A stretch of 64,000 nt of DNA from a bacterium (GTDB lineage: Bacteria; UBP6; UBA1177). The stretch spans positions 1 to 64,000 of the forward strand of contig JAFQZM010000031.1 of assembly GCA_017405875.1 (NCBI GenBank), read 5' to 3'. How positions within the stretch are numbered: the stretch's first letter is position 1; the number at the start of each line of letters is the position of its first letter. Below the pieces are notes generated by a model that worked only from the letters and a program-made list of their open reading frames with translations, had not been told where the DNA came from and searched no databases. The position numbers and the translations under genes were made by a program. This document shows, in pieces, positions 1 through 64,000 of the stretch.

Positions 1-128
1 TCTGCGCCGCCTACTGCTGCCAGAGTCTTCGTGATCGCTGCCGTCAACGTCGTTTTGCCGTGGTCTACGTGACCTATCGTACCGATGTTTACATGCGGTT
101 TGCTTCTTTCAAATTTCGCTTTTGCCAT
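1..128 (-). CDS. tuf: Elongation factor Tu, N-terminal part (runs off the window)
   Basis: This is the first 42 codons of EF-Tu, the GTPase that brings aminoacyl-tRNA to the ribosome. The reading frame opens with [20 protein letters not shown] and contains the G1 P-loop GHVDHGKT. The ATG at 128 has a GGAGG ribosome binding site at 134-138. It sits directly downstream of four tRNA genes on the same strand, so it is probably cotranscribed with them, as tufB is in E. coli. The rest of the gene lies to the left of the window. Confidence 0.97.
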
Positions 129-190
129 TTTTTCCTCCTTTTAAAAGGTTATATTATCTTCCGCCAAGGTTTTCATTGATTAAACCCAAG

Positions 191-267
191 TGGAGCCCTC
201 GATCGGAATCGAACCGATGACCTCATCCTTACCAAGGATGCACTCTAGCCGACTGAGCTACGAGGGC
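191..267 (-). tRNA. tRNA-Thr (anticodon GGT)
   Basis: Read on the minus strand this is a complete cloverleaf with a GCCCTCG/CGAGGGC acceptor stem, anticodon loop TTGGTAA, T-loop GGTTCGATTCC and encoded CCA. It is the last tRNA before tuf, the position of thrT in E. coli. Confidence 0.97.
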
Positions 268-281
268 ATTCCATAAAAGAA

Positions 282-358
282 TGGAGCGGGAAACGGGATT
301 CGAACCCGCGACCCTTAGCTTGGAAGGCTAATGCTCTAGCCAGCTGAGCTATTCCCGC
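282..358 (-). tRNA. tRNA-Gly (anticodon TCC)
   Basis: Minus-strand cloverleaf with acceptor stem GCGGGAA/TTCCCGC, anticodon loop CTTCCAA, T-loop GGTTCGAATCC and encoded CCA. It occupies the position of glyT in the E. coli tufB operon. Confidence 0.97.
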
Positions 359-365
359 TCAAAAG

Positions 366-450
366 TGGTGGAGGGGGGAGGATTCGAACCTCCGAAGCCA
401 TCGGCGGCAGATTTACAGTCTGATCCCTTTGACCGCTCGGGAACCCCTCC
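366..450 (-). tRNA. tRNA-Tyr (anticodon GTA)
   Basis: Minus-strand cloverleaf of 85 nt with a long variable arm as expected for bacterial tRNA-Tyr, anticodon loop CTGTAAA, acceptor stem GGAGGGG/CCCCTCC and encoded CCA. Position corresponds to tyrU of E. coli. Confidence 0.97.
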
Positions 451-460
451 GTAAAAAAAG

Positions 461-536
461 TGGAGCTAGCGATGGGACTTGAACCCGCAACCTTCCGATT
501 ACAAGTCGGGAGCTCTGCCAATTGAGCTACGCTAGC
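461..536 (-). tRNA. tRNA-Thr (anticodon TGT)
   Basis: Minus-strand cloverleaf with acceptor stem GCTAGCG/CGCTAGC, anticodon loop TTGTAAT and encoded CCA. It is the first gene of the tRNA-tuf transcript, the position of thrU in E. coli. Confidence 0.97.
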
Positions 537-573
537 ACTATGCTCAAGTTTCAAACAGCGTTAAAGCAGGGCG

Positions 574-601
574 AAGATACGCGAAAAGTTTTAAAAGTCA
601 A
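574..601 (-). promoter_or_regulatory. Sigma-70-type promoter of the tRNA-tuf operon
   Basis: On the minus strand, TTGACT (601-596) and TATCTT (579-574) are separated by 16 bp. The base run just downstream of the -10 box is CGCCC, a G+C-rich discriminator of the kind seen at stringently controlled stable-RNA promoters. The first tRNA begins about 38 bp downstream of the -10 box. Confidence 0.65.
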
Positions 602-778
602 GATTTTTTTTAAAAAAATCACTTTTTTCTGCAGATTCACGAAAAAATCCTGTTCGCCGCGCCTTGAAAAACAGGGCTTCCGGCACAAAATCACCGTGCA
701 TCACATTTCCCCCGTTTTTTATTTATTAGAGTTTATATTCCCTATATTTTTACGATTTTCCACTACTTCCTGCCAAAC

Positions 779-807
779 TTGATTTTTGATTTTCTTGGTG
801 CTACATT
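779..807 (+). promoter_or_regulatory. Probable promoter of the vor operon
   Basis: TTGATT (779-784) and TACATT (802-807) are separated by 17 bp and lie 43 bp upstream of the vorD start codon. Nothing else was recognised in the rest of the 313-bp gap between the tRNA cluster and vorD. Confidence 0.45.
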
Positions 808-849
808 GCCCCGCATTTCGCTTATTACTATTATTTTTGGAGGAAAAAA

Positions 850-1074
850 ATGGCAGCAAAAGGTTTGGTTGAAATCTCAGTAGAGACCTGCAAAGGCTGC
901 GGTCTGTGCGTTCACTACTGTCCAATGAAGTGCCTGGCTATCAACGAAGCCGACACGAACTCTTACGGTCTGCATTACGCTCAGAGCGTCGAACCCGACA
1001 AATGCATCGGTTGCGCTAACTGCGCTGTAATGTGTCCTGACGGCGCGATCACCGTTTACAAACAGTCTAACTAA
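850..1074 (+). CDS. vorD: 2-oxoacid:ferredoxin oxidoreductase, delta (ferredoxin) subunit
   Basis: A 74-residue 2[4Fe-4S] ferredoxin-like protein with two Cx2Cx2Cx3C-type cluster motifs, CKGCGLCVHYCP and CIGCANCAVMCP. In the OFOR family the delta subunit carries electrons from the thiamine pyrophosphate site to external ferredoxin. It is the first gene of a delta-alpha-beta-gamma operon (vorDBAC or korDABC order). A GGAGG site lies 7 bases before the ATG. Family assignment is firm. Whether the substrate is a branched-chain 2-oxoacid or 2-oxoglutarate cannot be decided from sequence alone. Confidence 0.93.
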   Translation: MAAKGLVEISVETCKGCGLCVHYCPMKCLAINEADTNSYGLHYAQSVEPDKCIGCANCAVMCPDGAITVYKQSN

Positions 1075-1088
1075 TAATGGAGGCGGAC

Positions 1089-2168
1089 GTGGACAAAAAG
1101 ATAGCTTTTATGAAAGGCAACGAGGCGCTTGCTGAAGCTGCTCTCAGAGCTGGCATGACCGGTTACTTCGGATACCCCATCACTCCCCAGACGGAAGTCA
1201 TAGAGTATCTCTGCAAAGAGGCTCCGAAATATCCGAAATTCACTGTTCTTCAGGCAGAAAGTGAAGTTTCTTCAATCAACATGGTTTACGGCGCTGCAGC
1301 TGCAGGCGGCAGAATCATGACGACGACCTCTTCACCGGGTTTCTCCCTTATGCAGGAAGGTATCTCCTACATCGCATGTGCCGACATTCCGTGCGTAATC
1401 GCGAACGTTCAGCGCGGCGGTCCCGGTCTCGGAACCATTCAGCCCAGCCAGGGTGACTACTTCCAGTCGGTAAAAGGCGGCGGTCACGGTGACTACAAAC
1501 TCATCGTTTTCGCTCCGAACTCCGTTCAGGAAGTCGTTGACTACACATACAACGCATTCGACCTTGCAACGAAATGGATGTGTCCGGTTCTCATTCTTTC
1601 CGACGGCGCGATCGGCCAGATGATGGAAAAAGTCATCCTTCCGGAACCGATCCCTGCAAGAACCGCTGAAGAAATGAGAGACGAAAAACCGTGGGCAACC
1701 AACGGCAAAGGCAAGAGAACGAAAAGAAACATCATCACTTCTCTCAACATCCAGTCCGATGCGATGGAAAGAAGAAACAACGAGCTTCAGGAAAAATACC
1801 GCAAGATCGAAGGCGAAGAAGTCCGCTACGAAACCTACAAGGCTGACGATGCGGAAATCCTCATCACCGCTTACGGTCTTTCGAGCCGTGTCTGCAAAAA
1901 GGCAGTTGACATCGCACGCGAGCAGGGTCTCAAGCTCGGTCTCGTCAGACCTATCACTCTGTGGCCTTTCCCGACCAAAGTCATCGACGAATTCGCTGCG
2001 AAACCGAACGTAAAATTCTTCATGGATGTCGAAATGAACGTCGGTCAGATGATCGAAGACGTCAAACTCGTAGTCAACGGACGCAAACCGGTTTACTTCT
2101 ACGGCAGAACAGGCGGTATCCTTGCTACGGCAGAAGAAATCCTTGAACAAATCAAAGCTAAAATGTAG
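1089..2168 (+). CDS. vorB: 2-oxoacid:ferredoxin oxidoreductase, alpha subunit (VorB/KorA type)
   Basis: About 359 residues, the usual length of VorB/KorA alpha subunits. It carries the pyrimidine-binding half of the pyruvate:ferredoxin oxidoreductase fold: KGNEALAEAALRAG, GYFGYPITPQTEVIEYL, and QAESEVSSINMVYGAAAAG with the conserved Glu near the thiamine site. With the beta subunit it oxidatively decarboxylates a 2-oxoacid to the acyl-CoA, reducing ferredoxin. I chose GTG at 1089 because GGAGG (1079-1083) lies 5 bases before it. An in-frame ATG at 1077, overlapping that site, would add four residues. Confidence 0.92.
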   Translation: MDKKIAFMKGNEALAEAALRAGMTGYFGYPITPQTEVIEYLCKEAPKYPKFTVLQAESEVSSINMVYGAAAAGGRIMTTTSSPGFSLMQEGISYIACADIPCVIANVQRGGPGLGTIQPSQGDYFQSVKGGGHGDYKLIVFAPNSVQEVVDYTYNAFDLATKWMCPVLILSDGAIGQMMEKVILPEPIPARTAEEMRDEKPWATNGKGKRTKRNIITSLNIQSDAMERRNNELQEKYRKIEGEEVRYETYKADDAEILITAYGLSSRVCKKAVDIAREQGLKLGLVRPITLWPFPTKVIDEFAAKPNVKFFMDVEMNVGQMIEDVKLVVNGRKPVYFYGRTGGILATAEEILEQIKAKM

Positions 2169-2177
2169 GGGGAAGAA

Positions 2178-2939
2178 ATGAAAGAAGGATATACACTCGT
2201 TTATAAAAGACCCGACACGCTTCTTAAAACAAGAATGCACTACTGCCCGGGCTGTTTCCACTCGATTCTTCACAAACTCATCATGGAAGTTGTAGAAGAA
2301 ATGGGTATCCAGAACGATGTTATCGGCGTTAGCCCGGTCGGCTGCTCGGTTTTCGCTTACGATTACATGGACGTTGACTTCCAGGAAGCTGCTCACGGAA
2401 GAGCTTGCGCTGTAGCAACAGGCATCAAGAGAACCCTTCCGAACCACCCGGTTTTCACCTATCAGGGCGACGGCGACCTCGCTGCTATAGGTCTTGCTGA
2501 GACGATGCACGCTTGCAACCGCGGTGAGAAATTCTCGATCTTCTTCGTAAACAACGCGATTTACGGTATGACCGGCGGTCAGATGGCTCCGACGACACTC
2601 GAAGGTCAGATCACCACGACGAGCCCCTACGGCAGAGATCCGAAGAATGTAGGTTACCCGATGAAAATGGCTGAAATGGTCAGCCAGCTTCCGGGTGTCG
2701 CTTACTGCGAAAGAGTCTGCCTCAACAATCCGGTTAACGTCAGAAAAGCTAAGAAATCGATCCGCAAATGCTTCGAGATCCAGGCTCAGAACCTTGGAAC
2801 GACTTTCCTTGAAGTTGTTTCCAACTGCCCGACGAACTGGAGACTTTCACCGATCAAAACGCTTGACTTCGTTGAAAACAACATGCTCAAGTACTACCCG
2901 CTCGGTGTTAAGAAAGATGTAACCGCAGAGAACAAATAA
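2178..2939 (+). CDS. vorA: 2-oxoacid:ferredoxin oxidoreductase, beta (TPP-binding) subunit
   Basis: A 253-residue thiamine pyrophosphate-binding subunit. It has the cluster-associated YCPGCFHSILHKL segment, SPVGCSVFAYDYMDVDF, the HGRACAVATGIKR stretch and the TPP/Mg signature GDGDLAAIGLAETMHACNRG. It forms the catalytic core with the alpha subunit. GGGGGAAG serves as the ribosome binding site. The last 170 or so bases of this gene are present a second time at about 8.73-8.91 kb, fused to a second copy of the gamma gene. Confidence 0.93.
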   Translation: MKEGYTLVYKRPDTLLKTRMHYCPGCFHSILHKLIMEVVEEMGIQNDVIGVSPVGCSVFAYDYMDVDFQEAAHGRACAVATGIKRTLPNHPVFTYQGDGDLAAIGLAETMHACNRGEKFSIFFVNNAIYGMTGGQMAPTTLEGQITTTSPYGRDPKNVGYPMKMAEMVSQLPGVAYCERVCLNNPVNVRKAKKSIRKCFEIQAQNLGTTFLEVVSNCPTNWRLSPIKTLDFVENNMLKYYPLGVKKDVTAENK

Positions 2940-2950
2940 GGGAGGAAAAT

Positions 2951-3487
2951 ATGTTAGCTGAAATGATTTTCGCAGGATTCGGCGGACAGGGCGTCCTTTC
3001 GATGGGCAAAAACCTTGCCTATGCTGCAATTGAAGATGGAAAAGAAGTAAGCTGGATGCCTTCTTACGGCCCGGAGCAGAGAGGCGGCACGGCAAACTGC
3101 ATGGTAAACGTCAGCGACGAACCCATCGCAAGCCCGATCGTTCAGGCTTATGACGCAGCAGTCGTTTTCAACCAGCCTTCGCTTGAAAAATTCGAGTCGA
3201 AAGTAAAACCCGGCGGCGTTCTTGTTTGGGAAAGCTCCACGATCAAAAAGAAACCGACCCGCACCGACATCACCGTCGTTGCAATTCCGGCAATCGAGAT
3301 CGCTACAAACGAGCTGAAAAATACTCAGGTCATGAATATGATCGCTCTCGGCGCACTTCTCAAACACCTTCCGGTAGTCCAGATCGAGACCGTTATCAAA
3401 GCTCTCGAGCACACGCTTCCGGAAAGACACCACAAACTCATCCCGCTCAACGAGCAGGCTATGAGGATCGGTTGGGACAGAGCGTAA
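2951..3487 (+). CDS. vorC: 2-oxoacid:ferredoxin oxidoreductase, gamma subunit, copy 1
   Basis: 178 residues of the OFOR gamma family, with the typical opening IFAGFGGQGVLSMGK and the GPEQRGGTANCMV motif. In this family the gamma subunit completes the coenzyme A site. It is the last gene of the operon and is followed by a strong terminator. A second full-length copy lies at 8922-9458. By eye the two genes differ at about 27 of 537 bases, nearly all silent third positions, with only two amino-acid changes (Val/Ile and Lys/His). Purifying selection seems to have acted on both. Confidence 0.93.
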   Translation: MLAEMIFAGFGGQGVLSMGKNLAYAAIEDGKEVSWMPSYGPEQRGGTANCMVNVSDEPIASPIVQAYDAAVVFNQPSLEKFESKVKPGGVLVWESSTIKKKPTRTDITVVAIPAIEIATNELKNTQVMNMIALGALLKHLPVVQIETVIKALEHTLPERHHKLIPLNEQAMRIGWDRA

Positions 3488-3509
3488 TTTTAGCGTTTCA
3501 CCTTTTCAG

Positions 3510-3535
3510 GCGGCTCTTCGGAGCCGCTTTTTTTT
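3510..3535 (+). terminator. Rho-independent terminator of the vor operon
   Basis: Perfect 7-bp stem GCGGCTC/GAGCCGC closed by a TTCG tetraloop and followed by eight T. The same terminator is repeated exactly after the second vorC copy. Confidence 0.93.
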
Positions 3536-3676
3536 GCCTTTTAAGATTCCAAATTCTTGTCGGAGCGCGGGGCGGCTCGTCCGCAATTTGTCTTGTTTTC
3601 ATATCTTTTAGTTGTGGCAGAGATAACGCTTATACACAGGACATTACGGTTTTAAATCAATAAGCAAAAAATATTC

Positions 3677-3705
3677 TTGCAAAACGTATTCAAAAACAAT
3701 ATAAT
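3677..3705 (+). promoter_or_regulatory. Sigma-70-type promoter of the LamG module
   Basis: TTGCAA (3677-3682) and a perfect TATAAT (3700-3705) are spaced by 17 bp, 62 bp upstream of the ATG at 3768. This lies just beyond the end of the vor duplication, so the inserted module brings its own promoter. Confidence 0.65.
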
Positions 3706-3767
3706 TAAAATCTCAGAAGTTCCTTGATATTTTTGAACTTTTAATTTTGCCATTTATCAACCATATT

Positions 3768-6700
3768 ATGGAGATCAAAATAAAAAAAGTATTTTGTTTG
3801 TTGTTTTGTATTTTGTGCTCCTCTGGAATTTTATCGGCAAAATTGCTGACGCATTTTGAATTTGAAGATTCGCTGGAAGACAGCGTCGGCGATAACAACG
3901 GAACTTTTAAAGGATCAAGTTCTGTAACTTATCAAACAGGCAGAAACGGGAAGGCTCTTGTTTTCAATGGAACAAGTGATTATTTGGAATTTGGCAAAGG
4001 AGATTTTAATCCTGCTCAGTTTGGAGGGCGTTATTCCATCTCAATGTGGGTTCTTTCCCAGGAACAGGCTTCATCAACAAACAACAACAGTTATATCGGA
4101 AAACATACAAGCTCAGGTGATAATGCCATTCTTTTCGGTTATTGGGATGGAAAACTTTCTTTAAGAATAAAAAGCGATCTGGTGCAGATTTCTTCTATAA
4201 GCGAACCGGTAAACTATTGGGCTCACTATGTTGTTTCCGCGAGAGAATACAATAATAATGGAACAACTTCTGTTGTAATTTATAAAAACGGTTCACAGGT
4301 TTGGAGTGGAACATTAAATGATGTTGCAGGAGATTTCGAGGAAGATGACAAGCCTTGGGTTTTGGGCATGGATTGGGATTCTGCCACTTCAAAAACAGAT
4401 TTTTTCAAAGGGAAAATGGATGATGTCCGCATTTACGATTGGAATATTACTCCAGACGAAGTTAAAGAGATATATTACAAAGAAGCGGCCAAAATCCACT
4501 TAACTATGGACAATACTTTTAATGCTTCGGCAGGTTCAATTTCCGGCAGTCAAGTTGGAGGAACATATTTCAAACAAGGTATGGAAAATCAGTCGGCATA
4601 TTTTGATGGAGTTGATGACTATGTTAAGTTTGGATCTGGAGTTACAGATCCTCGCGGTTCGGGAACGACGACACGCAAATATACAATCAGTATGTGGGTA
4701 AAATCCAATGAACAGGCAACTTCATCAAATAACAATGCCTATATAGCCAAACATAATAGCAGCAACGGAGATGTTTTCCGGTTCGGCTATTGGAACAATA
4801 AACTGATTCTCAAAATCGGCGCAAGTTCAGCAGATATTTCAACTTCGGCAGAACCGACATCTTGGACTCATTATGCAATCACTGCAACGGAAAACTTATC
4901 TGCTTCAACGACTTCTGCTACAGTTTATAGAAACGGTTCTCAAATCTGGACAGGAACGATTTCTGCGGTGATGGGCACATTTACCTCCAGTTACAAACCA
5001 TGGGTTCTTGGCAGAAGACTGGGGAACACCGGGGATTATTTGTGGGGTGAAATAGATAATGTCCGTTTTTATGGGAGCGTATTGAACGCAACGGCAATAC
5101 AGGCTCTTTACCGTAGTGAATTCAGTGGAGTTAGATATTGCAATACAGACCAGAATTCTGCCGGATGCACAGTGGTGAATGATACTGTTTATAATCTTGG
5201 TAGCCAACCTTCCTGGCTGATTCCCACTCCTGGATTTAACGGGATTCCTATTTATCTTCCAATATCCCAGACAAGCATCGAATCAATAAAAGTTTCTGAG
5301 GGTTGGGAAGCATATTTGTGTACACAGACTAATCATCAGGGTGAATGTCATTATTACGACGATGGTTTTTATAATTCGTCGAACTTGTTTTTCCCGTCAT
5401 CTATAATAAACAATGTTTATTCGATGACTGTTCAGCCATCTTCTTTCAGTGCCGCAAAGAAGTTCTTCGGCTATAAAAGAGCTGACGACTATAAGGATTC
5501 TCCGTCGGGTTTTGCTTATATCTATGCACTTTCTGATTTCGAAAAACCTACAAAAGCCAACGAATTCCGAAGACTTTTTCTTAACAGTTATGACAGATAT
5601 AATTTTTCCGGTAATCTTCAACACACCATAACAGGCACAAACCGTGCGGCTTCTGTTGAATTGTATGGTGATGTTTATTTGGAAATTGATAACGACAGCA
5701 ACACTCAAGGTTACGGATATCTTATGACATCACACAATAATTTTAATAGGAATATACCAAATTATCCGGAACTGGATTTTCGTCAGTTTTATAATGACAT
5801 AAATTTCGCTTATTTGCATGGTAAATATGACAAGGTTGGTGGCGTAGGGTGGTTTTTGGCCAATGATATTTCATATGTATCAAATAGATATACCGTGTGC
5901 CTTGAAGGTGTTGAAAAAACATTGGATCACAATCTGACAAGAATAGAATGTGTAAAATATGGCACAAACAACTTACCCTTTGATAGTTATGGTGTTAACA
6001 ACGATCAAAAAGAATTTTGGGAAAGAATTTATTCTGGTAATAAGCAAAAATTTGAAAGGTATGCGGACAATTATTCTCTTTTAATGCTTTCAGGTCATGG
6101 CGAATATTCTTCCTCCGATGGAATAACAATTTATTTGCCATATCGGGACAATAATAATGGTCGGTATATACAAATAACCGGCAATGATTATTATTCAAAA
6201 AATTTAGGTAAACAATATACACGTTGGCTGGAGACTACAGCTTGCCACTCAATGGGAGATACGGGTATAAATTGGGCTAAAGTCGGAGATTTTTATTATG
6301 ATATTTTAACAAGATTAAACGGAATAGGAGGTTATAGAAACAGTTCTTGGTGGGCTTCTAATGATCATCAATTCGATACACATTGGCATGACCTGACTTA
6401 TAACAACAAAACTATTTCAAAAGCATGGGTGGATTCATGGAGTAAAACATATACCGATACTTCGGGAAGAAATGCTCGATTTTTGACTCTTGAAACATGT
6501 AATTGCACCCAGTCAAGTTGTACTGGAACATATATGAAAAATGATTATTTTTATAATGTTTCGACAGGTCCTAAAACACAAAAAACAGGTTTGACAAATT
6601 ATAATTATTACTGTTTCAGAGATATGCAATCTAATTTTAGTAATTATTCAAGAAATTCAAGCAAGTCATCGCGAGATTATCCAAAAGAATTCACCGCTTA

Positions 6701-7358
6701 TTCCTACGATTCTTTGCCGAATTATATCGTGAATCAACTTTTTGGTGTTAAGATTGACGGAGATAACTCCAAGCTCAGCAATAATACATACAAATATAAA
6801 GATGACTCATTGATTCTAACTAAAAAAGACAAAAACATTTCAGCTGTAATGAACAGGAAAATGACTTCATTCGAAGATGAAAAAGAATCGGAGGATATGG
6901 TTTGGGACAAATTCAACGAAGCAAAAAATATGGCGGAGACACTGACTTCAATAAAACTTGAATATGTCGGAATATCAAAAGATGTGAACGAAGCTTTTGA
7001 AGTAGGCGGAAATGGAGAATCTCTCGGCAAAATGATAAATTCAGTTATCTTCGTTTTCAGTCCTGTAATTGACGGAGTTCCGATCTTCTCCGAAACTATA
7101 GAAGTTGAATACGATGCCGAAGGATTCTATCAGGTGCGTTCTAATGTCCCTTATTCCGTATCTAAAATAAGAGAAAGTGAGATCAAATCCGAAGAGCAGG
7201 TGGAGGAAAAAATATATTCTGCGCTCGGAAAGGAAGAAGACAAAATAATAGCCTATGTTTTGAACGAAGAAAGAGAATTCATTTTGTCTACTGTTGCAAA
7301 AGACGAAGTAAACAAAACATTTTTAATAATTTCAATGGAGGAAGAAAATCATGAGTAA
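3768..7358 (+). CDS. Large secreted protein with two LamG domains and a possible clan-CD peptidase-like region
   Basis: About 1196 residues. A signal peptide (MEIKIKKVFCLLFC then a hydrophobic stretch ending LSA) is followed by two LamG/concanavalin-like sandwiches at roughly 25-235 and 240-450, each with an YSISMWV- or YTISMWV-type strand and a PWVLG strand. The middle region has LMLSGHGEYSS (His777) and, 49 residues later, LETTACHSMG (Cys826). That is the His-Gly...Ala-Cys layout of caspase/gingipain-type peptidases, and also resembles the DUF6345 family. The C-terminal 300 residues are charged and unassigned. I prefer ATG 3768 because the signal peptide follows directly. A TTG at 3747 would add seven residues. 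Codon use is much more A+T-rich than in vor. Confidence 0.8.
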   Translation: MEIKIKKVFCLLFCILCSSGILSAKLLTHFEFEDSLEDSVGDNNGTFKGSSSVTYQTGRNGKALVFNGTSDYLEFGKGDFNPAQFGGRYSISMWVLSQEQASSTNNNSYIGKHTSSGDNAILFGYWDGKLSLRIKSDLVQISSISEPVNYWAHYVVSAREYNNNGTTSVVIYKNGSQVWSGTLNDVAGDFEEDDKPWVLGMDWDSATSKTDFFKGKMDDVRIYDWNITPDEVKEIYYKEAAKIHLTMDNTFNASAGSISGSQVGGTYFKQGMENQSAYFDGVDDYVKFGSGVTDPRGSGTTTRKYTISMWVKSNEQATSSNNNAYIAKHNSSNGDVFRFGYWNNKLILKIGASSADISTSAEPTSWTHYAITATENLSASTTSATVYRNGSQIWTGTISAVMGTFTSSYKPWVLGRRLGNTGDYLWGEIDNVRFYGSVLNATAIQALYRSEFSGVRYCNTDQNSAGCTVVNDTVYNLGSQPSWLIPTPGFNGIPIYLPISQTSIESIKVSEGWEAYLCTQTNHQGECHYYDDGFYNSSNLFFPSSIINNVYSMTVQPSSFSAAKKFFGYKRADDYKDSPSGFAYIYALSDFEKPTKANEFRRLFLNSYDRYNFSGNLQHTITGTNRAASVELYGDVYLEIDNDSNTQGYGYLMTSHNNFNRNIPNYPELDFRQFYNDINFAYLHGKYDKVGGVGWFLANDISYVSNRYTVCLEGVEKTLDHNLTRIECVKYGTNNLPFDSYGVNNDQKEFWERIYSGNKQKFERYADNYSLLMLSGHGEYSSSDGITIYLPYRDNNNGRYIQITGNDYYSKNLGKQYTRWLETTACHSMGDTGINWAKVGDFYYDILTRLNGIGGYRNSSWWASNDHQFDTHWHDLTYNNKTISKAWVDSWSKTYTDTSGRNARFLTLETCNCTQSSCTGTYMKNDYFYNVSTGPKTQKTGLTNYNYYCFRDMQSNFSNYSRNSSKSSRDYPKEFTAYSYDSLPNYIVNQLFGVKIDGDNSKLSNNTYKYKDDSLILTKKDKNISAVMNRKMTSFEDEKESEDMVWDKFNEAKNMAETLTSIKLEYVGISKDVNEAFEVGGNGESLGKMINSVIFVFSPVIDGVPIFSETIEVEYDAEGFYQVRSNVPYSVSKIRESEIKSEEQVEEKIYSALGKEEDKIIAYVLNEEREFILSTVAKDEVNKTFLIISMEEENHE

Positions 7359-8193
7359 GCAATTATTGATTTTTATCGCAATTTTTGCGGTTGTAGCGAC
7401 ACTTTTTGCGGAAAATGAGACTGTTTCGTGTGAATCAGACTATGGAAAATGTTCCTTTGAACTTTCTGACGAAACATTGTCTCAGAACTGTGTCTGCAGC
7501 AACGGAAGGGAATTTAGTGGTTCAGATCCTGTTTTTGAGGGATATACTATGGTTACGGAAGAAGGGTGTTTGTCTGAAATTGATAACTGGTGCAAAAAGA
7601 TCCCTGCCAACTGCAGTAATGATGCCGGATCCTGCGAAGTGGATAAAAACGGCAAGTACAAATGCTATTGTCACTATGTTGAAGGGCAAAAAACGGGAGA
7701 CGGATATTTTGGCAAAGAAGGCTGCAACGAAATTCTTGTCGAAACCTGCGGAACCGAAGTGCCGACTCCGAGAAAAGTCTGTGCTGAAGAAATTCTCAAT
7801 GAGTGTGTTTCCTACTTCGAAAGAATCAAGAATACCTGCTCCAAAGAACCTATAAATGACATCAATGAAATTCTTGATGCTCCGATTGATTATTCAACTG
7901 AATCAAGCATAACGGTGCACGAATTTGCAGATTGCTGCCGCAATGAATATTGGAGAAACGAATATAAAAGAGAGTCGGACTGCATTGAAACATTTGATTC
8001 ATGCGAAGACAAAGAATGCTGCGAATGCACTATCCAAGTAAGCGGCGATGCTGCAAATACCGAAGCTCCGACCGGCGGCGCAACTAAAGAAGACACCGCT
8101 GACGGCGATTCAGCAACACCCACAACTGATAAAGTTCCTGCAGAAAACAAAGAAAATAGCAAATCCGACGGCTGTTCGATGCTGTTTGTCTGA
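7351..8193 (+). CDS. Secreted cysteine-rich protein of unknown function
   Basis: 280 residues. A signal peptide (MSKQLLIFIAIFAVVATLFA) precedes a mature part with more than 20 cysteines in EGF-like spacings such as CVCSNG, CYCHY and CCECTI, then an Ala/Thr/Asp-rich low-complexity tail ending in SDGCSMLFV. The gene overlaps the end of the LamG gene by 8 bases and has a GGAGG site inside it, so the two are cotranscribed and probably translationally coupled. I do not recognise a named family. A disulfide-rich surface or exported protein is the safest reading. Confidence 0.8.
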   Translation: MSKQLLIFIAIFAVVATLFAENETVSCESDYGKCSFELSDETLSQNCVCSNGREFSGSDPVFEGYTMVTEEGCLSEIDNWCKKIPANCSNDAGSCEVDKNGKYKCYCHYVEGQKTGDGYFGKEGCNEILVETCGTEVPTPRKVCAEEILNECVSYFERIKNTCSKEPINDINEILDAPIDYSTESSITVHEFADCCRNEYWRNEYKRESDCIETFDSCEDKECCECTIQVSGDAANTEAPTGGATKEDTADGDSATPTTDKVPAENKENSKSDGCSMLFV

Positions 8194-8219
8194 TTATTTG
8201 ATTAAAAAGGAGGCAGATC

Positions 8220-8681
8220 ATGAGTAAGAAATCATTTTTTATCGTAATTTCAGCAGTTTTTATGTTTTTAGGTTGCGGAGGCAACGACGGTTTCACGGCA
8301 GTCAATGTCGGTGAATGTCTTCATGAAGAACCGGCTTTTTCTTTCAAAGACAGAATTTATACGGGGAATGACAGTTATCCGTGCAAAGAGTATGTCGAAG
8401 TGACCGAAAAAAAAGACCACACCATTTCTTTCAACTGGTTCGGCGCGTTTCACTGTGATGATTGGGAATACGGCTATGAAATCGAGGGAATAGAGGAAAA
8501 TGTTCTGAAAGTCAGCATTAAAGAACGTGATCTCAGCGATTTGGCGACTGACTGCGACAACTGCTGTCGCCTTATGCCGATAGAATACACGGCTTCAACA
8601 GCCGAAGAAATCGAATCACTCAAAGGAATCGAAATCAACTACGAAGGCAAAAATCACAAAGCTTATTTCAAGATAAAATAA
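8220..8681 (+). CDS. Small lipoprotein, unknown function
   Basis: 153 residues with an N-terminal lipoprotein signal (MSKKSFFIVISAVFMFLGCG, lipobox FLGC). The mature part has several cysteines (CDNCC) and no family I recognise. An AGGAGG site precedes the ATG. It is the third gene of the A+T-rich module, after the LamG and Cys-rich genes, and is followed by the truncated vorA copy. Confidence 0.8.
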   Translation: MSKKSFFIVISAVFMFLGCGGNDGFTAVNVGECLHEEPAFSFKDRIYTGNDSYPCKEYVEVTEKKDHTISFNWFGAFHCDDWEYGYEIEGIEENVLKVSIKERDLSDLATDCDNCCRLMPIEYTASTAEEIESLKGIEINYEGKNHKAYFKIK

Positions 8682-8730
8682 AAATCCGAAAGCTTCAATT
8701 TAAATCTAACATTTCAACTTTGCGTTGATA

Positions 8731-8911
8731 CCGCAGATGCTTCGAGATTCAGGCTATGAACCTTGGAACGACTTTCCTTGAAGTTGTTTCCAACTGCCCG
8801 ACGAACTGGAGACTTTCACCGATCAAAACACTTGACTTCGTTGAAAACAACATGCTCAAGTACTATCCGCTCGGTGTAAAGAAAGATGTAACCGCAACAG
8901 AAGAGAAATAA
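8731..8911 (+). pseudogene. vorA: Truncated copy of the vorA 3' end
   Basis: Only the last 57 or so codons of vorA are present, with a few substitutions and a different C-terminal tail (ATEEK before the stop). A codon equivalent to Gln (CAG) in the intact gene reads ATG at 8756, so a 51-residue frame could still be translated. The gap from 8682 to 8731 shows nothing else. Confidence 0.88.
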
Positions 8912-8921
8912 GGAGGGAAAT

Positions 8922-9458
8922 ATGTTAGCTGAAATGATTTTCGCAGGATTCGGCGGACAGGGCGTCCTTTCGATGGGCAAAAACCTTGCCTATGCTGCAA
9001 TTGAAGACGGCAAGGAAGTAAGCTGGATGCCTTCTTACGGCCCGGAACAGAGGGGCGGTACGGCAAACTGCATGGTAAACATCAGCGACGAACCTATCGC
9101 AAGCCCGATCGTTCAGGCTTATGACGCGGCAGTCGTTTTCAACCAGCCTTCGCTTGAAAAATTCGAGTCGAAAGTAAAACCCGGCGGCGTTCTTGTCTGG
9201 GAAAGCTCCACGATCAAAAAGCACCCGACCCGCACCGACATCACAGTCGTTGCAATTCCGGCAATAGAAATCGCTACAAACGAGCTCAAAAACACCCAGG
9301 TCATGAACATGATCGCCCTCGGCGCACTGCTCAAACACCTTCCGGTCGTTCAGATCGAGACCGTTATCAAGGCTCTCGAGCACACTCTTCCGGAAAGACA
9401 CCACAAACTCATCCCGCTCAACGAGCAGGCAATGAGGATCGGCTGGGACAGAGCGTAA
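8922..9458 (+). CDS. vorC: 2-oxoacid:ferredoxin oxidoreductase, gamma subunit, copy 2
   Basis: Complete 178-residue gamma subunit, 176 of 178 residues identical to copy 1. It keeps a good ribosome binding site (GGAGGG) and an intact terminator, but its upstream partner is only a vorA stump. If expressed, it must be transcribed from the LamG module or from an unseen promoter. Differences from copy 1 are almost all synonymous. That fits a functional allele that diverged in another genome better than neutral decay after a local duplication. Confidence 0.92.
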   Translation: MLAEMIFAGFGGQGVLSMGKNLAYAAIEDGKEVSWMPSYGPEQRGGTANCMVNISDEPIASPIVQAYDAAVVFNQPSLEKFESKVKPGGVLVWESSTIKKHPTRTDITVVAIPAIEIATNELKNTQVMNMIALGALLKHLPVVQIETVIKALEHTLPERHHKLIPLNEQAMRIGWDRA

Positions 9459-9480
9459 TTTTAGCGTTTCACCTTTTCAG

Positions 9481-9506
9481 GCGGCTCTTCGGAGCCGCTT
9501 TTTTTT
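9481..9506 (+). terminator. Rho-independent terminator after the second vorC
   Basis: Same GCGGCTC-TTCG-GAGCCGC hairpin and eight-T run as at 3510-3535. Confidence 0.93.
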
Positions 9507-9540
9507 GCTTTTTACATACTAGAATTCTTCATTTTCACTA

Positions 9541-9568
9541 TTGAGCAAATTTAAAAAAGACATATAAT
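9541..9568 (+). promoter_or_regulatory. Sigma-70-type promoter of the lipoprotein at 9606
   Basis: TTGAGC (9541-9546), 16-bp spacer, perfect TATAAT (9563-9568), 38 bp before the start codon. Confidence 0.6.
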
Positions 9569-9605
9569 ATTGCGTTTTTTGTTCAAAGATGTTTGGAGGA
9601 AAACC

Positions 9606-10574
9606 ATGAAAAAGTTTTTTGTTATTTTCGGAATCTTTGCTCTTGTTTTCCTTATCGGCTGCGGAGACAACATAACAAAGGACGGCTGCACTATAGGCAA
9701 ATCGTTCGGTACTCATTCTTTGACGAGAAAAAACGTTACTCAAACCTGCGTAAAAGAGATTGCAGCTGCTCTTTTTCCTGACTGCGGATGGCAGTCCAGC
9801 GAGGAAAGTGCGTCCGATCACATTGCCAAATTGCAGAGGTTAGAGGCGACTTTCGGAAGCGAATGCAAAGACAAAAATGACGGAAAAGCCATTGAATGTC
9901 CCGATTTTATTCCGAAATCTTTAAAACTCACAAAACTTTCCGGATGCGAGGTCTACAGCATTGATCCTCATACCGACTGCATCGCTCCGTGTGCAGACCT
10001 CTATTTTTCAACGGATAACGATATTTTCAAAACTGTATATGCCGGAAGCGGATACTCTCAGGATGATAGCTCCTATGATTTTATAAAATCTTCAGGAGAC
10101 GGCGGCGTTTCTTTGGAATCAAAATTCACAACAGGAGTGAACAAAGCTCTCTTCTCTTGGTCCGAAAAGGGTGAAGACGACACGGAAATAAAAAAAGAAA
10201 TATTGGTAAAAATGAAAGTTGTTGATCCTGTCACCGGTGAAGGTGAAGAAGAAGAGGAAGAACCTGACGAAGAAACAACTCCGGCGCAGTGCGTGGACAA
10301 CAAAGGAAAAACACATGACGAAGGAGATAAAATCCCCGATGAATGCAGAACAGCTACTTGTACGAATGGTCAATGGCATTCAGAGGCAGTCGAATGTTAC
10401 AATGGCTGCTGGGGAAAAGAAGTTGGAGACAAAATGAAGTGGCTCTGTGATGACGGAGTTACCGAAGTTGATTGGTGCACATGCAACGAAATCTGGGATG
10501 ACGACGGAGTATCTTTCACCTTGGGATGGGGTTGCTACGAAAGGGTTGATCTCAACTGCCCGAACGAGGAATAA
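9606..10574 (+). CDS. Cys-rich lipoprotein with a VWC-like C-terminal module
   Basis: 322 residues. MKKFFVIFGIFALVFLIGCG is a lipoprotein signal with lipobox LIGC. An N-terminal region with scattered cysteines and a central region with a sandwich-like repetitive pattern are followed by a Glu-rich linker (about 215-230). The Cys-rich end CVDNKGKTHDEGDKIPDE, then CRTATCTNGQW, resembles von Willebrand factor type C-like modules. The start at 9606 follows a GGAGG at 9596-9600. The role is unknown; it is probably anchored in the outer membrane. Confidence 0.8.
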   Translation: MKKFFVIFGIFALVFLIGCGDNITKDGCTIGKSFGTHSLTRKNVTQTCVKEIAAALFPDCGWQSSEESASDHIAKLQRLEATFGSECKDKNDGKAIECPDFIPKSLKLTKLSGCEVYSIDPHTDCIAPCADLYFSTDNDIFKTVYAGSGYSQDDSSYDFIKSSGDGGVSLESKFTTGVNKALFSWSEKGEDDTEIKKEILVKMKVVDPVTGEGEEEEEEPDEETTPAQCVDNKGKTHDEGDKIPDECRTATCTNGQWHSEAVECYNGCWGKEVGDKMKWLCDDGVTEVDWCTCNEIWDDDGVSFTLGWGCYERVDLNCPNEE

Positions 10575-10605
10575 TCTTTAGCTGGGAAAATAAAGGATAA
10601 ATACT

Positions 10606-11727
10606 ATGAGCCGAATTTTTCCTTTATTTTTTATGTTTTTTCTCTTTTTAACTTCGTGTGCGACCGCTCCTGAACAGACTGCGGAGGACAAACCGCAGCA
10701 GACTGCGCCGAGTCATGTCGAATCGAAATACGGAATACTCATAACTCCTAAAAACATTGAGGTTTTTGAAGTTGACAACAGCAAAAAAACTAAAGATCTC
10801 GACAAACTTTTTGCCGAAGCAAACAGGCTTTTCGATGAAAATCAGCTGGAAGAAGCGAAAAAAATTTACTCTGAGATCACCGAAGCCGATCCCAGATACA
10901 AACTCGCGTCGTTCTGCCGCTACAACGCAGGTCTTATCGACATAAAACTCAAGAACTGGGAAAGCGCGGAAAAGAATTTTGAAGCGGCTTACACTTCAAT
11001 GGAAAAGGCGGCAGATAAAAGAGACGCACTCCTCAACTGGTTCGAAGCTGCGAGGAACGTTGGTTTTTGGGAAAAAATCTCTGAAACCGGCGGCAGACTC
11101 ATTGCCTCATTCCCATCAGCAAACATTTTGAGCGAATCCGACAAGCGCGAACTTTCCCTGCGTTATGCAGAATCGCTGATCATGACCGGAAACATCGAGG
11201 AAGGACGCAGACTTGCAGACTACTGGCGGCTCACCATTTTGAAGGAAAATCCGCGTCACGAAGCAGTCTACATCCCCGAACTTGCACTCGCCTATTTCGT
11301 TTTAGGCAGAAGTTTCGTCAAAGAATTCAGTGACTTAAAGCTGGATGAAACAACGGAAACTCTTGAAGAAAAATGCAAGAAGATAGTCGAAGCGCAGGCA
11401 AAATTTCTGAAAGCGATAAACGTCGGAGTCATCTTCTGGACGAACGCGAGCGCATTTGAAGCGGCGAAACTCTACACAGATCTTTACGCCGAAATGAACT
11501 CGCACCCCGTTCCCGACGACCTCACCGACGAAGAAAAATCGGTCTATGAGTGCGAACTCTGGAAAAAAATCTCCGTTCTCCTCAAAAAATCGCGCAAAAC
11601 ACTCATGAAAAGCATCGAAGCGGCTAAAAAAATCGGCGAAGAGAACGAATATATCGACAAAAGCCTCGAAATGATTCAAGAAATAGACCGCATCTACGAA
11701 GAAAAAGAAAATACCTGCAGGAAGTAG
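10606..11727 (+). CDS. TPR-containing lipoprotein
   Basis: 373 residues. The lipoprotein signal ends FLFLTSCAT (lipobox LTSC). A Gln/Pro-rich linker is followed by helical repeats at about 60-200 with TPR character (ANRLFDENQLEEAKKIYSEI, SAEKNFEAAYTSMEKA). The C-terminal half is helical. Such proteins usually act as scaffolds at the cell envelope; no specific partner can be named. The last bases of the gene and the stop region are copied at 13246-13289, beyond the neighbouring ATPase gene. Confidence 0.85.
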   Translation: MSRIFPLFFMFFLFLTSCATAPEQTAEDKPQQTAPSHVESKYGILITPKNIEVFEVDNSKKTKDLDKLFAEANRLFDENQLEEAKKIYSEITEADPRYKLASFCRYNAGLIDIKLKNWESAEKNFEAAYTSMEKAADKRDALLNWFEAARNVGFWEKISETGGRLIASFPSANILSESDKRELSLRYAESLIMTGNIEEGRRLADYWRLTILKENPRHEAVYIPELALAYFVLGRSFVKEFSDLKLDETTETLEEKCKKIVEAQAKFLKAINVGVIFWTNASAFEAAKLYTDLYAEMNSHPVPDDLTDEEKSVYECELWKKISVLLKKSRKTLMKSIEAAKKIGEENEYIDKSLEMIQEIDRIYEEKENTCRK

Positions 11728-11738
11728 CTACCCCACAC
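11695..11738 (+). repeat. 44-bp direct repeat, left copy
   Basis: The 3' end of the TPR lipoprotein gene and 11 bp after its stop match 13246-13289 at 39 of 44 positions, with an unbroken 25-bp match at the left end. The pair flanks the DUF4143 ATPase gene and its repeat array. Confidence 0.85.
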
Positions 11739-11752
11739 GAAACAAATTTTTT

Positions 11753-11876
11753 GGAATTTCGTGAAAAATCGTCCAAAAACAGCCGGAATTTTGTGATAAA
11801 ATTATAAAAAATAACTGGAATTTTGTGAAAATTATGGTAAAAACTGCCAGAATTTTGTGATGGAGTTGCGTAAATG
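11753..11876 (+). repeat. 32-bp tandem repeat array upstream of an ATPase gene
   Basis: Three full units (11753, 11785, 11817) and a partial fourth (11849) begin with GGAATTTYGTGA and keep an exact 32-bp period. The last unit runs into the ribosome binding site and start codon of the ATPase. The conserved core alternates with A+T-rich spacer, as expected for repeated protein-binding sites. Confidence 0.85.
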
Positions 11877-13229
11877 ACGGAAATACTTCATAGAAAAATT
11901 GATGATTTTCTTCTTGAATGGAAAAAGAATCCGGAAAGGCTTCCGCTTATTGTTAAGGGGGCACGTCAGGTAGGAAAAACTTTCTCGATCAGACATTTTG
12001 CCGCAACTTATAAATACTTTGTCGAGATAAATTTTATCGAGGAGCCGAAATACAAAAATATTTTTTCCGGTGGCTATTCGCCCGATGCGGTCATAAAGGA
12101 AATAAGTTTCATAAATCCCGCTTTTAAGTTTGTTCCGAAAGAGACTTTGATTTTTTTCGACGAGATGCAGGCCTGTCCCGACTGCGCCACTTGCCTGAAA
12201 TTCTTCAAGATTGACGGGCGTTATGACGTGATCTGCTCGGGATCAATGCTCGGAATAAACTACAATGAAGTGACTTCCGTCAGTGTCGGCTACAAAAAGG
12301 ATTTAGAGATGCATTCTCTCGATTTCGAGGAATTTCTTTGGGCGAAAGGCTTCGGAAAAGATCAGATTGCAACGATTTTCCAACACATGAAAAATATTGA
12401 GCCTTTCAATCAGAACGAATACTCAGTGTGGCAGGAAAACTTTACTGAATATATGACTCTCGGAGGCATGCCTGCGGTTATCAGGATGTTTGCAGAGCAG
12501 AAAAACTTCTCAGGCACTCTTGAAGCGCAAAGGCAGATCCTTGCCGCCTACAAAGAGGATATAACAAAATATGCAGCAGGTCTTGACAAAGGAAAAATCG
12601 CCAATGTTTACGACAACATATCTGTTTTTCTAGCAAAAGAGAACAAAAAATATCAGGTGTCGAAAATCGCGACGGGAGCGAGAAACCGCGAGTATGCCGG
12701 AACGGTCGAATGGCTCCGAGATGCCGGAATAATCAATATCTGCCACTGTCTTGAAACACCGGAACTGCCGCTGAAAGGCAACTACAAGGCGAACGATTTC
12801 AAAATTTATTTCCGCGACACGGGGCTTTTGATTGCTTCACTTGACGAGGAAGCCCAGGAGGATCTGCGCCGGAACAAAAATTTCAATATATACAAAGGTG
12901 CGGTTTATGAAAATATCATCGGCGACATGCTCGTCAAGCAGGGATACGAACTTTTTTACTACAAAGACGAAAAATCGACTGTCGAGATGGATTTCTTCGT
13001 GCGCGATGCCGATTCCCTTGTTCCTGTCGAAGTCAAAGCGCAGGACAGCGCGACTGCTTCATTGAATAAACTCATTGAAAAAGAAAAGTATCACGACATA
13101 AAATACGGCATCAAATTCTGCGGCGGAAACATTGGATTCAACGGAAAATTCTACACCTTCCCGCATTTCTGCGCCCTTTTGCTGAAAAAATGGATTTTTG
13201 AGACTAAAATCTCGTCGGATGTAAATTAA
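11874..13229 (+). CDS. AAA_14/DUF4143 family ATPase
   Basis: 451 residues. The N-terminal ATPase domain has Walker A GARQVGKT (about 29-36) and Walker B TLIFFDEMQ. The C-terminal DUF4143 half ends in a PD-(D/E)XK-like pattern, VEMDFFVRDADSLVPVEVKA, with the Asp and Glu-x-Lys in place. Proteins of this family are very common in anaerobes and their role is not established. The gene, with its upstream 32-bp repeats, is bracketed by 44-bp direct repeats, so it looks like an inserted cassette. A second family member lies at 53216-54493. Confidence 0.88.
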   Translation: MTEILHRKIDDFLLEWKKNPERLPLIVKGARQVGKTFSIRHFAATYKYFVEINFIEEPKYKNIFSGGYSPDAVIKEISFINPAFKFVPKETLIFFDEMQACPDCATCLKFFKIDGRYDVICSGSMLGINYNEVTSVSVGYKKDLEMHSLDFEEFLWAKGFGKDQIATIFQHMKNIEPFNQNEYSVWQENFTEYMTLGGMPAVIRMFAEQKNFSGTLEAQRQILAAYKEDITKYAAGLDKGKIANVYDNISVFLAKENKKYQVSKIATGARNREYAGTVEWLRDAGIINICHCLETPELPLKGNYKANDFKIYFRDTGLLIASLDEEAQEDLRRNKNFNIYKGAVYENIIGDMLVKQGYELFYYKDEKSTVEMDFFVRDADSLVPVEVKAQDSATASLNKLIEKEKYHDIKYGIKFCGGNIGFNGKFYTFPHFCALLLKKWIFETKISSDVN

Positions 13230-13245
13230 ATCGAAAACGCAAATT

Positions 13246-13289
13246 TACGAAGAAAAAGAAAATACCTGCAAAAAGTAGCTATCTCACGC
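13246..13289 (+). repeat. 44-bp direct repeat, right copy
   Basis: Matches 11695-11738 at 39 of 44 positions and overlaps the stop codon of the convergent Lcl lipoprotein gene. Confidence 0.85.
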
Positions 13290-15384
13290 AGCGGACACTA
13301 ATTGAAGGTATAAAATTATTAGCTATTATTTTATCAGCAGCAGTCACTGCACCATTGGCAAAATTCACTATGTAAACGAAAGAGGAATCTTCAGATCCCA
13401 TGTAGACAATAGAATGAGACCATAAATTATCCGTTTCCGAAAATTTGCTGTATTTCCCGCTTGAATCGGAAGAACACGAACGACATGAACTATTCAGGCA
13501 GCTGCTTGAGAGACACTCTGCCGATACAGCGCATTCTCCACCGGTCACAGTGCCTTCACAATTCCGAATCAACGTCCTGAGTTCATTGATCGTAGGCATT
13601 TTCCAGTCATCAAAACCGCCTTCAATAAGGTTTTCACAGTAAGTAACTGCCGGACTCCAGTCCAGATCCAATGATTTTGCAGACCACATCAAACCAGTTG
13701 AAAGGTCCTTGCATGGAGTCGGACTTTCGGGACCGCATTCCGAAATAGCGTTGATATCTGAAAGTTTGCATTCTGAACCGTTCCATTTGTATCCCGGATT
13801 GCAGATGAACCTGCACTCCGTTTCACTCGGGGTTTCATTGTAGACTCCGGTCGTGTCGGGCTCCCAGCTTTCTCCGTTTAATGTCTGCGGAATACTTGAA
13901 AATTCGTTCCATTTTGCGTTTTCAGGAAGTCCTGTGCATGGCTGGATACGGTGATCGCTTCTCACGCAACGCGCTTTAAAATTATCGTATTTATAACTCT
14001 TGTCGTAGGACGAGACTCCTCCTGCGAACCTCACTGTCCATGCGTAGCTAGTTTTATCTGACCTGGTTGAAGAAGACCAGAGAAGAACATCGCCGTCATC
14101 ACCAATTTTGCCGTAATAAGCACCGTTGTTGCCACTCCTGTAATCGCAACCACAAAATTTGGCGCAGCTTTCCTTAAGACAGCCGTCATCTGTAACTCTG
14201 CAGTCTCCGTCAGGCTCCGTATTTGCACAATTCCGAATTAGCGTTCTCAGCTCGTCGATTGTCGGCAGTCTCCAGTCGCTGTAGCCGCCTTCTTCCAAAT
14301 CTTCACAGTATGAAACAGCGGTGCTCCAGTCTATCGGGTTGAGGACTTTCATTGACCACATCAGCTTAGTTTCTGGGTCTTCCCACGGAATGCATTCCTT
14401 ATTTGAAGAGTCGCATCCTATTTTGCAATTTTCTGCGATCTGCCAGTCATCGTCAGAACAGATACGGAATGCATCGTCGTAACAAACAAGATCGCCTTTG
14501 TTTTTGCATCTGCATTTTCCGCTGTAATCGTTACACTCCGAGAATATGCATGTTTCATACTTTTTCCAGTTAAGTTCAAGGTCTACGAAATATCCGCAGT
14601 AGCTGTCTCCTTCACGACATTCATAAAAATGACAGTAATAATCCTCTTCTTCATCAAACTCATCATCTTCTTCTTTGCTGCCCGAGCTGCCGTTTTCCGA
14701 TCTGGCGCATTGGGCATAATATACGGCATAACTGTAAGCGTCATTCATTTTATAAGTATTGTAGACATCGCCGTAAAAAAAACTGATATACCATGCATAG
14801 TCCGGGAAATCCGACTGAGTGGAAGACGACCAGAGCATAATTTCACTCTCGCACTCGCCGAGTTTGCTGCACGGGTCATATTCATAAGGTTCGCAGTTAC
14901 ATGCATGGGTCCAGCAATCTTCGAAACTTAAGCAGTTTTCCGTAACAGCGCAGTCTCCACCGGTCTCTATGTGCTGGCAACCCGTGACCAAAGCCCTGAG
15001 TTCGTCGATCGTCGGCAGATACCAGTCGGAATATCCGCATTCATCCAGCTTTTTGCAGTATTTCACCGCATCATACCAGTTCATCGGATCTTCGGAATGA
15101 GAAGACCACATTATACCGTCGATCGTCTGGCATTTACCACTGTCAGCATCCGTGACAACATCTTCGGAATCATTATCTTCATTCTCATCCTCTTCGTCAT
15201 CCGGCTCCGTATCTTTCGGATCAGTGTCATCATCATCTTCTTCAGCATCAATGTCCGCATCGACCGCATCATTATCCGCCGCTTCTCCTGTTTCGGTCTC
15301 TTTTTTTGAATGAGAGCAGCCGCTCAAAAGAATAAAAAACACTAAAACCGCCAGAGCACAAAAAAGTGTCGTGATTTTCTTCAT
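13279..15384 (-). CDS. Lipoprotein with three Lcl/DUF1566 domains
   Basis: 701 residues. Lipoprotein signal MKKITTLFCALAVLVFFILL followed by lipobox LSGC, then an Asp/Glu-rich linker (about 30-80). Three DUF1566 (Lcl C-terminal, C-type-lectin-like) domains start near residues 90, 338 and 563. Each shows the pattern MWS...(A/V)xYC..L...GYSDWYLPTIDELR and ends in (A/V)RCVR. A Cys-rich insert lies between the first two. DUF1566 domains are found in surface adhesins. I chose ATG 15384 because the signal peptide and an AGAGG site fit it. It converges on the DUF4143 ATPase gene. Confidence 0.88.
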   Translation of the reverse strand: MKKITTLFCALAVLVFFILLSGCSHSKKETETGEAADNDAVDADIDAEEDDDDTDPKDTEPDDEEDENEDNDSEDVVTDADSGKCQTIDGIMWSSHSEDPMNWYDAVKYCKKLDECGYSDWYLPTIDELRALVTGCQHIETGGDCAVTENCLSFEDCWTHACNCEPYEYDPCSKLGECESEIMLWSSSTQSDFPDYAWYISFFYGDVYNTYKMNDAYSYAVYYAQCARSENGSSGSKEEDDEFDEEEDYYCHFYECREGDSYCGYFVDLELNWKKYETCIFSECNDYSGKCRCKNKGDLVCYDDAFRICSDDDWQIAENCKIGCDSSNKECIPWEDPETKLMWSMKVLNPIDWSTAVSYCEDLEEGGYSDWRLPTIDELRTLIRNCANTEPDGDCRVTDDGCLKESCAKFCGCDYRSGNNGAYYGKIGDDGDVLLWSSSTRSDKTSYAWTVRFAGGVSSYDKSYKYDNFKARCVRSDHRIQPCTGLPENAKWNEFSSIPQTLNGESWEPDTTGVYNETPSETECRFICNPGYKWNGSECKLSDINAISECGPESPTPCKDLSTGLMWSAKSLDLDWSPAVTYCENLIEGGFDDWKMPTINELRTLIRNCEGTVTGGECAVSAECLSSSCLNSSCRSCSSDSSGKYSKFSETDNLWSHSIVYMGSEDSSFVYIVNFANGAVTAADKIIANNFIPSISVRCVR

Positions 15385-15486
15385 TTGCGACCTCTGCGAG
15401 TCTCGATTTTTAAACCGCAATATTTTATAAAAATTCAATAAAAACACCAATTTTTTTAAATTTGCCCACTGAATGAAAGAAAAAAC

Positions 15487-15514
15487 TTGACATTCAAAAG
15501 TTTCTGACTAAAGT
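15487..15514 (+). promoter_or_regulatory. Promoter of the tRNA-Gly-Cys-Leu operon
   Basis: Perfect TTGACA (15487-15492), 16-bp spacer, TAAAGT (15509-15514), then a G+C-rich GCCGCG discriminator. The first tRNA begins 14 bp after the -10 box. Confidence 0.75.
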
Positions 15515-15527
15515 GCCGCGTGCCAGA

Positions 15528-15602
15528 GCGGGAATAACTCAGTGGTAGAGTGCTACCTTGCCAAGGTAGACGTCGCGGGTCCGAATCCCGTTTCCCGCTC
15601 CA
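15528..15602 (+). tRNA. tRNA-Gly (anticodon GCC)
   Basis: Complete cloverleaf, acceptor GCGGGAA/TTCCCGC, anticodon loop TTGCCAA, CCA encoded. First gene of a Gly-Cys-Leu cluster in the order of E. coli glyW-cysT-leuZ. Confidence 0.97.
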
Positions 15603-15639
15603 TTTTTTTATGTCCTTTTTCAATCGAAATCCTTTGGTC

Positions 15640-15713
15640 GGCACCTTAGCCAAGAGGTAAGGCAGAGGTCTGCAAAATCTCCATCTCCGGTTCGAATCCG
15701 GAAGGTGCCTCCA
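15640..15713 (+). tRNA. tRNA-Cys (anticodon GCA)
   Basis: Cloverleaf with acceptor GGCACCT/AGGTGCC, anticodon loop CTGCAAA and encoded CCA. Confidence 0.96.
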
Positions 15714-15730
15714 TTTTCAAACTCATAACC

Positions 15731-15818
15731 GCCGGAGTGGCGGAATTGGTAGACGCAAGGGACTTAAAATCCCTCGGGATAACCTCCTGTACCGGTTCGA
15801 GCCCGGTCTCCGGCACCA
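15731..15818 (+). tRNA. tRNA-Leu (anticodon TAA)
   Basis: Class II cloverleaf of 88 nt with a long variable arm, acceptor GCCGGAG/CTCCGGC, anticodon loop CTTAAAA and CCA. Its 3' end marks the left edge of the accessory island, but I see no copy of it at the other side. Confidence 0.96.
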
Positions 15819-15955
15819 TTTACAGAACTTCGCAACAAGAATTTAACACCGTTTGCTGTTTTGTGCAGAAATCGCAAAATTTTTTTCGTCAAAAACCGCA
15901 CTTTCCGCAAAATTTATCCCAGATATTTAAGAAAAAACTCGAAATTTTTCTATTT

Positions 15956-15998
15956 TTTGTCAACTCGTTCCGTTTGCCGCCACTTATATATAGCGTGA
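15956..15998 (+). promoter_or_regulatory. Island promoter element A
   Basis: TTTGTCAACT, 17 bases, then CTTATATATAGCGTGA. One of five copies of a shared element found only at operon starts between 15.9 and 38.6 kb. The first gene begins about 100 bp downstream. The distance from TTGTCA to the TATA run is too long for a standard sigma-70 promoter. Confidence 0.7.
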
Positions 15999-16096
15999 AG
16001 GTTCTTTGCAGACCGATCAATTAGTCAACAATATGTTGATTTTTCTGAATTTTGCAGGTATTTTCGGCTGCTCATTGAACGATACGGAGGAATTAA

Positions 16097-18577
16097 ATGG
16101 ATCAGATATCAAGACTCAAAGCGGATTTCAAACGTGAAATACTAACATGTTTCCCTAAAAAAGCGCAGCAGGAAGGATCTGGAATACCATTGGGAACAAT
16201 TCTGCACAATATCGGCCATGCGAAAGCTGATATCAAACGAGCTTTTCCGCAGTACGAAATTCCTGAAAGCGACCGCAAAAACGAGAACAATAAATTCGAC
16301 TGGACGAAATTTTTCGCGGAACAGCTTCCTGAATTTACAGTAACTCACGAAAGATGGAAAGATGGAAAAAAAACAGATGTTTTAAGATACAATTATAAAT
16401 CAACAAACAACGACAAAGAGGAGGAACAAACTATGACAACCCAAACAGTTGAACAAACAGAAACAATCACCCCCGTCGACAAAACGAATCTGCCGAACAG
16501 AATCAAAACTCTGCTCAAATATTTGAACCAGAACCTTTACGGAAAGGAGGAAGCTGTCCGTCTCGCGCTTCTTTCCGCTGTTGCAGGCGAAAGTATTTTC
16601 TTTATCGGACTTCCTGGAACTGCAAAAAGCATGATCAGCCGACGGATTGCAGCTGCATTCAGCGATTTTTACAAGGACGGCAAGTTCAACACAGAAAACG
16701 GGGGATATTTTGAATATCTGATGAACGAATTTTCAACTCCAGATGAAATATGCGGTCCGGTCGATCTTTCGGCACTCAATGAAACACCGAGCCGCTATAC
16801 CCGCCAGACAAAAGGCTATCTTCCGAGCGCGAAAGTCGCATTTCTGGATGAAATCTGGAAAAGCGGTCCTGCAATCCTGAACACTCTTCTTACCATTGTA
16901 AACGAAAGGATTTTCCACAACGGAAGCGAAATCGAGAAAGTGCCTCTCATATCTCTCGCAGCGGCATCCAACGAACTTCCAGAGAAAAACCGCGGTCTTG
17001 AGGCGCTTTGGGACAGATTCATCCTGCGTGTATCGGTAAATCCGGTTTCAAAGGAAGAAGATTTTTTCAAAGTCGTAGATGACGGAAATACAGAAGTTAT
17101 ATCCACGGCAGAACTCACGGAAGTTCTTTTAAGCACCGCCGATGTCGAAAGCTGGCAACCGGAAATCAACAAAATAGAGCTCAGTAGTGAAGCAAAAAAT
17201 GTAATCACCGCTATCAGAAAAGAACTCACGTCATATAACAAAGACACAAAACACCAAGGTGACGAAAACTATTATATCTCTGACCGCCGCTGGAAAAAAA
17301 TAGTTCATCTCCTTAAAACAAGTGCGTTTCTTAACGGACGCGATTCTGTTGATCTTATGGACTGTTCACTTATTGAATACTGCATCTGGAATACCGACAA
17401 ACAGCAGAGTGAAGTTGGTAAAATTATTGAAAAAATCCTCGATCAGCATGGAATAACAGGTGTCGGGAACTCAATCGGCGATATTGTCGACAAGATTGAC
17501 GAATTCAAAGAAGCAGTTAACGAGAAATGGTTTGAGCATATTGTTGTGAAAGCTGTGGCAGCAAAACCCAAGCCTTATAAAATGAAAAATGGGACTTCTG
17601 CTTATAAGTTAATTTCACCAAAACAAATTCAAAGTTATAACTCTATAACACCCACATTTATCTCAGAACAATATCATCATCCTAATTATAATAGATTCGG
17701 GGCATATTTTACTTCAGATGGAGAGTTAATTGGAGATTACGACTATTATGTTAAAGAATTTAAACTTCAAGGAAACAAGGCTTGTTGGAAAGATGGATAT
17801 CGAGGTTATAACTATGAATTTGAAATTGAAACGACAACAGCTGTTCCTGCAAAAGATAAATGGGAACTCAAATTTTTTGAACCAGTTGCCAAAAAAACCA
17901 TAATGGAAGCCTTCGATAAAAAAGAATATATACCGCTTGCCAATCGGATCGATTCTGAAATCGCTGACTTGCAAAAATTCCGTGATGACAGTGCTGCTCC
18001 GTTTGAATCGAATGCTTTTGCTAAGCAGCGTTTCAGCGGGATCCTTTTGCAGCGGATTGATGACATAATACTTGATTTGAAAAAGAAAAAAGATGAACTT
18101 GAATCTCTCCGCACCAATTATGCAACGGACAAAAACATAGAATCAAAATTCGAGCTTTGCGATGCTATTATGAAAGACGGTACTTATAAGAATGCAAATG
18201 AGCAGAAAGACAACGAAAACATTCTTGCAAAAGTATGTCTAAAAGGCGATCGTGAAAATGTCGCTTTTGGCATGGCATGGGAAAACTTTGACAAGATGAA
18301 TTTTGATACGGCAAACAAATATGTTTCAAAATACGGCAAGGATTTTCCTGCACCCTATGATTCTGGCTGGATGCTTCCGACGATAGAACAATGGCAGCAG
18401 ATTTATGAAAATTCTCACAAGAAAAACGATTTTGATTTGTCTGGAAAATATTGGTCATCATCTAAGGATAAAAAACAGGGCGGTGTCTGGTATTTTAATT
18501 TTGATACCGGTGAAAAAGAGTGTACTTTGCCGTCGAACCAATATGGAATTGCTATCATCCGCAAACTGGCGCTGTAA
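16097..18577 (+). CDS. MoxR/RavA-type AAA+ ATPase with N-terminal wHTH-like and C-terminal Lcl-like domains
   Basis: 826 residues. Residues 1-105 look like an OST-HTH/LOTUS-type winged helix (IPLGTILHNIGHAKADIKRA, then KFFAEQLPEFTV), a fold usually linked to RNA binding; this call is tentative. The AAA+ core follows, with Walker A GLPGTAKS (171-178), Walker B FLDE (249-252) and RavA-like NERIFHNG and SDRRWKKIVHLLKTSAFLNG stretches. A coiled region precedes a C-terminal DUF1566-like lectin fold (GWMLPTIEQWQQIY, KYWSSS, VWYFNFDTGE). It pairs with the vWA gene immediately downstream, as RavA does with ViaA. A perfect AGGAGG before Met113 suggests a second, shorter product. Confidence 0.85.
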   Translation: MDQISRLKADFKREILTCFPKKAQQEGSGIPLGTILHNIGHAKADIKRAFPQYEIPESDRKNENNKFDWTKFFAEQLPEFTVTHERWKDGKKTDVLRYNYKSTNNDKEEEQTMTTQTVEQTETITPVDKTNLPNRIKTLLKYLNQNLYGKEEAVRLALLSAVAGESIFFIGLPGTAKSMISRRIAAAFSDFYKDGKFNTENGGYFEYLMNEFSTPDEICGPVDLSALNETPSRYTRQTKGYLPSAKVAFLDEIWKSGPAILNTLLTIVNERIFHNGSEIEKVPLISLAAASNELPEKNRGLEALWDRFILRVSVNPVSKEEDFFKVVDDGNTEVISTAELTEVLLSTADVESWQPEINKIELSSEAKNVITAIRKELTSYNKDTKHQGDENYYISDRRWKKIVHLLKTSAFLNGRDSVDLMDCSLIEYCIWNTDKQQSEVGKIIEKILDQHGITGVGNSIGDIVDKIDEFKEAVNEKWFEHIVVKAVAAKPKPYKMKNGTSAYKLISPKQIQSYNSITPTFISEQYHHPNYNRFGAYFTSDGELIGDYDYYVKEFKLQGNKACWKDGYRGYNYEFEIETTTAVPAKDKWELKFFEPVAKKTIMEAFDKKEYIPLANRIDSEIADLQKFRDDSAAPFESNAFAKQRFSGILLQRIDDIILDLKKKKDELESLRTNYATDKNIESKFELCDAIMKDGTYKNANEQKDNENILAKVCLKGDRENVAFGMAWENFDKMNFDTANKYVSKYGKDFPAPYDSGWMLPTIEQWQQIYENSHKKNDFDLSGKYWSSSKDKKQGGVWYFNFDTGEKECTLPSNQYGIAIIRKLAL
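16419..16435 (+). promoter_or_regulatory. Internal Shine-Dalgarno and start codon inside the RavA-like gene
   Basis: AGGAGG at 16419-16424 lies 8 bases before an in-frame ATG at 16433, exactly where the N-terminal wHTH-like domain ends and the ATPase begins. It is the best ribosome binding site of the gene. Confidence 0.55.
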
Positions 18578-18580
18578 ATT

Positions 18581-20617
18581 ATGATGAAACAAATTTCAGA
18601 TAAATCGCTGCATTTCAGCCATGTGGCATTAAAAGATCTTGAAGAAATTCTTAACGAAAAGCCCAATCTTCCGCAAATAAGCAAGATGAGTCAAAAGGAC
18701 ATCCGTTCTTTAAAAGACCAGATGAGGGGATTTTTCGAAGATGTAAAAAAGATCGGCTATAAAAATTTTTCATTTTTAGCTGACTGCAAGGATGTAAGAG
18801 ATTTTTTAGCCCACACAACAGGCGATATTTCAAATGAAGAGATTTTTGAGAACTTTAAAACATTCTTCAGCTTTGCAGACAAGGCAAAATCGGAACTCGA
18901 AGCCAATATCCGGCGGGCTTATTCCCAAAATAAGGAAATCCGCAAGTTCGAGAAATTCGGCTCATCAAATTTCGGTAATGAAATCGAGCGTAAAGCATTG
19001 ACTCAAAGCCTTGCCGACGCTTTTGACAATTCCATCGAAGATTCGGAAAAGCTGCCTTTTTCCAAAAATCAGGCGGCACAGGAAGCTGAAAAATTCCTGA
19101 GAACTGAAAATCAGGAGCAGAAAGAACTCCTTGATTTTGCTGCAAGTCATTCCCGGTTAAGCCAGCAGATTCAGGAAGAAATTCTCAAAACGCTGCAAAC
19201 TGCCTATGATGAAACAGAGATAACAAATCCCAAAAATCCGTTTTATGATGAGAATCTCTTTCTGCACAAAATGAATCAGCTTTCAGATGAGGAACTGCTT
19301 TCAACTCTTGCGGAACAAAAAAAGGAACTTAATAAAACCAAAACAGGCAAAAATAGTTCAGCAGACTTCGGTTTTTATGCAAAACAGTATGAAAAACTGA
19401 TTGAACCGGAGGAAAAAGAACCGGAAAAGAAAAAAAGCAAAGAATCAAAGCCGAAGAAAATCGATCCGCATGAACTTGAAATCCTTTCCCGAAATTTGAA
19501 AAAAGATCTGAACACTTCGCTGCACGAGCGTTACCTGGCATGGCAGCTTGAAGAGATAGACAAAAAAAGGAAAAAATATCTCAAAGAACTGTATGAAAAA
19601 ATCGCGCAGTTTAAGAAACTTGAGGAGCTTCTTTCGCCTTTCATCAGGAATTTCGGACGTTTATGGGATCTTTCAAAAACAGACTTCAACGATTACGGTT
19701 TTGATATCCTGAAAATGAAAGAATTTGCCGAACTGCTTAAAAACGACAAATCCCTGCAGGAACTGGCAGATTTGATAGGCAGACAGAACGGAGAGACCGA
19801 GCGTTATGAAAAAGAGCTGCGTGAAAAAATAGATATAAAAACAGAATTTCATCCGAAACCGGCATACCGCGGGCAAATTTCGGGAATACGCCTGAGCGGA
19901 GAAATTTCATCAGCCCTGCCCAGTGCGCTTGCCATGTCTGCTAATCCGAAGACAAAACCCTATTTCAACCTGCAAGTTACAGAAAAAAAACTACCTTCAT
20001 ACTCATACACCAACAGGCAGAAGTTTTACCGCGAAGAACGCGGAACAGAAGAAGTTGAAGTTCCGGTAAAAGAAAAGGAGCAGAAAGGTCCTGTCATCAT
20101 CTGCGTCGATACAAGCGGTTCGATGAACGGAACTCCCGAGCGCGTGGCAAAAACTATAACGTTCGCTCTTGCAAAAAAATGCTTGGAAGAAGAGCGCAAA
20201 TGTTATCTGATTTCATTTTCGACCGGAATCGAAGTGCAGGATTTGTCCGAATTTGAAAAAGGCAGCGGATTGCTTGAATTAGCAAAGTTTCTGCGAAAAT
20301 CTTTCAACGGCGGAACCGATGCAGAACCGGCTTTGCAGCATTCTCTGGCACTTTTACAGAAGAACGACTGGAAAAACGCCGATGTTCTTGTTGTAAGTGA
20401 TATGGTCATGGGAAATTTGTCGGAATCTGTTAAAACAAGCATCAAATCACAGCAGGTGAAAGAAACAAAATTCTACTCCCTGCTCGTGGGCAATTCGGGC
20501 AATAAAAACGTCATCGAAGTTTTTGATGAAAACTGGAGCTACGACATCAATTCGCGAGACGCAATGCGGCATTTAGTCAGACAGACTCACAAGCTGAATG
20601 AAATAAATAAGAACTAA
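18581..20617 (+). CDS. vWA-domain partner of the RavA-like ATPase (ViaA-like)
   Basis: 678 residues. A long, charged, largely helical N-terminal part (about 1-470) leads into a C-terminal von Willebrand A domain. The MIDAS motif DTSGSMNG starts at Asp510, with GGTDAEPAL and VVSDMVMG supplying the other metal ligands. This layout matches ViaA-type proteins that bind RavA/MoxR ATPases. The gene starts 4 bases after its ATPase partner, so they are cotranscribed. MoxR-vWA pairs act as chaperone-like machines and have also been found in predicted counter-invader systems. Here the island context favours the latter, as inference. Confidence 0.88.
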   Translation: MMKQISDKSLHFSHVALKDLEEILNEKPNLPQISKMSQKDIRSLKDQMRGFFEDVKKIGYKNFSFLADCKDVRDFLAHTTGDISNEEIFENFKTFFSFADKAKSELEANIRRAYSQNKEIRKFEKFGSSNFGNEIERKALTQSLADAFDNSIEDSEKLPFSKNQAAQEAEKFLRTENQEQKELLDFAASHSRLSQQIQEEILKTLQTAYDETEITNPKNPFYDENLFLHKMNQLSDEELLSTLAEQKKELNKTKTGKNSSADFGFYAKQYEKLIEPEEKEPEKKKSKESKPKKIDPHELEILSRNLKKDLNTSLHERYLAWQLEEIDKKRKKYLKELYEKIAQFKKLEELLSPFIRNFGRLWDLSKTDFNDYGFDILKMKEFAELLKNDKSLQELADLIGRQNGETERYEKELREKIDIKTEFHPKPAYRGQISGIRLSGEISSALPSALAMSANPKTKPYFNLQVTEKKLPSYSYTNRQKFYREERGTEEVEVPVKEKEQKGPVIICVDTSGSMNGTPERVAKTITFALAKKCLEEERKCYLISFSTGIEVQDLSEFEKGSGLLELAKFLRKSFNGGTDAEPALQHSLALLQKNDWKNADVLVVSDMVMGNLSESVKTSIKSQQVKETKFYSLLVGNSGNKNVIEVFDENWSYDINSRDAMRHLVRQTHKLNEINKN

Positions 20618-20699
20618 TCAGCTTTCCCAAAAAATTTGTCAAAAATCTCTTCTTCTTTAAAATTACGCAGTTTTTTAATCACTTTTTACGAGGTTGGAG

Positions 20700-21557
20700 A
20701 TGAGCGACAACAATTCGGGAGAAAAAAAGATTTTTTCCGGCAAGGAAATGCGTGACCGTATTGAAACTGTTCTTGCCTTTTTAAACCGTAATCTGCGAGG
20801 CAGAGAGGAAGCAATCAACCTTTCGCTGCTTTCGGCTGTTGCTGCGGAAGACATTATTCTTTCCGGAAGATCCGACAACGACAAAAAACTTATTCAGTTC
20901 TCTATCCAAAGTGCGTTTAAAGATTATTACAGCCATGATCAGTTTGCCCCCCGGTCGTCAGAATACGGCATTGATTCTTTATTCCGTATGGAAAACTCGT
21001 CGGAAGCAGATCCCTATAAAGCTGCGGAAAATAATGAAGATTGGGTCCTTAATGTCGAGGTAAAACCGGTTTCGGATGACGACGATTTTTTCAACTTCGT
21101 AAACAGTCCCAGCTTCGAGACAATCCCGAATCCCGATAAAGAACAAAAAGCCGCACTGCTTACAATAAAGGAAGTAAAAGAGTGGCAGCCGGTAATCGAC
21201 AGGGTCGAACTGAGCGAAGAAGCCAAAAGTGTCATTTCAGAAATCAGAAGAAAGTGCTTCGAGTTCTATGTAAGTGACTCCCGCTGGAAAAGAATCGTCC
21301 ATGTTCTCAAAACCTGCGCTTTCCTGAACGGCAGAAGCAAAGTCGATCTCATCGACTGTCTGCTTATCGACTACGCGATCCCGAACCGTTTTGTCGAAGA
21401 GATTCTGAAACGGCATGCAGTTGAGAGCAAACTGGACGGCAAACAGCACGCACAATACAAAGCAAACATATTTACACGCCAGAAATACTACGAAATCCTC
21501 AAGGCTTCCATCGACGATAAAAAACTCGAATTGGAACACAAGAAAAAGTTGTACTAA
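20700..21557 (+). CDS. RavA-like pseudo-ATPase (AAA+ core deleted)
   Basis: 285 residues, clearly homologous to the RavA-like protein at 16097: RIETVLAFLNRNLRGREEAI matches RIKTLLKYLNQNLYGKEEAV, and VSDSRWKRIVHVLKTCAFLN matches its lid region. The Walker A position reads SGRSDNDKK instead of GLPGTAKS. The segment carrying Walker B and the sensors is missing without loss of frame. It cannot be a normal ATPase and is more likely a regulatory or structural subunit of the same complex. Start chosen at ATG 20700 with GAGG upstream; an in-frame TTG at 20694 is less likely. Confidence 0.82.
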   Translation: MSDNNSGEKKIFSGKEMRDRIETVLAFLNRNLRGREEAINLSLLSAVAAEDIILSGRSDNDKKLIQFSIQSAFKDYYSHDQFAPRSSEYGIDSLFRMENSSEADPYKAAENNEDWVLNVEVKPVSDDDDFFNFVNSPSFETIPNPDKEQKAALLTIKEVKEWQPVIDRVELSEEAKSVISEIRRKCFEFYVSDSRWKRIVHVLKTCAFLNGRSKVDLIDCLLIDYAIPNRFVEEILKRHAVESKLDGKQHAQYKANIFTRQKYYEILKASIDDKKLELEHKKKLY

Positions 21558-21630
21558 GCTCAAAGCAAACCACTTAATATATTGATCTTTTCCTTCATCA
21601 GCTAAATTTTTTCTCAAAAAATCTCTCTTA

Positions 21631-21672
21631 TTTGTCAACTTCACTTTTTTTCGACGCTTATAGATAGGGCGA
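21631..21672 (+). promoter_or_regulatory. Island promoter element B
   Basis: TTTGTCAACT, 16 bases, then CTTATAGATAGGGCGA, followed by AGGTTCTTT as in element A. It lies 410 bp before the next gene, with a structured region between. Confidence 0.7.
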
Positions 21673-21726
21673 GAGGTTCTTTGATATGTGAAAAGCGGAA
21701 TATTTTCAACCGGTCTCCAAAAGATC

Positions 21727-21754
21727 TTGACACTTGATTTTTTTTTCTTACCCT
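21727..21754 (+). promoter_or_regulatory. Possible sigma-70 promoter inside the long leader
   Basis: Perfect TTGACA (21727-21732), 16-bp T-rich spacer, TACCCT (21749-21754). It could drive the hairpin-rich leader separately from element B. Confidence 0.4.
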
Positions 21755-21759
21755 ATTCT

Positions 21760-22060
21760 CGTTTTTATGATCATTACTACTTTGAACAGATTTACACCTT
21801 TTTTGGCTTTAGGCTTATGCCATTTCTTCGCTGACTCACAGAAATGTGAGCCCAACTGGTGTTTTTTTAGTATTCTTTGTTTCCTGGTTGGTAGGCGAAT
21901 TTTCATTCGAGTTTTCATTTTCGAATGAAGATCTCATTTAACATAATGAGGGAAGAGCCAAAGAAAACAGAGAACGAAATTTTCATAAGTTAGATTTCCT
22001 TCTTTGTAAGGCTAGTAATCGGGCTGGCAATCAAGTCAGTAATCAATCTAGTAATTAAAA
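21760..22060 (+). ncRNA. Candidate structured leader or small RNA
   Basis: This non-coding stretch carries three perfect hairpins: CTCACA-GAAA-TGTGAG (21835-21850, with a GNRA tetraloop), TTCATTCGA/TCGAATGAA (21902-21929) and CTCATT/AATGAG (21933-21950). CCAAC (21852) can also pair with GTTGG (21886). An open frame across 21734-21928 shows no coding character. The boundaries are guesses. Confidence 0.35.
22011..22058 (+). repeat. 12-bp tandem repeat, four units
   Basis: Four consecutive 12-mers with the pattern RYYRGYAATYRR: GCTAGTAATCGG, GCTGGCAATCAA, GTCAGTAATCAA and TCTAGTAATTAA. They end 13 bases before the GGAGGG ribosome binding site of the gene at 22082. Confidence 0.75.
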
Positions 22061-22081
22061 AAAACTCAAGGGAGGGAATTT

Positions 22082-22318
22082 ATGTCAAAAAAAGATTTAC
22101 GAGACTCATTAAAACGAATTTTTATCGGTTACAGAAAAATGACTCCTCAGATTGAGTCATCTTTGCTTACGCTTGGGATCGAAATCGGTCGCAAACAGAA
22201 TCATGTTGTCCTGCTTATTGTCGGGGCTTCAGGCAAACATTCGGTTCCAATCAGCAGCACAGGAAGCGACAAGCGCGAAGGCTTGAATATCGTTACAAAA
22301 ATTATGAGACTTTTTTAA
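22082..22318 (+). CDS. Small protein, unknown (possibly HicA/dsRBD-like fold)
   Basis: 78 residues with a strong GGAGGG site. It is the first gene of the operon running to 29964 and ends 10 bases before the next start. The order helix, GIEIGRKQNHVVLLIVGASG, strand, then a final helix (REGLNIVTKIMRLF) loosely recalls HicA/dsRBD-like folds, but key residues are not convincing and I do not assign a family. Confidence 0.65.
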   Translation: MSKKDLRDSLKRIFIGYRKMTPQIESSLLTLGIEIGRKQNHVVLLIVGASGKHSVPISSTGSDKREGLNIVTKIMRLF

Positions 22319-22328
22319 AGGAGGAAGA

Positions 22329-24536
22329 ATGCGCATACTTATAGTAATTCACGGCTATCCGCCCTTTTATATGGCAGGTTCCGAGGTCTACACCTACAAT
22401 CTTGCAAGAGAACTTGCGAAAACCAACGATGTTTTCGTGTTTCACCGCATAGAAGAGACAACAGAACCGCTTTATCAAGTTACTGACACAACTAAAGATA
22501 GAGTAAATATCCGCTATATCAACAATTATGAGCCGGATAACGCGACATTTTATGACAAATATTTGAATCCTGTTGTTGATGACGCATTCCGCGATTATGT
22601 AAAACTTATTCAACCTGATGTTGTCCATGTCGGCCACTTGTCGCATCTTTCAACACAGATCCCGATTATTGCAAAAATGGAATTCGGACTTCCGGTTCTG
22701 TTCACGATTCATGATTTCTGGATGTTCTGTCACCGCGGTCAGCTGATAAATCCGAAAGACTGGCAGATCTGCCCTCTGCCGAATATCAGCCAATGCACTG
22801 AATGCGCCGCTTTTCACTACAAAAAACCCGATTTCAGCACAGAACTTATAAAAGAGCGCGACGAGCATATACGCAATGTTCTTGACTGCATAGACGTGTT
22901 TTTCGCTCCTTCGCATACTTTGGAAAAATTCTGTATTGATATGGGTGTCGAACCGGAAAAAATCTTTTATTCAAAATACGGGTTCAACACTTCCAATATT
23001 CAAAAACATCCAAAATTACTGCACGAAAAGATCACTTTTGGTTTCATGGGGCGCATAATCCACACGAAAGGAGTCCATCTTCTGTGCGAAGCTTTCAGCA
23101 AAGTACAGGGTAATACCGGACTTGTGATCTGGGGCGATACAGAGAGTGAATACGGTGAAAATTTGGTCAAAAAATATTCCTGTGAAAACATCGAATTCAA
23201 GGGAGCCTATCACAACGACAAATTACAGGAAGTCCTTGATTCTTTTGATGTTCTTGTCTGCCCGTCGATCTGGCTCGAAAACGCTCCGCTTGTAATTCAG
23301 GAAGCCCAGGCAGCCGAAATTCCTGTTCTGGTGAGTGACAAAGGCGGAATGGCGGAACTTGTCCACGACGGAATCGACGGCTTTACGTTCAAACTCGGAG
23401 ATACGGATGATCTGCGCTCCAAAATGCAGGATATTGTTGATGATCCGCAGAAGCTGCTTAAGTTGAAAACTCCGATAGAAAAAGTCCGTTCCATGAAAGA
23501 TGATGCCGCTTTCTGCATTCAGAAATACTCGGAACTGTCAAAGAAAAAAGTTACTTACCCCCACCGCCCGGCACCGTGGAGAGTGACTTTCATCACGAAT
23601 CCCGACAAATGCAACCTTCACTGCAAAATGTGTGACACCTTTTCTGCCGACAACCGCATCAGGCTGAAAAAATCCAGTCGTCCGGAGATGGATTTCGCCG
23701 TTATCGAAAAGACCGTGAATCTTCTTGCTCCGCACGGACTCAAGGAAATTATCCCATCAACAATGGGCGAGCCGCTTTTGTATTCGAACTTCGAAGATCT
23801 GATAGAGCTGTGCCGCAGGAACAACATAAAAATGAACCTCACTACAAACGGAACATTCCCGCAAAAAGGCGTGGATTTCTGGGCTCCGAAACTTTTGGAG
23901 GTGATTTCCGATGTGAAATTCAGCATCAACGGGATAAATCCTGAAATAAACGAAAGTATCATGTGCGGAATCGACACCGGAAAGCAGCTGCGGAACATCA
24001 AACGTTATCTTGATCTTCGCAAAGAACTCGGCAAGAACAGCACAGTCACGCTTCAGTGCACCTTCATGAAGTCCAACCTTTACGAACTGAAGAACATCAT
24101 TCTCTGGGGAATCGAACACGGTGTCGACAGGATCAAAGGGCATCATTTGTGGAAAACGGCTGATTCTTTAGAAAGCGAAATGCTCAGAACCAAGGAAAAC
24201 GCTCCGCTTTGGAATGCTGTCTGCGAAGAATGTCATAAAATTGCCGACGGCAGAATAAGACTTGAAAACTTCACTCCAGTCGATTTGAACGAACCGGCCC
24301 TTGATTCAAGCGACACAATATGTCAGTTTCTCGGAAAAGAACTCTGGATAGAATACGACGGCTCTTACCAGATTTGCTGCTGTCCCGATGAAGTGCGCAG
24401 AGAGTTCGGAGATTTCGGCAATGTCGCGGAACTTTCCCCGCTTGAAATGTGGAACGGCAGGAAATACCGCGACTTTATTGCGAACTGGGGAGAGAGTGAA
24501 AACTGCAAAAAATGCAATATGAGGAGGAAAAGATGA
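22329..24536 (+). CDS. Glycosyltransferase family 4 fused to a radical SAM/SPASM enzyme
   Basis: 735 residues in two parts. Residues 1-400 are a GT4-type glycosyltransferase: HGYPPFYMAGSEVYTYNLAR at the N-terminus, FGFMGRIIHTKGVHLLCEAF, and the nucleotide-sugar motif APLVIQEAQAAEIPVLVSDKGG. Residues 415-735 are a radical SAM enzyme with cluster cysteines C428, C432 and C435 (CNLHCKMC), STMGEPLLY as the GGE-like strand, and a C-terminal SPASM-type auxiliary cluster region (YQICCCPDE, NCKKCNMRRKR). The fusion suggests one pathway that both glycosylates and radically modifies a product. The substrate is unknown. The SPASM end raises a peptide or a sugar as possible targets. Confidence 0.88.
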   Translation: MRILIVIHGYPPFYMAGSEVYTYNLARELAKTNDVFVFHRIEETTEPLYQVTDTTKDRVNIRYINNYEPDNATFYDKYLNPVVDDAFRDYVKLIQPDVVHVGHLSHLSTQIPIIAKMEFGLPVLFTIHDFWMFCHRGQLINPKDWQICPLPNISQCTECAAFHYKKPDFSTELIKERDEHIRNVLDCIDVFFAPSHTLEKFCIDMGVEPEKIFYSKYGFNTSNIQKHPKLLHEKITFGFMGRIIHTKGVHLLCEAFSKVQGNTGLVIWGDTESEYGENLVKKYSCENIEFKGAYHNDKLQEVLDSFDVLVCPSIWLENAPLVIQEAQAAEIPVLVSDKGGMAELVHDGIDGFTFKLGDTDDLRSKMQDIVDDPQKLLKLKTPIEKVRSMKDDAAFCIQKYSELSKKKVTYPHRPAPWRVTFITNPDKCNLHCKMCDTFSADNRIRLKKSSRPEMDFAVIEKTVNLLAPHGLKEIIPSTMGEPLLYSNFEDLIELCRRNNIKMNLTTNGTFPQKGVDFWAPKLLEVISDVKFSINGINPEINESIMCGIDTGKQLRNIKRYLDLRKELGKNSTVTLQCTFMKSNLYELKNIILWGIEHGVDRIKGHHLWKTADSLESEMLRTKENAPLWNAVCEECHKIADGRIRLENFTPVDLNEPALDSSDTICQFLGKELWIEYDGSYQICCCPDEVRREFGDFGNVAELSPLEMWNGRKYRDFIANWGESENCKKCNMRRKR

Positions 24537-24610
24537 AAATCCTCAAGCTTGTATTGCCACTGCAAAATATGACATATCAAAATCTGATAAAAATTTATTA
24601 TGAAAATTAA
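24533..24610 (+). CDS. 25-residue ORF coupled to the radical SAM gene
   Basis: The ATG overlaps the TGA of the preceding gene (ATGA) and has a strong GAGGAGG site. The peptide is MKILKLVLPLQNMTYQNLIK plus five residues (IYYEN). It may be a real small peptide, even a substrate of the radical SAM/SPASM enzyme, or the stump of a lost gene. The sequence cannot decide. Confidence 0.35.
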   Translation: MKILKLVLPLQNMTYQNLIKIYYEN

Positions 24611-24622
24611 GGAGATTAGAGA

Positions 24623-26074
24623 ATGAAACAGTTTGAAATCATACAATCAATGAAAGAAAATGTATTCCCCAAGTCAACCGGCCTTAATGTGGCTCTGCTC
24701 ATAGGCTCATGCGCAAGAGGAACTCTCACTGCGAAATCCGATATAGACATCTCGCTTTGGATTGACAAAGAACTTTTTGATGTAGACAAATTCATATCAT
24801 TGTTAAAAGAGTTCGTTGGTGGCATAAAAAAAATTCTTCCGGTAGCAATGCGCGGGAAAATTGCTGTTTATTTTTCGGATTGTCCAAAGATGGAACTGCT
24901 AATTTTTTCAACAATTGACGGGCTTGACAGACATTTTCTCGGTTCGGAAATAGAAAACCGGCTGGAAAATGTTTTATTTTCAAAAGACGGAAGTACGAAA
25001 GAAAAACTTTTATCTCATTTAAATGCAATCCTTTTGCAAAAAAAAGAGAAGGCTCCTTATGAAAAAGAGAGAATTGTCAGAGAACTTGCCGACAGATTTC
25101 TCTATGAATTTGAAAATGCCTCCTCCAAGCACAAAAGAAGTGACAGTTATAAGTTTTATTTTGACTACAATATCGCCTTTCAGATAGCCGTACAACTTTC
25201 TTATATTGCTCGCGGAAGTATGGAACATTATTACCTGCCTAAGAACTTTTCAAACGGCATGAGCAATGAAAAAAAAGAGGAATTTATATCCCTTGCCGGC
25301 TCATTGGATCTTCAGGAAGCCAATAAGAAAAAAAGATTGCTCCTTGATTTTTTCTATGAAGCGATACAAAACTGCAATATTCATTCAAAAGCAGAAACTG
25401 ACAACATTAAAGAGTTCCTTGAATCGGTGTATAGCCGTGATTATATTTGGAATTTCAGAGACATTTCTCTTTTTTGCAAACATTGCAAAAGCGGATTGGT
25501 TTTCCGTTCCTCAAGTTTTACCAGATATCAGCATGATAAATCGGTTTTTGAATCTGTGATCAAACAATACAAAATCAATTTGATAGTAGATCTGCGTGAA
25601 GACAAAGAATTAGAAGGAAACTCTTATGACAAAGAAATATTAGAAACTCACGGCATCAGATATCTTAATCTTGCAATCGATACAAAACGCCCGTTAATAA
25701 ATTTTGCAGACAACTTGCGGCTTGACATGGAAAAAGAATATCGCTGGTTTGCTGTCGGAAACAAGGATTTCTTTAACAACCTTTTTACTCAAATAAATCC
25801 TGAAAAAGATGTAATGATGATCCACTGTTTTGCAGGGAAAGATCGTACAGGTTGTGTCTGTGCACTGATAGAACTCCTTGCCGGAGAATCGAAAAATACT
25901 GTAGAAACTGATTATCTTGAAAGTGAAATGGACAGTAAGATCGAATACATAAGAGCATTTATTGATGCGATTGATGAATGCGGAGGAGCTGAAAAATTTT
26001 TGTTGTCCTGCGGCATTCCTGCTGAAACAATCGATCTTTGGAAAAAAACTATAAAAAACAAAGAGGTGCGATGA
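24623..26074 (+). CDS. Nucleotidyltransferase-tyrosine phosphatase fusion
   Basis: 483 residues. The N-terminal domain is a Pol-beta-type minimal nucleotidyltransferase with GSCARGTLTAKSDIDIS, the metal-binding acidic pair being Asp40 and Asp42. A helical middle region follows. The C-terminal 190 residues form a protein tyrosine/dual-specificity phosphatase-like domain with DLREDKEL and the P-loop HCFAGKDRTG (Cys402, Arg408). One polypeptide thus both transfers nucleotides and removes phosphates, either as a modify/reverse pair or in consecutive steps on a small molecule. The stop overlaps the next start (ATGA). Confidence 0.87.
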   Translation: MKQFEIIQSMKENVFPKSTGLNVALLIGSCARGTLTAKSDIDISLWIDKELFDVDKFISLLKEFVGGIKKILPVAMRGKIAVYFSDCPKMELLIFSTIDGLDRHFLGSEIENRLENVLFSKDGSTKEKLLSHLNAILLQKKEKAPYEKERIVRELADRFLYEFENASSKHKRSDSYKFYFDYNIAFQIAVQLSYIARGSMEHYYLPKNFSNGMSNEKKEEFISLAGSLDLQEANKKKRLLLDFFYEAIQNCNIHSKAETDNIKEFLESVYSRDYIWNFRDISLFCKHCKSGLVFRSSSFTRYQHDKSVFESVIKQYKINLIVDLREDKELEGNSYDKEILETHGIRYLNLAIDTKRPLINFADNLRLDMEKEYRWFAVGNKDFFNNLFTQINPEKDVMMIHCFAGKDRTGCVCALIELLAGESKNTVETDYLESEMDSKIEYIRAFIDAIDECGGAEKFLLSCGIPAETIDLWKKTIKNKEVR

Positions 26075-26676
26075 ATAACTTTTTAAGCGAAGTCCGGAAA
26101 ATCAAAAATCCTGGCCGTGAAAAAATTGCCGTTTTAATTCGGCATGGTGAACGTGAAAACATACCGGAAGGAACTTTCGGAAACGAAATTCTCCTGACAG
26201 AAAAAGGGAAACATGATTCAACGGAACTTGGGAAACAGCTTGCTGCTTATCGAATTAACAAAATTTTTACCAGTCCCGTCAAACGTTGTGTGCAAACTGC
26301 AGAGATGATAAAAAAAGGTTTGAGACAGGATGTTAAGATAATTCTTTCGAACCAGCTTGGGAATCCCGGATTTCATATTTCTAACGGACATACAGCCGGA
26401 AAAGCTTTTTTGGATTACGGATGTTTCGGAGTTTTCGAACGATTCTTACACAACGAGAATATCGAAGGTGTTGCCGACGCAAATTCTCTTAGAACCGACG
26501 CGGTCAACTGGCTGTATAAAGAAACTCAGGAAAATGGTCTGACCTTGTTTATAACACATGACTCGTTGATTGCTCATTTCGCATTCGCAAACAACATAAG
26601 AGAATATTCTCCCGACAATTGGGTCGATTTTCTGGATGGTATAATATTAAATTTTTCAGAGGGAACGAAAAAGTGA
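26071..26676 (+). CDS. Histidine phosphatase family protein
   Basis: 201 residues of the phosphoglycerate mutase-like fold. The catalytic RHGE motif is in VLIRHGERENIPEG, followed by LLTEKGKHDSTELGKQL, the FTSPVKRCVQTAEMI segment with its Arg, and a late THDS histidine. It is the second phosphatase in this operon. The ATG at 26071 overlaps the previous stop and has GAGGTG upstream. Its substrate is likely a small phosphorylated metabolite of the pathway (inference from context). Confidence 0.88.
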   Translation: MNNFLSEVRKIKNPGREKIAVLIRHGERENIPEGTFGNEILLTEKGKHDSTELGKQLAAYRINKIFTSPVKRCVQTAEMIKKGLRQDVKIILSNQLGNPGFHISNGHTAGKAFLDYGCFGVFERFLHNENIEGVADANSLRTDAVNWLYKETQENGLTLFITHDSLIAHFAFANNIREYSPDNWVDFLDGIILNFSEGTKK

Positions 26677-28340
26677 AACCTACTCTTGCACTTTACGGAA
26701 TAAAAGACCGCAACAACACAAAATATCCGGCTTTCGTTCACGATCACAATCTCTGTCTCATGCAGGACGGGAAAATTATTCAGTACCTGCAGCTGGAACG
26801 CTACACGCGGCGGAAGTATGACAACCGTTTGGATCTCTTCATTGAAGAACTGGCGGAGAATCGAATTATTGATCTCCCCGAAGATTTTGACTTCGTGTGC
26901 GTCAATGATTTTACCGGAAACGCTTTCATTTCCTCTGGCGGAAGATGGCATTTCGAGTCTGATTTCCGGGAAACGCTTTCACCCGAACTGATTCCGGCGC
27001 GCGCTTACCTGAACGATGCCGGCGGTTTCGGTGGAAAAGAGTTGCCGGCTTTCTGCTGCCCGCACGAAATCGCACATATTTTTTCCGCTGTTCCTTTTTA
27101 CGGAGAGTTTAGGGAAAACAGTCTTCTCGTTTCTTTTGACGGGGCTTCAAGCCTTGGAAATTATTCAGCATTTTTGTATCAAAACGCTAAATTGACGCTT
27201 GTTGAAAACAATTGGTCGGATTTAGGTTTTGCCTCAAAATTTTTCAACGACAACAAACTTTCCTTTCTTATGCTTGGCGCAGAACAGGCCGAGCATTGCT
27301 CCGTTCCCGGGAAACTCATGGGGTTTGCAAGTTGGGGAAAGTATGATCCTGAAATTGAAATCTGGCTCCGTGAAAACGACTTTTTCAACCGCTACAATAA
27401 TTTCAGCGGAAGCGGAATCCTTGATTCAATCAGGAAGCGCTTCGGTGATGTCTGTTCCGGCTTTGATACTCACAACGCTTTCTTGCAGGATTGTGCGGCA
27501 ACCTTACAGCATATTTTTGAAAATGCAGTGCTTGAAAAACTCACTTCTCTTCAGGAAAAATTTCATGCCGATTACCTCTATTACGGCGGCGGTTGCGCAC
27601 TAAACATCGTTACGAACACGAAAATCGTCGAAAGCGGTCTCTTCAAGGATGTGTTTATCGCTCCCTGCTGCAATGACAGCGGCCTAAGCATGGGTGCTGC
27701 CGCATTTATGGAAATACAGAAAGGAAACAAAATTCAATTTCACAATCCATATCTCTGCAATGCAGGACTTTCAGAAACAGAATATGAAGTTTCGGATTCT
27801 GAAATAAAGGCAACAGCAGAACTTCTTATGCAGCACAAAATTGCAGGGATCTGCAACGGAACAGCGGAAACCGGTCCCCGCGCTCTCGGGAACAGAAGCC
27901 TTGTCGCTCTTGCCGACAGCAGAGAACTGGCTCAGAAAATTAGTATGGAAGTAAAAAAACGCGAATGGTATCGTCCGGTTGCACCGATTATGCTGCTTGA
28001 GAATGCAAAAACCGTTGTCGAACAGAAAGTGTCATTTCTCGCCCGTTTTATGCTTCAGGACTTCACTGTCAAAAACGGATACCGTGAAAAAATGGCCGGA
28101 GTGGTTCATGCGAACAACACTGCGAGGATACAGACTGTTGCGGACAAATCAGAAAATCCGTTTATGTTCCGCCTTCTTTCTTTTCTGCATGAAAAATACG
28201 GAGTCAATGCGCTTATCAACACATCTTTCAATGCACAGGGCGAACCGATAGTCCATACTGCGCAGCAGGCTTTACAGTCAGCGAAAAAAATGAAACTTGA
28301 TGGAATAGTGATTAACGGAAAATTGGAGGTTTTAAGATGA
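26673..28340 (+). CDS. Carbamoyltransferase, NodU/CmcH family
   Basis: 555 residues. The N-terminal half has the ASKHA-type domain with CCPHEIAHIFSAV (metal-binding His) and FDGASSLGNYS. YYGGGCALNIVTNTK, ETGPRALGNRSLVALADS and the C-terminal NTSFNAQGEPIV motif are diagnostic of the family. These enzymes transfer carbamoyl from carbamoyl phosphate to hydroxyl groups of sugars or antibiotics, through carbamoyl-AMP. GTG at 26673 is used as start because it overlaps the previous stop (GTGA) and AGAGGG lies 9 bases upstream. Confidence 0.9.
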   Translation: MKPTLALYGIKDRNNTKYPAFVHDHNLCLMQDGKIIQYLQLERYTRRKYDNRLDLFIEELAENRIIDLPEDFDFVCVNDFTGNAFISSGGRWHFESDFRETLSPELIPARAYLNDAGGFGGKELPAFCCPHEIAHIFSAVPFYGEFRENSLLVSFDGASSLGNYSAFLYQNAKLTLVENNWSDLGFASKFFNDNKLSFLMLGAEQAEHCSVPGKLMGFASWGKYDPEIEIWLRENDFFNRYNNFSGSGILDSIRKRFGDVCSGFDTHNAFLQDCAATLQHIFENAVLEKLTSLQEKFHADYLYYGGGCALNIVTNTKIVESGLFKDVFIAPCCNDSGLSMGAAAFMEIQKGNKIQFHNPYLCNAGLSETEYEVSDSEIKATAELLMQHKIAGICNGTAETGPRALGNRSLVALADSRELAQKISMEVKKREWYRPVAPIMLLENAKTVVEQKVSFLARFMLQDFTVKNGYREKMAGVVHANNTARIQTVADKSENPFMFRLLSFLHEKYGVNALINTSFNAQGEPIVHTAQQALQSAKKMKLDGIVINGKLEVLR

Positions 28341-29035
28341 ACTGGCGTGAAATAAAAGATGATCAAACTGAAAAACGGTTTTATTTTAACGGGGAGCCCC
28401 TTTTCAAACAGTTCAAGTCGCTTCTCAAATTCCACGAACCGGGACTCGCACCTGTTGAGGATGAAAGCGGCTGGTATCATATTGATGTCAACGGAAATGA
28501 AATATATCCGGAACGTTACGAGCGGACTTTCGGTTTCTACTGCAATCGTGCTGCAGTAACATCAAAAGAGGGTTGTTTTCACATCGGAACGGACGGAAAA
28601 TCGGCATATTCCGAACGATATGCATGGTGTGGAAATTTTCAGGAAAACATCTGCACTGTCCGTGACAAAAACGTCAACTATTTTCACATTGATACGGACG
28701 GGAAGCGGCTTTACAAGGAAAACTATCTTTATGCCGGTGATTTCCGCGACGGAATTGCCTGCGTAAAATGTTCCGACGGTTTTTGGCGGCATATAAAGGC
28801 AGACGGCACTTTTCTGAACTCAAAAGGCTTTCTGGATCTGGGAGTTTTCCACAAAAATATCGCTCCAGCCCGTGACGAAAATGGCTGGTTTCATTCGGAT
28901 GTCAGAGGCGAACCTCTTTATGCCGAGAGATATCTGAACATTGAACCGTTCTACAACGGATTCGCCCTGGTAACGAATTTCGACTGGTCAAAAAAAATAA
29001 TCAACGAAAAAGGTGAGGTGATCTTATGTCTTTAA
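28337..29035 (+). CDS. WG-repeat protein
   Basis: 232 residues made almost wholly of about 35-residue WG-type repeats, each with an F/W-x-H-I-D/G-x-x-G-x-x-x-Y pattern: GWYHIDVNGNEIY, CFHIGTDGKSAY, YFHIDTDGKRLY, FWRHIKADGTF and GWFHSDVRGEPLY. WG repeats form small beta sheets that usually serve in binding. There is no signal peptide, so it is cytoplasmic. The ATG overlaps the end of the carbamoyltransferase gene and its own end overlaps the next gene. Its position in a tight biosynthetic operon suggests a scaffold or substrate-binding role. Confidence 0.85.
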   Translation: MNWREIKDDQTEKRFYFNGEPLFKQFKSLLKFHEPGLAPVEDESGWYHIDVNGNEIYPERYERTFGFYCNRAAVTSKEGCFHIGTDGKSAYSERYAWCGNFQENICTVRDKNVNYFHIDTDGKRLYKENYLYAGDFRDGIACVKCSDGFWRHIKADGTFLNSKGFLDLGVFHKNIAPARDENGWFHSDVRGEPLYAERYLNIEPFYNGFALVTNFDWSKKIINEKGEVILCL

Positions 29036-29964
29036 AAAACAAAAAAATTCTGGTAACAGGCGCACTAGGCTTCATCGGACGCACACTTTTGGAGACTTTA
29101 ATCGAACAAGACTGCGGTGCGGAACTTTACGGAATCGATATAAAAAAGTTCCCTGAAAATGCCGAAAAACTGAGATCCGTTCATTTTGAGAATATCGACA
29201 TCAGGGATGAAGATAAAATCAAATCATATATCCGCAAAAACCACTTTGACGGGATCGTGCATCTTGCAGCCGTAAGCCGTGTTGCGGTAGCGGAAGAAGA
29301 CAAAAAGAAATGCATTGACACGAACTACAAGGGAACAAAATATATTGCCGAAGCCGTAAGTGAGAATCCCGATTCATGGATGATTTTCGGAAGCAGCCGC
29401 GAAGTTTACGGTGAACAGGAAAAATTTCCTGTTTCAGAGGATGCGGAACTCCTTCCGTTAAACATTTACGGATTCTATAAACTTGAAGGAGAACGGATCG
29501 TTCGGGGAAATGTAAAAAAGCACGTTATCCTCCGTTTTTCGAATGTTTACGGCAATGAATATGATATTCCGGAACGTGTGATTCCAAAATTTACAGCAAC
29601 TGCCCTTGAAGGCGGCGAGCTGGTTCTGGAAGGCGGCGAACAAATAATAGATTTCACTCATATAGATGACACAGTTTTTGCAATTATCCAATGCATGTCG
29701 GCACTTGAAAAAAACGAAATTATGCAGAAAACGATGCATATCCTTCCAGGAATAGGCCGCAATATTACCGATATAATTGATATTTTGCGTAGCAACGGAT
29801 TGAATTTTTCGGTAAAACGGAATGCTCCACGCAGTTATGATGTCCAAAAATTCATAGGAGACTCAAAAAAATGTAGAGATTTTTTAAAAGGTATCTCTTT
29901 TACGGACTTGGAAACAGGAATCCAGAAATTAATCGAAATCTACCAATCGAAAAAAAGAAAATGA
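29026..29964 (+). CDS. NAD-dependent epimerase/dehydratase (extended SDR)
   Basis: 312 residues of the extended short-chain dehydrogenase family. The nucleotide-binding motif is TGALGFIG near the N-terminus, HLAAVSRVAVAEE and SSREVYGEQ follow, and the YGFYK pair (YxxxK) gives the catalytic Tyr and Lys. Such enzymes act on nucleotide-activated sugars. It overlaps the WG-repeat gene by 10 bases and ends the operon that begins at 22082. Together with the GT4 and carbamoyltransferase genes it points to a carbamoylated, glycosylated product. Confidence 0.9.
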   Translation: MSLKNKKILVTGALGFIGRTLLETLIEQDCGAELYGIDIKKFPENAEKLRSVHFENIDIRDEDKIKSYIRKNHFDGIVHLAAVSRVAVAEEDKKKCIDTNYKGTKYIAEAVSENPDSWMIFGSSREVYGEQEKFPVSEDAELLPLNIYGFYKLEGERIVRGNVKKHVILRFSNVYGNEYDIPERVIPKFTATALEGGELVLEGGEQIIDFTHIDDTVFAIIQCMSALEKNEIMQKTMHILPGIGRNITDIIDILRSNGLNFSVKRNAPRSYDVQKFIGDSKKCRDFLKGISFTDLETGIQKLIEIYQSKKRK

Positions 29965-29970
29965 TAATTT

Positions 29971-30012
29971 TTTGTCAACTCTCTCATTTTCCACCCCTTA
30001 CATGTCGTGTAG
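29971..30012 (+). promoter_or_regulatory. Island promoter element C
   Basis: TTTGTCAACT, 16 bases, CTTACATGTCGTGTAGG. It lies 34 bp before the zinc-ribbon gene and just after the epimerase stop. Confidence 0.65.
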
Positions 30013-30045
30013 GCGTTTGATTGACAAGACAAATGGAGGGAAAAG

Positions 30046-30336
30046 ATGAAAGACGATTTCGGAAGAGATTTGAGATGCAAAAGCACGGGAAAGATCTGCT
30101 ACACTGAAAGAGAAGCGGGAAACGCTCTCAACGGAGCAAAAAAATGCGGACACGCGAACGAGATCCCGAAAAGGAAATATTACTGCTCAAAATGCGGCTG
30201 CTACCACCTTACGCACTATTCCTTCTACAAAAGTGACAAACCTCAGCGCGAATTCAGACGAAAACTCAGAAACATTATCGCTTTTGAAGACGACAGAACA
30301 TGGCACGAAGAATACCGTCTTCTTTGCGTTGCCTAA
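30046..30336 (+). CDS. Small zinc-ribbon protein
   Basis: 96 residues, basic. A YCSKCGCYHLTH knuckle combined with CKSTGKIC earlier in the chain could bind one or two zinc ions. There is no signal peptide. GGAGGG lies upstream of the ATG and promoter element C directly before it. The protein resembles small cytoplasmic zinc-ribbon proteins that may bind nucleic acid; no function is known. It is followed 25 bases later by the Lcl lipoprotein gene. Confidence 0.75.
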   Translation: MKDDFGRDLRCKSTGKICYTEREAGNALNGAKKCGHANEIPKRKYYCSKCGCYHLTHYSFYKSDKPQREFRRKLRNIIAFEDDRTWHEEYRLLCVA

Positions 30337-30361
30337 AACAACCACATAACGGAGGGAAACG

Positions 30362-32098
30362 ATGAAAAATATCTCAATGATCTTACACCTTTGCATGATT
30401 ACACTCTGCTTGATGTCCGGCTGTTCTTCAAAAGAAGAAGTTCAGAAAGCAAAAAACGAAGGCATAATTCTGCTTCAAGACACTGAAAATGATCCCGATC
30501 CTGCCATACGCCGTGAGAAGCAGTCCACTGTAAAAACCGATGTCGCTCCAAATCTTATGTGGTCGCAGCCCTCTCCCGGACCGATGTATTACGACACCAT
30601 CGCAGAATACTGCGAAGAGCTGCGCGAAGACGGTTTTTCCGACTGGAGAGCGCCGACAACCGGGGAATTGAAATCAATCATGAAGGAGTGTTCCGGTTTC
30701 AAGGAAGGAAGCAGCATATTCTACACAGAAAAAGAATCAGACACATTAAAGAGTGATGTCAACGGATTTTTTCTTTACGAGGGCTGTTTCTGGTCTTTTA
30801 ACGAAAAGGAAAATGACCGAGACTGGTTTAACGGTTACGGGATGATTAGCGGAAGAAAAAGCTGTCTTGCCGATCCTGACTGGCATCCGTGCCGCCCGTG
30901 TAAGCGGGATCTCTGCCATGTTGCGTGCGTCAGGGAATCTTCCCCGAAAGATTTTGCCGGAGAAAAAATAATAGAAATCAAAAAAGCAGTTGTTCCCGAC
31001 AAACTGCAGTGGTCTGAAAGCACGATGTCAGAGAAGAAAAACTACTCGGCTTCCCTACTTTCAGAGCGGCACATTATGTACACCGCCGCAAAAGAAATTT
31101 GCGATGAAAGCTGGGTTTGTGAAGAAGAGGAAGAACGGAAAATTCCCTGCGGATACCTGTACCGTGACTGCATGGACGACACTTTCGGGGTGCATGATGC
31201 CTATTCATACTGCGAATCTTTAAGAGAAGGAGGTTTCAGCGACTGGCGCCAGCCGACAATAGAAGAATTAAAATCGCTGCACGGCAGATATAAAAAGCCG
31301 GAAAAAGATGCAGACGAAAGTTTTTTCCTTGCTGCAAGAAGCAGTCACGGGGTACGCGCTCTCACGGCAAACAGTATCTGGGACGGCTCTCATGCAAGGC
31401 CAGACCGGTTCGGCTGGATATACAGCCCCGTGCTGGATCTCGCCCTCTATGTGCCGGTGATAAACCACGATACAAACGTAACCTGCGTGCGCGACAGAAA
31501 AGAGGACGACAACAAGGTCAAAACCAAAAATAAACCTGTGAAATCATTGCCAAATTCCAAATCTTTGAAGTGGTCTGCCGAGGCAGCCGATCCGATGACA
31601 TGGGAAGAAGCAAAAAATTACTGCGCCGACCTTGCGGAAAACAACCATTCCGACTGGCACCTGCCAAACATAGACGAATTGCGCACGCTCATTCAAAACT
31701 GCGACAAAACCAAAGCGGGAGGCAAATGCAGGATCAGCGAAAACAGACAGTGCCTTAATGAAAAATGCTGGAGCAAGGATTGCAACGGGTGCGGCAGAAT
31801 CAACACGCTGCCGGCAAAAACGGAATACTATGAGCTCGGAGAAGAAACAAAGAAACAACTCTTGGAAGAAATAAACGATCCCAAATTCAGCAGAATCAAA
31901 TCAAACGATGCTTTCTGGTCGTCAACTCTCGACCCGGAAAACACTAAAGAAGCATGGGGCGTTGACTTCTTGAATGCAAGAGTCGGTCATATGACAATAC
32001 TTATTGACGCATACGATCGCGGAGGAGCACATTCGGCAGATTTTCCGTATATTCTCGACTATAAACTCAAAGTCGTATGTGTAAGGAATAACCAATAA
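30362..32098 (+). CDS. Lipoprotein with repeated Lcl/DUF1566 domains
   Basis: 578 residues. The signal ends CLMSGCSS (lipobox MSGC). Three DUF1566-like lectin-fold segments start near residues 64, 215 and 400, with LMWSQ / LQWSE / LKWSA at the start and GFSDWRAPT, GFSDWRQPT and HSDWHLPN in the core. The second is the most degenerate. It is a relative of the lipoprotein at 13279 and of the C-terminal domain of the RavA-like protein. Its place in the island, behind a zinc-ribbon gene and element C, suggests it is induced with the other island genes. Confidence 0.85.
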   Translation: MKNISMILHLCMITLCLMSGCSSKEEVQKAKNEGIILLQDTENDPDPAIRREKQSTVKTDVAPNLMWSQPSPGPMYYDTIAEYCEELREDGFSDWRAPTTGELKSIMKECSGFKEGSSIFYTEKESDTLKSDVNGFFLYEGCFWSFNEKENDRDWFNGYGMISGRKSCLADPDWHPCRPCKRDLCHVACVRESSPKDFAGEKIIEIKKAVVPDKLQWSESTMSEKKNYSASLLSERHIMYTAAKEICDESWVCEEEEERKIPCGYLYRDCMDDTFGVHDAYSYCESLREGGFSDWRQPTIEELKSLHGRYKKPEKDADESFFLAARSSHGVRALTANSIWDGSHARPDRFGWIYSPVLDLALYVPVINHDTNVTCVRDRKEDDNKVKTKNKPVKSLPNSKSLKWSAEAADPMTWEEAKNYCADLAENNHSDWHLPNIDELRTLIQNCDKTKAGGKCRISENRQCLNEKCWSKDCNGCGRINTLPAKTEYYELGEETKKQLLEEINDPKFSRIKSNDAFWSSTLDPENTKEAWGVDFLNARVGHMTILIDAYDRGGAHSADFPYILDYKLKVVCVRNNQ

Positions 32099-32129
32099 TT
32101 TAACATCTTTATGCTTTTTGCACAGAATT

Positions 32130-32172
32130 TTTGTCAACTCAGGGATTTTTTACCGCTTATAAGTGGTGTGAG
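32130..32172 (+). promoter_or_regulatory. Island promoter element D
   Basis: TTTGTCAACT, 16 bases, CTTATAAGTGGTGTGAG, 33 bp before the kinase-helicase gene. Confidence 0.68.
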
Positions 32173-32204
32173 TTGATGGTCAACTGTAAAATGGAGGTTT
32201 TAAA

Positions 32205-35200
32205 ATGACTAAAATCCTAGGAAAATACGAGATAATCAGTGAAGAATCAGGAACTCTTAAAATCGCGCGATACAACGATTGTGATTACCGCATAGAGATC
32301 GTGCCTAAGACCTCGGCAAGCGGTAAATACTCCAATATCGCAAAAAACATCAACCTAGTTTCACACCAGAACATCAGCAACCTTAAGATCGAAGAAGATG
32401 ACAGAAACTTCTATTTTGTCGACAAGAATTTCGACGAAGGATATTCCGAATTGAAACCTGAATGGTTCGGTTCGAACTATGTTTCGCTCATAAAATGCTA
32501 CCAGCAGATCGTCGATGCTGTAGAGTATATTCACCAGAAAGGTTTTTACCACGGTAATATCAATCCTAAGAACATATTGATCGACAGAGAAGATCATGCC
32601 TATCTGCTCGATTTCGGCAGATGCTACATCTATGCGATGATGAACGGTTCGCCGGACAAGCGCTTCTATGCTCCGGAACAGAGAGCCTTAAACGAATGCC
32701 GCAAAGAAAGTGATATATACTCGCTAGGGCTTTGCATGCTCGACCTTTTGCTTGAGTCGCACTTCGATTCCTTTAAATTCTCGGAGACTTACAAAGATTT
32801 CGATTCTCTGGAAGAAATATACAGGTGCATTGCTGAACATGAAGAGCAGCTTGATAAAACGAATGCTGAACTGCTAATCATCATAAAAGCGATGCTGAAC
32901 GCTGATCCGGAAGAGCGCATAAAACTGCTTGATGTCCGCAGAAAACTCAACGATTTGCTGAGAGAGATCATGCCCAACAAGACTTTCGGCATTCAAATAG
33001 GCGGTCGCGTGCTTGAAAAATGGAGAGAAAACCACGATTGTGAACAGTATGTCGAAAAAGAGGACATTAGGGAAAGAATCGAAGATTACCGCGCCTATTT
33101 GGAGTTCGGAAAAGACAAAAGCGACCGCGATGAAATAAAGATCGCTATCGGAGATCTGACATTCTGCTGTTCCGCAAAAGAAAACAGTCATTATTTTTTC
33201 TGCTTTGGTATTCTCGAAAGTCCTTCCAAAACAGAACTCCTGCAAAAATACGGGCTTCCGACAGACGACATGTTCAAAATACTCGGCCCGAACGAACATG
33301 ACTGGAGCTGCGATGATGCAGGAAGCGTGATCGAGAAATTAAAAGAGCGCTACGAGCAGAAAAAACGCGAAAACGAGCGTTATGAAACTGACTCAAAAAG
33401 CATTGCAACTGAAGAGGAACTGCTGAAAGCGGAAAAAAGGACTATAGATGAAAAAAAGAACACCAGAAAAGTGATCCTGAAGGAATTGAACCGCGGTGAT
33501 GACACTTTGACGTTGGAATATATTATAGACAAAGACGAGAACAAATCCGAAAACTATACGACGGAAAATACTAGAGAAAACATTCCTTCCGAAAAAGATT
33601 TCAAACAGAAACAGGACGTTCTCCTGCAGGAGAATCTGAAGTCAGATGAAGTCCTCAAAGGTGTCGTGGAGAGATCTGAATCGGGCTTTTCCGTGACTGT
33701 AAAAGTGGGAAAATACGAAGTCGCGAAATATGCCGATGATCAAAAAAAAGAATTTCATCTGGAAAAAGGTGCGGAATACTTTCTGAGCTATGATTATCAG
33801 GCGGAAGAAGCCGTCTGGACCAAGAAAGACTGTGCTCTTTATCAGCTGCAGAACGGCAACGTATACATTCACAACTTCCTTAGAAAGATAAACCGGCCTC
33901 AGGAATTCATAAAAAACGATCTGATCGATGTAGAAAAGTTCTACAACACCAGCCTTGACGAAAATCAGCAGCTTGCGGTCCGGAAAGCCTTGTCTCTGGA
34001 TGACAAATGCGAACTGATGGTACTGCAGGGTCCTCCCGGAACAGGAAAGACCGTGACTATAACCGAGATAGTTACCCAGCTTTTAAAAACGCGGCCCCAC
34101 GAGAAAATACTTGTAGCGTCCCAGAGCAATCAGGCGGTTGACAATGTTCTGGAAAAGATCTGCGGCATCGAAGACAAGATCCTCCGCATCGGAAACGATG
34201 AGACGAAAATCAGCAAAACAGCGCAAAATTACCTGCCGCACAAAGTGCTGAACAAAATAATTCAGGACAACATAAAGCGTATAGACGGAAACTCCGTCTC
34301 GCACACGAACGAGGGAATACAAAATAAGATGACGGAACTGCAAAAAGACTTCAGGGAACAGTTGCAGCACATAACTTCCCAAATGGGAAACAACAGCAAA
34401 AATGGAGAAACAAACAAAGAAACCGAATTAGCTGCGCTTTTCACGCAGAATATCAGGCTCGTTTTCGGCACTTTGATCGGCATTTCATCATGGAAAAGTT
34501 TCAGAGAGATCGTTTTTGACACCGTGATCGTGGACGAGGCCGGAAGAGCCACTCTTAGCGAACTGCTCGTTCCCTGCATCAAAGCGAGAAAACTGATACT
34601 TGTCGGCGACCACAAACAGCTTGCACCGGTCATTGACGATGATGTGCTCGAAAAGATCAAAGACAGGGACGAAGCCAAAACTTCGTTCTTTCAGCGGGTG
34701 TTTGAGCGTATTCAGAATGCAGACAGACCTAATCTGCTTCATACGCTGAACCACAACTACCGCTCTGAAAGCAGAATCTGCGATCTGTATAACATACCCT
34801 TCTACAACGGCGAACTGAAGACAACCGATGCTGTAAACGCTCAAAAGAAACATTCTCTCAGCTTCAGATCAAGCGTCGTCTGGTACGACACCGGAATGCT
34901 GCCCGATAAGGAAGACGAACAGGAAGGAACCGGAAAAATAAACCGCTGCAACGCATCTGTTATCGAGAAAACATTGAGGCGGATCCAAACGGAGATGAAA
35001 AACTGCGGAATGAACTACGACATCGGAATAATCACGCCGTATAAGGCTCAGGCGGCGGCATTGCGCAAAAAACTCGCTGTAAAGAAAAATTTCGCAGAGT
35101 GCAGCATAGAGATCGGAACGGTCGACAGCTTCCAGGGAAGCGACAGGGACATCATCATCTATGACTGCGTAAGATCCGGAAAGTTGAAGGGCAAAGCGAA

Positions 35201-35402
35201 GATAGACTTCATCGCAGATGAAAAACGTCTAAATGTATCGCTGTCGAGAGCAAAAAAGCTCTTGATCATCGTGGGTGACATGGACTTTCTTTATCAAGCC
35301 AAAGTCTCCGACAAAAATAATCCGTTCGAAAACATTATCGAATATATCAACCAAAACAAAGAGTCTTATGAAGTGATCAAGTTGGGAGAAAAACATGACT
35401 GA
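32205..35402 (+). CDS. Protein kinase-like domain fused to a superfamily 1 (Upf1/Dna2-like) helicase
   Basis: 1065 residues. Residues 1-270 resemble a Ser/Thr protein kinase: the DFG motif (Asp136) is intact, but the catalytic loop reads HGNINPKN (116-123), with Asn where the catalytic Asp of HRDLKPEN should be. It may be a pseudokinase. After a coiled, charged linker the helicase starts near 560, with Walker A GPPGTGKT (609-616), SQSNQAVDNVL, DEAGRATLSEL (motif II), GDHKQLAPV (III), the late VDSFQGSDRDIIIYD (V) and LNVSLSRAKKLLIIVGD (VI). It overlaps the PLD gene by 8 bases, so the two products probably work together, as helicase-nuclease pairs do in anti-phage systems. Confidence 0.87.
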   Translation: MTKILGKYEIISEESGTLKIARYNDCDYRIEIVPKTSASGKYSNIAKNINLVSHQNISNLKIEEDDRNFYFVDKNFDEGYSELKPEWFGSNYVSLIKCYQQIVDAVEYIHQKGFYHGNINPKNILIDREDHAYLLDFGRCYIYAMMNGSPDKRFYAPEQRALNECRKESDIYSLGLCMLDLLLESHFDSFKFSETYKDFDSLEEIYRCIAEHEEQLDKTNAELLIIIKAMLNADPEERIKLLDVRRKLNDLLREIMPNKTFGIQIGGRVLEKWRENHDCEQYVEKEDIRERIEDYRAYLEFGKDKSDRDEIKIAIGDLTFCCSAKENSHYFFCFGILESPSKTELLQKYGLPTDDMFKILGPNEHDWSCDDAGSVIEKLKERYEQKKRENERYETDSKSIATEEELLKAEKRTIDEKKNTRKVILKELNRGDDTLTLEYIIDKDENKSENYTTENTRENIPSEKDFKQKQDVLLQENLKSDEVLKGVVERSESGFSVTVKVGKYEVAKYADDQKKEFHLEKGAEYFLSYDYQAEEAVWTKKDCALYQLQNGNVYIHNFLRKINRPQEFIKNDLIDVEKFYNTSLDENQQLAVRKALSLDDKCELMVLQGPPGTGKTVTITEIVTQLLKTRPHEKILVASQSNQAVDNVLEKICGIEDKILRIGNDETKISKTAQNYLPHKVLNKIIQDNIKRIDGNSVSHTNEGIQNKMTELQKDFREQLQHITSQMGNNSKNGETNKETELAALFTQNIRLVFGTLIGISSWKSFREIVFDTVIVDEAGRATLSELLVPCIKARKLILVGDHKQLAPVIDDDVLEKIKDRDEAKTSFFQRVFERIQNADRPNLLHTLNHNYRSESRICDLYNIPFYNGELKTTDAVNAQKKHSLSFRSSVVWYDTGMLPDKEDEQEGTGKINRCNASVIEKTLRRIQTEMKNCGMNYDIGIITPYKAQAAALRKKLAVKKNFAECSIEIGTVDSFQGSDRDIIIYDCVRSGKLKGKAKIDFIADEKRLNVSLSRAKKLLIIVGDMDFLYQAKVSDKNNPFENIIEYINQNKESYEVIKLGEKHD

Positions 35403-36729
35403 AAAACAAAACAGTGCCATTAAACCGGATCTTGAGCTGCTTACCCACAGATACAGCGACCATTACGAAGGGTTTGCGATGTATGACGCCCGTGAAATAG
35501 ACTACCCTGTATACAGAACAAAAGTGATGTATGCGGTAACAAAAGAACGGAAGATCCACCCGGTGATCATATCCGTGTTGAAGACCATACATTTCCTTGA
35601 AACGCTCAAAGACGAGGATTCCTATTCATATCTGCAGAATATCTCTCAGCTGGACGAAGAGATCTTGGACACTATTCTGGCAGACATCACGACAAAGGGT
35701 TATCTGAAGCAGAATGATATAAGACAGGAAGAACTGAAGCTTTCCAAAGAGGGAAAAGAGATCCTGGAAAAAGAAACGGAGCTGGTTACGGAAAACGCTT
35801 CTTCCTGGCTCTATTTTGACGGAATATTCGGAACTGTTTTGGAGGACACTGAGAAGTTGGATCAAAAGTCAAGAGAGGGTGCCATAGAATTCAAACCCTA
35901 TGTGAAATCGCGACCGAGAACGGAATGTCTGGACGACGACTTCTCCGACAATAAAACCCTCAGGCAGGTCATTATAGAAAATCTGCAGGATGGTAACGAC
36001 ATAACGGATATATTTGAAGTTGCACCCGGCAAGTTCTTCCGCAGACATATCTGTTTGTTCTATAAAGATGAAGAGACAAATGAAAAGTTTCTGGTCCTCA
36101 ACAAAGATTACGAAGAGGATTTCCGAGCCACGCAACTGTTTGACCGTATTCTAAACGAACAGAAATTCGACTACGAAAATATTTCACCGAACAGCGTGAA
36201 AATATTTGAAGAAAACATTGAGAAATTTAATAACACGACCCCTGAAATCATTAAAGAAAAAATCCAGCCGATAGAGGAAGTCTCCATTTCTGACGGTAAA
36301 ACCATCGAGGTTGACGAACACAAAAAATACTTCATCTATGTTTTTGAAAATGCCAGAAACAGCATCTATATCCAGTCTCCGTGGATAAACTGGAAGACTC
36401 TTCGACTCTACAAAGAATATATTCAGAATGCCGTTAAAAAAGGAGTAAAAGTAACCGTAAAATACGGCATGAAACCTCGAAACAGGTTTGATAAAATCAT
36501 TGACAAAGAATCGCAGAAATTTTTTGACTCTCTTGGCAAAGACAACTTCCGCCTGATAAAAACTGATGACCACTCCAAGATCGTGATCTGCGATGATGAG
36601 TTCATGATAATGGGAAGTTTCAACTGGTTTAGCTTCGGCGGCGGAAACGAACCTGATGCACGCGGCGAAACATCGACGATCAACATGAATAAAGATGAGA
36701 TTTTAAAGCAGATTGAAAAATTCAACTGA
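35395..36729 (+). CDS. Phospholipase D-family nuclease partner of the helicase
   Basis: 444 residues. The C-terminal 140 residues contain a single PLD motif: HSKIVICD gives HxKx4D with His393, Lys395 and Asp400, then MIMGSFNW. One HKD motif per chain implies a dimeric nuclease such as those in DISARM-like and restriction-type systems. The N-terminal 280 residues are unassigned, with an early stretch that could be a winged helix (LSKEGKEILEKE). Transcription follows element D through the helicase gene. Confidence 0.83.
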   Translation: MTEKQNSAIKPDLELLTHRYSDHYEGFAMYDAREIDYPVYRTKVMYAVTKERKIHPVIISVLKTIHFLETLKDEDSYSYLQNISQLDEEILDTILADITTKGYLKQNDIRQEELKLSKEGKEILEKETELVTENASSWLYFDGIFGTVLEDTEKLDQKSREGAIEFKPYVKSRPRTECLDDDFSDNKTLRQVIIENLQDGNDITDIFEVAPGKFFRRHICLFYKDEETNEKFLVLNKDYEEDFRATQLFDRILNEQKFDYENISPNSVKIFEENIEKFNNTTPEIIKEKIQPIEEVSISDGKTIEVDEHKKYFIYVFENARNSIYIQSPWINWKTLRLYKEYIQNAVKKGVKVTVKYGMKPRNRFDKIIDKESQKFFDSLGKDNFRLIKTDDHSKIVICDDEFMIMGSFNWFSFGGGNEPDARGETSTINMNKDEILKQIEKFN

Positions 36730-36739
36730 CTCTTTCTGC

Positions 36740-38488
36740 TTATTGCCAACCCCTTGTCTTTTTGATGCATTCACTCAAATATTTACAGCAGTCGATGGTT
36801 TTCTTCTTATAGTCATCGGTCAAAAGGATATCGTTGTTGTGCTGATATGTGTTTCTTGCCTTTCTCAAATGATCTGTCCTTTTAGTGAATTCTTTGTAAT
36901 CACCGAATATTTCGCACAATTTGAGCTTGTCATATTCAACTTCATAAAGAGAAAACAATCCTTTAGTGTATATTGATTCGAGAATAGAGATCTCGGCTCC
37001 GTGCTTTATATCCTGAGATTTTCTCATATTCTCTTTCAGTTTTTCCGCTTCTCTCAAGTCATAGGAAAGCAGATACTGTTTTTTTGTATAAGTTTTATCT
37101 TGATAGCAGTACTTTTCTGCATTTTTTCTCGCAATATTGTTCGGAAAGAAATAATCCTGCAAAATTGCCATAATATTTTCAGGATTTCTCAAAATATACA
37201 TACGGAGAATCATATTTTCCCAATGTTCCTCTGTATATTCCCTTTTCAATCTGAATTTCAAAATCCTTCTCATTCCGGTCTCGGTATCGTGCCAAAGCGG
37301 GAAGAAATTGACATCCCGCTCTTTCATTTTCATGTATTCATACAGTTTTCCGGATATAATTTGCGGCTTCTCTTTATCGTCAATGATTCCGTAATCATAT
37401 AACGTGTCAATATCAACCTGCGTGCAGTTTTCATCCATCGGCCCGAAAACTATCTGATAGAGCTTGTTTTTCAGGTCTTCTCCGAGTGCATCAAGCGTCT
37501 TTTCAAATTCCGGATATATAATTTTTGCTTTTTCCCTGAATATTGTCTCCATATCCGTGTTTTTACCGCGGTCTTTTGCCGCTTTGTATGCCGCCAGAAT
37601 AATATCCAACCAATACGGATGACCTCCGGCGATACATTTAAGAAGAGCCCGTTCTTCGTAGCCCAATTGGATTTCGTTATGTCTGTAATAATCAAGCAGC
37701 TCTCTGTCGGAAAATCCGCGAAGACACAATATGTTGCCTCCGATAAAATTCAACTCTTTTATCGGAATTTCCGAGACAAAAACGAATGTGATTCCGTATT
37801 TTTCATCTGTCGCCAACTTTTTGAAAACGGCGAAAAGTCCGGAATATTTTTCCAACAGTTTCGATGAGTTATAAAATTCATCTATAATGCAGACCACTCT
37901 TTTCCCCGATTTTTTTATCGTCTCAAAGAATTTGCAGAAAGCAGCATCTCCGTTTTTTTCAATATTTTCCATGCGGATCTGCTCCTTCAACTGAAAAACA
38001 TCACTGCAATCATTCCAAAAACCTGCATGGCTTTCGATAATATTACAGATTACTTCCACAATATTTTTGAAAAGAACGTCCGCAGAATCAAACACGCTGG
38101 CAGATATTTTGACCACAATAATATTTTTAGAGTAATATTCGTCAGTTTTAGCCTCAAGAACATTGTGAACAAGAGAGGATTTCCCGATTTTCCTCATTCC
38201 GACCAAATTTACGGAACGGCAGTTGTCAACCGTTTGCTCCAATAATTTCTGCTCTATTTCGTCTCTGTGGATATAAGCTCTTCCTTTCATAATATTGCCG
38301 ATATTTTTCAAGCGGTTTACTCTCGAAACAGAAACTTCTTCGGGAATTTCTTCGTTTTCGGATTTAAATAATTTAGAAACAGCATATGCTCCCAATCCGA
38401 TTGCTCCGGCAATACCTAAACCTGTCGCCCACTTTTGACCGGTAGACATGCCTTTTTTATCATTTCCTGTTTTCTTCCAGTCCGTCAT
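36740..38488 (-). CDS. Membrane-anchored AAA ATPase with C-terminal HEPN-like RNase motif
   Basis: 582 residues. A single transmembrane helix (about 20-40, Gly/Ala-rich) follows a short basic N-terminus. The ATPase domain has Walker A GMRKIGKSS (97-105) and Walker B VVCIIDEF, of the STAND/archaeal-ATPase type. The last 40 residues contain RKARNTYQH, i.e. R545-N546-x3-H550, the RNxxxH signature of HEPN ribonucleases. This layout (sensor ATPase plus toxic RNase) is common in abortive-infection proteins. It runs convergently to the PLD gene and divergently from element E. AGGAGG precedes the ATG. Confidence 0.82.
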   Translation of the reverse strand: MTDWKKTGNDKKGMSTGQKWATGLGIAGAIGLGAYAVSKLFKSENEEIPEEVSVSRVNRLKNIGNIMKGRAYIHRDEIEQKLLEQTVDNCRSVNLVGMRKIGKSSLVHNVLEAKTDEYYSKNIIVVKISASVFDSADVLFKNIVEVICNIIESHAGFWNDCSDVFQLKEQIRMENIEKNGDAAFCKFFETIKKSGKRVVCIIDEFYNSSKLLEKYSGLFAVFKKLATDEKYGITFVFVSEIPIKELNFIGGNILCLRGFSDRELLDYYRHNEIQLGYEERALLKCIAGGHPYWLDIILAAYKAAKDRGKNTDMETIFREKAKIIYPEFEKTLDALGEDLKNKLYQIVFGPMDENCTQVDIDTLYDYGIIDDKEKPQIISGKLYEYMKMKERDVNFFPLWHDTETGMRRILKFRLKREYTEEHWENMILRMYILRNPENIMAILQDYFFPNNIARKNAEKYCYQDKTYTKKQYLLSYDLREAEKLKENMRKSQDIKHGAEISILESIYTKGLFSLYEVEYDKLKLCEIFGDYKEFTKRTDHLRKARNTYQHNNDILLTDDYKKKTIDCCKYLSECIKKTRGWQ

Positions 38489-38552
38489 TTAATCCTCCTG
38501 TTCCGTGAACCAACCGCTTTAAAGCCAAAAAAATTAAAAAAAAAGAGAAATT

Positions 38553-38594
38553 TTTGTCAACTTATCTGTTTTTCGCCGCTTATATATAGCGTGA
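38553..38594 (+). promoter_or_regulatory. Island promoter element E (before the CARF/sigma pair)
   Basis: TTTGTCAACT, 16 bases, CTTATATATAGCGTGA, then CAGTTCTTT. From the CTTA box to the GTGA it is identical to element A. It lies 77 bp before the CARF-like gene, so the putative sigma factor would control its own operon. Confidence 0.7.
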
Positions 38595-38670
38595 ACAGTT
38601 CTTTTATTTGCGAAAATTTAGCAAACTTATAAAACTTACCAGATTTATTTGTCTAGTTGAGGTAAACAAA

Positions 38671-39303
38671 ATGAAAAAGATCCTATTCGTAACACTCCAG
38701 TTAAAAAAAATGAGCGATGATGACAAACGTATTTATCCCGTCAACGGCAACACTTTGCTTGAAATCAATGAACCGATATACTTTGCAGCAACAGCAGCCA
38801 TTGTCAGTACTCTGAAAACAGATGACGAAGTTAAAGTTGTTCTTGTTAAAACCGAAGGTGGAGAAAATGCCGGAGATGAAAATGCAAAACTTTTTAGGGA
38901 AGAGCTTGATCATTTTAACAAAGCGATCGGCGCCAATATCAGCTATAAAATCATTTCAGGCCCGTTTGATCTTTCACAAACTAATTTTAAACACATTTTC
39001 AAAGACCTGCTCAACGAACTTGAACATAATGCTGAAATTTATGCGGATATAACCTTCGGACCGAGAACTCTTCCGCTTCTGCTTTTCCCGATCTTCCAGT
39101 TCGCTGAGAAATTTTTTGATAATTCCATAAGTTACATCGTTTATGCAAAAGTCGAATTCGATGAAAACAAAAAAATCATCGCCGGTTCGGAAATGATTTA
39201 CGACATCACTCCGCTCTATCTCATGAACAGTTTTACCAATCTGATTGAAACCTCCAGCAGTGAACGCGCAATAAAAGCAATCGAAGCATTGTTTAAGGAT
39301 TAA
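38671..39303 (+). CDS. CARF-like (CRISPR-associated Rossmann fold) domain protein
   Basis: 210 residues. The chain opens with strand KKILFVTLQ. It then has YADITFGPRTLPLLLFPIFQ (from Tyr124) and ends SEMIYDITPLYLMNSF. This arrangement matches CARF domains of the TM1812/Csx1 type, where a DITHGFR-like turn helps bind cyclic oligoadenylate or a similar ligand. No effector domain is attached, so it is probably a pure sensor or a regulator of its partner. Three bases separate it from the sigma-like gene. No CRISPR array or cas gene is visible in the window. Start at ATG 38671, behind GTTGAGG. Confidence 0.72.
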   Translation: MKKILFVTLQLKKMSDDDKRIYPVNGNTLLEINEPIYFAATAAIVSTLKTDDEVKVVLVKTEGGENAGDENAKLFREELDHFNKAIGANISYKIISGPFDLSQTNFKHIFKDLLNELEHNAEIYADITFGPRTLPLLLFPIFQFAEKFFDNSISYIVYAKVEFDENKKIIAGSEMIYDITPLYLMNSFTNLIETSSSERAIKAIEALFKD

Positions 39304-39306
39304 AGT

Positions 39307-40209
39307 ATGAGGTATGAAGATCAATACAACAGCATAAACAGGCGTTATTCCGAATACGCAGAAGCTGTCAATTCAGAGATCTCTGAAAAAGCAAAAGAAG
39401 GAATGGCGTGGAAAATCAACGAAGAAGTATTGAAATTAAAATACCGAAAATACCGCAGAGAAATCAGTTATGGAGAATATTTTGAAGAGGTTGTCAACAA
39501 GGTTAAAGTTTGTCTGAAATCTTATCTCAAAAAAACTCAGACATATAAAGACAAAGTGCCTTTCAGCCAATATGTTTGCAGCGGAATAAACAATATGATC
39601 GGTTCGCTTCTAAAAAAACAGACTTTAGAAGAGAAAAACGGCGGGATCACCATCTCCGATCACACTCAAAAAATGGTCAGCAAGCTAAAGAAAATTCTTA
39701 ATAATTTAGAAATAACGTGCCCTGATTTAGACGGAGAATCGTGTGTTGAAATAGCGGCCAAAATGCTGGGTGTAAAAAGAAATACCGTTATACGTTATCT
39801 GCAGATTATGACTGGTGGTGAAAGAGTTGATGAAGAAAAAGTAGCAGAGACGAAAAAAGCGGCATCGCCGGAAAAAGAATATGATTTACGTAAAGAACCG
39901 ATCAAAAAACTTCGTAAAATAGACGCTGAATGGATTAGAAAACCCGACAAGATGCTTTCTGAGCTGCTTACAGTTTGCGTGCTGGATATGTGCGAGATGG
40001 AAAAAGACGATTATTTTGATTACGATTTTATAGACCGCACTATTTTAGATGATTACTTTGCTCAAAAGAACTATAGATTTCCTGAAGCGCAGGAAATTGC
40101 TGAAAAATACGGCTATACAGACAAATCAGCCGCAACACAGAAACTTAAAAGATTCGGGAAAAAAATAGGAATCGAATTCAAATATCCACGCCAGTCAAAA
40201 AAGTTTTAA
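39307..40209 (+). CDS. Sigma-70-family-like transcription factor
   Basis: 300 residues, basic, no signal peptide. The segment VPFSQYVCSGINNMIGSLLK looks like sigma region 2.3-2.4. CVEIAAKMLGVKRNTVIRYL is a first helix-turn-helix (region 3-like). AQEIAEKYGYTDKSAATQKL, followed by KRFGKKIG, is a second at the C-terminus (region 4-like). It is the direct operon partner of the CARF-like protein. Its assignment as an alternative sigma factor rests on this pattern. A non-sigma DNA-binding regulator with two HTH units is the alternative. It is the best candidate to recognise the TTTGTCAACT-N16-CTTATA element. Confidence 0.55.
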   Translation: MRYEDQYNSINRRYSEYAEAVNSEISEKAKEGMAWKINEEVLKLKYRKYRREISYGEYFEEVVNKVKVCLKSYLKKTQTYKDKVPFSQYVCSGINNMIGSLLKKQTLEEKNGGITISDHTQKMVSKLKKILNNLEITCPDLDGESCVEIAAKMLGVKRNTVIRYLQIMTGGERVDEEKVAETKKAASPEKEYDLRKEPIKKLRKIDAEWIRKPDKMLSELLTVCVLDMCEMEKDDYFDYDFIDRTILDDYFAQKNYRFPEAQEIAEKYGYTDKSAATQKLKRFGKKIGIEFKYPRQSKKF

Positions 40210-40212
40210 TTT

Positions 40213-41007
40213 CTATTCCGAATCTTCTTCGGTTTTGATGAATTCGACTATCTGCTGATCGCAGAATATTGCATTGATTTCTCTGCCGTTTGCAAGTTTA
40301 AAGCGGCCGCGGCCGTGCCATTTGCCGTTTTTCCATTCGCCGGAGTATTCGGCTTTGTCGGCATATTTGAAAGTGCCTGTGCCAGATATCGAACCGCCTT
40401 CGAACTCGCCGTAATAAGAGCTTCCGTCGGGAAAAATCAGCGAGCCGTAACCGTCCATTTTGTCGTTTTTCCAGGTCCCGTTGTACTTTATGCCGTTTGC
40501 GTAAACGTAGATCCCGTGCCCGTCCTTCTGCCCTTCCTTCCAGTGTCCTTCGTAGACGTCTCCGTTTTCGAGCACCAGTTTTCCTTTTCCGTCGCGGAGT
40601 CCGTCAAAGGTTTCGCCGTAATATCCGGGCTTCGGTTTTGGTTTTTCCGCCGGTTTAGGTTCAGGTTTCGGCAGCAGTGTTTCATGTGAAACATTTTTGT
40701 TTTCTTCAGTTTTTTCAGCTTCTTCGGATGGTTTAGGCGCAGTTTCCGGCAATTTCGGATTTTCCTCACGAAGCACTGTCTTTTCCTTTTTGGCTTTCTC
40801 TTTTTTCCTGTATTTTTTCGGAAGTTCGATCAGACTTTCCTTCGGTTTTTTATAGTCTTCGCGGTAACCGTTGATCCTTTCGTCGGTCTGCGGCAGAGGT
40901 GCGATTTCACGACCTTCCGTCAGAGATTCAGCCGATTCGGTATCATCGGATGCCGGAATAAAAAACGGAAACGATAGAAACAAAAAGAAGACAAAAAGAA
41001 GTTTCAT
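40213..41007 (-). CDS. Secreted MORN-repeat protein
   Basis: 264 residues with a signal peptide (MKLLFVFFLFLSFPFFIPA). A charged Lys/Glu/Pro-rich linker (about 40-125) is followed by five MORN repeats of 23 residues, such as YEGHWKEGQKDGHGIYVYAN and YNGTWKNDKMDGYGSLIF. MORN repeats form elongated beta surfaces used for binding. The gene lies 24 bases after the LPP20-like lipoprotein gene, probably in one transcript. It is convergent with the sigma-like gene, with only 3 bases between the stops. Confidence 0.88.
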   Translation of the reverse strand: MKLLFVFFLFLSFPFFIPASDDTESAESLTEGREIAPLPQTDERINGYREDYKKPKESLIELPKKYRKKEKAKKEKTVLREENPKLPETAPKPSEEAEKTEENKNVSHETLLPKPEPKPAEKPKPKPGYYGETFDGLRDGKGKLVLENGDVYEGHWKEGQKDGHGIYVYANGIKYNGTWKNDKMDGYGSLIFPDGSSYYGEFEGGSISGTGTFKYADKAEYSGEWKNGKWHGRGRFKLANGREINAIFCDQQIVEFIKTEEDSE

Positions 41008-41031
41008 GAAAATTTTGAAAAATGGAAAAAC

Positions 41032-41607
41032 TTATTTTTTCTGAGCTTCGATCTCTTTTGAAAGTTCGTCGAAAGCCTTGTCCGCTCTTTCAGTGACTGC
41101 CTTTCTGACGCTTTCGCTGAGCTGGCTCATGCTGTTGACTGTATTTTTGAATTTTTCGAGATCTGCACACATAAGCATGTAGAGCGTCCCGGAATCGGAG
41201 ATCCAGCTTTCCTTCTGTTCGGTACCCGAAAGAGTGAGATCAGTGATCTGTTTTGCAACGTCAACGATGTGCTGTTCGTCATTTGCCGCCGTTCCGAATT
41301 CCTCACCACCGGTCGTCGTCGACTGGTAGTCTTTAAGCATCGACTGAACTTTGAGTTCAAGCATTCTTGCGATTTCGGTTCTGCCTCTGCCCATTGCAGT
41401 GGTACGCATCATCGAAACGTTTCTTGAACCTGCAGCACTTCCTACGCCGCATATCTGCTGAGCTGTACTCGAGCTGCCGAGAACCCATTTCGGAGCACCG
41501 TCGAATTCGTTTTTAACTGCATCGCTTGTTTTTTTGTCAGTGCTGCCGCATGCTGCCAAAACCATAAGAAAAATAATGGAAACGATGGTAATCAATGATT
41601 TTTTCAT
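41032..41607 (-). CDS. LPP20-like lipoprotein
   Basis: 191 residues. The signal ends MVLAACGS (lipobox LAAC). APKWVLG, then ICGVGSAAGSRNVSMMRTTA and ARGRTEIARML-type helices (here GRGRTEIARMLE), match the LPP20 lipoprotein family of envelope proteins. AAGGAGG precedes the start. Function is not established beyond an outer-membrane location. Confidence 0.85.
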   Translation of the reverse strand: MKKSLITIVSIIFLMVLAACGSTDKKTSDAVKNEFDGAPKWVLGSSSTAQQICGVGSAAGSRNVSMMRTTAMGRGRTEIARMLELKVQSMLKDYQSTTTGGEEFGTAANDEQHIVDVAKQITDLTLSGTEQKESWISDSGTLYMLMCADLEKFKNTVNSMSQLSESVRKAVTERADKAFDELSKEIEAQKK

Positions 41608-41640
41608 AATTTACCTCCTTATTAAACAAAAAACGCATAT

Positions 41641-41668
41641 ATCTTATTTAAAATAGCTTAATCGTCAA
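41641..41668 (-). promoter_or_regulatory. Promoter of the LPP20-MORN operon
   Basis: On the minus strand, TTGACG (41668-41663), 16-bp spacer, TAAGAT (41646-41641), 34 bp before the start codon at 41607. Confidence 0.6.
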
Positions 41669-41752
41669 GTCCGCTCATTTAATGCGGATATTTGTTGAAA
41701 AAAAACATCGTTTGCTTTAAACTGCGCCGCTTTTGATTTTTTGGAGGCAGTT

Positions 41753-44020
41753 TTGTCTGAAATTCAGGATGAAGCTCTTGTTTCGCTTTACGGCGAAGCT
41801 ATTGATTTCGCAGAACGAATGCAGACGCCTCTAACATCCCTGCACTTTCTTCTCGCCTATTTTTCAGCTCCGAGCGAGGCGGCAGCAATACTTGAGAGTC
41901 TTCAGATCTCGTATCAGGCTGTAGCGAAGACCTACAATTCCATGCTGAAAGACGCAAAAATTTCCGGTGTAAGCGTGGAAGAAAAGAAAGGTGTGATAAA
42001 ATTACTGGAAAAAAGCGCCGCTTCATACTGTTCGAATCCCGGTCAGCCGGTAAATCCGACCCATTTTCTCGCAGCTTTGACGAGCACACGCGAAACTCTC
42101 GCATACAGAATACTCGACACGATGGGAGTTGTATCAAAGATCCGCACGTCGGCACTGGCGCACATAGACGCCCCGATAAAAAAAGCCACGAACCGCGCAA
42201 ACGAGATGCAGCAGGAATCGACGAAAGTCTATCCTTCTTTCAAAACCGAAACCAGAAGCAGCCCGAGCATTTCAGTTGACGAAAGCGCGATCTCCCTTTT
42301 CGGAAGGAACCTCACGCGGGAAGCGTTTGAAGGAAAAATCGATCCGATCTTCGGAAGAAGCCGCGAAATCGAAACGATAATCGACATTCTGGGAAGGAAA
42401 AACAGCAACAATCCGATGATCATCGGTCCTGCCGGAAGCGGAAAAACTGCGATCGTCGAGGCTGTCGCGCTCAGGCAGAAAGAAGAAGGTCTGCTTCCCG
42501 ATATCGAAATCTGGGAACTCAGGCTCTCTTCACTCATCGGGGGAACGGAATACCGCGGCTCTCTGGAAAAAAGGATTTCAGAACTGCTTGATTTTGTTGA
42601 TAAAAACCGCGGCAGGATCATCGTTTTCATTGACGAGATCCACCTGCTTTATTCTTCAGGCAATGACACGCTGGCAAACATGCTCAAGCCGGCGCTGTCA
42701 CGCGGAAACTTCCCGCTCATCGGAGCGACGACGACCGAAGAATTCAACAAATTCATTGCAAAAGATCCCGCGATGGAGAGACGTTTTTCGATCGTGAAGG
42801 TCGAAGAACCCAAAAGCGAAGAGCTTCTTCTCATCGTTTCCAACGCGGCGAAAACTCTGGAAAATTACCACGGCGTAACTTTCGGTGACGAAAATTTCAT
42901 AAAAGCGGCGATAACTCTGAGCGACCGCTATATTTCAGGCAAAAGTCAGCCCGACAAAGTACTCTCTCTGCTCGACACTCTGGGAAGCATTCTGAAACGG
43001 GAAAGAAGAACCGAAGCCAATAAAGACGATCTTGTATCTCTGGTTTCGAACCAGACGGGAATCCCGCAGGAAAATCTTCTTATCGACACGGCGAAAATCG
43101 TGAACACTCTGCCCGAAGTTCTCGACCGCTCGATAGTAGGGCAGAAAAGTGCGAAAGAGCGAATTTCGAGGATTTTTGCGAGGAAATTCAGCAATAAACC
43201 GGTCGGAAAGCCGCTTGCATCGATGATTTTCGCAGGTCCTACCGGCACGGGAAAGACTGAAACTGCGAAAAAACTGGCTTCGTTCCTTTTCGGAAGCCCC
43301 GACAGAATGGTGGTTTTCGACATGAGCGAATTTCAGGAATCGCATTCCGTCTCGAAACTTATCGGCGCGCCTCCCGGATATTCCGGCTACGACGAAGGCG
43401 GCAAGCTGACCGAGGCTTTCAGGCGCGAACCTTACCAGCTTCTCCTGCTTGACGAAATAGAAAAGGCAGATCCGAAAGTCCTCACCGTCCTGCTACAGAT
43501 TCTTGAAGAAGGAAGAATTACCGATACGCGCGGTTTCACCGCCGACATGAGCGAATCGATAGTCATCATGACGACCAATCTGGGAGCGGAACTTTTTTCA
43601 GCCGGCAGAGTCGGTTTCGGCGAGGCTGACACCAGCGCTAAATCAGCCGAAATAGTCAATAAAATCGAAGGTTTCCTTTCGCCGGAACTTGTAAACCGCG
43701 TTGACGATATCGTCCTTTTCAAACCTTTCTCGCAGGAAGATTTCGTGAAACTTGCGGGAGCCGCATTCAACGAAACTCTTAAAAAGGTCAACAGCATGGA
43801 AAACTGCTCGCTGTCAATTGAAGATCCGAAATCGGCTCAGGAACTCATCATTTCAAAGATGACGGCGCGCGACAAACTCATGGGAGCAAGAGCCGTCAAA
43901 AGGATTGTCGGAAAATTTTTCGAAGGGGCATTCCTCGAAGAATACTACAAAAATTCAGACAAACAGAGTGATTTTCTCTGCTGCGTCCGCGACAACGAGT
44001 TCGTTTTTGAAAGAAAATAG
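41753..44020 (+). CDS. clpA: Clp-family AAA+ unfoldase (ClpA/ClpC-like)
   Basis: 755 residues, close to E. coli ClpA. An N-domain (about 1-150) precedes two AAA+ modules: D1 with GPAGSGKT and IIVFIDEIH, D2 with GPTGTGKT and LLLLDEIEK. The mid-domain of ClpB is absent. D2 contains the loop GRVGFGEAD, where VGF would be the ClpP-docking tripeptide, so it probably feeds substrates to ClpP. No clpP or clpS is in the window. TTG at 41753 is taken as start because GGAGG (41743-41747) is 5 bases upstream; the in-frame TTG at 41741 would overlap that site. Confidence 0.88.
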   Translation: MSEIQDEALVSLYGEAIDFAERMQTPLTSLHFLLAYFSAPSEAAAILESLQISYQAVAKTYNSMLKDAKISGVSVEEKKGVIKLLEKSAASYCSNPGQPVNPTHFLAALTSTRETLAYRILDTMGVVSKIRTSALAHIDAPIKKATNRANEMQQESTKVYPSFKTETRSSPSISVDESAISLFGRNLTREAFEGKIDPIFGRSREIETIIDILGRKNSNNPMIIGPAGSGKTAIVEAVALRQKEEGLLPDIEIWELRLSSLIGGTEYRGSLEKRISELLDFVDKNRGRIIVFIDEIHLLYSSGNDTLANMLKPALSRGNFPLIGATTTEEFNKFIAKDPAMERRFSIVKVEEPKSEELLLIVSNAAKTLENYHGVTFGDENFIKAAITLSDRYISGKSQPDKVLSLLDTLGSILKRERRTEANKDDLVSLVSNQTGIPQENLLIDTAKIVNTLPEVLDRSIVGQKSAKERISRIFARKFSNKPVGKPLASMIFAGPTGTGKTETAKKLASFLFGSPDRMVVFDMSEFQESHSVSKLIGAPPGYSGYDEGGKLTEAFRREPYQLLLLDEIEKADPKVLTVLLQILEEGRITDTRGFTADMSESIVIMTTNLGAELFSAGRVGFGEADTSAKSAEIVNKIEGFLSPELVNRVDDIVLFKPFSQEDFVKLAGAAFNETLKKVNSMENCSLSIEDPKSAQELIISKMTARDKLMGARAVKRIVGKFFEGAFLEEYYKNSDKQSDFLCCVRDNEFVFERK

Positions 44021-44023
44021 CGG

Positions 44024-44239
44024 TTATTCCTTGGTTTTCAGAAGATTTTCAAAGTAGGCGATCATATCTTTCGCGCGAAGTTTTTTCTTTCTGACAAGAT
44101 TAAGTTCCGCTTCATCGGCAGGCGTGAAGACCTTTTTCGACGAAAGTTCGCCGGAAAGTGCGTTCAGTTTCGCGTGCTCTTCCTTAAGCTGCGCCAACTT
44201 TGCAAGAATTTCTTCCCGCGAAAAATTATCCTGGCTCAT
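44024..44239 (-). CDS. DUF465/YdcH-like small coiled-coil protein
   Basis: 71 residues, almost fully helical and charged (EEILAKLAQLKEEHAKLNAL, then KKKLRAKDMIAYFENLL). Length and the KLKAKD-like segment fit the DUF465 family (YdcH, SlyX-like small proteins of unknown function). The ATG overlaps the tsaB stop by four bases, so translation is coupled. Confidence 0.75.
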   Translation of the reverse strand: MSQDNFSREEILAKLAQLKEEHAKLNALSGELSSKKVFTPADEAELNLVRKKKLRAKDMIAYFENLLKTKE

Positions 44240-44970
44240 TTTGTTGCCTCCTGAAGTTCGCCTTCAACATAAAAATTGCCGTTACTATCAAGATTTGCCG
44301 GTAAAATCACATGGTTAACAATGTAAGGTTCCGCCGTCACATCGACTTTTTTCGTGTCGGGAAGAGAATCGAATCTGGACTTGTCGAAGGAAAAACCGTC
44401 GAAACGCACTTTTTTGACTGAAAAAATCTTCTCAAGTTCAGGGATTATCTCGCTTCCGCACTCTATCGGAGCGACGATCTCGGCATTTTTTCCCGAAAAA
44501 CCCGCAAAAAAAGAAGAAATATTTTCGTAAGGCGGCTTTATGAAGATGTCGCCGCGCAGGATTTTGTTGTTTTTATCGAGGACCGCAGCGAAATATTCAC
44601 CTTTGTTGAAGGGAATGAGAACGATCCTCACATCTTCGGCGCACGGCTCGCAAAGAGCCGAAATGAACGAAAACGAACTCACCGTTTCGACCGTTTTAAC
44701 CCCGAGCGAATAGATATACGCCAGAAAAAACGCCGTTCCCGTCTTTATTCCGGTGAAAGCGCCCGGCCCGTTGCCGATAACAACCCGCGGAAGCTCCGTC
44801 AGATCAAGGTTCCCGACAGTTTTCCCGAACTCTTCCGGCAGATAGCGGCTGAGTTTCGACTTTTCAAAGTTCCCCGCCTTGAAAACCGATCCTTTTCCAT
44901 CGGCACCGCCGAAAAAAATGTTTGAAGAAGAAGCGTCGAAAATGAGAATATTTTTGAATTTTTCAGCCAA
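44236..44970 (-). CDS. tsaB: tRNA threonylcarbamoyladenosine biosynthesis protein TsaB
   Basis: 244 residues of the ASKHA-type TsaB family. It shows the N-terminal ILIFDASSSN strand and the GNGPGAFTGIKTG motif that defines TsaB. In bacteria TsaB forms a complex with TsaD and TsaE that transfers threonylcarbamoyl to A37 of ANN-decoding tRNAs. The only available start in this frame is TTG at 44970, because a stop lies shortly upstream. The length is normal for the family. Confidence 0.88.
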   Translation of the reverse strand: MAEKFKNILIFDASSSNIFFGGADGKGSVFKAGNFEKSKLSRYLPEEFGKTVGNLDLTELPRVVIGNGPGAFTGIKTGTAFFLAYIYSLGVKTVETVSSFSFISALCEPCAEDVRIVLIPFNKGEYFAAVLDKNNKILRGDIFIKPPYENISSFFAGFSGKNAEIVAPIECGSEIIPELEKIFSVKKVRFDGFSFDKSRFDSLPDTKKVDVTAEPYIVNHVILPANLDSNGNFYVEGELQEATK

Positions 44971-45034
44971 ATCGCACCCTTAAATATCCACAAAACGCCT
45001 AATTATGCTGCCGGAGCAAGTTAAATCAAGAAAA

Positions 45035-45121
45035 ATTTCGCGGTTGCTGAGCTTGTCGAAATAAATCCGTTCCCTTCGACAGGGCTCAGGGACCTATTTC
45101 GCGGTTGCTGAGCTTGTCGAA
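45035..45121. repeat. Intergenic palindromic repeat cluster (TTCGACA...CTCAG type)
   Basis: Two direct copies of TTTCGCGGTTGCTGAGCTTG followed by TCGAA (45036-45060 and 45097-45121) flank an inverted, imperfect copy (CCTTCGACAGGGCTCAGGGA at 45073-45092). The copies can pair into long hairpins. Similar TTCGACAAGCTCAG dyads are familiar as dispersed intergenic repeats in many bacteria. Confidence 0.85.
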
Positions 45122-45134
45122 GCAGTCGCATCAA

Positions 45135-45162
45135 TTTACAAAAAAATTATTTCTGCTAAAAT
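45135..45162 (+). promoter_or_regulatory. Promoter of the phosphohexomutase-Fic operon
   Basis: TTTACA (45135-45140), 16-bp spacer, TAAAAT (45157-45162), 37 bp before the start codon. Confidence 0.5.
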
Positions 45163-45199
45163 ACTGCGGTTTTTTTAAAGACTTTTTGTGGAGAAAAAG

Positions 45200-46573
45200 A
45201 TGAAAATCAACAGAACAATTTTCAGACAGTATGATGTCAGAGGCTATGTAAATGTCGATTTAACTGATGATTTTGCCTACAATCTGGCACGCGGATGCGC
45301 AAGTTTCTACAAGAAAAAACTCCCGACTTTTAAAACTGTTTCGATCGGTCACGATGCGAGACTGAGCTCGCCTTCTTTTGCTCAGGCTATGATAAAAGGT
45401 TTCAACGACAGTGGTATCGACACGATCTTTCTCGGCATGATCCCGACGGGTCTCTGCTATTTCTCGATGTTCAATATCGACGTTCAGGGCGCGGTAATGA
45501 TCACGGGAAGCCACAATCCGCCTGAATACAACGGTTTCAAAGTAAACCTCATCGATCTTCCAGTCTACGGCGACGGAATTCAGGAAATCGCGGATATCAT
45601 GGAAGCTGACGACTTCCTCAACCCTGAAAAGAAGGGGACGAACAGCACCTACAACATCATTCCCGATTTTGAAAAGTTCATTTTCAAGACGATACACATC
45701 GATCATCCCGAAAAAATCAAACTCGTAGTCGATGCGGGAAACGGTGTTGGCGGCTTTGTCGCAGTTCCGATCATGCGCAAGATGGGGCTCAACGTCATCA
45801 GCATTTTTGAAGAACCAGACGGCAGATTCCCGAACCATCACCCCGATCCGACAGTAGAGGCTTACATCCAGAAGATGATCGCGGCTGTAAAGGAAAACGG
45901 CGCAGATCTCGGTATCGGTTTTGACGGCGACGCAGACAGGATCGGTATCGTTGACAGAAACGGAAAAATCATTTGGGGAGACAAAATCCTCAATATTTTC
46001 GCAAGAAGCGTTCTCGAAGAAGTTCCCGGCGCGGCAATCGTCGGAGATGTAAAGTGCAGCAAGACTCTTTACGACGATATCGCAGCTCACGGCGGCAAAC
46101 CGGTAATGTGGAAGGCCGGGCACTCGCTCATAAAAGCAAAAATGAAAGAGATCGGAGCAGCTTTCGGCGGAGAAATGAGCGGACATGTTTTCTTCAAACA
46201 GCGCTTCTTCGGATATGACTGCGCGATCTATTCCGCATTCAGGATGCTTGAGATAATCGGAAAACACGGTGCCGATTTCGACAAACTTCTTGAAGGAATC
46301 CCCGAAACTTTCTCGACACCCGAACTCAGGATCGAAGTCGACGAGACGAAAAAGTTCCAGATCGTTGAAAACGTTGTCAATTTCTTCAAAAACGGCGGCT
46401 ACGAAGTGAACGACATCGACGGCGTCAGAGTCACTTTCAAAGACGGCTGGGGCTTAATGCGTCCGAGCAACACGCAGAACGTCATCGTCATGAGAGTCGA
46501 AGCCGAAACGCCTGAAAGAATGGCTGAGATCAAAAAACTTCTCGAGGACAAGCTCAACGAATTCAACAAATAA
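45200..46573 (+). CDS. Phosphomannomutase/phosphoglucomutase
   Basis: 457 residues of the alpha-D-phosphohexomutase family, close to the length of AlgC. Markers in order: FRQYDVRG near the N-terminus, the phosphoserine loop TGSHNPPEYNGFK, the Mg-binding loop GFDGDADRIG, the sugar-binding GGEMSGHVFF, and the phosphate-binding RPSNTQN near the end. It interconverts hexose 1- and 6-phosphates for polysaccharide precursors. ATG at 45200 follows a GGAG site; an in-frame GTG at 45188 overlaps that site. The Fic gene follows after 1 base. Confidence 0.93.
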   Translation: MKINRTIFRQYDVRGYVNVDLTDDFAYNLARGCASFYKKKLPTFKTVSIGHDARLSSPSFAQAMIKGFNDSGIDTIFLGMIPTGLCYFSMFNIDVQGAVMITGSHNPPEYNGFKVNLIDLPVYGDGIQEIADIMEADDFLNPEKKGTNSTYNIIPDFEKFIFKTIHIDHPEKIKLVVDAGNGVGGFVAVPIMRKMGLNVISIFEEPDGRFPNHHPDPTVEAYIQKMIAAVKENGADLGIGFDGDADRIGIVDRNGKIIWGDKILNIFARSVLEEVPGAAIVGDVKCSKTLYDDIAAHGGKPVMWKAGHSLIKAKMKEIGAAFGGEMSGHVFFKQRFFGYDCAIYSAFRMLEIIGKHGADFDKLLEGIPETFSTPELRIEVDETKKFQIVENVVNFFKNGGYEVNDIDGVRVTFKDGWGLMRPSNTQNVIVMRVEAETPERMAEIKKLLEDKLNEFNK

Positions 46574-46574
46574 A

Positions 46575-47579
46575 ATGGCAGAAAAGAAAAAGATCTACAC
46601 TCCGCCATTCACGATAACGGCTGAAACAGTCAATTTAGTGGCGGAAATCTCGGCTCTGCTTGAGCGTTTTGCGATCCGTCTCGAACAGGCTGACGGGCTC
46701 AAGCTGCGCAAAGTGAACCGCATGAAAACAATCCGCGGCTCTCTTGCAATCGAAGGGAACTCCCTTTCCGAAGAGCAGGTCACAGCTCTGATCGAAGGGA
46801 AACACGTCGTTGCGCCGATAAAGGAGATCCAGGAAGTTAGAAACGCGATCCTTGCCTACGAACAGTTTCCGAATCTCGATCCTTTCAGCGTCAAAGATCT
46901 GCTCAAAGCTCACGGAATCATGGCTTTGGGACTGGTGGACAACCCCGGAAATTTCAGGCGCGGAGGAGTCGGCGTGATGGGCAGAAGCGGGATCTCGCAT
47001 GTCGCTCCGCCGGCACACATGGTTTCAGGACTTATATCTGATCTTTTCGAGTGGCTGAAAAATGCAGAAGACCACATACTTATAAAAAGCAGTGTTTTTC
47101 ATTACGAATTCGAGTTCATCCATCCGTTTGAAGACGGCAACGGCAGAATGGGAAGATTCTGGCAGTCGAGACTTCTCGCGGAATGGAATCCCGTTTTCGC
47201 ACACCTGCCTATCGAAAACATGATCTGGGAAAATCAGGCCGGATACTACAAGGCGATCGAACAAAGCACAGACGATGCCGATTCAGGAGTTTTTGTTGAA
47301 TTTATGCTGAAGATGATTGCCAACACCATAAAGAGGCTCCGGTTTGCCGACAAAACGGCATTGGATGTCGGTGTAAATGTCGGTGCAAATGTCGGTGTAA
47401 ATGAAGTCAAAATTCTTGATTTGATTAGAGAAAATCCTGAAATATCGGCAAAAACGGCGGCTGAGCATCTGAACATCAGCCAACGGCAGGCAGAGCGGCT
47501 TTTTTCGGCTTTGAAAGAAAAAAATCTTATAAAGCGTATCGGTGCCGACAAAAACGGTCATTGGGAAATCCAAGACTGA
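46575..47579 (+). CDS. Fic family protein with C-terminal winged helix
   Basis: 334 residues. SLAIEGN near residue 57 is the N-terminal inhibitory motif (S/T-x3-E-G/N) of class II Fic proteins. The catalytic loop HPFEDGNGRMGR (near 178-189) is complete, so AMP transfer from ATP to a hydroxyl group is expected and autoinhibited by the Glu. After a VGVNVGANVGVN linker, a winged helix (ISAKTAAEHLNISQRQAERL) forms the C-terminus. It probably modifies a target and represses its own operon. Its coupling to a phosphohexomutase gene is unexplained. Confidence 0.92.
   Translation: MAEKKKIYTPPFTITAETVNLVAEISALLERFAIRLEQADGLKLRKVNRMKTIRGSLAIEGNSLSEEQVTALIEGKHVVAPIKEIQEVRNAILAYEQFPNLDPFSVKDLLKAHGIMALGLVDNPGNFRRGGVGVMGRSGISHVAPPAHMVSGLISDLFEWLKNAEDHILIKSSVFHYEFEFIHPFEDGNGRMGRFWQSRLLAEWNPVFAHLPIENMIWENQAGYYKAIEQSTDDADSGVFVEFMLKMIANTIKRLRFADKTALDVGVNVGANVGVNEVKILDLIRENPEISAKTAAEHLNISQRQAERLFSALKEKNLIKRIGADKNGHWEIQD
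47364..47399 (+). repeat. 12-bp in-frame tandem repeat in the Fic gene
   Basis: Three units of RATGTCGGTGYA encode the Val-Gly-Val/Ala-Asn linker between the Fic domain and the winged helix. Confidence 0.8.
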
Positions 47580-47712
47580 AAATCGACATGATCTAATCAA
47601 ATTTTCAATTACATGACACTTTTGAAAAGAATATTTCTTGGTATTTGAGATTTTTATTTTTTAATATTTTCATATATTTAAATAAATTTCTCAAATTTTT
47701 GTTAAAATTTTA

Positions 47713-47741
47713 TTGACAAATTCAAAATTTATTATTAGATA
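47713..47741 (+). promoter_or_regulatory. Promoter of the small Cys-rich protein gene
   Basis: Perfect TTGACA (47713-47718), 17-bp spacer, TAGATA (47736-47741), 41 bp before the ATG at 47783. The rest of the 200-bp gap after the Fic gene is A+T-rich with no other feature seen. Confidence 0.65.
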
Positions 47742-47782
47742 ATTTCTGCTTTTTTGTTAATTTTTTAATTGGAGTGTTTGCT

Positions 47783-48031
47783 ATGAAAAAACTTGTTTCC
47801 AAACTTTTCGTCTTGGCTGTAATGATTTTTTCATTTTCAGTTGTATTCGCGGCAGAAATCCACTGCAACCCCGACACAAAAACGTGCCACAAGTCAACAT
47901 GCCGTTACTACAACTGCAAAGGATGCACCAAAGTTTTCAATTCGGAAGAAGAAGCTTTGGAAAACGGTTACAAATTCTGTCAGGTCTGCTCGAAAGAGAA
48001 AAAAGAATCTCCTAAAAAAAGCAAAAAGTAA
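47783..48031 (+). CDS. Small secreted protein with an Ada-type metal-binding motif
   Basis: 82 residues. A signal peptide (MKKLVSKLFVLAVMIFSFSV, then VFA) precedes CNPDTKTCHKSTCRYYNCKG and FCQVC near the end. The pattern HxxxCRYYNCKxC...A...GYxxCxxC resembles the Ada zinc-binding module that also occurs alone in secreted proteins. The tail is Lys-rich. It has its own promoter and terminator, so it is monocistronic. Function unknown. Confidence 0.82.
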   Translation: MKKLVSKLFVLAVMIFSFSVVFAAEIHCNPDTKTCHKSTCRYYNCKGCTKVFNSEEEALENGYKFCQVCSKEKKESPKKSKK

Positions 48032-48059
48032 CTCGGGTTCATTTTTGCCAGCAAAACGG

Positions 48060-48083
48060 GGCCGGTCAAAACCGGCCTTTTTT
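48060..48083 (+). terminator. Rho-independent terminator
   Basis: GGCCGGT-CAAA-ACCGGCC stem-loop followed by six T. It may serve both the small protein gene and, in reverse, the convergent decarboxylase gene (A-run on the other side). Confidence 0.9.
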
Positions 48084-48095
48084 ATTTGTATTTAA

Positions 48096-49034
48096 TTAAA
48101 TTATTCCTTTGAAATATTCGATAGTTAACCGCAAACCTTCATCGAGCGGTATTTCGGGCTTCCAGCCGAGAAGTTCACCAGCCAGAGTTATGTCGGGGCG
48201 GCGTACGCGCGGGTCGTCACCCGGAAGCGGCAGGAACGCAAGTTTTGACTTGCTGCCAGTCTGTTTAATAACTTTTTCTGCAAGCTCTAACATCGTAAAT
48301 TCGCCGGGATTTCCGAGGTTTACAGGTCCTGTGACAGAATCGTCGGAATCCATGAGAGCAAGCATTCCGCGGATAAGATCGTCAACATAGCAGAAACTGC
48401 GCGTCTGCTTTCCGTCGCCGTAAACCGTGATGTCGCGGTTCTGCAGAGCCTGAATTATGAAATTGCTTACGACCCTGCCGTCGTCAATATTCATATTAGG
48501 ACCATAAGTATTGAATATTCTTGCAACTTTAATCCTGATTCCGTGCTTTCTGCGGTAATCGAAAAAGAGCGATTCCGCCCCTCTTTTGCCTTCATCGTAA
48601 CAGCTTCTGACTCCGTGCGGATTGACGTTTCCCCAGTAACTTTCAGGCTGCGGATGAACAAGCGCGTCACCGTAAACTTCGCTGGTGGAAGCCTGAAAAA
48701 TTTTCGCATTCCATCTCAGTGCGAGGTCAAGTGCGTTTATCGCGCCTAAAACCGTCGTTTTGTAAGTTGCTATCGGATCTTTCTGATAAAAAATCGGGCT
48801 TGCCGGACACGCCAGATTGAAAATCTCGTCAACATAAAAATTGTAGGGCTCGGTAACATCGTGGATCAGAAGGTCGAATTCGGGATTTTTCTTGAGCGGT
48901 TCGATGTTCGAAAGGCGGCCGCTTATAAAATTGTCGATGCAGACAACGTGATCGCCTCTTTCCAGAAGGGCTTTGCAGAGGTGGGAACCTACGAAACCGG
49001 CTCCGCCCGTGACTAAAACAGTTTTTCTTATCAT
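48096..49034 (-). CDS. UDP-glucuronate decarboxylase-like extended SDR
   Basis: 312 residues. [11 protein letters not shown] binds [23 protein letters not shown] is the signature of UDP-xylose synthase (UXS), and YDEGKR gives the catalytic Tyr and Lys. [10 protein letters not shown] and [15 protein letters not shown] complete the family pattern. The enzyme converts UDP-glucuronate to UDP-xylose for surface glycans. ATG 49034 is chosen because GAGG lies before it. The thioesterase gene precedes it by 7 bases. Confidence 0.9.
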
Positions 49035-49041
49035 GTTTTCC

Positions 49042-49437
49042 TCAGTCCAGTCTGACCATTTTTGCCGTGGCTTCCGCAATCAGAACGCCGTCGAGCGTGA
49101 TTTTTCCGGCCGTGCAGAGAACGCGGCCTTTCTGTGATTCGACGCAACCTTCAACTTTCACTTTTTTATTCGAAGGCATCGGCTTTCTGAATCTGACGCT
49201 GATTTCGCCTGTGACACCTTTCTGGTCGTGGGTGAAAGCGGCATAAGCCATGATCTCGTCAAGCAGAGTCGAGATTATTCCGCCGTGGATTATCCCTTCC
49301 CAGCCGCAGAATTTGTCCGGAACGGCGATTTCCGCTTCGGCGCAGAGTTTCTCGTTATCGCGATGTATGTCGAGATGAAGCCCGTCAGCATTGTTTTTTC
49401 CGCAGACAAAACATCTGTCACTGAAATTCACTTCCAT
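49042..49437 (-). CDS. PaaI-type hotdog thioesterase
   Basis: 131 residues of the hotdog fold with the helix [19 protein letters not shown], where the His-Gly-Gly and Asp/Glu residues are typical of PaaI/YigI-like acyl-CoA thioesterases. The N-terminal [14 protein letters not shown] is the usual opening of this subgroup. Substrate unknown. Cotranscribed with the decarboxylase gene downstream. Confidence 0.87.
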
Positions 49438-49612
49438 TTTTTCCTCCGCAACAAAAAACGCGCTATTGTAGAAAAAAAAGGCGATACGGCAAAAAAACTT
49501 CGGATTTTTGTAAAAAGTTCATAAAAAAATCGGCTTTACATCACAATATATTTTGACATCGGTTATTTTTAGATGATATGTTTTCCCGTGTTTTTTAGAT
49601 TTGGAGGCAAAA

Positions 49613-50038
49613 ATGAGAGTTGAGCAGATTTCGGTACTTTTAAGGAATGAACCCGGCGTTTTGAAAAAAATCCTTGAGTCGATAAGCGAGGGCAATATCA
49701 ATATTCTCGGTTTAACAATCAATGAAACGGCGTCTTTGGGCGAACTCAGACTTGTTGTAAGCGACACGAAGAAAACCAGCGATATCCTGAAAAAAATGGA
49801 TCTCTCACACAACGTCGTAAAAATAATTGTCGTAGACCTCAAGGACAAACCGGGCGAATTGCTTGAAATTGCTCGTCTTTTGAGTGAAAACGATATAAAT
49901 ATCGACTATATCTATACTCTGGCTTCGGGTAAAAATTCAGCCTTCATCGCAATAAAAACATGGGATATGGCTGCGACGGAAGAAATTCTTCTCGCCAACA
50001 AAATAAAAATCGTAACCCTTGAAGATTTCGCCAAATAG
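49613..50038 (+). CDS. Tandem ACT-domain protein
   Basis: 141 residues formed by two ACT domains (about 1-65 and 70-141): ISVLLRNEPGVLKKILESIS, then IIVVDLKDKPGELLEIARLL. Stand-alone ACT pairs bind amino acids and are regulatory. GGAGG precedes ATG 49613. It is followed 9 bases later by the barrel gene. No enzyme domain is present. Confidence 0.88.
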   Translation: MRVEQISVLLRNEPGVLKKILESISEGNINILGLTINETASLGELRLVVSDTKKTSDILKKMDLSHNVVKIIVVDLKDKPGELLEIARLLSENDINIDYIYTLASGKNSAFIAIKTWDMAATEEILLANKIKIVTLEDFAK

Positions 50039-50047
50039 GAGGGTTTT

Positions 50048-51925
50048 ATGCCTAAAATTATTGTCTTTTTAACTATTTTTATTTTCAGTTTCGCCCTTTT
50101 GCCGCAGGAGGCAGCGCCCTCTGAAGAGGCTGAACCGGATAAAGCGGCTGAAGAAACCGCGCCGGAACAGGCTGCCGGAGAGGAAAAACCGGCTGAAGCT
50201 GCTCCTTCGGAAGAGCCTGCTGCAGAGGAAACCGCGCCTGAAAAAGAGGCTGAACCTGAAAAAGAACCCGAAAACAATACGGCAGAAAACACAGAAACCG
50301 CTGCCGAAAACGCTGAAACTCCCGAAAAAGAGGAAGAACTTCAGGACGGGCAGGAATTTATCGCCGAAGAAGAGCCGACAACAGATGCGCCTTTAGTAAA
50401 AATCCAGCAGGGTAAACCTGTGAAATATTTCGAGCTTTACGGTTATTTCAACGTTGCGAACACTTTTTCCTACAACATGAAACTGAGCGGCAACAACCCC
50501 TACATGGCGTCACGAAACACCATAAACAACGTCGTAACGGACGAGACGACAGGCGAAAGAGTTACTCGTGAAACCAACGAACATGTTTTGAACTGGGCTT
50601 GGCTCAAACTGCATTTGGAACCTGTCATCAATATTGCCGAAACAATGGAGATCCACACCAAACTTTCGATTTTCGGCAACACTGCAATGGGTGCCGACAA
50701 CTACGAATTCGACAAAAAAGAGAACGGGCTTCTGCGCGACGCTCAGCTTTCAACTTCGGCAAACATAGTTTTTGAAGGTCTGTGGGGCGTTTTCGACACT
50801 CCGATCGGTCAGCTCAAAGTCGGAAGAATGCCTTTCCACTGGGGTCTCGGAATACTTTACAGCGACGGCAACCAGTTCAACACTCTTTCGAGCGGCAACT
50901 ACCTCGACAGACTCCAGCTTACGATTCCGGTAATGGGATTCAAGATAATCCCCGCTTTCGACCTCGCTTCGACGGGACTTCTGGACAAATATCACGACTA
51001 CTTCATTGATGCTTCGCAGAAAGACGACGGCTTCAACGTCAGCCTTATGTTCACCATGCAGGAAGACGATCCTGCGGTTCTTGAAAACAAGATCCTCAAC
51101 GAAAAAACGGTCGTTGAAGTCGGCGCGATGGTCATGTTCTCGTGGAAAAACACCTCTTCGGGCGAATGGGCGAAATCGGATGAAAACGGCGGCGATGTAG
51201 AACCTACAAGCGATCACTTCGTTGATCCGGACAAAGTATATGCCTACACCGGACAGGGCGCGAAACTCTGGAAACTCGATGCGTGGCTGAACCTTCATTA
51301 CAAAATTTTCTCTTTAAAAACCGAACTCGCATTTCTTACCGGAACTATCGGAAAAGTACGTCTTGACGACGGCAGAGAAAAATCGGTAAAAACTCAGATG
51401 GTCGGCTGGGCGGCAGATTTGGGATTCCGCGTAATTCCGAAAAAATTTCACATCGGTCTTCTCACTGGTATCGCTTCTCCGGACGATGCGGACTACGTTC
51501 AGGGCGATTCGTGGAGCACTCCCGGAAATTCGATCAACAACTCTTCGACAAAAAGCGACCGCACAGTCGAAAACTTCCGCTTCAACAAGGATTACAACTT
51601 CAATTCGGCTTTGTGGAACAATTTTCTCGGCAGATTCACGGCCGGCTACTACGCAAGTCTGACCATGACATACTTCTTCCTTGACACCCTTAAAGGATAT
51701 GTCGGAACGACTTACTCGATGGCACTCAAAGAGAACAACTCTTTAGGCGGCAAAGGACTTCCGAACGCGATCGAACCCTTTATCGGAATAGATTACGCGA
51801 ACAAAAGCGGAATGCGCCTCGGCACGAGATACCAGATCGGTGTTCCCTTCTCAGGTCTTGACACCGACGAGCACGACACATCGCTTTTCCACTATCTGAA
51901 CGTTTATCTCGGAGTGGTTTTCTAA
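50048..51925 (+). CDS. Predicted outer-membrane beta-barrel protein with Ala/Glu/Pro-rich N-terminal stretch
   Basis: 625 residues. A signal peptide (MPKIIVFLTIFIFSFALLPQ) is followed by about 90 residues rich in Ala, Glu and Pro with repeated EEPAAEETAPEKE-like runs. The remaining 500 residues alternate aromatic strands (YFELYGYFNVANTFSY, GRMPFHWGLGILYSDGNQF) and end in LFHYLNVYLGVVF with a terminal Phe, the usual barrel-assembly signal. The pattern recalls the TIGR04551 family of deltaproteobacteria, which I cannot verify here. The Glu-rich part could bind cations or peptidoglycan-associated proteins. Confidence 0.8.
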   Translation: MPKIIVFLTIFIFSFALLPQEAAPSEEAEPDKAAEETAPEQAAGEEKPAEAAPSEEPAAEETAPEKEAEPEKEPENNTAENTETAAENAETPEKEEELQDGQEFIAEEEPTTDAPLVKIQQGKPVKYFELYGYFNVANTFSYNMKLSGNNPYMASRNTINNVVTDETTGERVTRETNEHVLNWAWLKLHLEPVINIAETMEIHTKLSIFGNTAMGADNYEFDKKENGLLRDAQLSTSANIVFEGLWGVFDTPIGQLKVGRMPFHWGLGILYSDGNQFNTLSSGNYLDRLQLTIPVMGFKIIPAFDLASTGLLDKYHDYFIDASQKDDGFNVSLMFTMQEDDPAVLENKILNEKTVVEVGAMVMFSWKNTSSGEWAKSDENGGDVEPTSDHFVDPDKVYAYTGQGAKLWKLDAWLNLHYKIFSLKTELAFLTGTIGKVRLDDGREKSVKTQMVGWAADLGFRVIPKKFHIGLLTGIASPDDADYVQGDSWSTPGNSINNSSTKSDRTVENFRFNKDYNFNSALWNNFLGRFTAGYYASLTMTYFFLDTLKGYVGTTYSMALKENNSLGGKGLPNAIEPFIGIDYANKSGMRLGTRYQIGVPFSGLDTDEHDTSLFHYLNVYLGVVF

Positions 51926-51950
51926 AATTTCCGTTTCTTCGGAGCAGCAC

Positions 51951-53195
51951 TTGAACAGATCTCCCTGGTTCTGGATCCCGACATTATACTTCGCCGAGGG
52001 ACTTCCCTATTTCATTGTCAACACGGTTTCTTTAGTGATGCTGAAGGATCTCGGTGTAAGCAACGGCAGACTGGCAGCCCTGACAAGTTTTATCGCGCTC
52101 CCGTGGCTTTTCAAACCTTTGTGGAGTCCGCTTGTCGATACGTTAAAAAGCAAGCGCTGGTGGACAGTAGCAACTCAGCTGACGATCGCATTATCTGTCA
52201 CTTTAATAGCACTTACACTCTCAAAATCGCTTAGCCTAACCCTTTCCCTTTTCGCTCTCGCAGCGTTCGCCTCAGCCACCCACGATATTTCGGCTGACGG
52301 ATTCTACATGATAGCTTTGGACAAAAGACGTCAGGCAGCTTTTATCGGCATCAGGAACACGTTTTACCGCATCGCTATGATTTTCGGGCAGGGCGTTATT
52401 ATCGTTTTTGCCGGAATGATTGAAAAATATGCCGGAAACAGCACCGTCGCGTGGCGGATCACTCTCATTTTAACCGCTGTGATACTTGCGCTGCTCACAC
52501 TCTACCACAAATCGGTTCTGCCGAAAGCTGAGGAAAAACCTGACATTAAAACAGATAAACCTCTTAAACTATTAAGCAATTTTGCAGCAGCTTTTATTTC
52601 GTTCTTCACAAAAAAAGGCTGCATTACCGCAATACTTTTCATGCTTTTCTACCGTTTTCCCGAAGCTCTGCTCATGAAAATGCTTTACCCGTTTTTCAGT
52701 GACCATGCAACAGCCGGAGGACTAGGACTTGACAAGGAGGCATACGGCGTCATCTGCGGCTCAGCCGGAGTCGCGGCGCTTCTTGCAGGCGGGATTCTAG
52801 GCGGCTTCTACATTGCAAAACACGGTTTGCGGAAATCGCTTCCGCTGATGGCTTTAAGTCTGACTCTTCCGTGTGTCGTCTACCCTTATATGGCTTTCAC
52901 AAGACCTGAATCGCTGCTGACAATAGGAACCTGCATCGCAATCGATCAGTTCGGTTACGGTTTCGGCTTTACTGCATATATCGCATACATGATGAAATTC
53001 GCCGCAGGGTCCTTCAGAACATCGCACTACGCCATCTGCACGGGATTTATGGCACTATCGGCGATCCTTCCCGGAGCAATATCCGGTTATCTTCAGGAAA
53101 TATGCGGCTACGGCGGATTTTTCACGCTGGTCGTGCTGAGCTGCGCCGCGACATTCGTTGTCACTTACCTTGCGGCGAAAAACCTCGAATCGTAA
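51951..53195 (+). CDS. Major facilitator transporter, AmpG-like
   Basis: 414 residues with about 12 hydrophobic segments. The opening PTLYFAEGLPYFIVNTVSLV, then ALPWLFKPLWSPLVD and DISADGFYMIALDKRRQAAF, match AmpG-type permeases and their eukaryote-like relatives, which import muropeptides or related solutes. Start is TTG at 51951 behind GGAGCAG. There is no peptidoglycan-recycling gene beside it apart from a lytic transglycosylase 9 kb away. Confidence 0.88.
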   Translation: MNRSPWFWIPTLYFAEGLPYFIVNTVSLVMLKDLGVSNGRLAALTSFIALPWLFKPLWSPLVDTLKSKRWWTVATQLTIALSVTLIALTLSKSLSLTLSLFALAAFASATHDISADGFYMIALDKRRQAAFIGIRNTFYRIAMIFGQGVIIVFAGMIEKYAGNSTVAWRITLILTAVILALLTLYHKSVLPKAEEKPDIKTDKPLKLLSNFAAAFISFFTKKGCITAILFMLFYRFPEALLMKMLYPFFSDHATAGGLGLDKEAYGVICGSAGVAALLAGGILGGFYIAKHGLRKSLPLMALSLTLPCVVYPYMAFTRPESLLTIGTCIAIDQFGYGFGFTAYIAYMMKFAAGSFRTSHYAICTGFMALSAILPGAISGYLQEICGYGGFFTLVVLSCAATFVVTYLAAKNLES

Positions 53196-53215
53196 AAAAT
53201 CACTTTTTTGAAAAT

Positions 53216-54493
53216 TTAGTTTTTCAAAGCTGTAATCGGCACGACATAAACCCCGTCGGGTCTAAGATATGCGGCATTTGTCATTCCGCAGACAACGATG
53301 AGTGATGAGGGCGGAACACTTTTTTCATCGGCAAGAAACGCTTTTTTTATTGAAAGGAGATTGTGAGCTGCCTCGTCAATCTGGTGAGCACCCAGCTTGA
53401 TTTCAACAGCACTCCATGAACCGTCGGACATTTCTATGACTGCATCGATTTCTTTACCTGAATAATCCTGATAGTGGTATAGATTTCCTCCGAAAGATTC
53501 GGCATATATCCTTAAATCACGTTCGCAAAGTGCCTCGAACAAAAAGCCTAACGTATTTAAATCATTAAGCAAAATATTAGGATTTGCCCGAAGAAGTGCG
53601 CATGCAAGCGATGGGTCGGCAAGGTGGCGCTTTTCCTGCTGTTTTATTCTGACTGACGAGCGGATATTCGGAGAAAACGGCGGAATATTGTCAAAAAGAA
53701 AGAGTTTTTCAAAAACTTCGAGATATGACGCGATCGTGTTCAACTCAAGCGAAGAACCGTCTTTGTCTGAAATATCCTTTTGTAAAGTTCTGTTTGAAAC
53801 AGCAGTACTTTCATTTCTGGCGAGAGATCTGAGAAGTTTTGTCATTTTTGCACGGTCTCTGGTTGCGGTTTCAACCCTTTCAATATCTTCATCAAGAACC
53901 GCCTGAATATACGATTCCGCAAGTATTGAAGCGTGGTTAACGGCAGATCCTATATTCCCCGGCCATCCGCCGCGGACAACAAGATAAATGAGTTCGGAAA
54001 GATCGACTTCGCCGGTGAGTTCATTTTCAAATTCGCCTTTGCAAAGAGCCTGCAATGAGATTTTTCCCGAAGAATCACACGATTCAAAGAGGGACATCGG
54101 GCGCATCCTCAATTTTGCGATTCTTCCCGCGCCGCTGTGCATTTTCCCTTCGCGGTTCGGTGTCGCCGAACCTGTGAGAATAAACTGCCCTTTTAGCGCA
54201 CGCTTGTCCACGACATTCCGCACGGCATCCCAAAGCGGAGGAACTTCCTGCCATTCGTCAATAAGTCTCGGGGTTTCGCCCTCTAAAACGGAAAGCGGCG
54301 ATATCTGAGCCAATGTTCTGTTGGAATAATTGCCGGCAGGATCTCCGATATATACCGCGCTTTTGCTGTGATGCTCGGAAGTCCATGTCTTTCCGCACCA
54401 CTTGCATCCCTCAATACAGACTGCTCCGGCAGCCGCCAGATACTCCTCGACCATGGCATCCACAATACGTTTTTTGTAATTTTTTTCAGCCAC
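53216..54493 (-). CDS. AAA_14/DUF4143 family ATPase, second copy in the window
   Basis: 425 residues, same family as the protein at 11874 but from a different subgroup. Walker A is GCKWCGKT, Walker B PRLIDEWQ. The C-terminal part ends with a PD-(D/E)XK-like GKEIDAVIEMSDGSWSAVEI, giving Asp and Glu-x-Lys. GTG at 54493 is the start, with GGAGG upstream. The promoter region is replaced by a 23-bp tandem repeat array. It is convergent with the transporter gene. Confidence 0.88.
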   Translation of the reverse strand: MAEKNYKKRIVDAMVEEYLAAAGAVCIEGCKWCGKTWTSEHHSKSAVYIGDPAGNYSNRTLAQISPLSVLEGETPRLIDEWQEVPPLWDAVRNVVDKRALKGQFILTGSATPNREGKMHSGAGRIAKLRMRPMSLFESCDSSGKISLQALCKGEFENELTGEVDLSELIYLVVRGGWPGNIGSAVNHASILAESYIQAVLDEDIERVETATRDRAKMTKLLRSLARNESTAVSNRTLQKDISDKDGSSLELNTIASYLEVFEKLFLFDNIPPFSPNIRSSVRIKQQEKRHLADPSLACALLRANPNILLNDLNTLGFLFEALCERDLRIYAESFGGNLYHYQDYSGKEIDAVIEMSDGSWSAVEIKLGAHQIDEAAHNLLSIKKAFLADEKSVPPSSLIVVCGMTNAAYLRPDGVYVVPITALKN

Positions 54494-54529
54494 GAGTAAC
54501 CTCCAGAAATAACAGAAGAAACATAATCC

Positions 54530-54664
54530 ATTAAGACAGATTTGTCAAGTTCATTACGACAGATTCTGGATTTTGATTAAGACAGATTCCGACTTTGATT
54601 CCTCGTTTGGCGCGATTTTGATTCCTCACTTGGCGCGATTTTGATTCCGCACTTGGCAAAAATC
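54530..54664 (-). repeat. 22-23-bp tandem repeat array upstream of the DUF4143 ATPase
   Basis: Six units begin at 54530, 54553, 54576, 54598, 54621 and 54644. The first three share ATTAMGACAGATT and the last three ATTCCKCRYTTGGC; all but the last two carry or end in TTTG or a close variant. Two sub-families within one array suggest duplication of different sites in a fixed helical register of about two turns. Confidence 0.85.
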
Positions 54665-54779
54665 ATTTTTTTCACTTTTTTTAAAAAAAATTATCAGAAA
54701 AATCGGCACAACATGTAACTAAACTATTGCGTTTTTGCTTTTTTTGTTAAAAATTGATGTCTTTTTAGCGGAGGTCGTC

Positions 54780-57689
54780 ATGAAAAAAATCGTCAAATTT
54801 TTCGCAGCTTTCGTGATTTTTCTTTTCATTTTTACTGCGTGCAGCGGCAAAGGAAATTCAGGAAAACAGGAAATTTCGGACGATGATTCTGAAAATCAGG
54901 TTTCTGACAAAGATGAGCTTTCAGATGATGAGCCGGAGCCTGACGGAACGGAAAAGTTTGTTACGGTATCGTCTTCGGACTATTTTGAAGAAGATTGCCC
55001 CGTAGATGACACGGAGGTTTATGACAATTTCGCTTTAAAAGACGATATTCCTGATGTTCCCCGCGAAATTTTTGAGGGTGATGTCTACAAGCTTGACGGA
55101 AACACGCTTTTGATTTTGCATCCGTACAAAGGAATCGTCACGGTCGATATAAGCGATCCGGAAAACCTTGAAGTTTTGGACAGCATAAATCTGGCGGGGC
55201 AGTATGGTCACCACATTTATCTTCAAGATGAGAGAGCTTATGTCCTTGTCAGCAGGACAGACGGAGATTCCGATGACGGCAAAATCATCTATTACGGCAG
55301 AGAATATTCAAAGCTCGTTGCGATCGACACGAAAGATCCGAAAAACCTTTCGATTGCAGCTGAATTTATAATTGACGGCTATGCGAGAAATTCAAAACAG
55401 ATAGGTGATATAATCTATGTTGTTGCCGCAGACAAGGCTTATTCGTGGAAGGAATGTGACGGAACCTGGGGAGAAAACCGTAACGAACGGAGCACTATCG
55501 TTGCGATAAACATAAAAGATCCGGAAAATATAAAAATGGCTGACAAAATTTCAGCGGAAGTGGCGGCTGATCTGGTCTATTTTTCCGACAAGCACATATA
55601 TGTTGCCGAATCCAAAACAGACGAATGGGATGATCCCATAGGTGAAAACAGATTTTCAATATTCGATATAAGTGATCCTGACGGCAAAATTGTCCAAAAA
55701 TCGACGATTTATCCCGAAAGATTCATTCAGGGGATGTATGAAACAGACAATTTTTTCTATCTTCTAACCTCAAGCAATAACGAACCTTATTACACAACTC
55801 TTGAAAGTTTCGATGTCAGCGATCCTGCAAATATCATAAAACTCGACTCTACTGACGGTTTCAGAAATGCCGCATTCAACGGTTATACGATGTATGGTTC
55901 CAGATATTCTTATTCCGGTTATTCCGGCGATCAGAGACACCACTTTTTAGCGGCAGTGGATCTCACACCGGATAACCTTTCTCCGATTTCCGAGCAGGAA
56001 ATTTTCGGCAGTATATCGGATTTCAAGTTCATAGGCACGAAAATGCTCACAATCGAGCAGGAACAGAAAGACTATCAGGAAAGGCTTGGGCTCTACGATT
56101 TGGAAGATCCTGGAAATCCCAGAGAAATCAGCGGTGCCTTATTCGACACAGATATGTTTGTATCAAATTGCAGGATCTTTGACGAAATCGGGCTAGTTCT
56201 CTGTTCAGGTTCTGACAAATATCCTAAAGAGATCATTCGCAAGGTTTATCTTGCCGATCTTGATCTCGAAAAAGGGCTGAAAATGCGCGGAGCTATTGCA
56301 ATGGACGACTTTGCAAGATTCGGAACAGCTGTAAAAAACCGTGTTTTCGCAGCATCCAACTATAAGGTCGTTTCTGCCGACATTACCGACAGGGACAAAC
56401 CGAAAATCATTTCAGAACAAAAAATCGCAGACAGAATCCCTGAAATTACAAAATGCGGAGGGCATCTTTGCGGAATAAACGAAAGAAAACTGTTTATTTA
56501 CGACACCGGGACAAACAGCGTTGTCTGGCAGAGCAGGCAGTGGGATTGCAGCGAATCTGCGAATCTGGTTAAAAACAGCAAAAACTTCTATATTTACAAC
56601 AAAAACCAGACTTTCTGCGGCTACGGCGACGATTTTTATTCTAATCTTCCGATTTACGTCAAAATTATTAAAAACGGTGAAAACAACTCTTTTGAAGAGA
56701 CGAAAACTATAAAGATTTATGAAAGTATCGGTTATTACGCGGCTGCAGCTGTTTCCGACAAGAACATTATGGCTTTCAGGAGTACAAAATGGGAAAAGTA
56801 TTACGACGGAGAGCGGGAACGCCGTAAGACAAAACATGAACTGCATTTCGTTGATATGAACGAACCGGCTGAAAAAATCACAGCTTCGAAAGTCGATTTC
56901 AACTACCGTAAACTCTTTATAGAAAACAGGATTTTCGTCAGCGGTGACACTTTCTGGACAAGCGGCTGCATCAAGAATACAACGGAAGAAGAGGCAAATC
57001 AGTATCTTTGTTATGCCGTTCCTTTTACTGTTGACAAGTCTGCAAAACCAAAAGCCGGAAAAAGAATAAATATCCCCGGAGAACTTATGGGAATCAGCAA
57101 AGACGGCCAGTATCTCTACACAAAAACACCGGCGGTGAAATCAGAGAAAGATTGCGAAGATATCGGAAACTGCAGAATCAAAATAGAAAGCAGCGATTTC
57201 TATATCTTAAAACTTAATAACAAAAAAAATTCGGCAGATGTTGTAAAAAAAGAAACTCTCGAAGACTGGGAAGTCATTAATTACAACAGTGACAAGTATC
57301 CGAAACAGTATTATGTTGCGAATGATGTTCTTATAAAAGACGATCGACTGTTTTTTGTTTCAAGAAGTTATTATCGGAGTACAGAATGCGTTCCAAAATC
57401 CAACATTGTTTATGAAATCAAAATCGTCTCCGCGACTGACGGAAAGGAGATTTTCTCGGATTCTTTCGAGCAGGTGTCTTCCTTTAACGATGTTCAGGAC
57501 GGAGGAGTACTTCTTTCGACAGACAAGAAATGGATTTATGTGACTACCGATGGTAAAACCAAAAAAGTAAAATTGAGTAAAGATCTCGGAACAAGTGAAT
57601 ATTATTCTCCGAATTCCGCACAACTTATAGGATATACGGTCTATGTAGGGACTCTCTGGGGCGGAATTTATTCTTTCGACGTGAAATAA
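54780..57689 (+). CDS. Beta-propeller lipoprotein, tandem copy 1
   Basis: 969 residues. The lipoprotein signal ends FIFTACSG (lipobox FTAC), followed by an Asp/Glu-rich linker. The rest consists of repeated blades with the pattern DISDPENLEVLDSINL / DTKDPKNLSIAAEFII / DISDPDGKIVQKS / DVSDPANIIKLDS, as in the secreted C-terminal beta-propeller family (PF09826-like). It is probably exported to the cell surface. GGAGG lies before ATG 54780. The next gene is a paralogue in the same orientation, and the two share upstream sequence. Confidence 0.88.
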   Translation: MKKIVKFFAAFVIFLFIFTACSGKGNSGKQEISDDDSENQVSDKDELSDDEPEPDGTEKFVTVSSSDYFEEDCPVDDTEVYDNFALKDDIPDVPREIFEGDVYKLDGNTLLILHPYKGIVTVDISDPENLEVLDSINLAGQYGHHIYLQDERAYVLVSRTDGDSDDGKIIYYGREYSKLVAIDTKDPKNLSIAAEFIIDGYARNSKQIGDIIYVVAADKAYSWKECDGTWGENRNERSTIVAINIKDPENIKMADKISAEVAADLVYFSDKHIYVAESKTDEWDDPIGENRFSIFDISDPDGKIVQKSTIYPERFIQGMYETDNFFYLLTSSNNEPYYTTLESFDVSDPANIIKLDSTDGFRNAAFNGYTMYGSRYSYSGYSGDQRHHFLAAVDLTPDNLSPISEQEIFGSISDFKFIGTKMLTIEQEQKDYQERLGLYDLEDPGNPREISGALFDTDMFVSNCRIFDEIGLVLCSGSDKYPKEIIRKVYLADLDLEKGLKMRGAIAMDDFARFGTAVKNRVFAASNYKVVSADITDRDKPKIISEQKIADRIPEITKCGGHLCGINERKLFIYDTGTNSVVWQSRQWDCSESANLVKNSKNFYIYNKNQTFCGYGDDFYSNLPIYVKIIKNGENNSFEETKTIKIYESIGYYAAAAVSDKNIMAFRSTKWEKYYDGERERRKTKHELHFVDMNEPAEKITASKVDFNYRKLFIENRIFVSGDTFWTSGCIKNTTEEEANQYLCYAVPFTVDKSAKPKAGKRINIPGELMGISKDGQYLYTKTPAVKSEKDCEDIGNCRIKIESSDFYILKLNNKKNSADVVKKETLEDWEVINYNSDKYPKQYYVANDVLIKDDRLFFVSRSYYRSTECVPKSNIVYEIKIVSATDGKEIFSDSFEQVSSFNDVQDGGVLLSTDKKWIYVTTDGKTKKVKLSKDLGTSEYYSPNSAQLIGYTVYVGTLWGGIYSFDVK

Positions 57690-57696
57690 TCGGAAA

Positions 57697-57817
57697 AAAA
57701 TCACTTTTTTTAAAAAAATTATCAGAAAAAAATGCACTTTCCGGAACTAAACTATTGTATTTTTGTTCAATTTGCTGAAAATTGAATGTTTTTGGTGTTT
57801 TTTTGACGGAGGTCGGG
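57697..57817 (+). repeat. Upstream region shared with the first beta-propeller gene
   Basis: TCACTTTTTTTAAAAAAATT, then ATCAG, later AACTAAACTATTG and GGAGGTCG, recur in the same order before the first copy at about 54672-54779. The tandem duplication thus included the promoter region. The TAAACT may be the -10 box; no clear -35 is seen. Confidence 0.7.
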
Positions 57818-60754
57818 ATGAGTAAGTTTTTTAAATTGTTGGCAGTTTTAGTTCTGTCGATTTGTTTTTTCGCTTCTTGCGGCAATTCAAGTCAGAACGG
57901 CGGAAGAACAGAGTATGAGGGCGACGGCACGGAAGAATTCGTAACTGTCGGAAATTCTTATGAAAGTGATTCAGGCAAAGGCGGCGATTATGCGGATGAA
58001 GTCGATGCCGATGCAGGCGATGCCGAAGCAGCACCGAACGAAGACAGCGAAAACGGTGACGCCGAGCGCGAAATCGTTGAGTCGGATATCTACAAGTTCG
58101 ACGGAAACGTTCTCTGGCTCGCAAACCAGTATAAAGGACTCATTGCAGTCGATATAAAAGACCGTGAACATCTGAAAATCATCGGCAACCTCAGATTCCA
58201 GGGTTATGTCGGCGAAATGTATCTTCAGGATGGCAGGGCTTATATTCTCGTAAGCTACACAAATTCAAGCTATGAATACGATGAGATCTACTATTCCAAC
58301 AGAACTTATTCCAAACTCATGGTTGTAAACACCGAAGATCCCGCAGATCTCAAACTTATCGGTGAATTCGAGATCGAAGGCTGGATCACAGATTCGAGAC
58401 AGGTCGGAGATGTCATCTATGTCGCTTCTACTGAATACAGATATTACTGGTATGACTGCGACGGTGACGGCGGCCAGTCAGGCTCGGATCAGATTTCGAT
58501 CATGTCGATCAACGTCAAAGATCCGCAGAATATAAAGATGGTCGAAAAGGTTGCGGTTGAAGGATACAGCTACACGCTTTATGTTTCGCAGAAGTCGATC
58601 TACGTTGCAGAAGCCGATACCTACTACTGGACCGACGACTACAAAGAAGGTTATCCGGTAACGATGTTCGATATCAGCGACCCCGAAGGAAAGATCGTCA
58701 AAAAGGCTGAGTTCAGGACTGACGGATTTATGAGCGACCGCTGGAAAATGCACGAGGTCGGCAACACTTTCTTTGCCGTAAGCTCATCCACAAGCTGGGG
58801 AAACGGCGACAGCATGATCGAAAGCTTTGATGTCAGCGATCCTGCAAACGTCAAAAAACTCGACAAACTCGTTTTCATGACCAATCAGCAGCTTTACGGC
58901 ACGAAATTCGAAGGCGACAGAATGTACGCCGTCACCTATTTCCAGCAGGATCCGCTTCACGTCATCGACATTTCTGATCCGGCAAACCTCAAACAGCTTG
59001 GTGAACTTGAAGTTCCCGGCTGGTCAGATTTCATTGAAGTAAGAGGAACAACGATCCTTGCAGTCGGACGCGACAACAGCAAGACAAAAGTCAGCATGTA
59101 CGATGTTGCTGATCCCGAAGAACCGAAAGAGATAAATACTGTAGAGATCGGTTCGGGATACAGCTACAGCGAGGCGAACTACGACTGGAAAGCGTTCAAA
59201 ATTTTCGACGAGCTCGGCCTGATCCTTCTTCCTGTAACCGATTACAGCTACGATTCGTGGGAAAATATCTACAAACTCTATCTTATTGATTTCGACCTTG
59301 ACAAAGGCTTGAAAACACGCGGATTCATCGCTTCCGACAGCTATGTAAGACGCGGTGTCGCAATTCAGGATCTCATTTTCAGCATCGGAGAAAACCATGT
59401 CGTTCTTGCAGACGCAACTGACCGCGACAATCCGAAAATTCTGAGCGAACTCACGCTTGCATCTTATGTCAACAGCATAACAAAATGCGGAAAGGCTCTC
59501 TGCGGCTTGGATAATTATTACAATTTCAACCAGTATAACAAAACCACAGGCGAGACGGTTTGGGCGACAAAAGTGCAACAGAAAAATTCGTATTCCGATG
59601 TTGTTCTAACTAAGAACAGCAACTTCGCATATATTTACCGCATAACCATCAACAGCGAAAAAAATGACACTGAACCGGCAGTAAAAGTCATTAAATTCAA
59701 TGGTGACGGCGAATTCGAAGAAGCCGGTGATTTCTTCCTGGGCGAAGGCAACTATATGTCCAGAACCCAGACCGCTTCTGAAAACAATGTCATTGCTTCT
59801 CTCAACAGAGATGTTGAATGGTATGACGACTACAGTTATTCGGAATACAAAACAAAAATTACGCTGTTTGACATGAACGATCCGCAAAACGGAATAAAAG
59901 TGACGGATTTTGATTTCGATTACGAGAGACTGAGCTATGAACAGAACATTTTTTCGGCTAAAAACACATTCTGGACAAGCGGATGCAAACTCAAAAAAGC
60001 CGACGAAAAAGGTGACCAGTATCTCTGCTATGCCCTCCCGTTCGATGCAAGTGACCCGAAAAATCCGAAAGCAGGCAAAAGGGTGAACATCCCCGGCGAA
60101 CTCGCAGGAATCAGCGAAAATGCGAAGTATGTCTACACCAAAACGCCAAAAATCTATGATTATGATGATGATGACATTGCAAGTGACGATAACTACTCCT
60201 ACAGCTGGTCAAGTTCGACCACTTACGATTTCTACATTTTGAAACTCAATGAAGACAAAGCTGCCGCAAAAGTCGTCGCGAAAGAGACTTTGACCGATTC
60301 CCACAACTACAACAACAACTCCTATGAATCTGTTGCAAACAACGTATACGTCAAAAACGACAAAGTCTTCTTCGTTAAGACCTTCTACGGCGAAAACTGG
60401 CAGGAATGCTCCTACAGATCGAGCGGAACCACCGAAGTCCGCATCGTTTCAGCTGACAACGGCAAGGAAATTTACAAAAAATCGTTTGAAAATTCTAACT
60501 TCGCTATGAGTGTTGCGGACGGCGGTCTGCTGCTTTCAACACATGACGGATGGACATATATCGCTCCGGACGGCAAGGAAAAATCAGGCGACGACGACAT
60601 TTCCTCAAGCGTAAACTCCTATTCTTACTACGGCGGTTACTACGACTACGGCTACCCCTACGGCAACTATTACAGCGCAGCTCCGCAGCTTATCGACGGA
60701 ACAGTCTACATCGCAGCCGGCTGGGAAGGCATCTACGCACTCGACGTAAAATAA
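57818..60754 (+). CDS. Beta-propeller lipoprotein, tandem copy 2
   Basis: 978 residues, same architecture as the preceding gene: lipobox FASC after MSKFFKLLAVLVLSICF, an acidic linker, then blades such as DIKDREHLKIIGNLRF, DISDPANLKQLGELEV and NVKDPQNIKMVEKV. The end ASGWEGIYALDVK-type (here AAGWEGIYALDVK) matches WGGIYSFDVK of copy 1. A Tyr/Gly-rich loop (SYYGGYYDYGYPYGN) near residue 945 is unique to this copy. Codon use is less A+T-rich than in copy 1, so it may be more highly expressed. Confidence 0.88.
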   Translation: MSKFFKLLAVLVLSICFFASCGNSSQNGGRTEYEGDGTEEFVTVGNSYESDSGKGGDYADEVDADAGDAEAAPNEDSENGDAEREIVESDIYKFDGNVLWLANQYKGLIAVDIKDREHLKIIGNLRFQGYVGEMYLQDGRAYILVSYTNSSYEYDEIYYSNRTYSKLMVVNTEDPADLKLIGEFEIEGWITDSRQVGDVIYVASTEYRYYWYDCDGDGGQSGSDQISIMSINVKDPQNIKMVEKVAVEGYSYTLYVSQKSIYVAEADTYYWTDDYKEGYPVTMFDISDPEGKIVKKAEFRTDGFMSDRWKMHEVGNTFFAVSSSTSWGNGDSMIESFDVSDPANVKKLDKLVFMTNQQLYGTKFEGDRMYAVTYFQQDPLHVIDISDPANLKQLGELEVPGWSDFIEVRGTTILAVGRDNSKTKVSMYDVADPEEPKEINTVEIGSGYSYSEANYDWKAFKIFDELGLILLPVTDYSYDSWENIYKLYLIDFDLDKGLKTRGFIASDSYVRRGVAIQDLIFSIGENHVVLADATDRDNPKILSELTLASYVNSITKCGKALCGLDNYYNFNQYNKTTGETVWATKVQQKNSYSDVVLTKNSNFAYIYRITINSEKNDTEPAVKVIKFNGDGEFEEAGDFFLGEGNYMSRTQTASENNVIASLNRDVEWYDDYSYSEYKTKITLFDMNDPQNGIKVTDFDFDYERLSYEQNIFSAKNTFWTSGCKLKKADEKGDQYLCYALPFDASDPKNPKAGKRVNIPGELAGISENAKYVYTKTPKIYDYDDDDIASDDNYSYSWSSSTTYDFYILKLNEDKAAAKVVAKETLTDSHNYNNNSYESVANNVYVKNDKVFFVKTFYGENWQECSYRSSGTTEVRIVSADNGKEIYKKSFENSNFAMSVADGGLLLSTHDGWTYIAPDGKEKSGDDDISSSVNSYSYYGGYYDYGYPYGNYYSAAPQLIDGTVYIAAGWEGIYALDVK

Positions 60755-60776
60755 ATCCGATAAAAATCACTATTTA

Positions 60777-60804
60777 TTGAATTTTCCTTCAAATTTATTA
60801 AAAT
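60777..60804 (+). promoter_or_regulatory. Promoter of the PP2C-transglycosylase operon
   Basis: TTGAAT (60777-60782), 16-bp spacer, TAAAAT (60799-60804), 30 bp before the start codon. Confidence 0.5.
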
Positions 60805-60834
60805 ACCGCGCGAAATCTGTTTGCGGGGTGAACC

Positions 60835-62085
60835 ATGAAATTCCTGTCAATGAGTCTTACAGACAAAGGTTTGGTACGAAAAAACAACGAAGATCACCTT
60901 CTTGAAATGCCTGAACTCGGACTTTTCGCGATTGCGGACGGTATGGGCGGCGAACTTTGCGGCGAAGTAGCTTCCGAAATAGCCGTAAATACTCTACGTG
61001 ATTTTGTTACGGAAAACAGGGCCGTTATCGATGCTTTCCAGATGAATTCAAGCGCCGAAAACAAAGTTCAGGTGCTGGATATGCTTGCCGACGCGCTGCG
61101 CAACGCCAACGCAAAAGTTTTCAAAGAAGCCGACAAGCGTGATATCAACGGCAAAATGGGAACGACTCTTACTGCTCTTCTCGTGATCGACAGTTCCGGA
61201 TTTATGGTTCATACCGGCGATTCAAGACTTTACATGATAAGGCAGAGCGAAATCACGCAGCTTTCGACCGACCACACGCTGATAAACGACTACAAAAAGC
61301 AGTTCGGCGACTATTCGGGCGTTTTTGACGCGAAATTCAGCGGGATTCTGACCAAGGCAATCGGTATTCAGGAGTATGTCGAGCCTGAAAAACTGACTTT
61401 TGCGATACTTCCGGAAGACAAATATCTTCTCTGCTCGGACGGGCTTTACAACGGTCTGGAATGCGATACGCCCGATTTCGGCGGCATTTTCGATGCACCT
61501 TTTGAAGATTCGCAGAAGGAAAAGGAACGCCTGAAAGAGGCGATGCGCAACCTCACCGACATCGTTTATAAAAACGGCGCTCCGGACAATGTTTCGATGA
61601 TCCTTGTTTCGGCATTCAGCACGGACGAGGAAGAAGTAACGGGAACGCGCGAATTTATCAAGAAATTCGACAAGATACGTTCTATGGAGCTCTTCAAGGA
61701 TCTCGAATACAAAGAGCTTCTTGCGGTCATGGCGCAGGTCGAAATCAGGACTTACAACAAATACGACGTCATTTCGAAAATGTCTGCTGCCGACAGGGAA
61801 CTTTTCATCATTCTTGACGGCAAAGTTTCTGCTTTGAAGGGAACCAAACTCCTCAAAACTTTCCGCAGCGGCGACCACATCGGAGACGTTGCGTTTTTAA
61901 GTGGAGAAATACCGACATACAACCTTTTTCTGGATAAAACCTCATCGTTTTTAGTCATAAAAAAGTCCGCGTTTGACAAAATCGTCGCCGAAGAACCGAT
62001 CATCGGCGTAAAACTCCTTACCCAGCTCGCAACAGTTCTCGCGAAACAGACGAATATCGCGGCAGGACTAATCAACGAACAATGA
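60835..62085 (+). CDS. PP2C-type protein phosphatase fused to a cyclic nucleotide-binding-like domain
   Basis: 416 residues. The N-terminal 250 residues are a PPM/PP2C Ser/Thr phosphatase: VRKNNEDHLLE, FAIADGMGGELCGEVAS, GTTLTALLV, HTGDSRLYMIR and APDNVSMILV supply the metal-binding acidic residues. Residues 275-400 form a cNMP-binding-like beta barrel (FKDLEYKELLAVMAQVEIRT, IILDGKVSAL, GDHIGDVAFLSGE), although the Arg of the phosphate-binding cassette is not evident. The domain may sense something else. The next gene overlaps by 4 bases (ATGA). Confidence 0.9.
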   Translation: MKFLSMSLTDKGLVRKNNEDHLLEMPELGLFAIADGMGGELCGEVASEIAVNTLRDFVTENRAVIDAFQMNSSAENKVQVLDMLADALRNANAKVFKEADKRDINGKMGTTLTALLVIDSSGFMVHTGDSRLYMIRQSEITQLSTDHTLINDYKKQFGDYSGVFDAKFSGILTKAIGIQEYVEPEKLTFAILPEDKYLLCSDGLYNGLECDTPDFGGIFDAPFEDSQKEKERLKEAMRNLTDIVYKNGAPDNVSMILVSAFSTDEEEVTGTREFIKKFDKIRSMELFKDLEYKELLAVMAQVEIRTYNKYDVISKMSAADRELFIILDGKVSALKGTKLLKTFRSGDHIGDVAFLSGEIPTYNLFLDKTSSFLVIKKSAFDKIVAEEPIIGVKLLTQLATVLAKQTNIAAGLINEQ

Positions 62086-64000
62086 TTTCCTCTTCGATTT
62101 TCATACTGCAGCTTTTTTTCTCTTCTCTGGTCTTCGATTTTTCAGGCAGCGACATTGAAAAGCATATCGAGCAGAAAATTCAGTATTTTCAGCAGTTTAA
62201 TTCGGAAGAAAAAGAAGATTTCTGCAAAAACGGTGACGCTTTTTCATGCCGTATCCTCTTTTTTGAAGCACTGAAATCAAAAGATAATTCCAAAAATCCC
62301 GAAAACTATCTCGCAAACATGAGCGACAGGGAAAAAAGCGCCGGACTCTATCTTTATGCAGCCGAAAGATGGGAAGATATTTCTTTAGAAAAATTAAAAA
62401 GTTACATTGCAATACTTCCTGAAAATTCGGCAAAAAGCCTTTATTCGGTTTATCTTAAAAAACTCTATCTTTCGGGCAACGTAAAACAGTTTATGGAAGA
62501 TTACAGGCAGGAAAACAGCCCTACTCTCACGCAGTTTTACGTAACTGAACTTCTCAGGCGCGATCCCGAAAGCGGCTTATCCTATCTGCGGACTTTGAAC
62601 ATCTCTTTTCCCGAATCTTTTTACGACACTCTTTCAAAAATCGTCGAGCAGCACGCAAAAAAAATGGGAAACAAAGCCTACAGCGAATTTAAAATCTGGA
62701 GCCTTGAATACAACTACCGCAAAGTGCGCTACAAACAGGTAATCCAGATGTCGACCGGCTGGTTCCCGAACAAAAATTACGCGAAACCATACGACTGGAG
62801 GGCACATCTTTACCGCGCGATGTCCTACACGAAAAGGCGCGAACACACTTCTGCCGAAGCGATTTATGCAAAACTCGAACCTTACTGTACAAACGAGGAA
62901 CTTAACGACAGCGACGTTTACAAATTCTACAGCGAATACGCCTACACAGAAGCAGCTCTGAGCAAAAACGAAAAAGCAATAGAGCTTTATCTTGCGGCTT
63001 ACGAGCGCTTCAAATCGAAAGACGAAGATGCTGCCGGTGAATTTCTGTACATGGCGGCAGACATGGCGAGACTTGCCGGACTTTTGGAAGATGCCGAAAA
63101 ATATTACAGAAATTTTATCGAAACATACCCGCACTCGGGAAAAATCGAGATCGCGCGCTTTTTAAATTTCTGGATCGACTACAAACGCGGAAAATTCAAA
63201 GAGGCACAGAAAATCCTTTCTTCAATAATTTCAGCAACAAACGAAATGAGTTACGACCACCAGCGGGCGACTTACTGGTTTGCAAGAGTTGCCGGAAAAC
63301 TAGGAGAAACAGAGGTCGCAAACGGAATCTACTGCGAACTTGCGGCAAAAATTCCGGCATCTTTTTACGGTTCTTTCGCTGCCGGAAGGGTGAAAAGCGG
63401 AAATATCGAATGTGCCGAAAGCAAAGTTGCAAAAGATGACCCGACCAAATTCCACGACGACACAATGCTTCCCGAAACCGAATGGGTCGTCGCGGCAATG
63501 GTGACAACCGACAAAAACATGACGTCGAAAGTGCTTAAAAATGCGGCAAAAACCATCGACAGCGACGGCGGCGAAATCGACAGACTTGTTGCGAGCTATG
63601 CGGCAAAAACCGTGAACAACCACACGCTTGCAGCAAATATTTTAAAGTCGATAAGCAACTTTTCCGCCACTTCGAAAGAGTATTTCAAACTGCGCTACAC
63701 CGTCGCTTTTGAAGAGGAAATCCTCGCCCACTGCGACTTTTACGATGTCTCTCCGATCTTCGTTTTTTCGATAGCGCGTCAGGAAAGCCTCTTCGACACA
63801 TCGGCGATTTCCAGCAGTTACGCGATCGGACTCCTGCAACTCCTGCCTGGAACGGCACAAACTTTAGCGACCCGGGAAGGCTATGGAACAATAGAAACAA
63901 AAGATCTGCAGAAACCTTTGACAAACATCAGATTCGGTGTCAGATTTCTTGCCGACTTGGTAAAAAAATTCGACGGTCAGATCGCTCTTGCCGCGGCTTC
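62082..64000 (+). CDS. Soluble lytic murein transglycosylase (3' end outside the window)
   Basis: At least 639 codons, open to the right edge. A signal-like N-terminus (MISSSIFILQLFFSSLVFDF) precedes a long helical TPR-like superhelix, as in Slt70. The SLT catalytic domain begins near residue 560 with SIARQESLFDTSAISSSYAI, the Glu being catalytic, followed by GLLQLLPGTAQTLA. It cleaves peptidoglycan to anhydro-muropeptides in the periplasm. The ATG overlaps the TGA of the phosphatase gene. Confidence 0.9.
   Translation, partial: MISSSIFILQLFFSSLVFDFSGSDIEKHIEQKIQYFQQFNSEEKEDFCKNGDAFSCRILFFEALKSKDNSKNPENYLANMSDREKSAGLYLYAAERWEDISLEKLKSYIAILPENSAKSLYSVYLKKLYLSGNVKQFMEDYRQENSPTLTQFYVTELLRRDPESGLSYLRTLNISFPESFYDTLSKIVEQHAKKMGNKAYSEFKIWSLEYNYRKVRYKQVIQMSTGWFPNKNYAKPYDWRAHLYRAMSYTKRREHTSAEAIYAKLEPYCTNEELNDSDVYKFYSEYAYTEAALSKNEKAIELYLAAYERFKSKDEDAAGEFLYMAADMARLAGLLEDAEKYYRNFIETYPHSGKIEIARFLNFWIDYKRGKFKEAQKILSSIISATNEMSYDHQRATYWFARVAGKLGETEVANGIYCELAAKIPASFYGSFAAGRVKSGNIECAESKVAKDDPTKFHDDTMLPETEWVVAAMVTTDKNMTSKVLKNAAKTIDSDGGEIDRLVASYAAKTVNNHTLAANILKSISNFSATSKEYFKLRYTVAFEEEILAHCDFYDVSPIFVFSIARQESLFDTSAISSSYAIGLLQLLPGTAQTLATREGYGTIETKDLQKPLTNIRFGVRFLADLVKKFDGQIALAAA

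Follow-up and report, generated by a model that had tools for sequence, protein, structure and literature searches.

A RavA-type ATPase with added head and tail domains, and its HEPN-bearing ViaA-like partner, suggest a little-known bacterial self-defence machine

The gene at 16097-18577 in the window, as we call the whole 64,000-nucleotide stretch of bacterial DNA analysed here, encodes what we consider somewhat probable to be the motor of a RavA-ViaA-type MoxR-vWA conflict system resembling abortive infection, with a HEPN domain as its effector. RavA and ViaA are known to work together as chaperones, but the sequence of this locus points to a bacterial self-defence machine of a little-known kind and away from an ordinary chaperone. 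This reading draws on an apparently complete RavA core with a head that resembles a winged helix and a tail of the DUF1566 type, on a ViaA-like neighbour with an intact MIDAS and the HEPN motif Rx4H, on the co-occurrence of head or tail with HEPN, and on CARF genes near many RavA genes. We infer that RavA may control an RNase, that the tail may act in sensing and that the CARF gene may have a part in the system.

The gene is a single open frame of 826 codons on the forward strand with a Shine-Dalgarno-like GGAGGA upstream, and it is a real ORF (Table 1). The window lies on contig C24 of a 2.5 Mb genome (G000) from a small phylum, with 28 genomes in the comparison set. In the encoded protein, Pfam places bpMoxR at residues 135-331 (1.6e-47) and AAA_lid_8 at residues 368-444, and the NCBIfam RavA model matches residues 130-454 (3.5e-87) with 293.5 bits against an equivalog cut-off of 681; by these profiles the protein is a relative of the RavA equivalog, outside its membership. 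The predicted model over residues 128-666 matches residues 3-497 of E. coli RavA (3nbx) with a Z score of 22.8, an rmsd of 4.2 and 293 aligned residues. Mean pLDDT of the model is 60.9 and poor outside parts of the core. As modelled, the RavA core is complete, comprising the MoxR AAA+ domain with its lid and the triple-helix/LARA region. Since residues 128-666 already account for all of E. coli RavA, the head (1-112) and the tail (677-826) are true additions, as the first-pass annotation had proposed in describing a RavA AAA+ core extended at both ends. The genus relatives L083, L086 and L087 encode the core alone, beginning near the equivalent of Met113 and stopping at about residue 676. That annotation thus stands in its three-part layout, its DUF1566-type tail and, probably, its winged-helix head; its idea of a hypervariable tail is unsupported, and it had overlooked both the HEPN domain on the adjacent vWA protein and the link to CARF genes.

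Table 1. Features of the RavA-ViaA locus and related genes, in order of position in the window
Feature	Position	Strand	Basis or remark
tRNA-Gly, tRNA-Cys, tRNA-Leu cluster	15528..15818	+	RavA-ViaA pair (about 15830-20622) at the cluster's 3' end
Head (residues 1-112) of RavA-like protein: winged helix probable, OST-HTH kinship possible	16097..16432	+	Model topology, OST-HTH profile, absence in core-only genus relatives
Internal ATG (Met113) behind a Shine-Dalgarno-like GAGGAGG, probably the ancestral start	16421..16435	+	Sequence; like arrangement in headed RavA
Complete RavA core (as modelled), residues 113-676: bpMoxR AAA+, lid, triple-helix and LARA-like insert; Walker A GLPGTAKS	16433..18124	+	Pfam, NCBIfam, 3nbx structure match
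Tail, residues 677-826, DUF1566/Lcl_C-type domain	18125..18574	+	Pfam, profile-profile
ViaA-like vWA protein, 678 aa; MIDAS DTSGS...T...D intact	18581..20617	+	NCBIfam PRK10997 2.1e-71, VWA_2 8.6e-10; vWA fold 499-669
HEPN-type N-terminal domain of ViaA-like protein, residues 1-112; R73-D-F-L-A-H78 ending helix 3	18581..18916	+	Motif alignment, Pfam, model, hhalign
Gutted RavA paralogue without Walker A or most of the AAA core but with its lid; genus-conserved	20694..21557	+	Family profiles, relatives
CARF-domain protein, homologue of CARF gene near treponemal RavA	38671..39303	+	PADLOC CARF2--CARF 1.4e-69; 38% identity, 1.3e-43
Homologue of treponemal gene between CARF and RavA, C-terminal HTH-like	39307..40209	+	hhalign Prob 87.4; controls 0.2, 0.8

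The candidate effector is carried by the neighbouring ViaA-like protein, which reaches 241.6 bits with PRK10997 against a cut-off of 500; a ViaA match stands beside RavA in 48 of 51 loci, the window counted. Its N-terminal domain looks like a HEPN-type domain and putative RNase. The Rx4-6H motif of HEPN domains appears here in its Rx4H form, R73-DFLA-H78, and in an alignment of 21 such domains (the window and 20 relatives) H78 is present in all, R73 in 19 and N74 in 20, the window having D at the latter position. HEPN families head the Pfam matches among these 21 members (HEPN_Swt1 in 8, HEPN_MAE_28990 in 4, HEPN_RiboL-PSP in 2), with the window sequence alone falling below the Pfam cut-off (18.1 vs 27.5), and hhalign against 16 treponemal HEPN_Swt1 domains gave Prob 90.8 and E 1.2e-6, compared with 0.3 for the control. 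The model of the domain is a helical bundle (helices 7-26, 38-58, 70-78 and 85-112; block pLDDT 80-93 beyond residue 10). In HEPN domains as PMC3710099 describes them the motif ends helix 3, and in the window it closes the model helix 70-78. A PDB profile search with the HEPN alignment returned nothing relevant (best E 0.047), and only vWA domains were among the matches listed for the ViaA model by Foldseek and VIA-align, so that the HEPN part is barely tested by fold. In 12 treponemal loci RavA and ViaA are separated by a free-standing HEPN-like ORF of 94-108 aa, whose motif is degenerate in L147. The nearest relative, L083, has no head, tail or HEPN domain; its ViaA shows an in-frame gap after the first codons, which are kept, and is under purifying selection (dN/dS 0.135 vs the window).

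The head is probably a winged helix, to judge from a model in which helices 2-26, 32-39, 43-49 and 69-76 and a hairpin (79-88/91-101) follow a winged-helix-like order at block pLDDT 46-71. The first-pass annotation had gone further and likened this region to OST-HTH/LOTUS domains, a kinship that is possible. For the window head, one search found no Pfam family at E<=5 and another gave a single stray match at 0.16. The OST-HTH profile scores it at 6.1 bits, a value reached by 1 of 500 shuffles and 2 of 913 real 112-aa pieces, which suggests a kinship above chance yet weak. Scored against a profile built from 22 treponemal OST-HTH domains, 5 of 11 heads reach at least 4.8 bits, as against 2 of 913 control pieces; the heads of L081, L137 and L142 score within the shuffled range. 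Only 1 of the 11 matches Pfam OST-HTH (E 0.0097), and the window head has no OST-HTH Pfam match. Profile-profile comparison with OST-HTH domains by hhalign gave Prob 7.5 with all heads together, 11.3 with the window head alone and 10.5 when it was left out (controls 0.1-0.3), and 0.2-0.3 for the long-head subset; the OST set excluded L186 and L190, and control row L217 (OST or HEPN) was dropped as broken. Aligned with the other heads by hhalign, the window head gave Prob 0.4, a value too low to support its homology to them, and a PDB profile search with the head alignment found nothing relevant (best E 0.22). A head is present on 11 of 51 RavA proteins by a profile built with these very heads, and the window head's own score with it is circular, being part of the training set. 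In L141 an unfused head ORF precedes RavA. At the head-core border an ATG with a Shine-Dalgarno-like sequence occurs in 7 of the 11 headed RavA genes, the window counted, and a headless form may therefore also arise: Met113 is likely the ancestral start, and a headless isoform initiated there is possible.

The additions to RavA and the HEPN domain of ViaA tend to be found together. A head and/or an Lcl/FGE tail is present in 19 of 20 loci with HEPN and in 0 of 31 without it, L085, with its degenerate HEPN, being counted among the latter; this contrast is inflated because the loci are related, and on a tree of the 51 cores head/tail and HEPN agree in 5 of 5 independent pairs (p 0.0625). The exceptions are L143, which has HEPN and neither head nor tail, and L139, which has a CBM48 tail and no HEPN. 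The locus sample came from a 51-row listing, as 40 rows plus four more (L082 twice, L084 and L089) with seven rows left out, and the count of 51 loci omits L148, a duplicate of L090, and the second RavA of L083. Three genus relatives keep a core-only RavA with a HEPN-less ViaA, and the core is therefore of some use without HEPN.

The RavA-ViaA pair occupies 4.8 kb between tRNA-Leu and the gutted RavA, and the site is empty in G010 (39 bp) and G006 (48 bp). The third gene (20694-21557) matches only AAA_lid_8 and a bpMoxR remnant in Pfam; its dN/dS is 0.15-0.24 against three relatives and 1.16 against the nearly identical copy in G010. In L081 a gene resembling the gutted RavA also has an Lcl tail. 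Of the 20 HEPN loci, 13 have a CARF gene close to RavA, while none of the 31 others does, over unequal flanks (56 to 6008 bases upstream across loci, the second RavA of L083 apart). It is mostly upstream of RavA with a gene of about 300 aa in between, and on the opposite side in L145; the CARF gene of L081 matches a CARF model at 5.9e-88. The window's own CARF pair is 20 kb from RavA, outside its operon. The stretch 35395-40209 of the window resembles a defence cluster, with a PLD/MkoB-like gene (2.2e-54), an AAA_35 ATPase with RNTYQH near its end, and the CARF and HTH-like genes. Six loci have Abi_2-like genes nearby; among them L088 and L139 lack HEPN. No PADLOC model matched RavA or ViaA. 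At 11874-13229 of the window an AAA_14/DUF4143 protein matches the PADLOC candidate PDC-S01 (1.9e-149). Cas10 was considered as a signal source and set aside on a weak test: its palm had no match in 8 of 19 genomes, the window's included, and was above the cut-off in 2 of 19, but the E. coli control also matched.

The tail is, by profile, a DUF1566/Lcl_C relative, in agreement with the first-pass annotation. Pfam Lcl_C covers residues 728-819 at 1.2e-5, with 25.9 bits against a gathering cut-off of 34.9, and a profile of 14 RavA tails aligned with 18 same-genome Lcl_C domains over 99 columns (hhalign Prob 96.5, E 7.7e-10). Structure prediction of the two ends, which that annotation had called for, gave a winged-helix-like head and a tail with pLDDT mostly below 50, in which the lectin fold is not directly visible. 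G000 holds 132 Lcl_C (DUF1566) matches in its 2.5 Mb, a strong expansion, so that the raw material for a tail fusion was at hand. An Lcl tail is found in 14 of 51 RavA loci, the window counted, including L082 in a shifted frame; in this treponemal MAG (L082:5983-8108) RavA and the Lcl tail lie in different frames, a frameshift or an assembly error. An FGE-sulfatase domain (1.3e-43) in L084 and a CBM_48 domain in L139 take the place that Lcl has in the others, and the C-terminal slot is therefore exchangeable. With such modules in the same slot of relatives, a role for the tail as the recognition part of the machine is possible.

Since DUF1566 domains are targets of diversity-generating retroelements (DGRs) in G000 itself, and C-type lectin targets of DGRs are known in MoxR-vWA systems according to PMC10907252, the tail might be imagined as a DGR-diversified receptor, hypervariable and recognising changing antigens in the manner of published ternary systems with FGS/CLec targets. 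The data make this very improbable. Both reverse transcriptases of G000 belong to canonical DGRs, and mismatches in these fall at template adenines in 16 of 16 and 21 of 21 cases. The RavA tail has an identity of 0.38 to either template, within the range of shuffles (up to 0.44) and far from true variable repeats (VRs; 0.84-0.88), and blastn found no match of the tail to either. Among seven genomes tested, the three that bear tails (L081, L082 and L084) have no reverse transcriptase, and two of the other four have one. Across 14 tails the VR-equivalent segment has an entropy of 1.10 bits compared with 1.43 in the rest of the tail, and is thus better conserved; tail dN/dS is 0.08-0.21 in four pairs. 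(From alignment A1, two misaligned lipoprotein fragments and the second RavA of L083 had been dropped.) DGR-made hypervariability of the tail, a suggestion of the first-pass annotation that an alignment of orthologues was to settle, is accordingly rejected. The two DGRs lie outside the window, on G000:C14 (L099) and G000:C46 (L100), each with a DUF1566 lipoprotein target, a reverse transcriptase and a template; by eye, the N-terminal part of the targets is vWA-like and a neighbouring gene Avd-like.

Two further explanations deserve more weight. The pair could be a chaperone like that of E. coli, serving a membrane or respiratory enzyme, with head and tail as client docking modules and HEPN as a non-catalytic helical adaptor. 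The full RavA core, the intact MIDAS of ViaA and the purifying selection on the HEPN-less ViaA of L083 all agree with such a function; conservation of Rx4H in the HEPN domain, the way HEPN presence tracks head and tail, and the CARF and Abi_2 neighbours of relatives speak against it, and we consider it unlikely. It is still less probable that the locus is a mobile toxin-antidote cassette at a tRNA site, devoted mainly to its own upkeep, with HEPN as toxin and either the RavA-ViaA core or the gutted RavA as antidote. The 4.8 kb stretch missing in G010 and G006, the small separate HEPN ORFs of 12 loci and a patchy distribution would suit a cassette, but the ORF list shows no integrase in the inserted stretch, the operon exceeds the usual size of toxin-antidote pairs, and the CARF linkage points to signal-driven regulation. 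For the conflict-system reading, we counted the HEPN motif, the co-occurrence with head and tail, the CARF and Abi_2-like neighbours, and the tRNA position with its empty site in two relatives. Counted against it were the distance of the window's CARF pair, the D in place of N after R, the retention of core-only RavA, the exceptions L143 and L139, the mere five tree pairs, the unequal flanks and the lack of a PADLOC model.

If the locus is a conflict system, RavA would form a hexamer that holds the HEPN-bearing ViaA inactive. The head, binding nucleic acid or protein, and the tail, a lectin-fold module that would bind or oligomerise and for which FGE-type or CBM48 domains can substitute, may sense or dock the target, and the CARF protein with its HTH-like partner could set expression or activity through a nucleotide signal. 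Remodelling driven by ATP would then release or pair the HEPN domains, which in that state would cut RNA and stop growth. More tentatively, and with rather less confidence than we place in the motor and effector roles, the elements may form a new immune system. Its CARF gene would supply the sensor and be accompanied by an HTH-like gene. The RavA-type AAA+ ring would bind nucleic acid through its head and have a tail, lectin-fold or carbohydrate-binding, that can be exchanged, and the vWA partner would bear a fused HEPN RNase with a second copy encoded next to it. A nucleotide signal or a bound ligand would then cause the ring to unleash the RNase.

Several known systems share parts of this arrangement. 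Csx1/Csm6 are ribonucleases that combine CARF and HEPN, and the window would likewise place a CARF sensor and a HEPN RNase in one proposed pathway, although here CARF and HEPN belong to different proteins and an AAA+ ring stands between the two. E. coli RavA-ViaA shares the whole RavA fold over residues 128-666 and the ViaA neighbour, whereas the window RavA has a head and a tail, the window ViaA has HEPN, and both fall below the equivalog cut-offs. Kaur et al. (2020, PMC7159879) describe MoxR-vWA pairs as devices that restrain effectors, which are carried on the vWA protein, and cite RavA-ViaA as a complex-assembly pair. With the ternary systems described there the window shares bpMoxR, an adjoining vWA gene, an effector-like domain on the vWA protein and, in one relative, an FGE lectin fold. 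It differs in belonging to the RavA/ViaA clade, in a vWA protein without a Pfam propeller match, in carrying the lectin domain on the MoxR protein and in having a gutted RavA as third gene, the known third components of those systems being VMAP, iSTAND, FtsH or a beta-propeller; its effector is HEPN, which the main text of PMC7159879 mentions only in a reference title. The effector domain is also N-terminal in the window and typically C-terminal according to PMC8195603. The vWA-MoxR-VMAP systems linked to CARF near type III CRISPR (PMC10910872) likewise have a CARF gene near a MoxR-vWA pair; the window differs in its RavA/ViaA with HEPN, in that no VMAP was recognised by a search without VMAP- or iSTAND-specific models, and in the unmatched Cas10 palm of its genome. 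The tail shares its family, by profile, with the C-terminal domain of Legionella Lcl (DUF1566), which is a surface adhesin according to PMC11162425, while the window tail is on an ATPase without a signal peptide and below the Pfam cut-off. A literature search for RavA with HEPN gave, among the matches listed, no title on the subject except PMC7159879, and among the matches listed by searches on HEPN/vWA/MoxR, CARF/MoxR/vWA/RavA, MoxR/C-type lectin/Treponema and CARF/ViaA/RavA/HEPN/DUF1566 the combination was not found in print.

A lectin-fold tail need not be a DGR target, even in a genome with canonical DGRs. The locus would also offer an AAA+ ring with a C-terminal slot that swaps DUF1566, FGE-type and CBM48 modules. 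Through its RNase-type domain and its CARF neighbours, a RavA-ViaA branch of this kind would connect the pair with antiviral signalling, and its HEPN-bearing members would make it possible to test directly how an effector is held and released by MoxR-vWA rings.

Follow-up and report, generated by a model that had tools for sequence, protein, structure and literature searches.

The six genes that run in a single direction through positions 22329-29964 of the window (the whole 64,000-nucleotide stretch analyzed here, on contig C24 of the 2.51-Mb genome of a gut bacterium from an uncultured genus) probably represent one variant within a family of modular biosynthetic cassettes that spread horizontally, this one yielding a small molecule that is glycosylated and carbamoylated; they have a core in common with the Undecim Cluster of phage WO from Wolbachia. 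The operon itself is real, mobile, and modular, and it is neither an artifact nor a capsule cluster. Its genes encode, in order, a GT4-radical SAM/SPASM fusion (GT4-rSAM), a nucleotidyltransferase-tyrosine phosphatase fusion (NTase-PTP), a histidine phosphatase, a carbamoyltransferase, a WG-repeat protein, and an SDR (Table 1). Among its relatives, the constant core is the GT4-rSAM fusion plus a specialized WG propeller-like protein, usually with a sugar-nucleotide enzyme, and the other genes are exchanged around it.

Table 1. Features of the operon and its surroundings (positions in the window)
Feature	Position	Strand	Basis
tRNA-Gly, tRNA-Cys, tRNA-Leu genes, island edge	15528-15818	+	ARAGORN
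orf78, outside the unit	22082-22318	+	No homologue in any other locus
Conserved unit	22318-29921	+	DNA homology to sister genome G005, where the flanks are unrelated
GT4-radical SAM/SPASM fusion, 735 aa, first gene of the unit, WD0613 homologue	22329-24536	+	Pfam Glycos_transf_1, Radical_SAM, SPASM
Exchanged segment	24535-26121	+	NTase-PTP in the window and G005; 219-aa unclassified protein in G014 and G004
NTase-PTP fusion, 483 aa, Pol-beta-type nucleotidyltransferase plus PtpB-like tyrosine phosphatase	24623-26074	+	Y_phosphatase3 7e-27, Polbeta 1e-5
Histidine phosphatase, branch 1, 201 aa, RHG and THD motifs	26071-26676	+	His_Phos_1 5e-13
O-carbamoyltransferase, NodU/TobZ family, 555 aa, GTG start	26673-28340	+	Carbam_trans_C 2.5e-50, Carbam_trans_N 3e-24
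WG-repeat protein, 232 aa, propeller-like, no apparent signal peptide	28337-29035	+	WG_beta_rep 2e-10
SDR, NAD-dependent epimerase/dehydratase, 312 aa, WD0612 homologue	29026-29964	+	Epimerase 1.5e-43
Mokosh type I, neighbor, not part of the operon (MkoA 32205-35402, MkoB 35395-36729)	32205-36729	+	PADLOC MkoA 5.6e-200, MkoB 2.2e-54

The limits of the unit were set by DNA comparison with related genomes. Against the sister genome G005, blastn returned two blocks (22318-24530 and 24611-29921, 91-92% identity) and no match beyond them; all six genes are present there in unchanged order, with 83-95% protein identity, at a different genomic position between enolase/alanine racemase/RsgA genes on one side and an arylsulfotransferase gene on the other. 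The left edge at 22318, which falls at the GT4-rSAM ribosome-binding site, was found again against G014 and G004. The gene-neighborhood search proposed in a preliminary description of this DNA recovered the same order in G005 and altered versions in other phyla, and because an identical set lies elsewhere in G005 while shortened or altered sets occur across phyla, the grouping is not due to chance. The same description placed orf78 at the head of the operon, a role that we ruled out because homology begins just behind this ORF, which is without relatives at other loci; it is separated from the GT4-rSAM gene by 10 bp, and an unlike small ORF occupies its position in G005 and G014. Of the seven enzymes originally counted, then, five enzymes and the WG propeller-like protein are left. 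The tight overlaps are likewise a partial description: ATGA junctions occur at the histidine phosphatase and WG genes and a GTGA junction at the carbamoyltransferase gene, but 86 bp precede the NTase-PTP gene and the SDR gene overlaps its neighbor by 10 bp.

The operon does sit in an island, as had been supposed. Homology between the window and G014 spans 15191-15821 and is then interrupted up to 22318, which places the operon in a variable stretch after the tRNA genes. The adjacent Mokosh type I system (MkoA protein kinase-helicase, MkoB PLD-like) looks complete, lies 2.2 kb past the operon, and is found likewise in G004. The stretch at 16097-21557 carries a bpMoxR ATPase with a C-terminal Lcl_C/DUF1566-like domain and a VWA protein, and MoxR occurs there a second time at 20694-21557 as a degenerate copy reduced to the AAA lid; a bpMoxR homologue is also close to the related operon in the Planctomycetota locus L068. 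Elsewhere in the window, two 178-aa ORFs (2951-3487 and 8922-9458) probably represent a duplication, since the surroundings of both match a single G014 segment, and two large tandem proteins with Pfam Beta_propel (PF09826) domains are encoded at 54735-60754.

Direct evidence for exchange comes from within the genus. Homology between the window and G014 ends at 24534 and restarts at 26122, at about 93% identity; between these points the NTase-PTP gene is swapped cleanly for an unrelated gene. The 219-aa replacement protein has no Pfam match and, on the strength of a DWDT motif, may resemble a GT-A glycosyltransferase. The G004 unit lies in the same island as that of the window, flanked by bpMoxR/VWA genes and, at its opposite end, by Mokosh. 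It encodes GT4-rSAM, the 219-aa protein, a histidine phosphatase-O-methyltransferase fusion, and WG, with neither carbamoyltransferase nor SDR. Four of the 15 genomes of the genus that were searched carry the WG gene.

Relatives extend well beyond the genus. A carbamoyltransferase scan of genome contigs gave seven further loci outside it, namely, five in Bacteroidia/Bacteroidales MAGs (two of them named yak omasum), one in a MAG labeled Alphaproteobacteria, and one in a Planctomycetaceae genome, and further loci in Bacteroidota and Planctomycetota came from GT4-rSAM and WG profile searches. In all, 24 loci were found, including Bacteroidales, Planctomycetota, an Arsenophonus plasmid, and two viral contigs. 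The two core genes are tightly linked: GT4-rSAM adjoins WG or shares a short operon with it in 23 of the 24 loci, the exception (L036) starting at a contig end. The WG family at E ≤ 1e-40 occurs exclusively in GT4-rSAM/WG loci (about 1,075 genomes searched with WG), and, of 393 genomes from a single order, 4 encode GT4-rSAM at E ≤ 1e-150, each time next to WG. Gene trees of the two proteins agree broadly, with conflicts at L050, L055, and L071 whose support is too low for the trees by themselves to establish recombination.

The sets around this core vary in size. L050 has GT4-rSAM, histidine phosphatase, WG, and SDR and lacks a carbamoyltransferase; the smallest chromosomal set, L055, holds GT4-rSAM (34% identity), WG (55%), and a histidine phosphatase. 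Some related loci have no SDR. Both viral contigs (IMG/VR) emerged from the GT4-rSAM scan, a pattern search for WG in viral contigs having returned none and a carbamoyltransferase search of them a single distant match: L084 carries GT4-rSAM and WG, and L085 carries GT4, rSAM, PTP, an O-methyltransferase-like protein, and WG. The L085 set (10260-13930) adjoins an apparent tyrosine recombinase gene, which suggests carriage by a Bacteroidota mobile element. Two genome bins contain two unlike versions each (L050 and L034 in G063; L033 and L051 in G062), which could be two loci or bin contamination.

What varies follows a pattern. A phosphatase is present in 20 of the 24 loci, drawn from several unrelated lineages (PTP, and histidine phosphatase types sharing only 25-30% identity among themselves), which suggests that the pathway requires dephosphorylation. 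P-loop kinases, thymidylate-kinase-like proteins, NTases, additional radical SAM proteins, and an APH kinase appear in some loci. A carbamoyltransferase is found in 14 loci and an O-methyltransferase in 5, and no locus has both (hypergeometric chance of about 0.01 for the first 22 loci, with relatedness ignored). Fusions recur as well: WG is joined to an O-methyltransferase in WO and Arsenophonus and to a P-loop kinase in L069, and PTP is joined to an NTase in the window and to a kinase in L070. By standard reasoning, these fusions and that of histidine phosphatase to O-methyltransferase in G004 indicate that the fused activities probably serve one intermediate. The WG-P-loop kinase fusion (L069 9505-10824, Planctomycetota) was not among the fusions that we found described.

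All domains named in the preliminary description were borne out by Pfam, and their active-site motifs are intact. In GT4-rSAM, residues E317x7E, C428xxxC432xxC435, and SPASM C665, C683, C684, C726, and C729 are invariant among eight diverse members that include the WO protein; no close solved relative that would fix the chemistry was found for the radical SAM domain. The NTase domain match is weak (25.8 bits against a cutoff of 26.9), but its GS..SDID motif is intact; the PTP domain has the motif HCFAGKDRTG, with PtpB as its closest solved structure. The AF2 model of the NTase-PTP fusion (pLDDT 49) is too poor for use. With both Carbam_trans domains and intact catalytic motifs, the carbamoyltransferase has the features expected of a NodU/TobZ-type O-carbamoyltransferase; HExxH, GGGCALN, GPRALGNR, and D336 (alignment numbering) are invariant across 10 orthologues, and 7xb6 and TobZ are its solved relatives. 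From such domains and motifs, the set would be able, as had been proposed, to build, carbamoylate, and dephosphorylate a sugar-containing molecule. Neither an exporter, a resistance gene, nor a recognized precursor is present at 22329-29964, which speaks against a biosynthetic cassette, as does the lack of a recognized phosphatase within the WO and Arsenophonus clusters.

The WG protein is homologous to Wolbachia WD0614 over the latter's N-terminal half, and identities across phyla are 43-92%. A search of PDB sequences found no relatives. Its AF2 model is of high confidence (pLDDT 94.9), and the best Foldseek matches are beta-propellers, e.g., BamB and designed eight-bladed propellers; with TM scores of about 0.5-0.58 and high rmsd, we describe it as propeller-like and do not assign it to a known propeller. 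In five WG repeats, histidine stands where canonical repeats have Tyr, Phe, or Ile (WGYID in Oscillatoria and FGFID in this genome); four of the five are invariant in 17 sequences, and the fifth is Tyr in two. The protein may well be a scaffold that binds an intermediate.

These observations suggest how the cassette would work. The SDR would supply a modified nucleotide sugar, which the GT4 domain would couple to an acceptor, small and probably phosphorylated; the radical SAM/SPASM part of the same protein would then rearrange or oxidize the bound glycoside. The NTase, or kinases elsewhere, would add phosphoryl or nucleotidyl groups that PTP and the histidine phosphatase later take off, i.e., cryptic handles, and the carbamoyltransferase would cap a hydroxyl with carbamoyl, a step for which the O-methyltransferase would substitute at other loci. 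The WG protein would hold the intermediate and gather the tailoring enzymes. Both the individual reactions and the small-molecule nature of the product are inferred. A further-reaching reading, which we consider possible and put forward tentatively, is that the family is a new combinatorial biosynthetic class in which a cytosolic WG propeller with conserved histidines is the dedicated carrier or scaffold for the GT4-rSAM core, functioning much as carrier proteins or RiPP recognition elements do, with enzymes plugged in and exchanged around it and with phages and islands spreading it from rumen bacteria to Wolbachia.

The biological role could be anti-phage defense through the metabolite made, a proposal that is compatible with the chemistry of a biosynthetic cassette. 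It draws on neighborhood: Mokosh type I adjoins the operon here and in G004, type I restriction-modification genes lie within several kilobases of L067 and L053/L054 and DNA methyltransferases within a similar distance of L071, and the cassette is carried by viral contigs and phage WO. Yet islands gather defense genes anyway, and this setting would equally fit any island cargo; the core enzymes match no PADLOC system model and give weak superfamily matches only, and the WO and Arsenophonus settings are symbiotic, which argues for a use broader than defense. We therefore think a defensive role unlikely.

Alternatively, the WG protein itself might be the acceptor, with GT4 glycosylating it and the radical SAM domain, carbamoyltransferase, and phosphatases tailoring the glycan, so that the product would be a modified macromolecule. 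The WG protein is always present, and in 99 distant pairs it is more conserved than GT4-rSAM (mean identity 48.8% versus 38.6%, WG being higher in 88%); we also counted in its favor the histidines at five repeat-equivalent positions, where canonical repeats have aromatic or aliphatic residues. However, no particular Ser/Thr site stands out, and the fusions of WG to an O-methyltransferase and to a kinase suit a scaffold better than a consumable substrate, making this alternative quite doubtful. Least probable is a cassette modifying surface glycans (LPS, capsule, or exopolysaccharide), as proposed for the Undecim Cluster: SDR, GT4, and carbamoyltransferase genes are frequent in such pathways, and exopolysaccharide or LPS has been suggested for WD0611-0613 and WD0620 (PMC9203015, PMC4701759), but the operon stands alone, has a single committed glycosyltransferase and no flippase, polymerase, or ligase, and includes a cytosolic scaffold, a combination with kinases and NTases that is atypical of surface-glycan loci, and its flanks in G005 are enolase, alanine racemase, and arylsulfotransferase genes, so the earlier judgment that this is not a capsule locus holds.

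Returning to the biosynthetic cassette, comparison with known systems places it more closely. Like the NodU/NolO, TobZ, and GdmN enzymes, its carbamoyltransferase has the two-domain fold and catalytic motifs, but at ~28-30% identity to plasmid-borne NodU/NolO-like proteins it falls into a separate group that goes with the GT4-rSAM/WG core. The NodU equivalog score is 139 bits against a 1000-bit cutoff and the operon has no nod genes; on these grounds, together with the G005 flanks, we ruled out identity with an O-antigen or nodulation cluster.

Cryptic phosphorylation occurs in nucleoside and aminoglycoside antibiotic pathways. The cassette resembles these in its radical SAM domain, kinases/NTases, phosphatases, and carbamoyl or methyl capping, and in the threonine-aldolase/SHMT and 2OG-oxygenase genes of some loci; it differs in that the operon has no identified nucleoside- or cyclitol-forming gene and in its WG scaffold, which lacks a counterpart there. 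The aminoglycoside-like AGAB cluster of R. buchneri is also an antibiotic-like gene set in an intracellular symbiont, but its genes and locus differ, and identity with it was ruled out (PMC8770908).

The Arsenophonus plasmid cluster (CP132902, CP132904, and CP132908) is closer: SDR, GT4, rSAM, and a WG domain are consecutive, and our proteins match at 45-47% (WG) and 38% (SDR). It is unlike the operon in having GT4 and rSAM as two ORFs, a WG-O-methyltransferase fusion, and PhyH plus SHMT, in having neither carbamoyltransferase nor phosphatase, and in adjoining panBCE. In L059 (CP132904, 3286-12897), panB, panC, and panE lie directly ahead of SDR/GT4/rSAM/WG, indicating that this cluster travels with a vitamin pathway.

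The nearest described system is the Undecim Cluster, eleven genes (WD0611-WD0621) described by Bordenstein and Bordenstein (PMC9203015); Baldridge et al. had noticed its genes earlier, including the KWG-methyltransferase fusion, and reported possible synteny in Desulfovibrio, Haliangium, Capnocytophaga, and Saprospira (PMC4701759). Homologues occur on Rickettsia plasmids and in Cardinium and Phycorickettsia. Full-length GT4-rSAM matches WD0613 (38% over 778 columns, e-167, with the invariant motifs in common) and the SDR matches WD0612 (33%, 2e-41); a WG search of phages matched one record, phage WO (WD0614, 46% over 226 aa). The statement in the preliminary description that no pathway of this composition had been described must accordingly be narrowed: the WD0612-WD0614 core lies in the Undecim Cluster, whose gene functions a 2025 paper still terms unknown (PMC12801941). 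Apart from the Wolbachia papers, our literature search for WG with rSAM and glycosyltransferase found nothing.

The two systems share adjacent SDR, GT4-rSAM, and WG genes, horizontal movement, and tight overlapping genes. The Undecim Cluster alone has the WG-O-methyltransferase fusion, PhyH, threonine aldolases, an ABC exporter, and a sugar transporter, and no recognized phosphatase lies within it; its PhyH dioxygenase, threonine aldolases, and exporter are typical of small-molecule pathways, which we counted in favor of a biosynthetic cassette. UDP-glucose dehydrogenase, PhyH, ABC, threonine aldolase, and WG-O-methyltransferase fusion genes are absent from 22329-29964, so the full Undecim set is not present there, and no phage WO genes were recognized around the operon among the annotated ORFs of the window, where the island has Mokosh and bpMoxR genes instead. 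Histidine phosphatase, NTase-PTP, and carbamoyltransferase belong to the operon alone, and its SDR is the last gene rather than preceding GT4-rSAM.

The Undecim Cluster ranks with the best-conserved cargo of phage WO, is reported to be expressed at a high level, and has lately been seen in duplicate in an obligate strain. Our results go further by defining the core, by tracing it to rumen bacteria and other bacteria that are not symbionts and to viral contigs other than WO, by showing that methyl and carbamoyl caps alternate, and by giving direct evidence of cassette swapping. The six-gene operon and sets of only three or even two genes thereby become expressible and assayable in laboratory hosts, which Wolbachia does not permit, and an Undecim-type core in non-symbiotic bacteria separates the constant genes (GT4-rSAM and WG) from the interchangeable ones (methyl/carbamoyl cap, kinase/NTase, and phosphatase).
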